A stretch of 33,852 bases of DNA from positions 1-33,852 of IMG/VR virus record IMGVR_UViG_3300045110_000262, one strand, 5' to 3'. Below, one piece after another: positions 1 through 33,852 of the stretch. Position 1 is the stretch's first letter. The number at the start of each line of letters is the position of its first letter. The translations under genes were made by a program, and so were the position numbers. Below the pieces are notes generated by a model. The model had not been told where the DNA came from. It saw only the letters and a list, made by a program, of their open reading frames with translations, and did not search any database. This DNA comes from a virus.

Positions 1-2
1 CC

Positions 3-521
3 GTCTGGCAGGGCAACGCCGGCGTCCTCGTCGGGACGCCATACCGCTCGACCCGTGGCCGGGTCAACCACGCCGTCTACGTCAACGAGGTCCGCGGCGG
101 CACGCTCGGCGCCCCACGCGAGGCGCTCGTGTACGACCCGGCCGCCGACGGCCACACCGCGTCGTGGGGCAAGGCGGCCGTCTCGCCGCAGTGGTGGCCG
201 TGGGCCCTGCTGCTCAAGTTCGCGGCCGCGCTCCAGCCGTGGGGTGACACGGACCCCCGGACGCTCGGCGCCGGCAAGGTCTACTGCGCGGTCTTCCCCG
301 ACACCGAGGGGCCGATCTGGGGTAGCGGCGTGCCTGCCGCCATCCGAGCCACCGACCCAGACGGCCGGATCGTGGCCGCGGCGATCGCGAAGGCCGGCCA
401 CAACTTCGGGGCGCGGGTCGACGTCGCCGACATCGCCGCCGCGCTCAAGCGGGTTGGTCACGGGTACGGCTCGGTCGTCGACCCGTCCGACGTGCAGTGG
501 CTCATCAACTGGGCAGCGTGA
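3..521 (+). CDS. Lysin, C39/papain-like cysteine peptidase, C-terminal part (5' truncated)
   Basis: The frame is open from the first bases of the window, so the gene starts outside it; 172 residues are visible. Near the start is RVNHAVYVNEV, followed by EALVYDPAADG. A histidine in a small beta strand followed by a YDPxxDG strand is how papain-fold C39-like peptidases of actinophage lysins look; the catalytic cysteine would lie upstream, outside the window. After it comes a Trp-rich stretch (PQWWPWALLLKFAAALQPWG) and then GKVYCAVFPDTEG. The last ~50 residues form a separate small domain of unknown role. The likely job is cutting host peptidoglycan cross-links at lysis. The putative holin follows two genes later, which fits. 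The family assignment rests on pattern memory only. Confidence 0.55.
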   Translation, partial: VWQGNAGVLVGTPYRSTRGRVNHAVYVNEVRGGTLGAPREALVYDPAADGHTASWGKAAVSPQWWPWALLLKFAAALQPWGDTDPRTLGAGKVYCAVFPDTEGPIWGSGVPAAIRATDPDGRIVAAAIAKAGHNFGARVDVADIAAALKRVGHGYGSVVDPSDVQWLINWAA

Positions 522-534
522 GGGACAGACAGCT

Positions 535-669
535 ATGAGCGACGACCTCGACCGGGACTGGATGCCCGAAGCCAAGGCCGCAGCCGAGGCGCCGCCCGAG
601 CCGATCCACGACGACCGGGATCTGCCGCGAGACGTCGAGGACGGGACCGTTGACGACGAGGAGGACTGA
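535..669 (+). CDS. Small acidic protein in lysis cassette
   Basis: A 44-residue, strongly acidic protein starting MSDDLDRDWMPEAK and ending in TVDDEED. It begins 13 bases after the lysin stop, with AGGGACAG just upstream as a weak ribosome-binding site, and its stop codon is immediately followed by the ATG of the holin-like gene. That tight spacing is the main evidence that it is translated. It has no recognisable domain, no cysteine and no membrane segment. The function is unknown. Confidence 0.5.
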   Translation: MSDDLDRDWMPEAKAAAEAPPEPIHDDRDLPRDVEDGTVDDEED

Positions 670-1029
670 ATGGACGCTCTGCTTACCCGCCTGAACGCGG
701 ACACCCCGGCCATCACGGCCATCATCGCGATCCTTGGACTCGGTCTGCTGGACTGGATCCTCGGGGTCGCCCGGGCGATCGCGAACAGCACGTTCGAGCT
801 CAAGTACATCGACGTCTGGGTCCGAACGCAGCTGCTCGGCCGGATCCTGCCGATCGTCCTGGTGCTCGCCTTCTCCCAGGTTATCGGGAGCCTGACGATC
901 GGCGACTTCTCGCTGAACCTGCTATTCGTGGGCGGCATCGCGGCCGCAGGCGCCTACGCTCTGGTGACGGGCCAGTCGATCATCGACAGCCTCAATCCGA
1001 AGGCGCCCGACGCGCCACCGACAGAGTAG
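670..1029 (+). CDS. Putative holin / small phage membrane protein
   Basis: A 119-residue protein with about three hydrophobic segments: roughly residues 13-35 (ITAIIAILGLGLLDWILGVA), 57-73 (LGRILPIVLVLAFSQVIG) and 82-101 (LNLLFVGGIAAAGAYALV). A short soluble tail (SLNPKAPDAPPTE) follows. Size, multiple membrane spans and location just after the lysin are typical of phage holins, which form the hole that lets the lysin reach the cell wall. The ATG directly follows the TGA of the previous gene, so translation is probably coupled. No specific holin family signature was recognised, so another membrane role is possible. Confidence 0.55.
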   Translation: MDALLTRLNADTPAITAIIAILGLGLLDWILGVARAIANSTFELKYIDVWVRTQLLGRILPIVLVLAFSQVIGSLTIGDFSLNLLFVGGIAAAGAYALVTGQSIIDSLNPKAPDAPPTE

Positions 1030-1055
1030 GGAGCGCCCATGAGCGAGCTCGTCTC

Positions 1056-1415
1056 GTGAGTCTGCTGCAGTTGTTCCGGGGCGATACGTTCGCATTCACG
1101 CGCCACGTTGTGGATGCGAACGGTGCACCCGTCGATCTCTCGATGGCGGATGTGACATTCACGGCGAAGCGCCGCTTCCGTGACGCGGCGTTCATCACAA
1201 AGACGATCGACGATGGCGGCATCGATATCGGTGGATCGGGCGACGTCGGCACGCTGACGGTCACGCTCGAGCCCGAAGACACGGACATGCTCACGCACAC
1301 GGAGCGGTTCGTGTGGGACATCCAGGTGGACACGGGGCTCGAGGTGCTGACCCCGTTCGCGGGCCGCATGGTCGTGGCGCTGGACGTGACCCACGCGGGA
1401 GGCAGCGGATCGTGA
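1056..1415 (+). CDS. BppU-N-like baseplate/tail accessory protein
   Basis: 119 residues from a GTG start. It opens with LFRGDTFAFTRHVVDANGAP, then VDLSMADVTFTAKRRF, a GGIDIGGSGDVGTLTVTLEPEDT segment and a final RMVVAL strand. This order (GDT-F-x-R, DLSGATVTFTAK-like strand, TVTL-xPxDT) matches the small beta-sandwich seen at the N terminus of BppU-type baseplate upper proteins and in many stand-alone phage proteins. The likely role is a virion component or adaptor. Its stop overlaps the next GTG (GTGA). Placement in the lysis end of the map, far from the tail genes, is common for this family in actinophages. Confidence 0.5.
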   Translation: MSLLQLFRGDTFAFTRHVVDANGAPVDLSMADVTFTAKRRFRDAAFITKTIDDGGIDIGGSGDVGTLTVTLEPEDTDMLTHTERFVWDIQVDTGLEVLTPFAGRMVVALDVTHAGGSGS

Positions 1416-1615
1416 CGGACTGGATCGACGCCACGATGCCACGGCTGTACGACGGCTTCGTCCCGTTCCGCCTGTTTACCGACTTCATCAACTGGACGCA
1501 GCGAGCGTGTCGTCCTCGGTGCACTGACAGGTTCGGCCATGTCCGATGTCAGCGCGAGGTCGGTCATGGGGGTAGGCACGCGACGAGTTGGCAGGCATGG
1601 GGGCCGTGGTCGTGA
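1412..1615 (+). CDS. Small Cys/His-rich protein
   Basis: 67 residues from a GTG that overlaps the previous stop by four bases. Its C-terminal half is Cys/His-rich: CRPRCTDRFGHVRCQREVGH followed by GGRHATSW. Three cysteines and three histidines in about 30 residues suggest a small zinc site. A related H-x-GHHGG pattern occurs in the protein at 30695-31012, so the same kind of module appears twice in this genome. No function is known; DNA or protein binding is possible. Confidence 0.45.
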   Translation: MTDWIDATMPRLYDGFVPFRLFTDFINWTQRACRPRCTDRFGHVRCQREVGHGGRHATSWQAWGPWS

Positions 1616-2208
1616 GCATGGCGCGTGCGTATGGCAGACGCGTCCCTGCCAAGGTGAAAGACCCACGTGCGACCTGGCACTGGCGCAAGAAGGTGCGCCC
1701 CGTCGTGCTGCAGCGTGACCGCTACGTCTGCCAGTGGAACTACCCGGGCATCTGCCGCGGCAGGGCGACGAGCGTCGACCATGTCGTGGCGCTGGCCGAG
1801 GCCGGTGCGCCGTACGACCTGGCGAACCTGGTGGCAGCGTGCGGCCCGTGCAACAGCAGCCGGAGTCCAGGAGGGCGGCGTGGGTGGGTGAAGGGACAGG
1901 GGATGCGTACCTCGCACGTGTACGCTCCACCCATGCGCATATCGCAGGATGCAGTGCTCGCTCGTGCGAGTCTCGATGGTGATATGCAACGCGACGAGGC
2001 GGGGGGTCGATTCTTTAGCGCGAGGGGCAGTGCTCGATGCGCTCGGAGCACATCTATCTCCCCTAGCCCGGTTCCCCTCTCCAGCGTAGCCCACGCGCCT
2101 ACAGGGGCCCTCCAGCGCCTTCAGGCGGATACGGGCCGATCCAGCGGCTTCCTGCGCCTTTCGGGCCACTACGGCCGTCCTGCAGCCTCTCACGATGACG
2201 ACCGCTGA
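1612..2208 (+). CDS. HNH endonuclease beside the terminase
   Basis: The N-terminal ~85 residues carry a treble-clef HNH nuclease: RDRYVCQWNYPGICRG (first Cys pair), SVDHVVALAEAGAPYDLANL (DH at about residues 56-57, then Asn), and AACGPCNSSR (second CxxC with Asn). HNH enzymes just ahead of TerL help cos-type cleavage and packaging in several HK97-like phages. The start is GTG at 1612, overlapping the previous stop (GTGA), or ATG at 1618. The last ~100 residues of the frame are low in structure and have unusual composition, so the true gene may end its function near 1900 with the rest incidental. It overlaps the TerL start. Confidence 0.75.
   Translation: MSMARAYGRRVPAKVKDPRATWHWRKKVRPVVLQRDRYVCQWNYPGICRGRATSVDHVVALAEAGAPYDLANLVAACGPCNSSRSPGGRRGWVKGQGMRTSHVYAPPMRISQDAVLARASLDGDMQRDEAGGRFFSARGSARCARSTSISPSPVPLSSVAHAPTGALQRLQADTGRSSGFLRLSGHYGRPAASHDDDR
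2095..2194 (+). repeat. About 20-bp iterated motif before TerL, possible packaging site
   Basis: GCGCCT occurs at 2095, 2115 and 2154, spacings of 20 and 39 bases. In between and after, degraded units such as GCCGATCCAGCGGCTTCCT and GCGCCTTTCGGGCCACTACG continue the roughly 20-base rhythm up to the terminase start. The stretch 1890-2194 lies in the dubious C-terminal end of the HNH frame and codes for nothing recognisable. Its place between HNH and TerL is where cos or terminase-binding sites often lie. The packaging role is inference. Confidence 0.35.
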
Positions 2209-3625
2209 CGCCATTTCGGCCGTTTCGGAGGGTGCGAATATCGCACTTCGCGGCAACTCGACTCCCCGGATCGCACCCCCTCGGCCGGCCCGCTCAGCGC
2301 ACCAGGCGCTCATCGCGCAGGCGGCCGAGCTCGGCATCGAGCTCATGCCATGGCAGGCGGTCGTCGTCCGCTACACGGAGGCCGTTGCTCCGAACGGTGC
2401 GCCGCTGTATCCCGAGGTCGCGGTGGTCGTCGCGCGCCAGAACGGGAAGACCCGCCTGCTCGTGCCGCTCATCATCAGCCGCATCCGGCGCGGCCTGCGG
2501 ATCATGCACGCGGCGCAGAACCGCGAGCTGCCGCGCGAGGTCTTCGCCGAGGTCGCCGACGAGATGATGGGCCGCTACCGCTCCGAGGTCCGGGGCAAGC
2601 CGCGCTTCGCCAACGGCCAGGAGCGGATCCGCACGGTCACCGGTGGCGACTACCGCGTCGTCGCCGCGACTCGTGGTGGCGCCCGCGGTCCGTCGAACGA
2701 CACGGTCATCCTCGACGAGGCGCGCGAGGAGACCGACTGGGCGTTCATCTCGGCGGCCAAGCCGACCCTCACCGCGTCGCAGCACCCACAGTTCATCTAC
2801 CTCTCGAACGCCGGCGATTCCACGTCGGTCGTCCTCAACGCGCTGCGGGCCCGGAAGGACGACGACCCCGCGCTCGCCTACCTCGAATGGTCCGCCGCCG
2901 CGAACCGGAAGCCGGACGAGATCAAGGGTTGGCTGGAATCGAACCCCGCGATCGGGCACCTGCCGTATGTCCTCGCCACGCTCGAGCGCGAGTACCGGAC
3001 GAACCTGCTCGCCGACACGCTGCCGATCTACGAGACGGAGCACCTGTGCCGCTGGGTCACCTCGACGCAGGCGCCGCTCGTGCAGGAGTCCCTCTGGCTC
3101 GACGCCAAGGCCGACCTGGGCATCGCGCGCCGGCCGATGATGGCCGTCGGGATGGACCCATCGGGGACACGGGCCTCGGCCGTCCTCGCCTGGCGGCGCG
3201 ATGGCGACGACATCGGTGTCCGGGTCGTTGCCGACGTGACCGGCGACCCGATCCCGCTCGACGTGTTCGGTGGCGAGCTCCGCGACGTGGCGAGGCAGCT
3301 GGGCGTCCGGACGGTCGGCTTCGCGCCGTGGACCGATGCCGATCTCGCCCGCTACTTCCCCAACGCCAAGCCGCTCGACGGGCGGGCGTGGGCCGTCGCG
3401 TCCGAGGCATTCGCGCGGATGGTCGAGGGCGGCAAGGTCCACTGGGACGGCAGCAACGAGATCGGCGACGACCTCGCATGGACGGTCCGCAAGTCGCACG
3501 AGGGCGGAGCCTGGCACGCCGTCAAGGCCAAGGACGACCGACCGATCACGGCAGCATTGGCAGCGGTCCGGGCCGTCTGGCTGGCATCCGACCCCAAACG
3601 TCCTGGCAGCCTGAGGGTTCAATGA
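2195..3625 (+). CDS. terL: Terminase large subunit
   Basis: 476 residues. This is the packaging motor ATPase and nuclease that moves DNA into the prohead and cuts it. The deviant Walker A is ARQNGKT (Lys85), the Walker B is VILDEAREE (Asp174, catalytic Glu175), and the C-terminal RNase H-like nuclease begins at AVGMDPSG (Asp321). Length and motif order fit HK97/lambdoid-type TerL. It starts with ATG inside the end of the HNH frame and its stop overlaps the portal ATG (ATGA). No separate small terminase gene is recognisable upstream, which is unusual. Confidence 0.92.
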   Translation: MTTADAISAVSEGANIALRGNSTPRIAPPRPARSAHQALIAQAAELGIELMPWQAVVVRYTEAVAPNGAPLYPEVAVVVARQNGKTRLLVPLIISRIRRGLRIMHAAQNRELPREVFAEVADEMMGRYRSEVRGKPRFANGQERIRTVTGGDYRVVAATRGGARGPSNDTVILDEAREETDWAFISAAKPTLTASQHPQFIYLSNAGDSTSVVLNALRARKDDDPALAYLEWSAAANRKPDEIKGWLESNPAIGHLPYVLATLEREYRTNLLADTLPIYETEHLCRWVTSTQAPLVQESLWLDAKADLGIARRPMMAVGMDPSGTRASAVLAWRRDGDDIGVRVVADVTGDPIPLDVFGGELRDVARQLGVRTVGFAPWTDADLARYFPNAKPLDGRAWAVASEAFARMVEGGKVHWDGSNEIGDDLAWTVRKSHEGGAWHAVKAKDDRPITAALAAVRAVWLASDPKRPGSLRVQ

Positions 3626-5004
3626 CCATGAGCATCTGGGACCGCGTCACCAGTTTCCTCGCGCTCGAGCCGATGCAGGAGCGCACCGAGCTCGGGAGCT
3701 TCCCCGACATCGACACGCAGGTCGCCCGGATCCGCGAGCGGCAGGTGCGCCCCGGCCGGCACGCCAGCGTCGCGGAGGCGCTGTCGGTCCCGGCCATCCA
3801 GCGCTGTGTGACGCTCATCAGCCATACCCTCGGCAGCCTCTCGATGCAGGGCTGGTACAACGGCTCGCCGATGCCGCAGACGCCGGTCGTCCTCGCCCGC
3901 CCGAACCCGTACGAGACGCCGTACGCCCACTACTACGAGGTCGGCTACTACCGTGCCACGCGCGGCGAGAACATCATGTGGATCGCCAACCGCGACAGCG
4001 CCGGCTTCCCGATCGCGCTCGTCAACGTGCCGCCGTGGGAGATGTCGGTCCAGGCCAACCCCGCCAACCGCCTGCGCCCGACGTACTACTGGGGTAATCC
4101 AGAGCGGCCGCGCGACGGCGACATCACCGGCACGCGCTACTCGCCGGCCAACCCCGAGGGCTCCTTCGTCCACATCATGTACCACAAGGACCAGACCGGG
4201 CTGCGCGGCATCGGGCCGCTCCAGATGTGCGGCGCGGCCGTCTCGGTGGCGGTCGAGGCGCAGCAATGGGCGACCAACTTCTACCACGGCGGGGGCGTCC
4301 CGCCCCTGGTCGTCAAGAAGGCCGACGAGCTCGACACGACGACCGGGCCCGATGGGCTGACCGAGGCCGAGGTCTTCAAACGCGACTGGATGTCGGGCCA
4401 TCCCAACGAACCCAAGATCATCGACATCGGGATCGAGTCGGTCGAGCAGTTCGATGCCAATCCCCAGGGCGCCCAGATGCTCGACGCGCGCCAGTACGAG
4501 AACGGCGACGCGGCGCGGATGTTCGGCATCCCGGGCGTCCTCCTCGAGTACAACATGACCGGCTCGTCGCTGACCTACCAGAGCATCCCCGACGTGTGGA
4601 TCGAGTTCCTGCGCGGCTGCCTCCAGCCCTCGTACCTCGAGCCGATCGAGGCGCAGATGTCCGACCTCCTGCCCCGGACGCAGGTCGGCCGGTTCAATAC
4701 CAACGTCCTGCAGCGGGCCGACATCAAGACCCGGTTCGAGACGTACAACCTCGGCGTGCCGCTCGGGATCATCAGCGTCGAGCAGGCGCAGCAGGCCGAG
4801 GGCTACCTCCCAGGCGACATCGAGATGATGCCGGTCCCGCCCTCGCCGCCGGCGGCCGTGGTGGGGCTGTCGAAGGCCGTCCGCTGCACGGGTCAGCTGA
4901 TGATCCGCGGCGTTGTCCGGCGCTGCAACCTGAAGCTCGCCGAGTCTGGCACCTTCGAGGGCCGCTGCCGGCGCTGCGGCGCGCAATATCCATCGGTCGC
5001 ATGA
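3622..5004 (+). CDS. HK97-type portal protein with C-terminal zinc ribbon
   Basis: 460 residues, forming the dodecameric vertex through which DNA enters the head. Typical HK97-portal features include ALSVPAIQRCVTLISHTLGS near residue 55, the FYHGGGVPP segment, an ARQYENGDAARMFGIPGVLL helix-loop and YNLGVPLGIISVEQAQQAEG near the end. Residues 420-460 add an unusual zinc-ribbon tail, with Cys422, Cys435, Cys449 and Cys452 (RCTG...RRCN...GRCRRCGAQYP). It resembles Com-type zinc fingers of Mu-like phages with a longer first knuckle. It overlaps TerL and the following glycan gene by four bases each. Confidence 0.9.
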   Translation: MTMSIWDRVTSFLALEPMQERTELGSFPDIDTQVARIRERQVRPGRHASVAEALSVPAIQRCVTLISHTLGSLSMQGWYNGSPMPQTPVVLARPNPYETPYAHYYEVGYYRATRGENIMWIANRDSAGFPIALVNVPPWEMSVQANPANRLRPTYYWGNPERPRDGDITGTRYSPANPEGSFVHIMYHKDQTGLRGIGPLQMCGAAVSVAVEAQQWATNFYHGGGVPPLVVKKADELDTTTGPDGLTEAEVFKRDWMSGHPNEPKIIDIGIESVEQFDANPQGAQMLDARQYENGDAARMFGIPGVLLEYNMTGSSLTYQSIPDVWIEFLRGCLQPSYLEPIEAQMSDLLPRTQVGRFNTNVLQRADIKTRFETYNLGVPLGIISVEQAQQAEGYLPGDIEMMPVPPSPPAAVVGLSKAVRCTGQLMIRGVVRRCNLKLAESGTFEGRCRRCGAQYPSVA

Positions 5005-5972
5005 TCGACGCGCTCGGTAGCGAGCCGCACTTCGTCGATCACGTCTTGCCGATCTGGCGGGCGCTGCCCGATGAGGTCCGGGGCATCTTCTATCTCCGCA
5101 CGCCGCGCGACGGCGTGGTGAACCAGGCAGTCGGTCGGGTGCCGCCCGGCGGCAGACCGATCCTTGTGGCCTCGATCGGGGACTTCAAGCGGGTGTCGGG
5201 GCGACCGGTGGCGTTGATGGAGCACGGCTGCGGCCAGTCGTTCGGCGGTGGCGAGGGCCGGATGGCCAACAGCTCGTCGTATGCCGGCGGTGCCGGCCGC
5301 GGTGCGAACCTCTTCCTCCATCCCGGCCCGCACCCCGCCGCGAGAGATCGCGCCCGCTATCCCGAGACGCGCATCGAGATCGTGGGCTGCGCGAAGCTCG
5401 ACTGCCTTCCCCGACGCGACGGCGACGGCCCCCCAGTCGTCGCCGTCGCGTTCCACTGGGATTGCCGCGTCGGGCCTGAGACGCGCTCGGCCTGGCGGGC
5501 GTTCGACCGGGCCGTCGTGCGGCTGTCGAAGTCGGGACTCGAGGTGATCGGACACGGGCACCCGCGGATCTTCCGGCGCCTCGCCGCCTGGTACGAGCGG
5601 CACGGCATCGAGCCCGTCCGTTCGTTCGAAGAGGTCTGCCGGCGCGCCGACGTCTACGTCAACGACGCCAGCTCGACCCTGTTCGAGTTCGCCTCCACCG
5701 GTCGGCCGGTCGTGGTCATGAACCCACGAATCTACCGGCGCAGCGTGGCTCACGGGCTCCGGTTCTGGGAGGCGTCCACGGTGGGCGTCAACGTCGAGGA
5801 GGGCGAGGATCTGACGGCGGCCGTTCAGCAGGCGCTCGAGGATCCGGCCGACCAGCAGGCCGAGCGGGAGCGGTGCGTCGACCTCGTGTATGCCTACCGC
5901 TCAGGCGCAGCGGAACGGGCAGCCGACGTCCTCGTGGATTGGGCGAGCGATCGCGCGACCGCCGCGGCGTGA
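5001..5972 (+). CDS. CDP-glycerol glycerophosphotransferase-like GT-B enzyme
   Basis: 323 residues. The C-terminal half resembles the nucleotide-binding lobe of the TagB/TagF family, which transfers glycerol-phosphate or related groups onto glycans. It has a VAVAFHWDCRV strand, VIGHGHPRIFRRLAAWYE, then VYVNDASSTLFEFASTGRPV (Asn221-Ser225), equivalent to the D-x-SS-hFhDF motif of that family, and VVMNPRIYRR. The N-terminal lobe is less clear (VASIGDFKRVSGRPVALMEHGCGQSF). It is the first of three overlapping glycan-active genes inserted between portal and capsid. The substrate cannot be told from sequence. A role on the virion or on host surface glycan is inference. Confidence 0.55.
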   Translation: MIDALGSEPHFVDHVLPIWRALPDEVRGIFYLRTPRDGVVNQAVGRVPPGGRPILVASIGDFKRVSGRPVALMEHGCGQSFGGGEGRMANSSSYAGGAGRGANLFLHPGPHPAARDRARYPETRIEIVGCAKLDCLPRRDGDGPPVVAVAFHWDCRVGPETRSAWRAFDRAVVRLSKSGLEVIGHGHPRIFRRLAAWYERHGIEPVRSFEEVCRRADVYVNDASSTLFEFASTGRPVVVMNPRIYRRSVAHGLRFWEASTVGVNVEEGEDLTAAVQQALEDPADQQAERERCVDLVYAYRSGAAERAADVLVDWASDRATAAA

Positions 5973-6688
5973 ACCATTACCTCCTGACGCGCTCGGCCTA
6001 CAGCCAGGCGGTGCCCATCCAGCGCAACCGTGCGCGCCTCCGGCTCACGATCGGCGTCTGTGCGCGGTCGCTCGCGGCGCAGACGAACCGCGACGTGACC
6101 TGGCTCGTGCTCGTGGACCTCGAGGACCCGCTCCTGCCGCAGCGGACCGCGGCGTTCATCTCGTCGGGCCTCGAGGTAATCATCGCGCCGGCTGGCGACA
6201 TCGTCCGCGACGACGTGCACGACCTGCCGTGGGGCCCTTGGAAGCAGTACATCGACTGGACCGATGCCACCCTGACCACGCGCATCGACGACGACGACGC
6301 CTTCGCGCCGTGGGTTCTCGCCAACTACCGCGAGAAGGCCGATGCGTGGGCCCGCCGCAATCCGAAGCGGCGCCTCGTCCTGACCCTGCCGACGGGCTAT
6401 CGCGTCGCCGACGGCAAGGTGAACCAGCGGACGGACCGGGTCTCGCAATTCTCGTCGCTCTACGCACCCAAGGGCGACCACGGGACCGTGATGGACATGA
6501 ACCACACGCGGGTACGACGGCTCGCGCGGCCGATGACGGCCTCGACGGATCCGGGCTGGCTGTGGGTGCGCCACGACCAGACGCGCAGCGCGCGCAGCCG
6601 CGCCTCGACGATCGAGCGAGACAAGATGGTCGTCGCGTCGCAGGCTGTCCGCGACCTGTTCCCGGTCGACTGGTCGCTGCTCGGGTGA
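5969..6688 (+). CDS. GT-A-like glycosyltransferase (putative rhamnosyltransferase family)
   Basis: 239 residues from a GTG overlapping the previous stop. The N-terminal half has VTWLVLVDLEDPLLPQRTAA followed by an acidic metal-binding motif, TRIDDDDAFAPW (Asp107-Asp110), which is the DxD-type site of GT-A glycosyltransferases. The arrangement (long spacer, R-h-DDDDA-hxxW-h) is like the putative rhamnosyltransferase family of bacterial and phage origin. A later segment, FSSLYAPKGDHGTVMDMNHT, may shape the acceptor site. Spacing shows it is co-translated with its neighbours. Donor sugar and acceptor are unknown. Confidence 0.6.
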   Translation: MNHYLLTRSAYSQAVPIQRNRARLRLTIGVCARSLAAQTNRDVTWLVLVDLEDPLLPQRTAAFISSGLEVIIAPAGDIVRDDVHDLPWGPWKQYIDWTDATLTTRIDDDDAFAPWVLANYREKADAWARRNPKRRLVLTLPTGYRVADGKVNQRTDRVSQFSSLYAPKGDHGTVMDMNHTRVRRLARPMTASTDPGWLWVRHDQTRSARSRASTIERDKMVVASQAVRDLFPVDWSLLG

Positions 6689-7269
6689 CGCTCCAGGTCG
6701 TCGGCAAGGGGCCGTCGCTGTTGCGGCTGACCCGCGCCGACTTCGGCCCGGGCCCGGTCCTGACCCTCAACCACGCCATCACGGCCGTGCGACTGCTCGG
6801 CCTGCCGAACGAGATCTTCACGATGCAGAAGGACGGCTGCGTCGTGCACGACGTCACCAGCACCGTTCCACTCGGCTGCGTCTGCCCGAGCCCGCGGATG
6901 GTGCCGCCGCTGCCTGGTGAGACCCTCATCCTGTCGGCGGCCGAGTCGTCGCGCTGCTTTCCGGATCACCGACCGAGGGTCGTCGTCGACGTCGAGGCGC
7001 TCGGTTGCCGGTGGAACACGATGTCGGTCGAGGTCGCGGTGCGGCTTGCGAAGGCGATGGGCCACGACTCTCTGCGGATGCTGGCGTTCGACGCCTACAC
7101 GAGCCGCGACCACCGGCGGGTCGATGGCGACCGCCTGGTCAGGGTCGGCGGCAACGCCTACACCCAGGGCGATAGGCGGGCCGATCGCTGGGCACGGGCC
7201 AACGGGCTGCGCATCCAATGGCTTGACGTCAGGCGCTCGTCTCGCGTACGGTCTCGCCTAACGACATAA
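6685..7269 (+). CDS. Sialyltransferase/DUF115-like Rossmann protein
   Basis: 194 residues from a GTG overlapping the previous stop. It opens with LQVVGKGPSLLRLTRADF and VLTLNHAITAVRLLGLPNEI, then FTMQKDGC. A G-x-GPSL loop followed by a strand ending in N, and a later D in a hydrophobic strand, is how GT29 sialyltransferase-like and DUF115-type proteins look. These act on glycans or nucleotide-activated groups. C-terminal residues ~125-170 contain NTMSVEVAVRLAKAMGHDSL and MLAFDAYT, a second Rossmann-like segment. It is the third gene of the glycan cluster, and the candidate capsid promoter lies inside its 3' end. The family call is tentative. Confidence 0.45.
   Translation: MTLQVVGKGPSLLRLTRADFGPGPVLTLNHAITAVRLLGLPNEIFTMQKDGCVVHDVTSTVPLGCVCPSPRMVPPLPGETLILSAAESSRCFPDHRPRVVVDVEALGCRWNTMSVEVAVRLAKAMGHDSLRMLAFDAYTSRDHRRVDGDRLVRVGGNAYTQGDRRADRWARANGLRIQWLDVRRSSRVRSRLTT
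7223..7252 (+). promoter_or_regulatory. Candidate promoter of capsid module
   Basis: TTGACG at 7223-7228 and TACGGT at 7247-7252 are separated by 18 bases, a fair sigma-70-type promoter for a GC-rich genome (5/6 and 3/6 matches). Transcription would start near 7259, at the stop of the preceding gene, giving a leader of about 97 bases before the capsid ATG. This is prediction from pattern only. Confidence 0.4.
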
Positions 7270-7309
7270 CGGACCGGCCCAGTGCCCCTTGTGGCCCGCC
7301 GGGATGAGT

Positions 7310-7349
7310 GGCCTCCGCGCTAGTGCCCTGAAGCGCAGCGTAGGAGGCC
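7310..7349 (+). promoter_or_regulatory. Leader hairpin holding the capsid ribosome-binding site
   Basis: GGCCTCC (7310-7316) is the exact reverse complement of GGAGGCC (7343-7349). Inner pairs CGCT (7318-7321) with AGCG (7337-7340) or GCGCT with AGCGC extend the stem. The 3' arm contains the AGGAGG ribosome-binding site of the ATG at 7357. A second, smaller inverted repeat, CCGGC/GCCGG, lies upstream near 7273-7302. The stem could throttle translation of the capsid gene; being followed by TTTTCCT, it could also act as an attenuator. Confidence 0.45.
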
Positions 7350-7356
7350 TTTTCCT

Positions 7357-9363
7357 ATGGCAGACAGCGTCGATACCGGCGCATGGGACGGCGGGCAGGC
7401 GATGTCCGATGCCGCGCAGTCCGATGACCCCGCCGCGGCCTATGCCGCCATCTGTGCCGGCCGTCGTGACGGCGACCCGGCCTTGCAGGCCACGTGGGCG
7501 CTGCCACACCACTCGCACCCCGGTGATCCGCCCAACGTCGACGGCGTCCATGCCGCGCTGTCGCGGATCAACCAGGCACAGGGCTTGACCAACCGCGACG
7601 CCGCGCAGGCGCACCTCGACAGCCACATGACCGCGATCCGGGCGGCGGAGGAAGACGGAGGGATGATGTCGAACACCGAACCAGAGGTCGAGCTCGGCGA
7701 GCACCGGACGCTCGACCTCGAGGCCGACTTCACGACGCTGTCGGTCAGCGAGCGTCGGCTGGGATTGAAGCTCCTCACCTACAACGCCATCGTCGACTCG
7801 CGCTACGGGCCGATCATGTTCGAGCCCAAGGCGTTCGGTGCGGTCGACCCGAAGTCGGTCCGGCTCCGGATGGACCACGCTGACCCGCCGACGGGGCTCG
7901 GGCAGTCGTTCACCGACAGGGCCGACGCGCCGTACATGGACTTCAAGGTTAGCAAGACGCAGCGCGGCGACGAGCAGCTCACGCTCGCCAACGACGGCGT
8001 CTCGCGCGGCGTGTCGGTCGGCTTCGACGACGTCGGCAGTGGTCCCAGCGCGAAGCTAGTCGACGGGCGCAGGGTGCTCGTCTACGGCCCGAACTCGGCC
8101 CGGTTGGCCGAGGTCTCCACCACATGGCAGCCGACGTTCCCCGTGCCCCAGGCCGGCGTCGTCTACGTCCTCTCGAATGCCCCGGAAGGGGAGAAAGGAA
8201 CAGGCCCGATGGCCGAGAACGAGCAGGAGGCTCCGGTCGTCGGGGCCGGGATCGACTACGACCGGCTGACCGGCGCGATCGTCGCGGCGAGCCAAGACAA
8301 CGAGCGCGACGGGAAGATCGACAAGATGCTCGGCGCGTTCGAGCAGATGATCGAGCTCCAGCGCGCGAACTTCGCCGTCCCGCAGGCGGGCCCGACCAAG
8401 AAGCCGAAGCTCTCCAACTGGGTCGAGTTCACGCTCCGCCGGATGCGTGGCGAGAACATGTCGAGCGGCGACCTCAAGCGCCTGGCGCTCGACGACGTGG
8501 TCATCAGCGAGCAGCCGGGCCTCGTGCCCGACGTGTTCACGGCCGACTACGACGACCTCATCAACGAGGATCGGCCGTTCCTCAACTCGACCCGCCGCAT
8601 CTCGGCGCCGGTGTCGGGCGACACGTTGACCCTGCCGGTCATCACGACCCGCGCGGTCGCTGGCACGCAGGCGGGCGGCGAGAAGACGGCCGTCACGACC
8701 ACGGCCACCAAGGTCGGGACCGGGACGTTCGCGTACCAGTCCGTGTTCGGCGGCGCCGACCTTTCGATCCAGTTCATCAACCGCGCGCAGCCGGGCTTCT
8801 TCGAGATCCTGACCGGCGACATGGCGATGGCCTACGCGCTCGACGCGGAGGAGAAGGCGATCGCCGCGCTGATCGCGGGCTACACCGATTCGGCCGGCAA
8901 CTCGCACGTCCCGGTCGACGGTGGCGCGCTCGATCCCGAGAACCCCAACTTCGGGGACGCGTGGATCACCTCGATCACATCGGGCTACAAGCGAGCCCCG
9001 ACCAACATCTGGATGTCGGCTGCCGCGGTCGGCGCGTTCATCGACGCCAAGGCGCCGTTGACCAACGCGCCGCTGTACTCGAACCTCGCCGCGTCGTTCC
9101 TGGCCTCCGGCGGCCCTGGTGGCACGCTGTCGGGTCTGCGCCCGGTCTACGTGCCGGCGCTCGACGTCCTGTCGGTCTCGGGTGAGATGGTCGACGTCAT
9201 CGTCGGCCCGTCGCGCGGCTTCGTGTGGGCCGAGGATCCGGCGCTCACGCTGCAGGCCGACGTGCCGTCGGTGGCCGGTCGTGACATCGCCCTCGCGGGC
9301 GGCATCTTCCCGGCGCCCCGCTACGCGGACGCCTTCACCACGTACACCATCGCGGGCAGCTGA
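7357..9363 (+). CDS. Prohead protease-major capsid protein fusion
   Basis: 668 residues in three parts. Residues ~35-95 form a helical module with WALPHHSHPGDPPNVDGVHA and GLTNRDAAQAHLDSHM, known as an N-terminal extension of some phage proteases. Residues ~105-270 are an HK97-type serine protease (S78/U35), with catalytic His174 in RMDHADPP and Ser220 in GVSVGFDD. Residues ~285-350 are helical and scaffold/delta-like, and ~355-668 form the HK97-fold major capsid protein (PGLVPDVFTADYDDLINEDR, DALDAEEKAIAAL region, AGGIFPAPRYADAFT). Normally protease and capsid are separate genes. In-frame starts with good ribosome-binding sites occur at 7663/7666 and 8209, so separate products may also be made. 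Confidence 0.88.
   Translation: MADSVDTGAWDGGQAMSDAAQSDDPAAAYAAICAGRRDGDPALQATWALPHHSHPGDPPNVDGVHAALSRINQAQGLTNRDAAQAHLDSHMTAIRAAEEDGGMMSNTEPEVELGEHRTLDLEADFTTLSVSERRLGLKLLTYNAIVDSRYGPIMFEPKAFGAVDPKSVRLRMDHADPPTGLGQSFTDRADAPYMDFKVSKTQRGDEQLTLANDGVSRGVSVGFDDVGSGPSAKLVDGRRVLVYGPNSARLAEVSTTWQPTFPVPQAGVVYVLSNAPEGEKGTGPMAENEQEAPVVGAGIDYDRLTGAIVAASQDNERDGKIDKMLGAFEQMIELQRANFAVPQAGPTKKPKLSNWVEFTLRRMRGENMSSGDLKRLALDDVVISEQPGLVPDVFTADYDDLINEDRPFLNSTRRISAPVSGDTLTLPVITTRAVAGTQAGGEKTAVTTTATKVGTGTFAYQSVFGGADLSIQFINRAQPGFFEILTGDMAMAYALDAEEKAIAALIAGYTDSAGNSHVPVDGGALDPENPNFGDAWITSITSGYKRAPTNIWMSAAAVGAFIDAKAPLTNAPLYSNLAASFLASGGPGGTLSGLRPVYVPALDVLSVSGEMVDVIVGPSRGFVWAEDPALTLQADVPSVAGRDIALAGGIFPAPRYADAFTTYTIAGS
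7647..7668 (+). promoter_or_regulatory. Internal in-frame ribosome-binding site and start at protease boundary
   Basis: A purine-rich run, GGAGGAAGACGGAGGG (7647-7662), is directly followed by ATGATG at 7663 and 7666, both in the frame of the fusion gene. The start falls exactly where the helical N-terminal module ends and the protease begins (MMSNTEPEVELGEH). It would give a product lacking the first ~102 residues. Spacing from the second GGAG to ATG 7666 is short but workable. Confidence 0.4.
8190..8211 (+). promoter_or_regulatory. Internal in-frame ribosome-binding site and start for capsid-only product
   Basis: GGGAGAAAGGA (8189-8199) lies about nine bases before ATG 8209, which is in frame with the fusion and begins MAENEQEAPVVGAGIDYDRL. 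The site is at the protease/capsid border and would yield a 384-residue scaffold-plus-capsid protein, the usual size for an HK97-type capsid precursor. This is one of the best ribosome-binding sites in the window. Confidence 0.5.
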
Positions 9364-9367
9364 CGAG

Positions 9368-9658
9368 ATGGCTGACTGGCCGGGACCCGACGAAGTCAAG
9401 CGTGTCCTCGACGTCACTTCGGAGGACTGGGACGACACGCTCGATCGGGTCCTGTCCAGCGCCATCTACCACGTGAAGCACGACGTGGGCATCTGGGACG
9501 AGGACCTCGACGAGCCCGACGACAGCCTCGCCCAGGCCGCTCTCGTGGCCGCCGAGGTGCTCTCGCAGCGCACCGAGGTCGCGCGCTCGCAGCCCGTGAC
9601 CGATCCACGCTACCTCGCCCTGCTCAAGGGTCATCGACGGAGGTTCGCAGTCGCATGA
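9368..9658 (+). CDS. Head-tail connector protein
   Basis: 96 residues starting MADWPGPDEVKRVLDVTSED. The pattern of short helices with W-DDTLDRVLSSAIYHVKHDVG, an acidic loop and then LAQAALVAAEVLSQRTE followed by DPRYLALLKGHRRRF is typical of the small helical gp6/DnaJ-like adaptors that sit below the portal. Its position right after the capsid fits. ATG lies four bases after the capsid stop region; its own stop overlaps the next ATG (ATGA). Confidence 0.65.
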   Translation: MADWPGPDEVKRVLDVTSEDWDDTLDRVLSSAIYHVKHDVGIWDEDLDEPDDSLAQAALVAAEVLSQRTEVARSQPVTDPRYLALLKGHRRRFAVA

Positions 9659-9855
9659 GCAATCGCATGACCGTGGCCGAAGCCATCCGCGCGCGCAGGG
9701 CCGCACGCCAACCACAACCGATCGAGCCTGCCAAGGGCAAGACGCCGAAGGCGAAGGTGGTCGAGCCCGTCGTAGTGGAAGAGCCGGTCGTGGTCGAGCC
9801 CGAACCGGACGAGATCCGCAACGAGGTCGACGAGCTGGGCGAAGGCGACCAGTGA
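9655..9855 (+). CDS. Small Lys/Glu/Val-rich structural-region protein
   Basis: 66 residues with a basic N-terminal half (AEAIRARRAARQPQP, KGKTPKAK) and an acidic C-terminal half containing a repeated EPVVVE element. It looks unstructured. Start and stop both overlap neighbours by four bases, so translation is coupled to the connector genes. No family was recognised; many phages carry such a short linker gene between head-tail connector genes. Confidence 0.5.
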   Translation: MSNRMTVAEAIRARRAARQPQPIEPAKGKTPKAKVVEPVVVEEPVVVEPEPDEIRNEVDELGEGDQ

Positions 9856-10292
9856 CCGAGGCCATCGCTGGCGCGAATGCACTGATGCGTCGGTTCAAGG
9901 CGCTCCAGAAGGACGTCTTCGTGCCCGAGGCTCGGCTGTGGCAGGACGAGGCAGTCAAGATCGCCCGCGCCACCGTGCCCAACCGCGACACGCGCTGGTC
10001 GAAGGGCAAGCTCCACGACTCCATCCGCGCACGTAAGTCTCGCGCCGTGTCGAAGATCGTCGTCGTCGGGTTCTATACCGGCTACTTCGTCGACGCCGGC
10101 GTCAAGCCGCACTCGCTCAAGAGTCGCAAGTCACGACCGACCGGCGCGGCGCGGACGATCTTCGCCGCTGCGGCCCGCAAGCAGCACCCCGGCTACCCGG
10201 CCCGCCCGTGGCGCGGCCACGCGACCGCCGAGGCGCTCGCACGTCATCCGGTCTTCGATGTCGTTATCGATGCCTGGAACAAGGCCGCGTAG
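9852..10292 (+). CDS. HK97 gp10-like head-tail/neck protein
   Basis: 146 residues from GTG. Features are an N-terminal helix (LMRRFKALQKDVFVPEARLW), KIARATVPNRDTRWSKGKLHDSI, then a strand VVVGFYTGYFVDAGVKPH and a late ARPWRGHATAEAL helix. The order 'multiple helix, P-x-R-TG/W-x-GxLxxSI, strand, YA-xxVExGT-like (here YFVDAGV)' is that of HK97 gp10 and related tail-completion proteins which close the neck. It sits between the connector and tail terminator, as expected. Confidence 0.65.
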   Translation: MTEAIAGANALMRRFKALQKDVFVPEARLWQDEAVKIARATVPNRDTRWSKGKLHDSIRARKSRAVSKIVVVGFYTGYFVDAGVKPHSLKSRKSRPTGAARTIFAAAARKQHPGYPARPWRGHATAEALARHPVFDVVIDAWNKAA

Positions 10293-10724
10293 GTGGGCCT
10301 CCAGAGTGACGCGCGCTACGCCTCGGTCGCACTGCTCACCGACTACGGGGTATCGGCCGGCATCAAGCTGCAGGTCTATCCCGGCCGGCCTCGCAGCATC
10401 AACCCGCCGACCGCCTTCGTGGATCTCATCCACGAGCACATCGAGTACAGCGGGCCGACGCTCCGTCAACGGGCTCCGGTGGTCGAGATGATCGTCGTGC
10501 ACGGCATCTTCGACTCGAAGGAGGCGGCCGACCAGAAGGATGCCTTCGTCGACGGCTTCCTCGATTGGGTCAACACCCGGTATCACGCGATGGGGGCGAA
10601 CACGACCGTCGGCGTGACCGACACCGAAGACCTCCCGAACTACGTTCCCGAGTGGAAGCCGCCCGCGGAACAGTTCGTCTACTACGCCACGCGCATCGTG
10701 CTGGAGGGACTTGCCCTCGGATGA
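10293..10724 (+). CDS. Tail terminator (minor tail) protein
   Basis: 143 residues from a GTG that directly follows the previous TAG. The central part has VVEMIVVHGIFDSKEAADQKD, AFVDGFLDWVN and a late YYATRIVLEGLALG strand. This fits the small alpha/beta tail terminator proteins (lambda gpU or HK97 gp10-adjacent class) that cap the tail tube and join it to the head. The assignment rests mainly on size and on position just before the major tail protein. Confidence 0.55.
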   Translation: MGLQSDARYASVALLTDYGVSAGIKLQVYPGRPRSINPPTAFVDLIHEHIEYSGPTLRQRAPVVEMIVVHGIFDSKEAADQKDAFVDGFLDWVNTRYHAMGANTTVGVTDTEDLPNYVPEWKPPAEQFVYYATRIVLEGLALG

Positions 10725-10744
10725 TCCCCGCGTTCTCCCAGACC

Positions 10745-10768
10745 GAGCCCCGGTCGGTAGGGGCACTC
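10745..10768 (+). promoter_or_regulatory. Hairpin in leader of major tail gene
   Basis: GAGCCCC (10745-10751) pairs with GGGGC-a-CTC (10760-10768) around an eight-base loop. It lies in the only other sizeable gap of the structural block (10725-10789), followed by the strong ribosome-binding site GAAGAGGAGA before ATG 10790. It may stabilise or regulate the tail-tube message. There is no T-run, so a terminator is unlikely. Confidence 0.3.
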
Positions 10769-10789
10769 ACCTAGCGAAGAGGAGAACCA

Positions 10790-11881
10790 ATGCCTATCCA
10801 AGGTTTCGTCAGGCTCCGGAAGCACCAGTTCGGACGCCAGCAGGACTTCGGCACGGCGGTCGCCGCCACCCGAGCCTATCCACACTCCGGCACTCCAGAC
10901 CGTGACCTCGGCTGGACCGATCCCGACGTCGACGTCGGATCGCGTGACCCGGTGTCCGCGCCGTACAAGGGCCCGTCGGACCTGTCGGCCAACCTCACCT
11001 CCAGCGCCCTCTGCTACAACGACATCATCAAGATCTTCTCGGGCTTCTTCGGCGGAGCCGAGGTCCCGACGGGCGGTGGCGTAGCGCAGACCTGGACGTT
11101 CGACCCGGCGTCGACGACCGTTGACGAGATCGACCCGTACACCTACGAGTTCGGCGACGACGTCCTGACCGACTGGGACCAGCTCGGCGACGGCATCATC
11201 ACCGACTTCGAGATCAGCGGACCCGAGGGGCTCGGCGTGCTGACCTCGTCCGAGACGTGGCGGTTCGGCTCGTACGCCTCGTCGGGCTCGACCGACCTGC
11301 CCGACAATCCGACCGTGCCGACGCCTGGCCTGTCGGTCGCCATCAACGACGCCTACATCTACCTCAAGGACGGCGCGATCTATATCGACTCCGACGCGTC
11401 GGACATCTTCAACGCGGCGAACAAGATCAGCGACGCGCTGCACACCTTCACCCTGCGCGGCACGCAGGAGGTGGACGACAAGCGGTTCGCCAACGGCGAC
11501 CAGTCGTTCGACATCGACGCGTATGGACCCGGCAAGCGCGGCATCGAGCTCGAGTGCACCTGGGCGAAGACGGCCGATACGGTCGGGCTCGGATCCGAGT
11601 CGGATGCCTGGACGAGCGACACCTCGATCAACCGCTACGTCGGGCTGCGCTTCATTTCGAAGGTACTGGCCGAGAGCCCCTCGACCTTCTACTCGCTCGA
11701 CATCAGCTTCCCGATGCGCTACTACACCCGGACCGAGGGCGAGGTGGGCGGCAACACGACGGTCATCCTGACCGGCCATGCCTTCGACGACGAGCAGGGT
11801 TCGGGCGCCTTCGGCGGTGTGTTCAATGCCGTCGTGGTCAACACCCTGACCGAGGCCGAGCTCGGCCTGATCGGCTCCTGA
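10790..11881 (+). CDS. Major tail (tube) protein
   Basis: 363 residues with one of the strongest ribosome-binding sites in the region (GAAGAGGAGAACCA-ATG), as expected for a protein made in large amounts. It is rich in beta strands, with phage tube hallmarks: an early PDVDVGSRDPVSAPY segment, DLSANLTSSALCYNDIIKIF, the TWTFDPASTTVDEIDPYTYE patch and a DGIITDFEIS strand. Its position between the tail terminator and the frameshifted chaperones is the standard siphovirus order. It would polymerise into the tail tube around the tape measure protein. Confidence 0.8.
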   Translation: MPIQGFVRLRKHQFGRQQDFGTAVAATRAYPHSGTPDRDLGWTDPDVDVGSRDPVSAPYKGPSDLSANLTSSALCYNDIIKIFSGFFGGAEVPTGGGVAQTWTFDPASTTVDEIDPYTYEFGDDVLTDWDQLGDGIITDFEISGPEGLGVLTSSETWRFGSYASSGSTDLPDNPTVPTPGLSVAINDAYIYLKDGAIYIDSDASDIFNAANKISDALHTFTLRGTQEVDDKRFANGDQSFDIDAYGPGKRGIELECTWAKTADTVGLGSESDAWTSDTSINRYVGLRFISKVLAESPSTFYSLDISFPMRYYTRTEGEVGGNTTVILTGHAFDDEQGSGAFGGVFNAVVVNTLTEAELGLIGS

Positions 11882-11882
11882 C

Positions 11883-12413
11883 ATGGCGACGATCGGATGC
11901 GTCTGTCCGCCCAAGGCGGACGGGACGCCGCGCCATGTCACCGACGAGGTCACCTTCCGCGAGAAGATGCCGTTCGTCGGGGGGCAGGCCGCTCGCTTCG
12001 AGATGTCAGTCCTGCTCAATGACGACGCCGACGCCAGTCCCGCTGAGCGGATGGCGGTCATGGGACCGATCTTCCTGTTCTACGGCATCGAGTCGTGGAC
12101 GCTGAGGGACAAGCAGAACCACGAGGTGCCTGTCTCACGCCAGGCGATCCGCGCGCTGATGGAGGAGCACGACGTCGAGGCGTCGGACCTCGTCCAGGAA
12201 GCGACGCAGCTGTACATGGAGGCGGTGATCAACCCTTTGCGGGACCGGGAGTCGAGCTCATCGCCGCCTACGTCGACAAACGGATCGACGTCAGCGACGA
12301 CTGGCTCCTCTCCCACGCCCCCGAAGCGGCCGAAGCCATCCTCGATTTCCACTATCCCGACGGCCGGCACCGAGAAGATGTCAGCATCGCCCGGTGGCGG
12401 CTACAGCTCATAG
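11883..12413 (+). CDS. Tail assembly chaperone, short form (gpG-like)
   Basis: The zero frame gives 176 residues, but only the first ~119 look like real protein (FREKMPFVGGQAARFEMSVL, AERMAVMGPIFLFYGIESWT, SRQAIRALMEEHDVEASDLV). After the slippery site the frame turns into a low-complexity Ser/Pro/Thr tail (ESSSSPPTSTNGSTSATTG), typical of an overlapped shadow. The protein binds the tape measure protein and helps tail assembly; it is not part of the finished tail. Position just after the major tail gene is diagnostic. Confidence 0.75.
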   Translation: MATIGCVCPPKADGTPRHVTDEVTFREKMPFVGGQAARFEMSVLLNDDADASPAERMAVMGPIFLFYGIESWTLRDKQNHEVPVSRQAIRALMEEHDVEASDLVQEATQLYMEAVINPLRDRESSSSPPTSTNGSTSATTGSSPTPPKRPKPSSISTIPTAGTEKMSASPGGGYSS

Positions 12414-12493
12414 CCGAACTCCAGGTGGGTTGGCAGCAACGCATGAACGTCGCGCTCGAGGACAACAGGGTGAGGCGGCTCCGTGCCCGGTAG
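11883..12493 (+). CDS. Tail assembly chaperone, frameshifted long form (gpGT-like)
   Basis: After the first 119 residues of the short form, a -1 shift at the slippery heptamer joins the frame reading PFAGPGVELIAAYVDKRIDV, then DDWLLSHAPEAAEAILDFHY and RWRLQLIAELQVGWQQRMN. This second part is a well-structured helical domain of about 84 residues, giving a ~203-residue product. The organisation matches lambda G/GT. The stop (12493) overlaps the start of the tape measure gene by 11 bases. The coordinates span a frameshift, so the region is not one continuous reading frame. Confidence 0.75.
12233..12239 (+). promoter_or_regulatory. -1 ribosomal frameshift heptamer C-CCT-TTG
   Basis: CCCTTTG has the X-XXY-YYZ form. 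In the chaperone frame it is read C CCT TTG, so slipping back by one gives CCC TTT and enters the frame that encodes the conserved second domain. About 30 bases on, ACGTCGA (12270-12276) and TCGACGT (12285-12291) form an inverted repeat that could be a weak stimulator, although it is farther away than usual. Confidence 0.75.
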
Positions 12494-14999
12494 GGTTGCC
12501 GAGACGGCGAAGATGGTCGCCGAGCTCGACCTCAAGACGCAGAAGTTCACAAAGGGCGTCAGCACCGCGGTCGGGTCGCTCGGGAAGCTGACGGGCTCGG
12601 TCGCTCGGTCGCGCGCCGTGGCGGTGTCACTGGGCGTCGGGCTCGAGCACGCCGCCGAGTTCGGGCTACGGGCGCTCGGTGGCGCGGTCACCGGTGGCCT
12701 CCAGAGCCTCGCAGACCTGGAGAGTGCGACGACCTCGGTCGATGGTGCCATCAAGCAGATGGGCCTGACTGGCCAGGTCACGGCGGACCAGATCGCAGGC
12801 TGGGCCAACGAGGTCGAGGCCAACGTCCAGGCGGCCTTCGACGACAAGGACATCACCCGCGCAACGGCGACGCTCATCCGGTTCGGCCACATCACTCCTA
12901 GTGCCATCCGGCCGGCGATGCAGGTCATCACGGACCTCGCGGTCAAGACCGGCGATGTCGATAGCGCCGCGAACCTGCTCGGGAGGGCGCTGGCGGATCC
13001 GGCCAAGGCGGCGGGCAAGCTTTCGCGGGCGGGCGTCATCCTGACCAAGACCCAGCAGGACCAGATCAAGGCGTTCGTCAAGGCGGGCAAGGTCGGCAAG
13101 GCGCAGGCGCTCATCCTCGATGCGGTCGCGACATCGACGAAGGGTGCGGCGGCGGCGTCGCAAGGGCCTTACCAGGACTCCATCAACACGCTGCGCGACG
13201 TGACGGAGGACGCCCAGAAGGCGCTGGCGACCGGCTTCCTGCCGGTCATCATGCGCGTCCGCGACATCCTGTCGAAGGAACTCGCCAAGCCCGAGGTCCT
13301 TGCCAACATCAGGCGGTTCGGCGAGGGTCTGGCGGGCGGCCTGTCGAAGCTCGTCGACGTCATCCAGAAGGTCAACTGGGGGAGCGTCGTCTCCCGGATC
13401 GCGGGGGTCTTCCACACGATCGAGGGCGTCATCAGCAAGATCAAGGCCGGTTGGGACAAGCTGCCCGAGCCCGTACAGAACCTCATCCTCACGGGACTCA
13501 TCGCCGATCGCACGGTCAAGTTCCTGTTCGGCTTCTCGCCCAGCGCGTCGATCGGTAGCACGATCTTCAAGGGCGCCGAGGGGCTGATCACTGGCGCGGT
13601 GTCAGCGGGTGTCGGCAAAGGCGTGGGCGCCGCTATCGCGACGGCTGGTCTCGGCAAGTTGTTCGTCCAGCCGGTGTTCGTGACCAATCCCGGGTTCGGT
13701 CTGCCGATACCGGGCGGTCCCGGTGGCCCGCCGGTCCCCGTCCCGGGCTGGAGCCCGACAGCAGGCGGAACGGGCGGGCTCATGGGTCTTCTCAAGGGCA
13801 TCCCGATCATTGGGGCGGCGCTCGCGGGCGCCGAGTTCGCGAACATCGCCGCTCCGATCATCGCCGAGAAGGTCAAAGGGATCGTGCCGGAAACCACGGG
13901 CGATATCGCTGGTGGCGCGACAAAGGCCATCGTTGGTGCGTTGACTGGCCCGTTAGGGTTCCCCAACCTCATCAGCGGCATACAGGACATCGCTGGCAAC
14001 ATCGGCCGACTTATTCCGCTCATCGATGCAAACAAGCCGCCGGCGCCTGGACTAAGCGGGCACGACCTATTCGACCCGACGACCGGCAGGGTCCCAGTCC
14101 GCTCGGGTCTGGGTGGGCACGACATCGAGGCGATCACGACGGCCATCAACCGTGTGGCCGACGTTCAGCAGACGAAGCTCGCCACGATCGCGACCGGCAT
14201 CCAGACAGCGGCCGCGACCCGGGACAAGGAGACGAGCTCGGCCATCGATTCGCTCGTCGCGAAGCTCCCGACCGGCAAGCAGATGGACGACCAGACGTTC
14301 GCCCAGGCCATTGCCGACCATATTTCGGCCATCACGCCGAAGTTCGTTCCGACCGTGAAGCTCGACGCCTCGCAGATCACCGACCTCCGCGACCCAGCCA
14401 TACACACGGCTGAGGCCATCTCGAAAGCGGCAGCGCAACGCGATAGCGAGATCACGAGCGCGCTGAGGCGCCTTACGGCCGAGCGTCCTGACTTCATCAT
14501 TGACGCTGCTAACCGGCGCGATGCGGAGACGAGCGCGGCCATCGCGGGATTGGCCGGCAACTTTGCGCCGCTTGCCAAGACCAGCGACATCGCGCCGATC
14601 GCCAAGACGAGCGACATCGACGGCTTGCGCATCGCCAGCGTCACCGCCACTGACGCAACCTCCGTAGCCGTCAGCAACACCTCGGCAGCGGTGACCGCCC
14701 TCGAGCAGTCGGCGATCCCGGCGATCAACATCTCCGGCGCGCTGACGGCCATCGCCGCACGGACGGCAGGATTCGTGGCGGCCTCGGCCGCGACGATGGC
14801 TGGCTTCGGCGTGGCGCGGCAGGTGTTCGCGACCGGCATCGGCATCGAGGGGGCGATCGCGGCGAACCGGCCAATCACGAACGTCAAGGTCGAGATCAGC
14901 GCGACGAACGTGACGAAGGTCAATGTCGTCGAGGACCGCGGCGGCAGCCGGTCGGGCAGCCGTGACGGCGAGGGCGGCGGCGGACCAGGTCAATCATGA
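12483..14999 (+). CDS. Tape measure protein
   Basis: 838 residues from GTG, the longest gene of the window, right after the chaperones. The N-terminal ~300 residues are helical with ATTSVDGAIKQMGLTGQVTA, LADPAKAAGKLSRAGVILTK and GPYQDSINTLRDVTEDAQKA, segments typical of phage tape measures. Hydrophobic Gly/Ala stretches lie around residues 350-400 and 430-460, with another near 760-790. Residues ~550-720 hold repeated heptad-like helices (TRDKETSSAIDSLVAK, RDSEITSALRRL, RDAETSAAIAGL). It sets tail length; at about 1.5 angstrom per residue this suggests a tail near 125 nm (rule of thumb). It could start instead at ATG 12513. Confidence 0.85.
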   Translation: MPGRVAETAKMVAELDLKTQKFTKGVSTAVGSLGKLTGSVARSRAVAVSLGVGLEHAAEFGLRALGGAVTGGLQSLADLESATTSVDGAIKQMGLTGQVTADQIAGWANEVEANVQAAFDDKDITRATATLIRFGHITPSAIRPAMQVITDLAVKTGDVDSAANLLGRALADPAKAAGKLSRAGVILTKTQQDQIKAFVKAGKVGKAQALILDAVATSTKGAAAASQGPYQDSINTLRDVTEDAQKALATGFLPVIMRVRDILSKELAKPEVLANIRRFGEGLAGGLSKLVDVIQKVNWGSVVSRIAGVFHTIEGVISKIKAGWDKLPEPVQNLILTGLIADRTVKFLFGFSPSASIGSTIFKGAEGLITGAVSAGVGKGVGAAIATAGLGKLFVQPVFVTNPGFGLPIPGGPGGPPVPVPGWSPTAGGTGGLMGLLKGIPIIGAALAGAEFANIAAPIIAEKVKGIVPETTGDIAGGATKAIVGALTGPLGFPNLISGIQDIAGNIGRLIPLIDANKPPAPGLSGHDLFDPTTGRVPVRSGLGGHDIEAITTAINRVADVQQTKLATIATGIQTAAATRDKETSSAIDSLVAKLPTGKQMDDQTFAQAIADHISAITPKFVPTVKLDASQITDLRDPAIHTAEAISKAAAQRDSEITSALRRLTAERPDFIIDAANRRDAETSAAIAGLAGNFAPLAKTSDIAPIAKTSDIDGLRIASVTATDATSVAVSNTSAAVTALEQSAIPAINISGALTAIAARTAGFVAASAATMAGFGVARQVFATGIGIEGAIAANRPITNVKVEISATNVTKVNVVEDRGGSRSGSRDGEGGGGPGQS

Positions 15000-16789
15000 G
15001 CATCAAGTTCGAGTGGCGCCAGTTCAGCTCGGGCACCGTCTTCGACTTCAGCGACCGGGTCAACCTCTCTGGTGGGGACGTGGCGTTCACGGAGAACGCC
15101 GAGGAGCTGACGGTCGGCGCCTCGAGCCTCGTCATCGAGGACCCCGACGGCGACTTTGACATCGGCGGCCATTCGTACATCCGGGTGACCGAGACGGACG
15201 CGCCCGACGACCAGGTCATCTGGGCGGGCTTCGTCACGATCCGCCACATCAAGCGCGACACGTACCGGACGGAAGCCGCCCGGACGTGGACTGGCAACCT
15301 CGACGACGTCAACACGGTCATCGCGCGGCGGATCCTGTCAGAGACGAACGACGCCGACCGGCCGGCCGAGACGGACGTCGAGCGGATCCAATGGCTCTTC
15401 GACGAGGCGTTCCTCGGCGTGGACGACACGTACTTCAGCCATGCCAACCCGGTCGACATGGACGCAGCGAACCTGGTGGGCATGACCGTCTACGACGCCG
15501 TCAACGACTGCATGTTGCAGAGCGGGAAGAACGCCTTTCAGCAGGACATGAGCGACGGCCTCGGGGGCTTCATCAACTTCACTTTCTACGACTTCGCGAG
15601 CGGGACGGCCCTCTCGTCCGATCTCCGGATCAGCAACTACCCCGGCGACATCACCGCCGACGTCGGGGCACCGTCACCCTCTGGCGCTGACCAGGTCTGG
15701 GCAGCCTCGCAGGACACCGACATGGCGCGTGACCCGACCCGCGTGTACTGGAAGGTGCGCGGCCAGTACGACGGCGGCGTCGTCACCCGCACCCGGCTCG
15801 CGACCGCCGTCGAGTTCGCCGCGCGCGAGACTACGGCCTCCTGGCCGCTCGTCAAGACGGCCGCCAAGGCCAACGCGCGAGCCGACCGTTACCTCCTCGA
15901 CATCGCGACCGAGGAGGACGTCATCACGACGACGATCTGGGTGCATCCCGAGCACGTCAACGACGCTCGGGCGGGACGGCGCATCCAGGCGCGCTTTACG
16001 CACCTTCCGGGCTACGAGGACTGGACGTGGATGCGGATCCTCAACCGAACCGTCACGTTCCTCACGCCGCTCGTGTACCGGATCACGTACACGCTGTCGC
16101 CCGGGTCGATCGCCACGCCGGCCGGGAGTTGCACGAGCATCGTCTCGAGCATGGTCACCTATGACAGCGGCGAACTGGGGTCCATCGGTGGCAGCAACGG
16201 ACCGCCTCTGTCGGTCACGCCAACAGCTCCGGTGTCCAATCCGGCCGTATTCATAGGGGGGATCTTCGGACAGAACGGCACGACCGAGATGGCGCACACC
16301 GGCACGCCGACCGTGACCGGCTTCACGGAGCTGCTCGCTTCGCCCTCGGGTGCCACGGCTACGGTCGTCGGAGCGGGCTACAAGGCCACGACGGGCTCCT
16401 CTCCTGGTGGGCTTACGCTCAACTTCACACTCGGCGCTGGCGCGAACGGTGCCGAGGTCTATCGAGCACTCGCCATCGAGCTCCCGACTGCGGCGACCTC
16501 TCCGGTGCAGTCGGCCAATCAGATCGGCTCAGGCGGCAGCATCACCCTTGGCGCGCCGCCGACTCCTGGCAACGTCCTCGTGCTCGTGCGGTTCGTGGAA
16601 ACCAGCCCGTTTGCTGCCGTTCCGGCTGGCTACTCGCAGCTCGTAGCCGGCAGCCTCCATAGCAGCTCACCGGGCAACGCGTGGATCGATATCTGTGTCA
16701 GGTGCGTCCAGGAAGGCGACACAGCCTTGCAGGCGCTCGTGGATACGAGCTTCACGCATTACCAGTCCCTTAGTGAGTGGGCGCTGTGA
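14996..16789 (+). CDS. Minor tail protein, baseplate hub-like, with C-terminal adhesin part
   Basis: 597 residues. The N-terminal ~380 residues look like a tail hub protein, with DFSDRVNLSGGDVAFTENAE, WAGFVTIRHIKRDTYRTEAA, an LSGKNAF-like stretch and a late MRILNRTVTFLTPLVYRITY strand leading to LSPGS. From ~residue 385, composition changes to Ser/Thr/Gly/Pro-rich beta sequence (TPTVTGFTELLASPSGATAT, NVLVLVRFVETSPFAAVPAG), like a carbohydrate-facing or fibre-attachment domain. It overlaps the tape measure stop (ATGA) and the next gene (GTGA). A role at the tail tip is likely; exact homology was not established. Confidence 0.6.
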   Translation: MSIKFEWRQFSSGTVFDFSDRVNLSGGDVAFTENAEELTVGASSLVIEDPDGDFDIGGHSYIRVTETDAPDDQVIWAGFVTIRHIKRDTYRTEAARTWTGNLDDVNTVIARRILSETNDADRPAETDVERIQWLFDEAFLGVDDTYFSHANPVDMDAANLVGMTVYDAVNDCMLQSGKNAFQQDMSDGLGGFINFTFYDFASGTALSSDLRISNYPGDITADVGAPSPSGADQVWAASQDTDMARDPTRVYWKVRGQYDGGVVTRTRLATAVEFAARETTASWPLVKTAAKANARADRYLLDIATEEDVITTTIWVHPEHVNDARAGRRIQARFTHLPGYEDWTWMRILNRTVTFLTPLVYRITYTLSPGSIATPAGSCTSIVSSMVTYDSGELGSIGGSNGPPLSVTPTAPVSNPAVFIGGIFGQNGTTEMAHTGTPTVTGFTELLASPSGATATVVGAGYKATTGSSPGGLTLNFTLGAGANGAEVYRALAIELPTAATSPVQSANQIGSGGSITLGAPPTPGNVLVLVRFVETSPFAAVPAGYSQLVAGSLHSSSPGNAWIDICVRCVQEGDTALQALVDTSFTHYQSLSEWAL

Positions 16790-17112
16790 AGGTCGACAGG
16801 GTCAATAGCCCGCGCCTCCCGATACTCACCGGTCCAGGTGGACTCGGTGGGTCGGCCTCCATCCCTGCCCTTGATGACCTCACTGACGTCGATACGACCG
16901 GCGTGGCCGATGGCGACACCATTGTCTTTGACTCAGGGTCGGGGACATGGGTCCCTGGCAGCGGTGGCACGTCGACGGGTGGCATGGTGCCGTACTACAT
17001 CGCGGCCGACGACACGTTCACCGTGCCGCTCTACAAGCAAGCCCTGTTCAAGGACACGATCGAGGTCGACGGCATCCTCGTGGTGCTCGGCCGCCTGCTG
17101 GGAGTCGACTGA
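16786..17112 (+). CDS. Small tail-fibre associated protein
   Basis: 108 residues if started at the GTG that overlaps the previous stop; GTG 16777 is the alternative. It contains [20 protein letters not shown] followed by [11 protein letters not shown], a motif seen again and again in phage tail-fibre proteins as a short beta-turn module. The C-terminal half ([20 protein letters not shown], then [16 protein letters not shown]) resembles the strand-rich cap of the same kind of fibre. It probably trimerises at the tail tip next to the collagen-like fibre that follows. Confidence 0.5.
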
Positions 17113-18284
17113 TGCCATCCGGATCCGGGATCACCCTACGCACCAGCGCCGAGGCCGACATCCCGACGCCGGACACCGACCAGATCACGCTGTTCAACGA
17201 CAGCGACGCGAGCAACGCGCCGGCCTACAAGGACGACACGGGCACCGTCACGCCGCTCGCCGGTGCTGGCGGAGCCACGGGCCCTACCGGGCCAACGGGA
17301 CCGACTGGCCCCACCGGCGCGACTGGCGTTGGCGCCACGGGCCCCACTGGGCCGACGGGCCCGGCACACGCCACGGTCCAGGCGCACGGCGCGATGGGCT
17401 CGACCGAGACGTTCAACCTGGGCACCGCCGACTGGCACACCGCTACCTTCGACGCCAACTGCGTCTTCACGTTTTCCGGCTTCACCAACGGTGTGCTCGG
17501 CGTCATGGGCCTCCAGCTGACCGGCGACGGCTCGCACAGCCCGACCTGGCCGGCCGCGGTCGTGTGGCCGGGGGGCAGCGCGCCGCCGGCTCCGCTCGGG
17601 AACGCCGTCGTCGCCGAATATACGTTCGACTCGATCGACGGCGGGACGACGATCCTCGGGCATTACGACCAGTCGGGTCCGACCGGTCCAACGGGTCCCA
17701 CTGGCCCCACGGGCTCGGGTGGCGCGGTAGGCGCCACCGGTCCGACGGGTCCTGCGGGCGCCACTGGCGCTACCGGTCCGACGGGCCCGACAGGGCCGAC
17801 CGGGCCGACCGGAGTAGGCGCAACCGGGGCGACCGGGCCGACGGGCGCCACGGGGACGAGTGGGCCGGGAAAGGTCCTCGGCTACAAGTCGAACACGGCT
17901 GGCGATGTCACGCGGAACGCGAACACATTGGCCGACCTCGACGCGACGAATATGGCGGTCACGTTCACCGCGCCGGCCTCGGGCAACGTACTGGTGCGGC
18001 TCGCGGCGACAGCCAGTGCTGCGGGAACGGCCAATGCCTATATGTCATGGGGCCTGCGCGAGGCGTCGTCGGACATTGCCGGGGGTGTAGGCGAGTCGAT
18101 CGCAACGCGGAGCGTCGGAGTCATCACGGATCAGTTCATGGGCGTCGTGAAGGAGTTTGTCCTCACGGGTGTCTCGGCTGGGTCCCATACCTACAAGTGG
18201 AGCGCCGCTCAGTCGAGCGGCACGGGGACGGTGAAGGCCAATGCCAGCAGTCCGGCCGTTATGACCGTCATCGAACTTCCGTGA
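17112..18284 (+). CDS. Collagen-like tail fibre protein
   Basis: 390 residues with two Gly-x-y collagen-like stalks, residues ~54-84 and ~188-253, made mainly of GPTG and GATG triplets. Between them lies a ~100-residue globular domain ([20 protein letters not shown], ending HYDQSG). A C-terminal ~130-residue beta domain, [20 protein letters not shown] ... [17 protein letters not shown], resembles phage head/tip domains that bind receptors. The collagen triplets make trimeric fibres. ATG shares one base with the previous TGA. The DNA repeats can recombine, so stalk length may vary between strains. Confidence 0.75.
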
Positions 18285-19510
18285 TCGGGCTCCGCTCGCG
18301 TTTCCGCGGGTCGTTCGTCCCCCCGCGCATCTTGGATCTGGCGACCTCGCCACAGGGCGGCTGGACGCAAAAGCCGCGATCCAGGGCGCTCCACCACGTC
18401 GGATATTCGTACGTCGCCTATGTCTCCGGCGCTGGCGATGTGGCCGTCGTTGCGATCCCCGATAGCACCCAGGTCCCCGGCAGTCCGGTCGTTCTGCACG
18501 CCGCCTTCCAGGTCGACACCCATGCGGCACCGGCGATGTACCTGCGGTCCGACAACAAGCTCCTCGTCGTGTATTGCGGCCACAACGGCGGGCTGATGTA
18601 CCAACGGATCAGCGTGAACACGCTCGACTCGGACCCGACTCTATCGGGCGGCTTCACGGTCGAGGCGACCGCGTTCAGTGGCGAGCTGCATACCTACCCG
18701 ATGCTCGTCGGCCGCTCGTCCGAGTCGACCGCCACGGTGTATTGCTTCTACCGTGACGACCAGTCAGGCACGGCGGTTCTCGCCTATCGCAAGAGCACCG
18801 ACGACGGCGCGACATGGGGCAGCCAGCACGAGGTCTACAAGAGCGCCGGCAACCGCACGTACTGGGACATCTTCGGCAACGGCACCGATCGCATCGACTT
18901 CGTCGTCACCGACTGCGCAACGACCGACCAGCTCGGCGACATCTACCACTTTTACGCCGACCTGACCGACTACCACAAGAGCGACGGCACGGTCATCTCG
19001 GGCTCGCAGCCGTGGGCACCGTCTGATCTGACGCTCGTCTATAACGATGCGACCGCGGGCCGGGCCTGGTCGCATGACGGCTTCCTTGACAGCGGCGGCA
19101 AGCCGCGGTTCATCTTCGGGATCGCGACCAACTGGAGTCCGCCCGGCGGCACGGACACCGAGTACGCCTATGCGCGCTGGTCCGGTTCGGCCTGGGTTGT
19201 CAGCACGATCCTTGCATCTGGCGGGGCTGGGCAGTTCGACCCGATGTATGGATGCTTGGACCCAGTCGAAGAGACGCGGGCGTACCTTATCCGCTATATC
19301 TCGAGCAAGTTCGAGCTCTGGCGCTACATCACCGCCGACAACGGCGCTACCTGGGCGGGCGTCGCCGTGACCTCCGCCTCGTCGGGCGCCAATCTTTACC
19401 CGGTTGCCGTCAAGGACCATCCGTCGCCTGGGCTGGCTGTGGCGTGGATCGCGGGGACCTATGTCAGCGCGACCGATTACACAATGGGCATCAAGGGCCT
19501 GATCGTGTGA
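18281..19510 (+). CDS. Asp-box beta-propeller (sialidase-like) tail protein
   Basis: 409 residues from a GTG overlapping the previous stop. Two clear Asp-boxes, STDDGATW (residues 172-179) and TADNGATW (351-358), are the hallmark of sialidase-type beta-propellers. Repeated blade-like strands such as [37 protein letters not shown] and [16 protein letters not shown] support the fold. The sialidase catalytic arginine triad cannot be assigned with confidence, so it may bind or trim host surface glycan as a tail component. Its neighbours are the fibre gene and a glycosyltransferase. Confidence 0.6.
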
Positions 19511-20610
19511 GGATCCACCTGGTCGGGCTCGTCCACACAGAGACGACCCGAGCCTTCGAGGTCTGCGCGTTTACCGCCCGGACGCGCGTGTTCGCGTCGA
19601 TGCTCACCCGGCTCGGCCACGAGGTCATCCTCTACGCCGGCCAGGCGAATGAGGCCGAGGTCGCCGAGCACGTCACGATCGTCGCACGCGACGAGCAGGC
19701 CGCCTGGTACCCCGGTTACGACCGGGCAACGACCGTGTTCAACGACTTCGATCCACTGTCGATCCCGTGGGCCACGTTCAACTCGCGCGCCGCGGTCGCC
19801 ATCCGCGAGCGGTACCAGCCGCGCGACCTGCTGGCGATGACGATGGGGACGACCCACCGCCCGATCGCCGGGCTCCTAGAGGACCTCGACATCCTGCCGG
19901 GCGAGGTCGGCATCGGCTACGTCGGTGTCTGGGCGCCCTACCGGGTCTTCGAGTCTCACGCCTGGCGATCGTTCCTCGCGGCGCGCGAGCCGACGGACGA
20001 CTTCCGGGCGTTCGATGCGGTGATCCCCCGCGCATGGGAGGCCGCGGACTTCCCGACCGGCTGGGGCTCCGGCGGTTACCACCTGTTCATGGGCCGCCTG
20101 ACCGCCCGGAAGGGCCCGCACATCGCCGCGGAGGCGTGCAAGCGGCTGGGCGTCAAGCTCGTCGTGGCCGGACAGGGCGTAGCGTCCGTGGAGCCCGGCT
20201 GCATCACGACGACCGAGGGTCTGCGGCTCGAAGGCGACGTGGAGTACGCGGGCGTCGTGGCGCCGGCGGAGCGGGCGGCCCTCATGGGCGGCGCGACAGC
20301 CGTGTGGGCGCCGACCCAATACTTCGAGCCCGGCGGCGGCGTGGCGATCGAGGCGCAGCTGGTCGGGACGCCGGTCATCGCGAGCGACTACGGGTGTTTC
20401 ACCGAGACGGTCGGTCCGGCCAGCGGGATCCGATGCTCGACGCTCGCGCAGTACGTGGCCGCCGGGCGTGCGGTCGAGGAGCTCAACCGGCCGATGATCC
20501 GGGCGCTGGCGCTCGATCGCTGGACGACCGAAGCCGTCGGGCCCCAGTGGACGGCCTACCTGGCGCGCCTCGAGACGCTATACGGCGAGGGCTGGTACGC
20601 AGCCGCCTGA
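19507..20610 (+). CDS. GT4-family glycosyltransferase
   Basis: 367 residues, GT-B fold. The C-terminal nucleotide-sugar lobe is clear: YHLFMGRLTARKGPHIAAEA, LVVAGQG, and EPGGGVAIE (Glu274-x7-Glu282), the E-x7-E motif of GT4 enzymes, followed by GTPVIASDYGCFTETV. The N-terminal acceptor lobe shows MLTRLGHEVILYAG and DRATTVFNDFDPLS. GT4 enzymes move a sugar from a nucleotide donor to an acceptor. It is the last gene of the rightward structural block and the fourth glycan-active gene there. It starts at a GTG overlapping the previous stop. Acceptor unknown. Confidence 0.82.
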   Translation: MRIHLVGLVHTETTRAFEVCAFTARTRVFASMLTRLGHEVILYAGQANEAEVAEHVTIVARDEQAAWYPGYDRATTVFNDFDPLSIPWATFNSRAAVAIRERYQPRDLLAMTMGTTHRPIAGLLEDLDILPGEVGIGYVGVWAPYRVFESHAWRSFLAAREPTDDFRAFDAVIPRAWEAADFPTGWGSGGYHLFMGRLTARKGPHIAAEACKRLGVKLVVAGQGVASVEPGCITTTEGLRLEGDVEYAGVVAPAERAALMGGATAVWAPTQYFEPGGGVAIEAQLVGTPVIASDYGCFTETVGPASGIRCSTLAQYVAAGRAVEELNRPMIRALALDRWTTEAVGPQWTAYLARLETLYGEGWYAAA

Positions 20611-20613
20611 CGG

Positions 20614-20733
20614 TCACATCGCCGCGATGCTGCCGCGGACCTGCATGTAGACCAGGACGACCGCCACGAAGATCACGATCGTGAAGACGAGAAGCGCGAA
20701 CTTCTGGTTCTGGTTCATCGGTTCCCTGGCCAT
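20614..20733 (-). CDS. Inverted 39-residue single-span membrane protein
   Basis: On the minus strand a 39-residue protein starts MAREPMNQNQ and has one hydrophobic span, FALLVFTIVIFVAVVLVYMQ, ending VRGSIAAM. A GGGGGGACACG purine-rich ribosome-binding site lies just before the ATG at 20733, which strongly supports translation. Its stop is three bases from the stop of the GT4 gene, so the two genes converge tail to tail with no room for a normal terminator. It is downstream of the repressor-like gene and would be expressed in the lysogen. A lysogenic conversion or superinfection exclusion role is inference. Confidence 0.6.
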   Translation of the reverse strand: MAREPMNQNQKFALLVFTIVIFVAVVLVYMQVRGSIAAM

Positions 20734-20901
20734 CGTGTCCCCCCTACTCCGAATCTCGTGGACAACTCGAGCGGGCGTCCACACTGCTGCGACAGACTGT
20801 TGTCACGACCGATTTGCGACGCTGGTCCGCCATCGACCAGACGACCGGTCGAGGCGTCGAGTGGAGGGCCACAGTGGTCGTACCCGTCGGCGACTTCGCG
20901 A

Positions 20902-21366
20902 TCATGCTCGTCCTGCTTCGGTACCGCGAGGAAGTCGCCCAGGCGACGGAGCGGGCCCTGGCTGAGCTTCGCCGAGCTGGCGCTCCTGATCCCGTCGGAT
21001 GCCTTCTCGGACACCCGAGAGCGGATCGAGCGGAAGCGTCGGCGGCGGACCGTCGTAGTACACGAACCGCGTCAGCTCGTCAGTCGACAGACCAGTAGCG
21101 ACCGCCAGGCGGCCGAGCGCGTCGGGCTTCGGCTGGGCGCCCTGCCACCAGCGGCCGACCGCGATGCGATCGACCCCGACCGCCAGCGCGATCGCCGTGT
21201 CGTCGTACAGACCGTGCAGGGCGGCTGCCGCTCGCACGTATCGCTTGACCAGCTGACCGCGGTCGAATAGCGCCATCTCGGCCGGGGATCGTTGCTCCCC
21301 GCCCCCCTCTTGGGTCCCCACCCGGTGCTTGCGCGCACCGCGTTTCGTGGACCGCTCATTGTGCAT
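20902..21366 (-). CDS. Repressor-like HTH protein (leftward, divergent from Cro-like gene)
   Basis: 154 residues from ATG 21366, or ~124 from ATG 21276 (MALFDRGQLVKRY), which seems more natural because residues 1-30 are disordered. The XRE-type helix-turn-helix spans DDTAIALAVGVDRIAVGRWW and QGAQPKPDALGRLAVATGLS. After it come a linker, DGPPPTLPLDPLSG, and a Pro-rich basic tail. Divergent transcription against a small HTH gene makes this the likely immunity repressor that keeps lytic genes off. The predicted leftward promoter overlaps the first codons of the long form, a further reason to prefer the shorter start. Confidence 0.65.
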   Translation of the reverse strand: MHNERSTKRGARKHRVGTQEGGGEQRSPAEMALFDRGQLVKRYVRAAAALHGLYDDTAIALAVGVDRIAVGRWWQGAQPKPDALGRLAVATGLSTDELTRFVYYDGPPPTLPLDPLSGVREGIRRDQERQLGEAQPGPAPSPGRLPRGTEAGRA

Positions 21367-21385
21367 GGTCGGAGTTTCATGTCAA
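21358..21385 (-). promoter_or_regulatory. Candidate leftward promoter of repressor-like gene
   Basis: On the minus strand TTGACA (21385-21380) is followed after 16 bases by CACAAT (21363-21358). The -35 is perfect; the -10 matches four of six positions. Transcription would begin near 21351, inside the longest version of the repressor frame. The assignment is by pattern only. Confidence 0.4.
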
Positions 21386-21395
21386 GGGGTTGACA
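21380..21395. promoter_or_regulatory. Operator palindrome made of two face-to-face -35 boxes
   Basis: TGTCAAGGGGTTGACA is a perfect 6-4-6 inverted repeat lying between the divergent repressor-like and Cro-like genes. Each half is itself the -35 box of one promoter. A repressor bound at its centre would block both. No second copy of the full palindrome was noticed elsewhere in the window. Confidence 0.5.
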
Positions 21396-21418
21396 GCACA
21401 ACCTGCGATGTGTACCGT
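21390..21418 (+). promoter_or_regulatory. Rightward early promoter, nearly leaderless
   Basis: Perfect -35 TTGACA at 21390-21395 and -10 TACCGT at 21413-21418, spaced 17 bases. Transcription should start around 21425, only about five bases before ATG 21430, so the message would be almost leaderless. This is common in high-GC Gram-positive and related bacteria. It should drive the early genes. Confidence 0.6.
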
Positions 21419-21429
21419 CCACCACACAC

Positions 21430-21669
21430 ATGGATACACCGACCGCACCCAATGACTGGCGCACCGTGCTTCGTGAGCAGGGTCGGACGATCCGATGGCT
21501 TGCCGAGCGCACAGGCCGGCCGGCTCGGACCGTCTACGCCTACTCGCGCGGCCAGCTGACGGCGACGCCGGAATGGCTGGCCGAAGCGTCCGAGGCGCTC
21601 GGTGTCCCGGTCGCCGACACGCTCGTCGTGACGGTCACGAAGCAGTACGCCGACGGGAGCGCCGCATGA
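21430..21669 (+). CDS. Cro-like small HTH DNA-binding protein
   Basis: 79 residues, first gene of the rightward early block. It carries an XRE/MerR-like helix-turn-helix: REQGRTIRWLAERTGRPART followed by VYAYSRGQLTATPEWLAEAS, then EALGVPVADTL. Size and divergent position opposite the repressor-like gene fit a Cro-type protein that turns off lysogenic transcription; an excisionase-type accessory is the alternative. The message appears almost leaderless. Its stop overlaps the next ATG (ATGA). Confidence 0.65.
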   Translation: MDTPTAPNDWRTVLREQGRTIRWLAERTGRPARTVYAYSRGQLTATPEWLAEASEALGVPVADTLVVTVTKQYADGSAA

Positions 21670-21842
21670 CCCCGTTCAACCAGTCGAAGTGGGGCGCCGA
21701 GCTCAAGCACGGCACACGGGTCGTGATGGCCCGCCATCGCGTCTTCCCGCAGCTGCCCAAGCCCGCGTTCGTCCCCGAGTGGAAGAAGCGGTCGCTGCTC
21801 CGCGACACGAGCACCCTCGTCGCCCAGGGCGGGGCGCTGTGA
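21666..21842 (+). CDS. Small basic early protein
   Basis: 58 residues, starting MTPFNQSKWGAELKHGTRVV and rich in Arg, Lys and Pro (PQLPKPAFVPEWKKRSLLRD). Both ends overlap neighbours by four bases (ATGA, GTGA), which is the main support for its reality. It has no known domain. The basic charge suggests nucleic-acid or membrane-surface contact, but this is only a guess. Confidence 0.45.
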   Translation: MTPFNQSKWGAELKHGTRVVMARHRVFPQLPKPAFVPEWKKRSLLRDTSTLVAQGGAL

Positions 21843-21958
21843 AGCCCGGGCTCGGCCGCGGTGCTGCGTGGGGCTTCGCCATCGAGCTCGTCGCCTTCAT
21901 GGCGATCGGGCTCGTGATCCTGGCCGCTGGCTTCTTCGTCGGACCGGGCACGCCATGA
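21839..21958 (+). CDS. 39-residue membrane protein
   Basis: VKPGLGRGAAWGFAIELVAF continues into MAIGLVILAAGFFVGPGTP, giving one long hydrophobic span with a basic N terminus. It starts at a GTG overlapping the previous stop and ends overlapping the next ATG. It belongs to the set of tiny membrane proteins of this genome. The function is unknown. Confidence 0.5.
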   Translation: MKPGLGRGAAWGFAIELVAFMAIGLVILAAGFFVGPGTP

Positions 21959-22338
21959 CGACGGTCGAGCTCGAGCGTCAGGCCCGGGCCATCGTCCCGC
22001 CCATCGGGGCATCGGTCGCGATCGCCATCCATGACGGGACGCACCACCGGGCCGCATTCCTGGTCAACGAGCGAACCCGCTCGGCGCCAGTCGGTCCGAC
22101 CTTCACGAAGCCGCGCGAGGCGTGCGACTTCGTCCGCCTTCTCAACGGTGATCGTCCGGCCACCCGGCCTGGCGTCCGTGACTCTGCAGGCGCTCTGGGT
22201 GGCGCCGATCGCGGAGACGCCGGACGCCAGCCCGAGTCGCCGGAGATGGGCGCCGACGGCTTCCCTTCCTCCGCCCCTGCCAGTCTCCCCCGGCTGGCAG
22301 GGGCACCCGCTCTCGACACCGGCCCGCTCGGGCTGTAG
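21955..22338 (+). CDS. Hypothetical early protein
   Basis: 127 residues. The first ~65 look like a folded domain with strands SVAIAIHDGTHHRAAFLVNE and PTFTKPREACDFVRLLNGD; this small strand-helix arrangement is not assigned to a family. The rest (from DRPATRPGVRDS onward) is Pro/Gly/Ala-rich and probably disordered. The ATG overlaps the previous stop by four bases. A 42-base gap with the GGAGGAG ribosome-binding site of the next gene follows. Confidence 0.5.
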   Translation: MTTVELERQARAIVPPIGASVAIAIHDGTHHRAAFLVNERTRSAPVGPTFTKPREACDFVRLLNGDRPATRPGVRDSAGALGGADRGDAGRQPESPEMGADGFPSSAPASLPRLAGAPALDTGPLGL

Positions 22339-22380
22339 CACCGGCCGTTCACGGCCACATCGCCCCCGGAGGAGATCGCG

Positions 22381-22656
22381 TTGCCAGCACCCTGGAGAAC
22401 CCGGGACGCATTCCCTGCGCCGCCCCCGATGCCGCCGGTCCCTGCCGACATCACCTGGCGGATCCGGCCTGGCGACGACGTCGCTCACGCCTACTCGAGC
22501 GGGCCCGGCTGGATGCGATCGGTCTGCCGGGCCGAGCGATGGAACGTCCTGTGGACCGACGCGACCGCGGAGGCCGCCAGGTGCTTCGAGTGCGCCGACA
22601 TGGTCACGGGCGACATCCCCGAGAGCGAGCTCCGGGCGATGGACGGCAACCGATGA
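22381..22656 (+). CDS. Small Cys-containing early protein (TTG start)
   Basis: 91 residues if started at TTG 22381, which has a strong ribosome-binding site (CGGAGGAGATCGCG). It is Pro-rich at first (DAFPAPPPMPPVP), then WRIRPGDDVAHAYSSGPGW, VCRAERWNVLWTDATAEAAR and CFECADM. The C...CxxC arrangement suggests a small zinc site. Short proteins with an Arg-Trp-rich core followed by CxxC are frequent in actinophages, but no function is known. The stop overlaps the start of a 24-residue zinc-ribbon peptide. Confidence 0.5.
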   Translation: MPAPWRTRDAFPAPPPMPPVPADITWRIRPGDDVAHAYSSGPGWMRSVCRAERWNVLWTDATAEAARCFECADMVTGDIPESELRAMDGNR

Positions 22657-22727
22657 CCAGCTGGGTTCGCTGCCCGCACTGCGGGCGCGTGATGGAGGCG
22701 GGCGACCGCTGCAGGAGGTGCGGCTGA
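22653..22727 (+). CDS. 24-residue zinc-ribbon micropeptide
   Basis: MTSWVRCPHCGRVMEAGDRC followed by RRCG: two CxxC knuckles in 24 residues, about as small as a zinc ribbon can be. It starts in the previous stop (ATGA) and its TGA shares one base with the following ATG. A strong GCAGGAGG sequence inside its end serves the next gene. Such peptides occur in many actinophages, possibly as transcription or translation accessories. Confidence 0.55.
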   Translation: MTSWVRCPHCGRVMEAGDRCRRCG

Positions 22728-23647
22728 TGGGAGCCCCACGCGCGGCCAGGTCCGTCTCGCAGGGCCGGACGTACACGATCAACGGCCTGACCCTCTGGTC
22801 GGTCACCACCATCATCGGGAACGGCCTCCCGAAGCCCGCAATCGCCGGCTGGCAGGCGAAGTCGATCGCCGAGTTCGCGGTCGCCAATTGGCGCCAGATC
22901 GGCGGGATGCTCGGCGCCGTCCGCCTGATGCGGACCCAGGATTCGGGCTCGTTCATCATCAGCGACCCGGACGCCGTCGACGGCGCCGTCGACTGGCTCA
23001 AGGGGGCGCCCTGGCGCGAGTCGAAGCGGAAGATGAGCGTCGGATCGGCGGTCCACGCCGAGGCCGAGGCGTACGCGCTCGGCACGCCGCGGCCCGAGCC
23101 CCTGCCGGCCGTCGCGCCGTACCTGATCTCGTTCCGCAACTTCCTCGAGGACTTCAAGCCCGACTTCGAGCTCGTCGAGGCGACGGTGTTCAACGTCACC
23201 GAGGGCTACGCCGGGACCCTCGACGCGGTCGCGAAGGTCGGCGGCCGCCGGTTCCTCTTCGACTGGAAGACCGGCAAGGACATCTATCCCGACGTGGCGC
23301 TCCAGCTGGCGGCCTACGAGCACGCTGAGGGCGTCCTCCTGCGCGATGGGACGACCGCCCCGATGCCGACCGTCGACGGGTGCTGCGCGCTGCACCTGAC
23401 CGAGCACGACCCTGAGCTCGCCGCGCTCGACCCGACCTATCGCGGCTACTACGTCGTGCCGGTCGCGACGGGCAAGCCCGCGTTCGATGCCTTCTTGTAC
23501 GTCAGGGAGGTGATGAGATGGATGGAGGAGACGTCGAAGGGCGTGCTCAGCCAGCCGGTGACCAACCCCGCCGCACTGGTGGCGCTCTATCCCGAGACGA
23601 TCACGCCGACGCCTGAGAAGGCGCCGAAGAAGCGGGCGGCAGCGTGA
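22727..23647 (+). CDS. RecB/Cas4-like PD-(D/E)XK exonuclease
   Basis: 306 residues. The PD-(D/E)XK nuclease motifs are in order: GSAVHAEAEAYALG (His110), GTLDAVAKVG (Asp166), FLFDWKTGKD (Asp179-Lys181) and LQLAAYEHAE (Gln193-x3-Tyr197). That is the RecB-family signature, so the protein most likely degrades or resects DNA ends in phage recombination or replication. It has an excellent ribosome-binding site, GCAGGAGG, and starts within the previous stop. A basic tail (EKAPKKRAAA) ends it. Endonuclease VII follows, forming a DNA-processing cluster. Confidence 0.82.
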   Translation: MGAPRAARSVSQGRTYTINGLTLWSVTTIIGNGLPKPAIAGWQAKSIAEFAVANWRQIGGMLGAVRLMRTQDSGSFIISDPDAVDGAVDWLKGAPWRESKRKMSVGSAVHAEAEAYALGTPRPEPLPAVAPYLISFRNFLEDFKPDFELVEATVFNVTEGYAGTLDAVAKVGGRRFLFDWKTGKDIYPDVALQLAAYEHAEGVLLRDGTTAPMPTVDGCCALHLTEHDPELAALDPTYRGYYVVPVATGKPAFDAFLYVREVMRWMEETSKGVLSQPVTNPAALVALYPETITPTPEKAPKKRAAA

Positions 23648-24108
23648 TCTGCTCCATCGAGACCTGCGGGCGACTGGCGGTTGCCCGGGGCTGGTGCCGT
23701 CGCCACTGGGAGCGCTGGTACAAGCACGGCGATCCTACGGTGTCGCTGTCGGACCGTGAGCATGGGCCCACCTGCACCATCGACGGCTGCGGTCGTCCCT
23801 ACTACGCGCGTGGTCGGTGTCGTTTCCACGCCGAGCGGCTGCGGCGCCACGGCGACGCAACGCTGGCTGAGCGCCTGACGGCTCGTCAGGGCGGCCGGTG
23901 CGCCATCTGTCGACAGGAGCCGAGCGGTCGGCGCGTCGAGAGCGTCCTGCACCTCGACCACGACCACGCGACGGGGCGCGTCCGCGGGATGCTGTGCGGT
24001 CGCTGCAACAAGGCCCTCGGCCTCCTGCGTGACGATCCCTCACTCGTCCTCTCGCTCATCAGCTATCTGAACCCGTACCTGCCCCCGCAGAGCCAGGAGG
24101 CCGCGTAA
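23644..24108 (+). CDS. Recombination endonuclease VII-like nuclease with duplicated zinc knuckles
   Basis: 154 residues from GTG. The C-terminal domain is endonuclease VII-like: GGRCAICRQEP, then LHLDHDHATGRVRGMLCGRC (Asp105-His108) and NKALGLLRDDP, a treble-clef HNH fold that resolves branched DNA such as Holliday junctions. The N-terminal ~70 residues carry two related knuckles, CSIETCGRLAVARGWCRRHW and CTIDGCGRPYYARGRCRFHA, each C-x4-C-x9-C-x2-H with a following R/K-HGD. These are likely DNA-binding. Start and stop overlap neighbours. Confidence 0.8.
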   Translation: MICSIETCGRLAVARGWCRRHWERWYKHGDPTVSLSDREHGPTCTIDGCGRPYYARGRCRFHAERLRRHGDATLAERLTARQGGRCAICRQEPSGRRVESVLHLDHDHATGRVRGMLCGRCNKALGLLRDDPSLVLSLISYLNPYLPPQSQEAA

Positions 24109-25286
24109 TGCCGCTGACGGACATCACCCCCCGCCTGCGTGAGCTCGGCCGGATCCGGACCGGCAACCAGGTCACCTCGAAGGGCGGGAAGCGGATCCCG
24201 AACAAGCTCGAGACGTTCCGCCTGACGTCGCCGTCCGAGGCGCTCATCGCGGCCGCGCAGGCGGCCTACGGCGGGAAGCGCCAGCCGTGGGAGTCGCCGG
24301 CGGGCAAGCAGTTCGAGCTGGTCACCGAAGTCTCCGTGCTGCCGATCGTCATCCCGTCGGGCGAGTCGCTCAGCCAGTGGTACGAACTCTGGTCCGCTGG
24401 TGGCTGCCAGCGTCGCTGTGACGGCCGGACCGAGCAGCTGAGCGACCAGCCGTGCCTGTGCCCGGGCGATCCGGCAGCGCGCCGCGACCTGGCCGCGAAG
24501 CTGACCCCCGAGGCGTGCAAGCCCGTCACGCGGCTGAACGTCGTCCTGCCGGACATCCCCGACCTCGGTGTCTGGCGCCTGGAGTCACACGGCTACTACG
24601 CCGCGGTCGAGCTCGCCGGCGCCGCGAACTTCCTGTCGGCGGCAACCGCGGCGGGCATGAACATCCCGGCCAACCTGCGCCTCGAGCAGCGCGAAAAGAA
24701 GGTTCCGGGCCAGCCGGTCAACCGCTACGCCGTGCCGGTCGTCGAGTTCACGACCACCCGGATCGCGGACCTCATGGCGGCCGGCGCCGGGCCGATGATG
24801 CTGGGCGAGGGCATCCCCGCGGCGCAGCAGCTGGCGCCCGGCTCGCTCCTGCCAGCCAAGACGCCGCGCGAGCGCCAGCCGAAGGTCGAGCGACCGGCCC
24901 TCGGGCCCGCTCCGACCGTCCCTGACGGCTCGGGCTTCGGTCGAGCGGTCCCAGTGGCCCCGACGGCCGCTCCGCCCGCTGTCAGCGGCGCCAGCGCGCC
25001 CCAGGAGCCTGAGAGCGTCGCTGGCTGGGTCATCGACGGCCAGGCGGCGCCAGAGGCCGCCAGCGCGCCCGAGGAGGCGGTCGAGGGGCAGGTTCGCGAG
25101 GTTCCGGCGGCCCTGACCCAGGACGAGCTATTCGCGGCCCTGGACGAGGCGCGCATCGACCGGACGTACGCGGCGGAGGTCGCGAAGGCCATGTGGCCCG
25201 ATCGCCCGCCGCGCGAGTCCCTGACGCCAGAGCAGCGGGCCCTGTTGCTCGCCGAACTGACGACCCCGGCGACCGCCGGGCTGTAG
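24108..25286 (+). CDS. Gp3-like (recombination directionality factor family) protein
   Basis: 392 residues. The N-terminal ~240 match the family of phiC31/phiBT1 gp3-like proteins: ITPRLRELGRIRTGN, KLETFRLTSPSEALIAAAQ, SQWYELWSAGGCQRRCDGRT, PCLCPGD, DLGVWRLESHGYYAAVELAG and LRLEQREKK. The cysteines (GGCQRRCDG...PCLCPG...ACKP) may bind metal. In phiC31 the protein reverses serine-integrase recombination, but here the integrase is a tyrosine enzyme, so the job may differ. The C-terminal ~150 residues are Pro/Ala-rich linker plus a helical tail (QDELFAALDEARIDRTYAAE). Family recalled from sequence pattern, not searched. Confidence 0.6.
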   Translation: MPLTDITPRLRELGRIRTGNQVTSKGGKRIPNKLETFRLTSPSEALIAAAQAAYGGKRQPWESPAGKQFELVTEVSVLPIVIPSGESLSQWYELWSAGGCQRRCDGRTEQLSDQPCLCPGDPAARRDLAAKLTPEACKPVTRLNVVLPDIPDLGVWRLESHGYYAAVELAGAANFLSAATAAGMNIPANLRLEQREKKVPGQPVNRYAVPVVEFTTTRIADLMAAGAGPMMLGEGIPAAQQLAPGSLLPAKTPRERQPKVERPALGPAPTVPDGSGFGRAVPVAPTAAPPAVSGASAPQEPESVAGWVIDGQAAPEAASAPEEAVEGQVREVPAALTQDELFAALDEARIDRTYAAEVAKAMWPDRPPRESLTPEQRALLLAELTTPATAGL

Positions 25287-25300
25287 AGGAGGAACCCGCC

Positions 25301-25606
25301 GTGGCGCAACTGCGAGCCGTCGAGCAGACGGCGTTCGACGAGCAGGTCATCGAGGACGAGGAGATCGAGGCGGCGCTGGAGGACCGCGAGAAGAAGAAGG
25401 CATCGCTCGACGCGGTCCGGAAGATCTACGACGGCGCGAACGAGCACGCGATCCTCAAGATCAGCGAGCTCGAGCTCCCTGAGGGGGGGGCAGCACGCGT
25501 GGGTAGGTTCCGCATCACTCGCCAGGCGATTCCCGCCGGCCACCGCGAGTTCGACACGAAGGCGTCGAGCCGGATCCGCATCTCCGTCGCGAGTGACGAG
25601 TCATGA
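25301..25606 (+). CDS. Hypothetical charged early protein
   Basis: 101 residues from GTG with a strong AGAGGAGGAACC ribosome-binding site. The first half is a highly charged helix (EDEEIEAALEDREKKKASLD); the second half is a strand-rich piece, VRKIYDGANEHAILKISELE and GRFRITRQAIPAGHREF. No family was recognised. A run of eight G at about 25483-25490 sits in the gene and is a plausible slippage site. The stop overlaps the ATG of the following repeat-protein gene by four bases. Confidence 0.55.
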   Translation: MAQLRAVEQTAFDEQVIEDEEIEAALEDREKKKASLDAVRKIYDGANEHAILKISELELPEGGAARVGRFRITRQAIPAGHREFDTKASSRIRISVASDES

Positions 25607-26457
25607 CGCACCACATCGACCTCTCGACGATCCACCTCGACATTGGCTCGCACTCCGAGGAGGGCAAGGGCTGCGTCATGAACTGGGTGGCCCGGTTCGC
25701 CGGCGAGCCCGTCACCGACCATCCGGTCTGCACGTCGCGTGTGCTGACCGCCTTCGCGATCGCCTGGAACGACGCGCTGCCCGAGGACACCCGGCAGCGA
25801 CTCGTGCCGTTCATCCCGCGGCTCGTCGGCACGGCCGGCGACAAGGCGGCCGACGAGGTCCGCGCGTGGATGGCGACCGACTGGCTGGTCCGCGCGTTCA
25901 CCGTGACGTGGCTGCGCAAGGCCGGTCTCACTGCGCGTGCGGACGAGCTGGCCGCGCTACCCGAGCTCACGTCGAGCGAACTCGCGCGCGCGGCGCAGCC
26001 GATCATCGATGCGGCGCGAGCGGAAGCGAGCGCCGCCGGGGACGCCGCCGGGGACGCCGCCAGGGCCGCCGCCGGGGACGCCGCCTGGGACGCCGCCGGG
26101 GACGCCGCCTGGGACGCCGCCGGGGCCGCCGCCAGGGACGCCGCCAGGGCCGCCGCCTGGGACGCCGCCGGGGACGCCGCCTGGGACGCCGCCGGGGCCG
26201 CCGCCAGGGACGCCGCCAGGGCCGCCGCCTGGGACGCCGCCTGGGACGCCGCCAGGGCCGCCGCCGGGGCCGCCGCCGGGGCCGCCGCCGGGGCCGCTAA
26301 AGGGAAGAAGGGCTACAACGCGCAGTACGACGCGGCCTACAAGGCGGCGCGACCGCTGGTCGACGAGGCGTTCCGTGAGACGACCGCCGAGCTGACCGAA
26401 TCGGCGTTCGCGCTGTTCGACGGGATGATCGACGTCAAGACGGCCGTGCCGGCCTGA
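25603..26457 (+). CDS. Protein with Ala-rich tetrapeptide repeats
   Basis: 284 residues. The N-terminal ~140 form a domain seen in phages and bacteria without known function: [58 protein letters not shown] and [16 protein letters not shown]. From residue ~144, 22 four-residue units such as [12 protein letters not shown] and AARA follow, then a charged helix ([20 protein letters not shown]) and a helical tail. The repeats would build a long, Ala-packed, regularly patterned helix or solenoid. The DNA is a 12-base minisatellite, so the unit number may change easily. Role unknown; packing, inhibition or immunity functions are all open. Confidence 0.6.
26032..26295 (+). repeat. 12-bp minisatellite with a 72-bp tandem duplication
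   Basis: 22 units of 12 bases, variants of GCCGCCGGGGAC, GCCGCCTGGGAC, GCCGCCAGGGAC and GCCGCCAGGGCC, all in frame. Units 5-10 (26080-26151) and 11-16 (26152-26223) are identical to each other, a 72-base higher-order duplication. The repeat is in the coding sequence of the Ala-rich protein and its length is a multiple of three, so gain or loss of units keeps the frame. Confidence 0.9.
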
Positions 26458-26879
26458 TGCCCGTCCGTCGCTACGCCGAGGGCACGAAGGTCTCGGTCGA
26501 GTCGAGCCGCGGCGAGATCACCGGGATCCTCGCCAAGCACGGCGTCCAGAAGATGGGCTGGATGGGCCAGCCATCGGGCGACCAGCTCATGTTCGAGCTC
26601 GACGGCGGCTCGTACCGCTTCGACATCGTCAAGCCGACGATGGAGGAGGTCCGGCGCGACTACCCGAACGCCTACGACCCGCAGGCGAAGCTGGACGGCG
26701 AATGGCGTCGCCGATGGCGCGCCAACGTGCTCCTGCTCAAGGCGAAGCTCGAGTTCATCGAGTCGGGTGACACGACGCTCGATCGCGAGCTCCTGGCCTA
26801 CCGCGTCCTCAAGGATGGCTCGACGCTCGAGCAGGCGATCGCGGCCGGCGGGCTGCCGATGCTGGTGGCGGGCAAGTGA
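26457..26879 (+). CDS. Conserved hypothetical phage protein
   Basis: 140 residues, starting [20 protein letters not shown] and followed by [35 protein letters not shown] and a helical [19 protein letters not shown] segment. This kind of sequence ([24 protein letters not shown], then a hydrophobic strand) is known to me from many phages and actinobacterial islands as a protein of unknown function. The shape suggests a small alpha/beta domain with a helical C terminus. The ATG shares one base with the previous TGA. It sits among recombination and regulatory genes. Confidence 0.55.
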
Positions 26880-27766
26880 CGATTCAGCTCGCGCCCGACA
26901 GCCCCCGTCGCGTCGCCGCCAGCCGGTTCGGTGCCGAGCTCAGGCGCGCCATGCTCGTCCGCAAGGTCGGGCAGCACCGGCTCGCCGAGGCCGTCGGCTG
27001 CGGATCGTCGGCGATCGCCGTCTGGAAGGCCGGCGACAATCTGCCGCGCACAGACACCGCCCAGCGGCTTGCGGATGCGCTCCGCTGGCCGCGGCTGATC
27101 GCGATCGCGCGCGAGGGCCGGACCGGCGCCTGCGTCCGCTGCGGTGGCGCGTTCGTCAACGAGGGTGGCTTTCCGAAGCGCTTCTGCTCGGCCGAGTGTC
27201 GTGACGTCGACGTGCAGTTGCGTCAGCCACCGCCGGGCAGGGCACTGGCCGATGCGCTGAGGGTCGAGCTCGAGCGGGTCAAGGGCACGACCGACAGCGT
27301 TCGTCGCAAGCCTCTGGCCGCAGCGCTCGACCAGTACGCCCGCTCCGACAGCAAGCGTGTGGTCCGCGTCGACCGATCCGAGCGCCGGCTGCACGTCGCC
27401 CAGGCCGCTGTGGCCGCCTTCTGCGGGGCCTGCGAGCCGTCGGGCGTGTGTCGAACCCCTGAATGCGAGCTGAGGCCCGTATCGCCCCTTCCGTTGGCCC
27501 TTGAGCCTGACAAGATCGGCCGCGGTGTCCGCGAGCGTCTCGATCCGCACACGCCCCACTGGCTTGAGAAGGTTCGTGCCGCCAACGAGGAGCGCTGGGC
27601 ACGGCCAGGCGAGAGGGAGCGGGCGTCGGCCCAGAGCCTGGCCATGCACGCCCGCCGGACGCCCGAGGAGCGTAAGGCCGTCATCGCGAAGGCGAAGGCC
27701 GCCTACCCAGCCGAACGGCGCTCGGCCACCAGCAAGCGCATGCACGCGGCCAGGAGGGCGTCGTGA
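26876..27766 (+). CDS. HTH plus zinc-finger regulator
   Basis: 296 residues from a GTG overlapping the previous stop. The N-terminal XRE-type helix-turn-helix (VGQHRLAEAVGCGSSAIAVW, KAGDNLPRTDTAQRLADALR) binds DNA. Residues ~82-105 have a CxxC-CxxxC zinc knuckle (CVRCGGAFVNEGGFPKRFCS-AEC). A long basic middle and a C-terminal AKAKAAYPAERRSATSKRMH segment follow, typical of DNA-contacting proteins. A further Cys group (FCGACEPSGVCRTPECE) may bind a second metal. It may be an early transcription regulator; no target is visible. Confidence 0.65.
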   Translation: MTIQLAPDSPRRVAASRFGAELRRAMLVRKVGQHRLAEAVGCGSSAIAVWKAGDNLPRTDTAQRLADALRWPRLIAIAREGRTGACVRCGGAFVNEGGFPKRFCSAECRDVDVQLRQPPPGRALADALRVELERVKGTTDSVRRKPLAAALDQYARSDSKRVVRVDRSERRLHVAQAAVAAFCGACEPSGVCRTPECELRPVSPLPLALEPDKIGRGVRERLDPHTPHWLEKVRAANEERWARPGERERASAQSLAMHARRTPEERKAVIAKAKAAYPAERRSATSKRMHAARRAS

Positions 27767-27830
27767 CGCGCGTGGGTGCTATCCTTCAGGCCTGTCCTTT
27801 CCGCTCCGTGCCGGGTCATGAGGCACGTCG

Positions 27831-28046
27831 ATGTCGTCGAAAGGGTCCCCTGTGAGAACCATCTCATCTCGCCAGCGCGCGCTCGAGCGTGCCTACCCCC
27901 TCGCGAAGCAGCTCGCCGAGATCCTCGAGCTCGAGTCGATCGAGCCGATGGCCACGAGCGTCAAGCACGTCCGCCAGGCGATCGGTGCTGAGCTCGCCCA
28001 GCTAGGACTGCCGCGTACTTCCAGGACGGCGGACGATGGCCGCTGA
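27831..28046 (+). CDS. Small hypothetical protein before replication genes
   Basis: 71 residues starting MSSKGSPVRTISSRQRALER, with a likely helix AYPLAKQLAEILELESIEPM and ATSVKHVRQAIGAELAQLGL. A GAGG ribosome-binding site lies seven bases upstream. The gap 27767-27830 holds no gene and no strong promoter. The frame ends 11 bases inside the next gene. GTG 27851 is another possible start. No family recognised. Confidence 0.5.
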   Translation: MSSKGSPVRTISSRQRALERAYPLAKQLAEILELESIEPMATSVKHVRQAIGAELAQLGLPRTSRTADDGR

Positions 28047-28557
28047 GCGCATCAACCTGCCTGCTGTCGTCGCCGAGCGTGACGCCCTGGACGACCAGGA
28101 CCGCCTCCTCGCCGGCGATGTCGTCGTGACGATCGGCTTCACCAACGCCGCGGTCAAGGACCTCGCCCCGCGCGAATGGGAGGAGCTGGCCGCCTACCTG
28201 TTCGCGCTTCTCGAGCGCCAGCCGATGAAGAGCAGCGCCGCTTTCGCCGGCCACCGCATCGTCCTGGGCAACCTGGCCACCGAGCTTCGGGGCTTCGCCG
28301 CCGCCGCCGGCGAGCCGGTCGGGCTGCAGGCCGACCTCCGAGCCGCCTCGAGCAGGGCCGAGGAGCTCCGGATCCGCAAGCGCATCGACTCGGCCGAACT
28401 GGCCCTCGATCGCCACGTCGACGGCGTGATCGATGCGCATCACGCCCAGCGCGAGGCGCAGGACGCCTACATCCCGCCCGACCCCGAGGAGCAGCCCATC
28501 GACCAGGCACCGGCCGCCCGGCAGGACACCGACGATGACCCGACGGCATTTTTGTAG
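28036..28557 (+). CDS. Hypothetical protein upstream of RepA-like ATPase
   Basis: 173 residues, mostly helical and charged: LAPREWEELAAYLFALLERQ, HRIVLGNLATELRGFAAAAG and ASSRAEELRIRKRIDSAELA. An acidic disordered tail (PPDPEEQPIDQAPAARQDTD) ends it. The stop directly precedes the ATPase ATG with no gap, so the two are probably made together and may work together. No family recognised; by position it could be a replication accessory or loader, which is inference. Confidence 0.5.
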   Translation: MAAERINLPAVVAERDALDDQDRLLAGDVVVTIGFTNAAVKDLAPREWEELAAYLFALLERQPMKSSAAFAGHRIVLGNLATELRGFAAAAGEPVGLQADLRAASSRAEELRIRKRIDSAELALDRHVDGVIDAHHAQREAQDAYIPPDPEEQPIDQAPAARQDTDDDPTAFL

Positions 28558-29832
28558 ATGCGCCGGGTCTTCGCCAAGCAGGGACTGGGCTACGTGCTGA
28601 CCGTGCCCGACCTGACGATCGAGATGACCGTCGACCGACTCAGCCGCACGCGCGGCGAGCTCCACGGCGAGCTGTCGGTCACGTGCGGGTTGCCCGGCAC
28701 GCGGAGCACGGACGGCCACCTGCACAGCGCCCGGTTCAACCTGTCCGGCGGCACCTCGCGCGGGACCCTGGCGAAGACACTGGCGAAGCGCGCCAACACC
28801 GATGACGTCGACTGGGAGGACCTGCTCGAGGACTTCTGCCGGCGCGTCATGGCGGACGAGCGCGAGGGCGATCCGGTCATCGACGTCGGCGCCCTGCCCG
28901 TGCCGATCGGCGAGTCGTATCGCCTGGCGCCCATCCTGCCGCTCGGCCAGACCACGATCCTGTACGGCGAGGGCGGCACCGGCAAGAGCACGCTGTCCTG
29001 CCTGATCGCGGTCGCGACCCAGACCGGCGTCTCGCCATTCGATGGCTGGGTCCCGCGCAAGGCGCCCGTGCTCTACCTCGACTGGGAGGGCGGCCGCGAC
29101 AGCATCAACCGGCGCGTTCGCGGCGTGGCCATGGGCCTGCAGATCCCGTCGGTCACCACGATCCGCTACCTCGACTGCCGGCGGCGAGGGGCGCTGTACT
29201 CGTTCGCCGAGGACATCGCGCGCATGGTCGACGTCGAGGGCTACGGCCTGGTCGTGGTCGACAGCGTGGGCATGGCCAGCGGCACGAGCTCGGAGGGATC
29301 GGACGCGAACGAGGGCGCGATCCGGCTGTTCAGCGCGTTCGGCTACCTGGGCACCACGGTGCTCGCCGACGACCACGTGAGCAAGGCCGAGACCGAGGCC
29401 ACCAACCGCCCGGCCCGGCCATACGGCTCGATCTACAAGACCAACCTTGCGCGCGCCACGTACGAGCTGCGGCGCCAGAAGACGGCCGACGGCTCGTCGG
29501 TCCTGCTGCTGCTCAACACCAAGGCGAACGACGCCGACACGCTGCCACCACAGGCCATCAGGGTCGTCCACGAGGACGACGGGGCGATCCGATACGAGCC
29601 CACGGAGATCTCGGCGGAGGTGGCAACAGAAGCCCGTGGCCGGCTCACGCAAGCTGACCGCCTGGCTGCCTTCCTGACCGAGGGGCACCTCACCGATGCC
29701 CAGCTGAGCGACCTGTCGGAGATCCCCGAGAAGACGATCAGGACCGTCCTGAGCCGGTACAAGACGCGGTTCAACAGGCTTCCATCGGGCGCCTGGGAGC
29801 TGCTGCCAGAGGTCCGAACCCATGCCTCGTAA
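28558..29832 (+). CDS. RepA/AAA_25-like ATPase (replicative helicase candidate) with winged-helix end
   Basis: 424 residues. The ATPase core has Walker A GEGGTGKST (residues 137-145, Lys143) and Walker B LVVVDSVG (Asp235), with PVLYLDWEGGRDSINRRVRG and TTVLADDHVSKAE typical of the RepA/RecA-like hexameric helicase group. The C-terminal ~75 residues form a likely winged helix (RLAAFLTEGHLTDAQLSDLS, PEKTIRTVLSRYKTRF), good for origin binding. A hexamer-repeat region follows directly, a pattern expected of an initiator/helicase next to its origin. ATG immediately follows the previous stop. Other AAA ATPase roles remain possible. Confidence 0.7.
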   Translation: MRRVFAKQGLGYVLTVPDLTIEMTVDRLSRTRGELHGELSVTCGLPGTRSTDGHLHSARFNLSGGTSRGTLAKTLAKRANTDDVDWEDLLEDFCRRVMADEREGDPVIDVGALPVPIGESYRLAPILPLGQTTILYGEGGTGKSTLSCLIAVATQTGVSPFDGWVPRKAPVLYLDWEGGRDSINRRVRGVAMGLQIPSVTTIRYLDCRRRGALYSFAEDIARMVDVEGYGLVVVDSVGMASGTSSEGSDANEGAIRLFSAFGYLGTTVLADDHVSKAETEATNRPARPYGSIYKTNLARATYELRRQKTADGSSVLLLLNTKANDADTLPPQAIRVVHEDDGAIRYEPTEISAEVATEARGRLTQADRLAAFLTEGHLTDAQLSDLSEIPEKTIRTVLSRYKTRFNRLPSGAWELLPEVRTHAS

Positions 29833-29861
29833 GCCGCTGGTCGCGGGGGTCATGGGGTCCT

Positions 29862-29952
29862 TTGCAACAATGTTGCGCAACAACTTGCAACATGTTGCAG
29901 GGATGGCTTGCAACAAGGGCTCCCCCTTACAGGGGGAGAGCCACCCTGTTGC
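29862..29952. repeat. GCAACA/TGTTGC iterated hexamers
   Basis: GCAACA at 29864, 29877, 29887 and 29910, and its complement TGTTGC at 29871, 29893 and 29947: seven copies in 89 bases. TTGCAACA is found complete at 29862, 29885 and 29908, evenly spaced by 23 bases. TGCAACATGTTGCA at 29886-29899 is a perfect 14-base palindrome. The array directly follows the RepA-like ATPase gene. Confidence 0.85.
29920..29938. repeat. Strong GC hairpin beside the hexamer array
   Basis: CTCCCCC (29920-29926) and GGGGGAG (29932-29938) pair around a TTACA loop; GGCT and AGCC can extend the stem with a two-base bulge. No T-run follows on either strand, so a simple terminator is unlikely. It may be an origin structure. 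Confidence 0.5.
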
Positions 29953-30144
29953 GGCCAGCGCATCCCAAGGGACCGGGACCAGGGTGGCCTACCCCTCCCT
30001 GCCCCTCCCCCCATCGGGTGGTGGTGCCCGACAGCATGGCGACGACCGTCGCGGACAGGCCGGTCGACGGACCAGGGCGCCCCACCCCCTCCCTGACCTA
30101 CGCACCGTTTCGCGAGAGATAGTTCGCCGATTCGGGGCCCGCCC

Positions 30145-30618
30145 GTGACCTCGATCGAGTTCGCCGTCCGCGGCCTGCCGATCGCCCAGGGCACCGCTCG
30201 AGCGTTCGTCGCCGGCGGCAGGGCCCGGATCGCGACCGACGCCAACCGCAGCAACTCGCCGATCGGTGCCTGGCGCGGCGCGATCGCCTCCGCCTGCTCC
30301 GACGCGATGGGCTCGTCGCCGGCGCTGACCGGCCCGGTCGTCGTGTCGGCCTGGTTCGTCTTCCCGCGACCGGGCGCCCACTTCCTCCCGGCCAACCGGA
30401 GCCGGCTCGCGCCCGAGCTCCGCCTCGACGCCCCGCGCTACGTCGAGCGCAAGCCCGACCTGGACAAGCTCAGCCGTGCGCTGCTCGACGGCATCACAAA
30501 CGTCGCCATCCGTGACGACGCGCAGGTCGCCCGGCTGAACGCCCGGAAGGTCTACGAGGACGACGAGCTGCGCCCGGGCTGCACGGTCCGGATCGCGCCG
30601 ATCGAGCAGACCCGATGA
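30145..30618 (+). CDS. rusA: RusA-type Holliday junction resolvase
   Basis: 157 residues from GTG. The RusA signature is clear: KPDLDKLSRALLDGITNVAI (Asp105, Asp107) followed by RDDAQVARLNARKVY (Asp124/Asp125), the acidic metal site of RusA enzymes which cut four-way junctions symmetrically. The N-terminal strands EFAVRGLPIAQGTARAF and VVVSAWFVFPRP fit the family fold. It stands right after the candidate origin and RepA-like ATPase. Its stop overlaps the next ATG. Symbol by family, not by a database match. Confidence 0.85.
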   Translation: MTSIEFAVRGLPIAQGTARAFVAGGRARIATDANRSNSPIGAWRGAIASACSDAMGSSPALTGPVVVSAWFVFPRPGAHFLPANRSRLAPELRLDAPRYVERKPDLDKLSRALLDGITNVAIRDDAQVARLNARKVYEDDELRPGCTVRIAPIEQTR

Positions 30619-30698
30619 ACCGCTACACCCGTCTCGGCTGTCTCGCCTGCGTCGCGGCGTTCCTGTTCGGCTTCGTCCTCGGGGCCTTCCTGCGATGA
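30615..30698 (+). CDS. 27-residue membrane micropeptide
   Basis: MNRYTRLGCLACVAAFLFGF followed by VLGAFLR: a basic start, one hydrophobic span and two cysteines (CLAC) at the membrane edge, which could be lipidated or palmitoyl-like modified, though there is no clear signal peptidase II box. It starts overlapping the RusA stop and ends overlapping the next ATG. Four-base overlaps at both ends support it as real. Confidence 0.5.
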   Translation: MNRYTRLGCLACVAAFLFGFVLGAFLR

Positions 30699-31012
30699 AC
30701 GGGCTGCCGCGGCCGCTCAGCGCGGGCGAGGAGCGCGTGCTGCGTCGCCGGGCGCGCGGGCTTCCGGCCAAGACCGTCGCCCACGAGCTCGGCGTCAGCG
30801 AGCAGACGATCAAGAACCAGATGACCTCGATCTACCAGAAGCTCGACGTCGACAACCTGACCAGCGCCCTCGTCGCCGTCGGCTGGGTCCAGATCCCCGA
30901 CGAGCAGATGCCCGTGTACCAGCAGTGCCAGTTCATCGGCCAGTGCGGCCGGCCCTTCGAGCATCGCGGCCACCACGGCGGCTTCCGTCCGGTCGAGGAT
31001 CCGTCTCCATGA
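30695..31012 (+). CDS. LuxR-type HTH protein with C-terminal Cys/His tail
   Basis: 105 residues. The N-terminal half is a LuxR/GerE helix-turn-helix: LSAGEERVLRRRARGLPAKT, VAHELGVSEQTIKNQMTSIY and QKLDVDNLTSALVAVGW. This is a stand-alone DNA-binding domain with no sensor. The C-terminal tail (CQFIGQCGRPFEHRGHHGGF) has two cysteines and three histidines and may bind zinc; it resembles the end of the small protein at 1412-1615. It is a probable late or host-gene regulator. Both ends overlap neighbours. Confidence 0.7.
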   Translation: MNGLPRPLSAGEERVLRRRARGLPAKTVAHELGVSEQTIKNQMTSIYQKLDVDNLTSALVAVGWVQIPDEQMPVYQQCQFIGQCGRPFEHRGHHGGFRPVEDPSP

Positions 31013-31617
31013 ACCGCCGCGACCTCCGCCTCGATCCGGATCCGCTGACCATCGAACCCGAGCCCGTCCGCCGAACGCCGGTCATCGACCAGGACGCATC
31101 GGGTCTCGTCATCATCGGGCTCACCCTGGCCGCCCTGGTCTTCATCGCGATCGCCGCGCTCGTGTCGAATGCGACTCCGCGGCCAGCTCCGACACCGGGC
31201 CCTGAGAGCAGCCCGATGCCGTCGGAGCTGGCCGGGGCGCCGCAGGCCGCGGAGGTGACCGGTCCCCAGTCCGGTGCGTTCCCTGCGGCACCCCGCTACA
31301 GCGGCACAGCGACCTGGTACTGCTCGACAGTCGCCACCTGCACCGCCGGCTACGGACCCGGCGACCTGATCGGCGCGATCGACCGCAAGGACAGCGAGTT
31401 CCGCAGCGGCGATCGCGTCACGGTTCGGGCGTTCGGACGAGCGGTCACAGTCCTGATCGTCGACACCTGCGCGTGCGGCGGCGTCCGGCTGATCGACCTC
31501 TCCCGGGCAGCGTTCGCCCGGCTGGCGAGCCCTGACCTCGGGGTCATCCCGGTCACGCTCGAGCTCGCCGGCGAGCCACTCCCGACCGGGCCGGCCACGG
31601 ACCAGGAGGCACCATGA
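31009..31617 (+). CDS. Membrane-anchored RlpA-like double-psi beta-barrel protein
   Basis: 202 residues. A basic/acidic N-terminal tail is followed by one membrane span at about residues 35-56 (LVIIGLTLAALVFIAIAALV) and a Pro/Ser-rich linker (PRPAPTPGPESSPMPSELAG). The C-terminal ~100 residues look like an RlpA-type double-psi barrel: RYSGTATWYCS, GYGPGDLIGAI, SGDRVTVRAFGRAVTVLIVD and LIDLSRAAFARLA. Asp after VLIV is the conserved acid of that fold. Extra cysteines (CSTVATC, CACGG) may form disulfides. RlpA-like proteins bind or cut peptidoglycan. Exported topology would place it outside the cell, as a lysis or conversion factor. Confidence 0.6.
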   Translation: MNRRDLRLDPDPLTIEPEPVRRTPVIDQDASGLVIIGLTLAALVFIAIAALVSNATPRPAPTPGPESSPMPSELAGAPQAAEVTGPQSGAFPAAPRYSGTATWYCSTVATCTAGYGPGDLIGAIDRKDSEFRSGDRVTVRAFGRAVTVLIVDTCACGGVRLIDLSRAAFARLASPDLGVIPVTLELAGEPLPTGPATDQEAP

Positions 31618-31694
31618 AACTCGTCTGCATCCTGATCGGACACAGGGTTGCGTGGGGTCCCTGCCCGCGCTGCGGTCGGAGGGCGAAGGGATGA
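31614..31694 (+). CDS. 26-residue Cys micropeptide
   Basis: MKLVCILIGHRVAWGPCPRC followed by GRRAKG. One short hydrophobic segment, then a single CxxC knuckle (CPRC). The pattern 'hydrophobic start, H, then CxxCG' is common among phage micropeptides. ATG overlaps the previous stop region (ATGA) and an AGGAGG sequence lies four bases upstream, a strong support. Confidence 0.5.
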   Translation: MKLVCILIGHRVAWGPCPRCGRRAKG

Positions 31695-32074
31695 CCGACC
31701 GCGCCATGAACGACGAGGGACAGGACATCTACGTGGACCCTATCGAGGCAGCGTGGGCCGAAGTCAAGCGGGCCGTCGTCCAGTACGGTGATGCACGAGG
31801 AAATGAGGCCGCCCTCGCCGCCCGCTCCGAACCGCGAGGGGAGGGGCTGGACTCGGCCTCATGGCGGCGCGGATACGAGACGGCGCGCGACGAACTACGA
31901 GCCTCCGAACCGCGAGGGGAGGGGCTGCGAGAGGCGCTGACGTGGGAGGACCGGCTCGGCGCGTTGCTTGCGAAGGACCCTGAAGCGTTCGATGTGGTGA
32001 GCGCTGAGGGATACAGGCTCGGATATGCCGCTGCCCTCGCCGCCACACCGCCGGAGCGGCAGGAGACGACGTGA
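31691..32074 (+). CDS. Hypothetical protein with SEPRGEGL repeats
   Basis: 127 residues from an ATG overlapping the previous stop. It contains SEPRGEGL twice, 26 residues apart, encoded by identical 25-base DNA repeats, each followed by a similar helix (DSASWRRGYETARDELRA; REALTWEDRLGALLAKD). Helices at IEAAWAEVKRAVVQYGDARG and YRLGYAAALAAT complete it. The internal duplication suggests recent growth by recombination. No family was recognised beyond a vague memory of SEPRGEGL-type linkers in other actinophage proteins. Confidence 0.55.
   Translation: MTDRAMNDEGQDIYVDPIEAAWAEVKRAVVQYGDARGNEAALAARSEPRGEGLDSASWRRGYETARDELRASEPRGEGLREALTWEDRLGALLAKDPEAFDVVSAEGYRLGYAAALAATPPERQETT
31825..31927 (+). 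repeat. 25-bp direct repeats (SEPRGEGL codons)
   Basis: 31825-31849 and 31903-31927 are identical over 25 bases (CTCCGAACCGCGAGGGGAGG and five more). They are 78 bases apart (26 codons), so the intervening part could be lost or copied without changing the frame. The repeats use a purine-rich GAGGGGAGGGG core that also resembles ribosome-binding sites. Confidence 0.9.
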
Positions 32075-32160
32075 GCCAGCGGATCCTCGACGTCGCGCTC
32101 GGCTGTGTGCTCGGCATCTTCGCGGCGTACCTCCTATGGGCGCCGGTGATCGCCCGGTGA
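32071..32160 (+). CDS. 29-residue membrane micropeptide
   Basis: VSQRILDVALGCVLGIFAAY followed by LLWAPVIAR: one hydrophobic span with a Cys in the middle. GTG overlaps the previous stop (GTGA) and the TGA overlaps the next GTG. One of five tiny membrane or Cys proteins in this genome. Function unknown. Confidence 0.5.
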   Translation: MSQRILDVALGCVLGIFAAYLLWAPVIAR

Positions 32161-32606
32161 ACGCCCCGCTCGTCTACAGCCCGAGCGAGGTCGCCGAGCT
32201 CCTCAACCTCCACGAGGAGACGGTCCGCCGCTGGCTGATCGCCGGCAAGATGCCGGGTCGCAAGGTCGGCGGGCTGTGGCTGGTCCCGGTCGACGGGTTG
32301 CATGCCTGGCTACAGTCAGGGAGTGAAGCGAATGGCGGGCTCGGGCTCGGTGTATCGACGGAAGTCGGACGGCCGCTGGACGGCGGCGCTGTCGACGGGC
32401 CCCCGGGGCAACCGGCTGACGATGGTCCGGTACGCGCCCCGCGGCGACAACACCAAGCGCGCGGCGGTCGCGCTGCTCGACGAGCTCCGAAGGCTGGCCA
32501 GGCCGTCGATGAGCAGCGGCCGGACGACCGTTGGGCAGTACCTCCGGTCATGGCTGGACACCGCCGGAAGGCGCAGCCTCAAGCCGAGCACCTGGAGGAC
32601 GTATGA
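32157..32606 (+). CDS. Excisionase-like MerR/HTH_17 protein
   Basis: Up to 149 residues from GTG. The N-terminal ~50 residues are a clear excisionase-type winged helix: LVYSPSEVAELLNLHEETVR, RWLIAGKMPGRKVGGLWLVP and VDGLHAWLQSG. From about codon 60 the frame runs through the 5' end of the integrase gene in another phase and becomes Pro/Arg/Gln-rich (GRPLDGGAVDGPPGQPADDG), most likely a passenger tail. Such a small HTH protein just upstream of the integrase is the normal place for Xis, which directs excision. It could instead be a regulator of integrase. Confidence 0.65.
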   Translation: MNAPLVYSPSEVAELLNLHEETVRRWLIAGKMPGRKVGGLWLVPVDGLHAWLQSGSEANGGLGLGVSTEVGRPLDGGAVDGPPGQPADDGPVRAPRRQHQARGGRAARRAPKAGQAVDEQRPDDRWAVPPVMAGHRRKAQPQAEHLEDV

Positions 32607-33435
32607 CGTCGCGCTCCGGCTCCACATCGAGCCTTCGATCGGCCACATCACCCTCGCCCGGCTCAGCCCCGAGCACGTCGACACGATGCTCGCCGCGTCG
32701 ACGCTCGAGCCGAAGGGCCAGCGCAACGTCCTCGGCTTCCTCGGCCGCGTGCTCGACGTCGCCCAGGACCGCGGCCACGTCCTGCGGAACGCGGCTCGGC
32801 TCGTCGAGGCACCTCGGGTCGTTCAGCAGGAACCGACGACCCTAACGCCGGCTCAGGCGAAGGAGATCATGACCGCGGTCTCCGGCGACCGCCTCGAGGC
32901 GCTCTGGCTGGCGGCTCTGGGGACCGGCCTGCGCCAGGGTGAGCTGCTCGGGCTGCGCTGGACCGACGTCGACCTCGATGCCGCCCAGCTCGTCGTCACT
33001 TACGCCCTGGTCCGGACCGCCGGCGCCTACGGCCTCGACGAGCCGAAGACCGCGCGCAGCCGTCGGGCGATCGCCCTGCCAGGGTTCGTTGTCGAGGCCC
33101 TCCGGGAGCATCGCATCCGCCATCTCGAGGAGCGACTCGCCGCCGGCGAGGCCACGGCCGACGGCCTGGTCTTCGTCTCGCCGGCGGGTCGACCGCTCAA
33201 TGGAGGCTGGGTCTCCCACCGCTGGCGCGCGATCGCGACGGCCGCCGGCGTCGACGTCACCTTCCATGGATTGAGACACACGAACGCGACGATCCTGCGT
33301 GACCGCGGGGTCCCCGAGGATGTCCGGATGTCGCGGATGGGCCACACGACGACCGGGATGGCCAGGCGCTACGGCCACGCGACCGAGGCGCCAGACCGGG
33401 CCGCCGCCGCGGCGCTCGATGAGGCGCTCGGATGA
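32332..33435 (+). CDS. int: Tyrosine recombinase/integrase
   Basis: 367 residues from ATG 32332, with AGGGAG eight bases upstream; GTG 32323 is an alternative start. The N-terminal AP2-like arm-binding part is GSGSVYRRKSDGRWTAALST; the core-binding helical part is TVGQYLRSWLDTAGRRSLKP and IGHITLARLSPEHVDTMLAA. Catalytic residues visible: Arg201 (GTGLRQGELLGL), Lys239 (DEPKTARSRR), His312 and Arg315 (HGLRH), His338 (RMGHTTTGM) and Tyr347 (ARRYGHA). It integrates the phage at the tRNA-like attP core lying just downstream. The first 275 bases are also within the excisionase-like frame. Confidence 0.93.
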   Translation: MAGSGSVYRRKSDGRWTAALSTGPRGNRLTMVRYAPRGDNTKRAAVALLDELRRLARPSMSSGRTTVGQYLRSWLDTAGRRSLKPSTWRTYDVALRLHIEPSIGHITLARLSPEHVDTMLAASTLEPKGQRNVLGFLGRVLDVAQDRGHVLRNAARLVEAPRVVQQEPTTLTPAQAKEIMTAVSGDRLEALWLAALGTGLRQGELLGLRWTDVDLDAAQLVVTYALVRTAGAYGLDEPKTARSRRAIALPGFVVEALREHRIRHLEERLAAGEATADGLVFVSPAGRPLNGGWVSHRWRAIATAAGVDVTFHGLRHTNATILRDRGVPEDVRMSRMGHTTTGMARRYGHATEAPDRAAAAALDEALG

Positions 33436-33484
33436 GCCGTGACTGTCTTGGTGACTGTCAGCTCGGTGCTACGTTCTAGAATCT

Positions 33485-33513
33485 AGCGCCCATTCGTGCG
33501 TGAATGGTGGCGC
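33485..33513. terminator. Hairpin after integrase, terminator-like
   Basis: CCATTC (33490-33495) pairs with GAATGG (33502-33507), and outer GCGCC with GGCGC across a two-base bulge. TTCTAGAA, a perfect palindrome, is just upstream at 33474-33481. No T-run follows, so termination is uncertain; the stem reaches the 3' end of the tRNA-like fragment, which reads on the other strand. Confidence 0.35.
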
Positions 33514-33557
33514 GCCCGGCGGGACTCGAACCCACGACCTTTAGGTCCGCAACCTAA
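33505..33557 (-). other. 3' half of a tRNA-Arg-like gene (attP core identity)
   Basis: On the minus strand the sequence folds as anticodon stem TTAGG/CCTAA with loop TTGCGGA (anticodon GCG, Arg, if within the identity), variable region AGGTC, T-arm GTGGG-TTCGAGT-CCCGC, acceptor strand CGGGCGC, discriminator G, then CCA. No D-arm or 5' acceptor strand is present upstream. A partial tRNA carrying the 3' end is how phages keep the host tRNA intact on integration. Confidence 0.7.
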
Positions 33558-33715
33558 CGGCGGGCCGAACGAGGGTTGATTCGGTCGTGCTGGTGAGCAC
33601 GGAATACACGGCAAGATACGGCAAGACACGACGATACCCACAGACCGCGTGACTACAGCGTGACTGTCGGCTAACGTCCGAAGGCGTGACCGTGACCGCA
33701 CTCTCCGGGATCCAG

Positions 33716-33747
33716 CTGGCCGCCCCAGTTCCTCCCGGGGCGGCCAG
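33716..33747. terminator. Perfect 11-bp inverted repeat between attP and next gene
   Basis: CTGGCCGCCCC (33716-33726) and GGGGCGGCCAG (33737-33747) pair perfectly around a 10-base loop. It stands between the attachment site and the start of the last gene. No run of T follows on either side. It may end transcription from integrase or protect the lysis genes, or form a DNA structure. Confidence 0.4.
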
Positions 33748-33774
33748 TCCCTCGTCGTCGATGTCGGCCCATGC

Positions 33775-33852
33775 ATGACCATCGACCCGACGATCGTGAT
33801 TGCGGCGATCGCCACCCTTTCGGCGGCGCTCGGCACGGCGGCCCGGATGATC
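33775..33852 (+). CDS. Start of a small hydrophobic protein gene (3' truncated by window)
   Basis: 26 residues visible: MTIDPTIVIAAIATLSAALG and TAARMI, beginning a likely membrane segment. There is no obvious ribosome-binding site upstream. If the window ends join, this gene would precede the lysin at the window start, fitting a lysis membrane protein or signal-like leader. Too little is seen for a family call. Confidence 0.4.
   Translation, partial: MTIDPTIVIAAIATLSAALGTAARMI

Follow-up and report, generated by a model that had tools for sequence, protein, structure and literature searches.

A candidate virion-glycosylation island between the portal and capsid genes of an uncultured phage

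The window analysed here is a stretch of viral DNA of 33,852 nucleotides (IMG/VR record IMGVR_UViG_3300045110_000262, positions 1 to 33,852); the genes for which coordinates are given are all on the plus strand. The portal gene (3622..5004, with the start taken from a codon-usage gene caller) matches PF04860 with 130 bits on 3604-5004, and the major capsid protein is specified by an ORF of 668 amino acids (7357..9363) which matches phrog_2263, major head protein, with 120 bits. Between the two lie three complete ORFs, GT1 (5001-5972, ATG start, 323 amino acids), GT2 (5969-6688, GTG start, 239 amino acids) and GT3 (6685-7269, GTG start, 194 amino acids). An earlier sequence-only reading had described three genes at this position, joined by four-base overlaps. 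The ORF list and the family matches bear this out: the portal/GT1 junction is an ATGA overlap (5001-5004), the GT1/GT2 and GT2/GT3 junctions are GTGA overlaps (5969-5972 and 6685-6688), and 87 bases separate the end of GT3 from the start of the capsid ORF. Since the N-terminal part of the capsid ORF reads by eye as prohead protease-like, the label "portal-protease interval" given to the region fits. The three frames were chosen by the codon-usage caller as well, which had been seeded partly with these genes; independent support is provided by the relatives, in which the frames are kept. The four-base portal/GT1 overlap is present in all six relatives checked (L002, L004, L018, L019, L021 and L022). 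Four cysteines of the portal C-terminal tail (C421, C434, C448 and C451), invariant in 9/9 aligned portals, form a zinc-ribbon-like motif. The phage also encodes an integrase (phrog_1 match), and its TerL shows about 30% identity among the matches listed, which are mostly to actinobacteriophages.

GT1 passes the curated cut-off of PF04464 (CDP-glycerol glycerophosphotransferase; 33 bits, cut-off 22.1) with a match to the C-terminal part of the profile only (228-358 of 367), while its relative in L064 aligns with positions 136-366. The structure nearest to its AF2 model (pLDDT 76.6, pTM 0.76) is TagF [3l7j; VIA Z 17.0, 283 residues], followed by other GT-B and epimerase structures at 14.5-16.1, the best non-TagF row being 16.1. 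A profile search of PDB sequences gave weak matches only, to the TagF-like Cps3D (E 0.024) and to TarL (E 0.25). The proposal that this gene specifies a TagB/TagF-like GT-B enzyme is upheld by the Pfam match and the model; GT1 is, by its predicted fold, a TagF-type GT-B glycosyltransferase or glycerophosphotransferase-type enzyme, with catalysis and donor putative and with H75 and H185/H187 as candidate active-site residues.

GT2 belongs with the "putative rhamnosyl transferase" type, matching PF11316 (Rhamno_transf) with 52.7 bits against a cut-off of 23 (residues 21-211 on positions 37-232 of the 235-position profile). Its DDDD motif (D107-D110) is invariant in 6/6 aligned rows, and we take this to be an acidic nucleotide-sugar/metal motif. 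The description of GT2 as GT-A-like with DDDDA is thus supported as to family and motif; the GT-A fold itself is presumed. A search of PDB sequences with the GT2 profile gave no match, and single-sequence PDB searches gave nothing useful.

GT3 has no Pfam or NCBIfam family match, GT42 and GT29 included, and it has PHROG matches only at E 0.07 and above. Window GT3 does not match PF01973 (MptE-like, DUF115), to which the best of its relatives reaches 18.2 bits against a cut-off of 34.6. By VIA the AF2 model (pLDDT 83.3, pTM 0.83) resembles Maf [5mu5; Z 11.6], MptE [8sd5; 11.6], CstII [9.7] and a mammalian sialyltransferase [9.6], and it also shares its fold with thiamin pyrophosphokinases and SteA. 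Foldseek of the model gave no match in the PDB at E 0.001, and in BFVD it matched an MptE-like phage protein (E 1.2e-5). The GxGPSL and QKDG motifs are invariant in 6/6 aligned rows, with variants of the former in L104 (GRSL) and L106 (GPSI); GxGPSL is presumably common to Maf, MptE/DUF115 and the GT42/GT29 sialyltransferases. A profile search of PDB sequences returned only two designed repeat proteins, which were taken as spurious. The model agrees with the suggestion of a GPSL-type Rossmann enzyme, and the fold resembles that of Maf, MptE/DUF115 and GT42/GT29 sialyltransferases, with putative catalysis and donor. Glycan-enzyme folds had been foreseen for all three proteins; the models gave them for GT1 and GT3, and GT2 is placed by its Pfam family. 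The two models and the Pfam assignment of GT2 support three different enzyme types.

The portal-capsid interval is fully visible in eight genomes, namely the window, L004, L018, L019, L020, L021, L022 and L023. GT1 and GT2 occur in all eight and GT3 in five, so that the expected co-occurrence of the three with the head genes held for the first two enzymes and failed for the third in three genomes. Other genes of the interval include a WbuX N-acetyl-sugar amidotransferase in L020 (296 bits, cut-off 203), an NTP_transf_3 nucleotidyltransferase in L019, small methyltransferases in L018, L019, L020 and L021, and, in some intervals of the group, additional GT-like genes. GT-like genes of L023, L026, L104 and L107 have no Pfam or NCBIfam match and were named by eye. 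The amidotransferase, nucleotidyltransferase and methyltransferases act on sugars, or could. To call the interval usually invariant, as the sequence-only reading did, is too strong: its content varies within the phage group, and the cluster O mycobacteriophages fill it with four enzyme genes. The variable content would suit passenger genes, brought in by mosaic insertion and having no role in the virion, but we think this very unlikely given the constancy of GT1 and GT2 in the complete intervals and the invariance of putative active-site motifs among the relatives aligned. Furthermore, when relatives are compared, the codon position that differs most in GT1 and GT2 is the third, which is a sign of selection; in GT3 the excess is only slight. 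The cassette does not appear to be a chance insertion.

Relatives of GT1 were found in 71 dereplicated loci. Head genes were searched for in 50 of these, the loci left out being mostly short contigs. A head-gene match was obtained in 33 records, of which 31 were used and G004 and G029, whose matches were weak, omitted. Where there were several pieces the best one was taken, and G028, which has two GT1 copies, is represented by the copy with the higher score. GT1 is on the same strand as the major head gene in 31/31 records, downstream of it in 27 and upstream in four. It lies within 1.5 kb of the head gene in 14 records, while 5000 random placements gave 4.4 on average and never more than 13; this null takes the phages as unrelated and disregards contig ends. 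Widening the limit to 6.5 kb leaves a weak excess (26 records against a mean of 16.3, a count that 1 of 5000 placements reached), and five records have GT1 farther away. The GT3 profile found this gene in only 4 of the 50 GT1-bearing records, all from the window's group, and elsewhere GT3 stands in other arrangements. L064 has the order GT1-methyltransferase-GT3-adaptor, as by sequence likeness do L110, L111 and L113 (L110 and L111 are seemingly one phage). The order in L105 is portal-protease-GT-like-GT3-GT-like-capsid, its GT-like genes being named by eye and having no match in NCBIfam, the only library scanned. In L107 GT3 is downstream of a PF05065 capsid gene. GT3 recurs in the structural modules of unrelated phages.

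The enzymes had been proposed to be expressed with the head genes and to decorate either the virion or the host surface; the portal overlap and the recurrence in head modules favour the former part of this proposal, and of its two targets the virion. The host-surface version, in which the wall glycopolymer would be changed during infection or lysogeny and superinfection blocked, draws on the PF04464 name, which refers to poly(glycerophosphate) synthesis, on the integrase, and on pelagimyophage GT clusters which their authors interpret so (PMC7029224). The portal overlap and the head-gene linkage in different phages nevertheless suggest late expression, when a change of the host surface would be of little use, and we regard this version as unlikely.

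Another reading is that the enzymes glycosylate modified bases of DNA. Phage glycosyltransferases acting on DNA are known, and PMC5977210 places a CDP-glycerol glycerophosphotransferase gene within the base-modification cluster of phage SP-15. Some of the methyltransferases near GT1 may act on DNA: in neighbour tallies covering 114/131 upstream and 123/131 downstream neighbours, where one protein may count for several families, the commonest methyltransferase family among the 25 commonest families is named DNA-acting by PHROG, and one such neighbour, in L061, is Dcm-like. Against glycosylation of modified bases, neither of two marker families searched for in the window, thymidylate synthase and Tet/JBP, gave a match, and among GT1 carriers they exceed the cut-off in 1/48 and 2/48 records, respectively (Tet/JBP in 4/48 at E 0.001). 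We consider it highly improbable. Taken together, the portal overlap and head-module recurrence support virion decoration better than either host-surface or DNA modification.

We propose, with a probability of roughly 0.65, that GT1-GT3 form an island for virion glycosylation which the phage itself encodes and which is translated along with the head genes. The three enzymes would be produced together with portal and capsid. Acting on a structural protein soon after its synthesis, most likely on the major capsid protein, they would assemble a short chain of two to three sugars, with the nucleotide sugars probably coming from the host. No sugar-precursor genes were seen among the window proteins scanned, which are part of the gene set. 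The remaining interval genes (methyltransferase, nucleotidyltransferase, amidotransferase, GT-like) are exchanged among relatives, and related phages would therefore carry different glycans.

The acceptor could instead be a tail or head fibre, namely a collagen-like protein modified on the Thr of Gly-X-Thr repeats. The window has such a gene (17112..18284; PF01391, 25.4 bits, just below the cut-off of 27.2, on the longer ORF 16947-18284), with Thr at Y in 21/29 Gly-X-Y triplets (runs of at least 5). In L106 the proportion is 39/43 and the gene abuts GT3, and collagen-like stretches separate portal from GT1 in L009/L026, L048 and L003. Yet in the window some 10 kb separate this gene from the cassette and another glycosyltransferase gene lies two genes away from it, the runs in L026 and L048 are mostly of the GDK type rather than GXT, and called genes near GT1 contain collagen runs in only 3/71 loci (L026, L048 and L051; the run of L003/L020 is outside called genes and so not counted). 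A general collagen-GT1 link was dropped as a rule at this frequency, and a fibre in place of the capsid seems improbable. The fourth glycosyltransferase gene (Glycos_transf_1 type, 19507..20610; phrog_3408, 158.5 bits, and PF00534, 54.9 bits, both on 19495-20610) lies where the tail genes end. A BNR-repeat protein gene (18281..19510; PF15892, 68.6 bits) lies between it and the collagen-like gene, with a GTGA overlap at either end.

In L107 a CTP_transf_3 (cytidylyltransferase) gene is found beside GT3, which is only a hint of a CMP-nonulosonate donor. It is a tentative and rather doubtful possibility that GT3 represents a phage enzyme family, as yet without a name, which has the Maf/sialyltransferase fold and adds CMP-activated sialic-like (nonulosonic) sugars directly to Thr or Ser of virion proteins, either the capsid or collagen fibres with Gly-X-Thr repeats; GT1 and GT2 would then lengthen the glycan. 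If so, a range of uncultured phages would have interchangeable sialic-like coats, and coat chemistry would be switched via gene swaps in one head-operon slot.

Alignment profiles were needed to find GT2 and GT3 relatives in viral contigs; single-protein scans with either gave no match. Using tblastn on 50,697 deposited phage records, GT1 had one match (Rctr41k), and GT2, GT3 (threshold for the window protein, E 0.1) and three distant GT3 proteins had none. Scans of bacterial genome contigs, one with the GT1 profile and one with the portal profile, turned up no bacterial genome.

In the literature found, the only tailed phages shown to glycosylate their own virions are a few mycobacteriophages. 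That different uncultured phages fill one slot of the head operon with exchangeable glycan genes suggests that virion glycosylation is commoner. GT1 and GT3 provide genomic markers for locating it, and the cassette names proteins for experiments on the function of glycans in the phage particle.

Compared with known enzymes, GT1 shares with TagF the Pfam family and the closest GT-B structure but differs in its partial profile match, and another GT-B structure follows less than 1 Z behind. GT2 is similar to PF11316 over nearly the full profile, including the acidic motif, and differs in being phage-borne and head-linked. GT3 has the modelled fold and GxGPSL motif of Maf, MptE/DUF115 and GT42/GT29 in a protein of 194 amino acids outside their sequence families. 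As for the layout, it had been thought undescribed, but PMC4351075 already describes Corndog-group (cluster O) mycobacteriophages in which the portal and protease genes enclose one methyltransferase gene and three transferase genes. The Firecracker and Dylan records have four enzyme genes there, with mostly 4-base overlaps. Corndog gp35-38 and Firecracker gp33-36 thus correspond to the cassette in interval, direction, overlaps and the presence of several different transferases. Corndog proteins are reported glycosylated (PMC12363180, citing Freeman 2023). Firecracker and window are related in portal (21.6% identity, E 2e-14) and capsid (23%, E 7e-7), and Firecracker gp35 is homologous to a glycosyltransferase in L048, a relative of the window (27.6% over 228 amino acids, E 1e-15). 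Between Firecracker gp33-36 and GT1-GT3, blastp gave no match at E ≤ 1 and HMM comparison none below E 0.1. The Corndog precedent therefore holds by analogy, and the interval methyltransferase of cluster O has no counterpart in the window interval. The layout is therefore already known, and, as judged by sequence comparison, the enzyme set of the window differs from that of the Corndog group.

Three predicted transferase genes, all on the plus strand, occupy the space between the portal and capsid ORFs of the window, a virus record of 33,852 bases from IMG/VR: GT1 (5001-5972), GT2 (5969-6688) and GT3 (6685-7269). The portal upstream matches Pfam profile PF04860 (130 bits), the capsid ORF downstream matches phrog_2263, ATGA or GTGA overlaps link portal, GT1, GT2 and GT3 in series, and the capsid start lies 87 bases beyond the GT3 end; these ORFs, joints and matches bear out the sequence-only reading of three overlapping genes in this interval. 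The portal C-terminus (4885-4977), immediately ahead of the GT1 start, holds a four-cysteine zinc-ribbon-like stretch, invariant in its cysteines in 9/9 aligned portals, which resembles Com, a phage Mu protein that regulates translation.

Through its C-terminal part GT1 exceeds the PF04464 cut-off (33 versus 22.1 bits), and its AF2 model (pLDDT 76.6, pTM 0.76) is of the GT-B type. TagF heads the VIA comparison with this model (Z 17.0, 283 residues, 4.2 Å). TagF-like is the best label for the modelled protein, falling short of proof of the donor because further GT-B enzymes and UDP-GlcNAc 2-epimerases score close (VIA Z 14.5 to 16.1) and the top Foldseek hit is an epimerase (E 1.5e-7). All ten aligned sequences, including distant ones, share residues H75, H185 and H187 and a D-x-S-S-T-x-x-E stretch (D222 to E229) without change; such histidines are catalytic in TagF. 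Among the uncultured viral contigs matching GT1, L064 (5974-7761) and L049 (5983-7770) encode GT1 and a second transferase-like domain, scoring about at the PF03407 cut-off, as a single protein of 595-596 aa, and L057 (5022-6933) has a tandem pair of GT1 copies directly 3' of the major head gene. GT2 exceeds the PF11316 cut-off (52.7 versus 23 bits) and its DDDD is kept in 6/6 aligned rows. GT3 had no match in Pfam or NCBIfam, and PHROG matches only at E ≥ 0.07. Its AF2 model (pLDDT 83.3, pTM 0.83) aligns with a Maf flagellin transferase (Z 11.6, 161 residues, 3.6 Å), an MptE-type HPPK (Z 11.6), thiamin pyrophosphokinases (Z up to 10.6), SteA (10.4), CstII (9.7) and a mammalian sialyltransferase (9.6). 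Foldseek found nothing in the PDB at E 0.001 (best CstII, 0.022) and an MptE-like phage protein among viral models (1.2e-5). Since the predicted fold is common to nonulosonic-acid transferases and pyrophosphokinases, it cannot tell the activity of GT3.

The GT1 scan gave 12 loci and a wider profile 79, reduced to 71 by dereplication (95% nucleotide identity) and one manual join. Eight portal-capsid intervals are visible in full (the window, L004 and L018 to L023), with GT1 and GT2 in all eight and GT3 in five; the interval is a modular slot whose fixed members, judging from these eight, are GT1 and GT2. Of the three intervals lacking GT3, L018 and L019 each have a methyltransferase, joined in L019 by an NTP_transf_3 protein, and L023 has a GT-like gene of unassigned family. 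In L020 an N-acetyl-sugar amidotransferase (TIGR03573, 296 bits, cut-off 203) separates GT1 from GT2 and a methyltransferase follows GT3, while L021 has GT2, methyltransferase and GT3 in that order. The L002 contig ends just within the apparent start of GT3, and L048 carries a collagen-like gene and another GT. From portal to GT1, L020 (4227-5999) and L023 (4034-5671) have long repeat-rich proteins resembling, by eye, the C-terminal region of the product of gene 14996-16789 in the window.

Neighbours of GT1 were classified in 114/131 cases upstream and 123/131 downstream, one protein being able to count for several families. The commonest PHROG upstream is the major head protein (phrog_10, 15 members; phrog_617, 9), followed by three portal families of 8 each, probably the same proteins; galactosyltransferases number 8 and 5. 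Downstream, the most frequent families are a methyltransferase (14; under the PHROG name DNA methyltransferase), then head-tail adaptors (10 and 6) and head closure (5), and PF11316 is matched by 10 neighbours. Phrog_10 was matched in 33 of 50 GT1-bearing records, 31 of which were used for placement; GT1 is on the strand of the head gene in 31/31 and downstream of it in 27/31. It lies within 1.5 kb in 14/31, within 3.5 kb in 19/31 and within 6.5 kb in 26/31, against random means of 4.4 (maximum 13), 9.7 (maximum 18) and 16.3 (26 reached once) in 5000 placements that ignore phage kinship and contig ends. PF00535 matches 10 places in 8/31 of these records, and by eye 8/10 either separate the head gene from GT1 or directly follow GT1. 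Rctr41k, the sole deposited phage matching GT1, has the gene between the capsid/protease and head-morphogenesis genes. DNA modification as the role of the cassette is disfavoured: the base-modification markers PF00303 (thymidylate synthase) and PF12851 (Tet-JBP) have no match in the window and exceed their cut-offs in 1/48 and 2/48 records, respectively.

The best-supported reading, predicted from the genes, is that the cassette decorates the phage's own virion. Expression would be late, with translation coupled to the portal through the observed overlaps; the host would supply donor sugars, which phage enzymes of the families found in some relatives may alter; and GT1, GT2 and GT3 would transfer them to a structural protein. 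Against this reading stand the patchy presence of GT3 (5/8 intervals; 4/50 records with profile A1), neighbouring methyltransferases of which some may act on DNA, and a precedent that holds by analogy. Two points favour the capsid as candidate acceptor: the head gene recurs as a neighbour of GT1, and in mycobacteriophages the reported acceptors are capsid and tail tube (PMC12619734 and PMC12363180).

Of the 17 loci matched by a six-sequence GT3 profile, 11 were additional to those of the window's phage group and L064. The order in L105 is HK97 portal (219 bits), SppA-type protease, GT-like, GT3, GT-like, capsid (125 bits); in L107 it is capsid (PF05065), short gene, unassigned gene, cytidylyltransferase (PF02348, 58 bits; closest NCBIfam KdsB-type, far below cut-off), GT3, unassigned gene, GT4-type transferase. 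L064 has fused GT1 (PF04464 and PF03407), methyltransferase, GT3 and SU10_adaptor, and L110, L111 and L113 resemble it by sequence (L113 has its start cut; L110 and L111 score identically). GT3 is surrounded in L109 and L112 by what look by eye like neck and tail genes, stands with methyltransferase-like and further transferase-like genes in L104 and L108, and is cut by the contig end in L115. Phrog_10 matched in just 3/12 of these records (the L105 and L107 capsids, and one in L109 some 6.6 kb upstream of GT3), so proximity to a head gene is established for part of the GT3 loci only. In L106 a collagen-like gene (PF01391, 62 bits), Thr ending 39/43 of its triplets, abuts GT3. Thr of GPT repeats is glycosylated in a spore collagen-like protein, and a collagen-like acceptor is the main alternative to the favoured capsid.

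Where the tail genes of the window end (17112-20610), collagen-like, BNR-repeat and fourth glycosyltransferase genes linked by GTGA overlaps form a second glycan unit; relatives of this glycosyltransferase, about 31% identical, are mostly from Synechococcus phages. A gene at 25603-26457 has many near-repeats of an Ala/Asp/Trp/Arg motif, with long ORFs in several frames, and the ORF at 1588-2208, upstream of the terminase, looks by eye like an HNH endonuclease.

The claim that a cassette of this kind is undescribed was wrong. According to PMC4351075, Corndog-group phages carry an O-methyltransferase, two glycosyltransferases and a putative N-acetylglucosaminyltransferase from portal to protease, for which capsid modification is suggested. 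The records of the cluster O mycobacteriophages Firecracker and Dylan display this layout, and Firecracker has GTGA at 3/3 joints checked and an 8-base overlap at the fourth. Che8, Corndog and Myrna are reported to have glycosylated proteins in PMC12363180, which, citing Freeman 2023, states that capsid glycosylation requires Che8 gp110 and Corndog gp38; in Maravista, a relative of Che8, the transferase genes are found close to the 3' end (PMC11256854). Among papers listed by searches of the open literature (judged by titles and abstract starts, subscription journals being mostly outside) we recognised none on a TagF-like or Maf-like head-linked phage transferase. Firecracker gp33-36 gave no sequence match to GT1-GT3, but gp35 matches a GT (27.6% over 228 aa, E 1e-15) in L048, which TerL and portal place in the phage group of the window. 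The Corndog-group precedent is thus best called analogous: the portal-protease transferase cassette is known already, and the window, with enzymes unmatched by Firecracker gp33-36, appears to be a variant of it.

Follow-up and report, generated by a model that had tools for sequence, protein, structure and literature searches.

A single open reading frame in the window (the entire virus record of 33,852 bases analysed here) encodes a predicted protease fused to an HK97-type capsid protein and appears to be a two-product gene, in which a braked start for the fusion and a nested start for the capsid part alone share one frame (probability about 0.8). Such a gene would probably supply few protease-bearing and many plain capsid subunits. 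The domains of the fusion, the conserved signals of the internal start and the hairpin in the leader are all seen computationally.

Domain architecture of the fused gene

The frame (7357..9363, plus strand, as are the parts of this gene and its leader described below) runs uninterrupted from an ATG first codon through 668 residues and comprises an N-terminal module (7357..7662, residues 1-102), a protease domain, scaffold-like helices and a capsid domain. The protease domain (7744..8178, residues 130-274) is delineated by invariant residues and a fold match. Its putative catalytic residues, His174 (7876-7878) and Ser220 (8014-8016), are invariant in the 18 sequences of the family that were compared, catalysis itself being predicted. 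An AlphaFold model of the whole 668-residue protein has low overall confidence (pLDDT 58); in the predicted structure, residues 130-274 match the assemblin fold (e.g., the VZV protease with a Z-score of 9.5 and T4 gp21 with a Z-score of 9.4). Residues 285-668 modelled alone yield a better prediction (pTM 0.67), which resembles the HK97 prohead, D3 and encapsulin chains with Z-scores of about 15 over about 220-240 residues, that is, most of the chain. Since this separately folded part is of the HK97 type, a start at 8209 would yield a complete capsid subunit resembling HK97 gp5, with a short helical stretch ahead of the capsid fold according to the model.

The 551-position profile of the 'major head protein' family phrog_2263 matches across both domains (residues 140-648, E-value 2.3e-34). 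A search with the Pfam S78 profile gives no match for the window protein, and two relatives, L038 and Erin, score above its threshold. The N-terminal module matches no Pfam or PHROGs family. The original prediction that one frame encodes both a protease with catalytic His174/Ser220 and an HK97-fold capsid is thus borne out by the open 668-codon frame, the fold matches and the invariance of both residues. The long frame immediately upstream of the capsid gene (5890-7269) has no PHROGs or Pfam family match.

Start signals inside the frame

The predicted capsid-only product (8209..9363, 384 amino acids beginning with MAENEQEA) would be initiated behind an SD at 8191..8199 (GAGAAAGGA). Under the assumption of a standard anti-SD, which may not be that of the host, the computed SD pairing energies are -10.6 kcal/mol for 8209, -9.5 kcal/mol for 7663 and -11.1 kcal/mol for 7666, and all three rank among the strongest of the 34 in-frame internal starts.

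Comparison with relatives gathered from viral contigs (about 42 to 73% identity; 19 distinct genes including the window gene, related and hence not independent) singles out the site at the protease-capsid border. All 19 genes carry a start codon in the border column (ATG in 9, GTG in 9 and TTG in 1), and a purine-rich SD run is found a few bases 5' of that codon in each of them. In 15 of the 19 genes, no other in-frame internal ribosome site is stronger: the border site is the best in 14 of the first 18 and second or third in the other 4, and it ranks first of 27 in the later-found relative L066. Where the border residue is valine, it is encoded by GTG every time, compared to 28% of the valine codons gene-wide (chance about 1.5e-4, with close pairs counted once). 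The AAA codon accounts for only 10 of the 315 lysine codons across all 19 genes, and 8 of these 10 are located within the six codons before the border site, where GGA and ACA are likewise enriched (Fisher test values of 6e-11, 2e-7 and 9e-8 for AAA, GGA and ACA, respectively, with the relatives treated as independent). Synonymous resampling per gene gives a modest signal (geometric mean 0.05) as the EKG peptide on its own already calls for purine-rich codons.

The same preference for purine codons in the linker is compatible with a scheme in which translation yields the full-length protein alone and the protease releases itself by a cut near residue 285; the purine run would then cause pausing or be the imprint of a constraint on the linker peptide. 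The well-established cleavage of scaffold regions by HK97-type proteases also counts in its favour. This scheme nevertheless appears very unlikely given the correctly spaced start codon in 19 of 19 genes, including the invariable use of GTG for valine and the single TTG. Furthermore, the SD is kept while the linker peptides around the border change (EKGTGPM, EENEV, EGANPV, KEDPV and QGDTTV), so that the border DNA is not explained by the protein sequence. Thus, the comparison across relatives confirms that the predicted start signal at 8209 is more than chance, and the internal start is very probably real.

The original prediction also placed a strong ribosome-binding site and ATG at 7663/7666 and proposed a third product, a protease-capsid protein without the N-terminal module. 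The candidate start, an ATGATG behind GGAGG runs (7663..7668), is present, and the SD of 7666 is the strongest in-frame internal one in the window gene and is fairly open. Nevertheless, the site is not kept in the relatives that possess the module: the ATGATG of L003 follows a weak SD, the SD of L002 is also weak, and no equivalent exists in L017 or L018. The signal being weak or missing in these relatives, 7663/7666 is not counted as a start, and of the proposed internal starts only the capsid-only one at 8209 stands above chance, all 19 genes sharing the start codon, the SD and the rare synonymous codons there. Most relatives lack the N-terminal module altogether. In L067 (2992-4491), the module is part of a separate protease gene, and the capsid gene starts 150 bases later, which indicates that the module belongs with the protease. 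Because 7663/7666 is not conserved and the module travels with the protease, three products are not supported; this arrangement seems improbable and was rejected. The module itself (WALPHH...HLDSH; 7366-7662 in the window) varies among relatives as an intact unit with clean borders, either present or missing behind the first residues of the protein.

The leader hairpin over the full-length start

The SD of the full-length start, AGGAGG (7342..7347), is buried in the 3' arm of a predicted leader hairpin (7310..7349; the 5' arm begins at 7310 with GGCCUCCGCGCU and the 3' arm extends to 7349) which is identified by folding, arm swapping and opening cost. In the window, opening this SD costs 13.9 kcal/mol. 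Folding predictions place the full-length SD in a stem in all 18 leaders of the close family even as the stem sequences diverge: GGCCUCCGCGCU pairs with AGCGUAGGAGGCC in the window and AGGACCACUGAGUC with GACUCAGGAGGUCCU in L011, and the upper stems of L009 and L013 pair GUCCU with AGGAC. The MAFFT alignment of the leaders is poor at the divergent stems, and the pairing of the arms was therefore tested directly. In this arm-swap test of 16 leaders, the 5' and 3' arms score -26.6 with their own partners versus -19.1 with the arms of other groups (sd 4.1). The mean cost of opening the SD is 12.1 kcal/mol for the full-length start versus 1.9 kcal/mol for the internal start; for 22 control strong ribosome sites in the window, the mean is 5.3 kcal/mol and none reaches 10. 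The whole internal site, including the start codon, takes 8.3 kcal/mol to open, a cost that a ribosome translating from upstream could relieve. In the distant relative L066, the SD of the apparent full-length start (2992) is weak, and neither a similar hairpin nor the difference in opening cost is seen; the N-terminal module and the internal start are kept.

Under a different interpretation, the hairpin attenuates transcription or is cut during RNA processing, which would affect both products alike and impose no translational brake. In many relatives, a pyrimidine-rich, often U-rich stretch indeed follows the stem on its 3' side. However, a terminator scan makes no call in the leader, and the U-run is not conserved, being interrupted or missing in L014 and L035, in contrast to the SD in the stem, which is invariant. 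An ordinary terminator was accordingly rejected, and the broader attenuator or processing role is considered unlikely. The hairpin, conserved with compensating pairing, would act as a translational brake on the full-length start. Since the SD of this start is locked in a stable hairpin, the fusion product should be rare. The earlier proposal of a few full-length proteins among many capsid-only subunits thereby gains support as regards the low share of the fusion, and the ratio itself is inferred.

Under the two-product reading, entry at 7357 would yield the full protease-capsid fusion, which would be rare given that its SD is held in the stable leader hairpin. Entry at 8209 via the accessible SD would yield an abundant 384-residue subunit that is similar to HK97 gp5 and combines scaffold-like helices with the capsid fold. 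The fusion and the capsid-only subunits might then co-assemble through their shared capsid part, which would bring proteases into the procapsid in limited number, and the protease would subsequently trim the scaffold regions and itself. We infer the use of both starts, their ratio, the co-assembly and the later cleavage from the features described above.

Related fusions and nested genes in other viruses

The window protein as a direct query gives no phage matches, and annotated phages were reached with distant relatives as queries; a scan of genome contigs found no relatives in named host genomes. Fusions were found in Microbacterium, Arthrobacter, Gordonia, Rhodococcus, Curtobacterium and Streptomyces phages. 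Homologous capsids also exist as separate genes (e.g., the protease and capsid genes are separate in the Mycobacterium phages MooMoo and MadKillah), which was counted in favour of the two-product reading.

Among the 20 fusion genes with a placeable protease end (motif ends were set by hand), 16 have their strongest internal ribosome site in the interval between the protease and the capsid; the count of start codons in that interval would predict 2.5. This shared layout adds support to the internal start at 8209. The computed probability, 2e-13, is overstated given that an initial inspection preceded the choice of intervals and many of the genes are related. The fusion members tested represent two PHROGs families (2263 and 3270) and several divergent lineages. 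Among the cultured relatives with this layout, the predicted internal Met is residue 166 in the Microbacterium foliorum phage Erin, residue 160 in the Arthrobacter phage KylieMac and residue 278 in the Gordonia phage Chikenjars. The other 4 genes, from Berka, Whytu, Idaho and EricDab, have no clear border start. In the Gordonia phage EricDab (L059), the strongest internal ribosome site, at residue 117, precedes the protease and is not at the capsid border. In three Arthrobacter phages (L045, L050 and L053), two successive internal starts are observed, the first (residues 165-246) before a scaffold-like stretch and the second (residues about 241-306) just before the capsid, so that two nested products are possible.

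The hairpin was considered as a general trait of fused genes and rejected: the mean opening cost in 18 public fused genes is about 3.9 kcal/mol for the full-length SD vs 3.8 kcal/mol for the internal SD, and no such difference as in the close family is observed.

Several known systems share parts of this arrangement. In herpesviruses, UL26 encodes a protease of the assemblin fold, the fold matched here, and UL26.5 is a nested in-frame product without the protease; the nested product there is the scaffold and comes from its own transcript, whereas the capsid protein is encoded separately. The nested genes C/Nu3 of phage lambda were reportedly described by Shaw and Murialdo in 1980, as the title of their work (cited in PMC8508860) has it. 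The lambda assembly protease gene contains the start of a further product, as is predicted for the window gene, and an internal start codon with an SD in the same frame is found in 19 of 19 genes of the window family. The lambda protease is of another type, its nested product is the scaffold and its capsid protein is the product of a separate gene, whereas the nested product here is a predicted capsid subunit. Salmonella phage Gifsy-2 is said, in the title of Effantin 2010 (listed in PMC8538268), to possess a 'tripartite capsid gene', which by that title and general knowledge is likewise a single gene for protease, scaffold and capsid; the Gifsy-2 protease is ClpP-like, in contrast to the assemblin/S78-like protease of the window. 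HK97 has an S78-type protease (gp4) and a scaffold-capsid subunit (gp5) to which the predicted 8209 product corresponds, gp4 and gp5 being separate genes whose counterparts are fused in the window.

Gene fusions of protease and capsid are already known and, in the available part of one account, are described as one gene with both functions and a single product (PMC5513430). Genes annotated as 'major capsid and protease fusion' in actinophages (Arthrobacter clusters AM, AU and AN, Rhodococcus RRH1, Microbacterium EE and Gordonia DJ) resemble the window gene in that both domains are in one frame, several belong to phrog_2263 and the domain border of most carries a strong internal start. Unlike the window gene, they have neither the SD-burying leader hairpin nor the N-terminal module. 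A full-text literature search, with most subscription journals outside its scope, found no report of a nested start or SD-burying hairpin in such fusions, and relative to the known fusions the nested capsid start and the leader hairpin appear to be new.

It is about an even call whether fused protease-capsid genes are two-product genes in general, with the conserved hairpin in the present family setting a low dose of the protease and possibly acting as an operator responsive to proteins of assembly. If the nested starts are true, the capsid product would have been missed in many annotations, and the leader hairpin would provide a second control of the fusion/capsid ratio, separate from the nested start.
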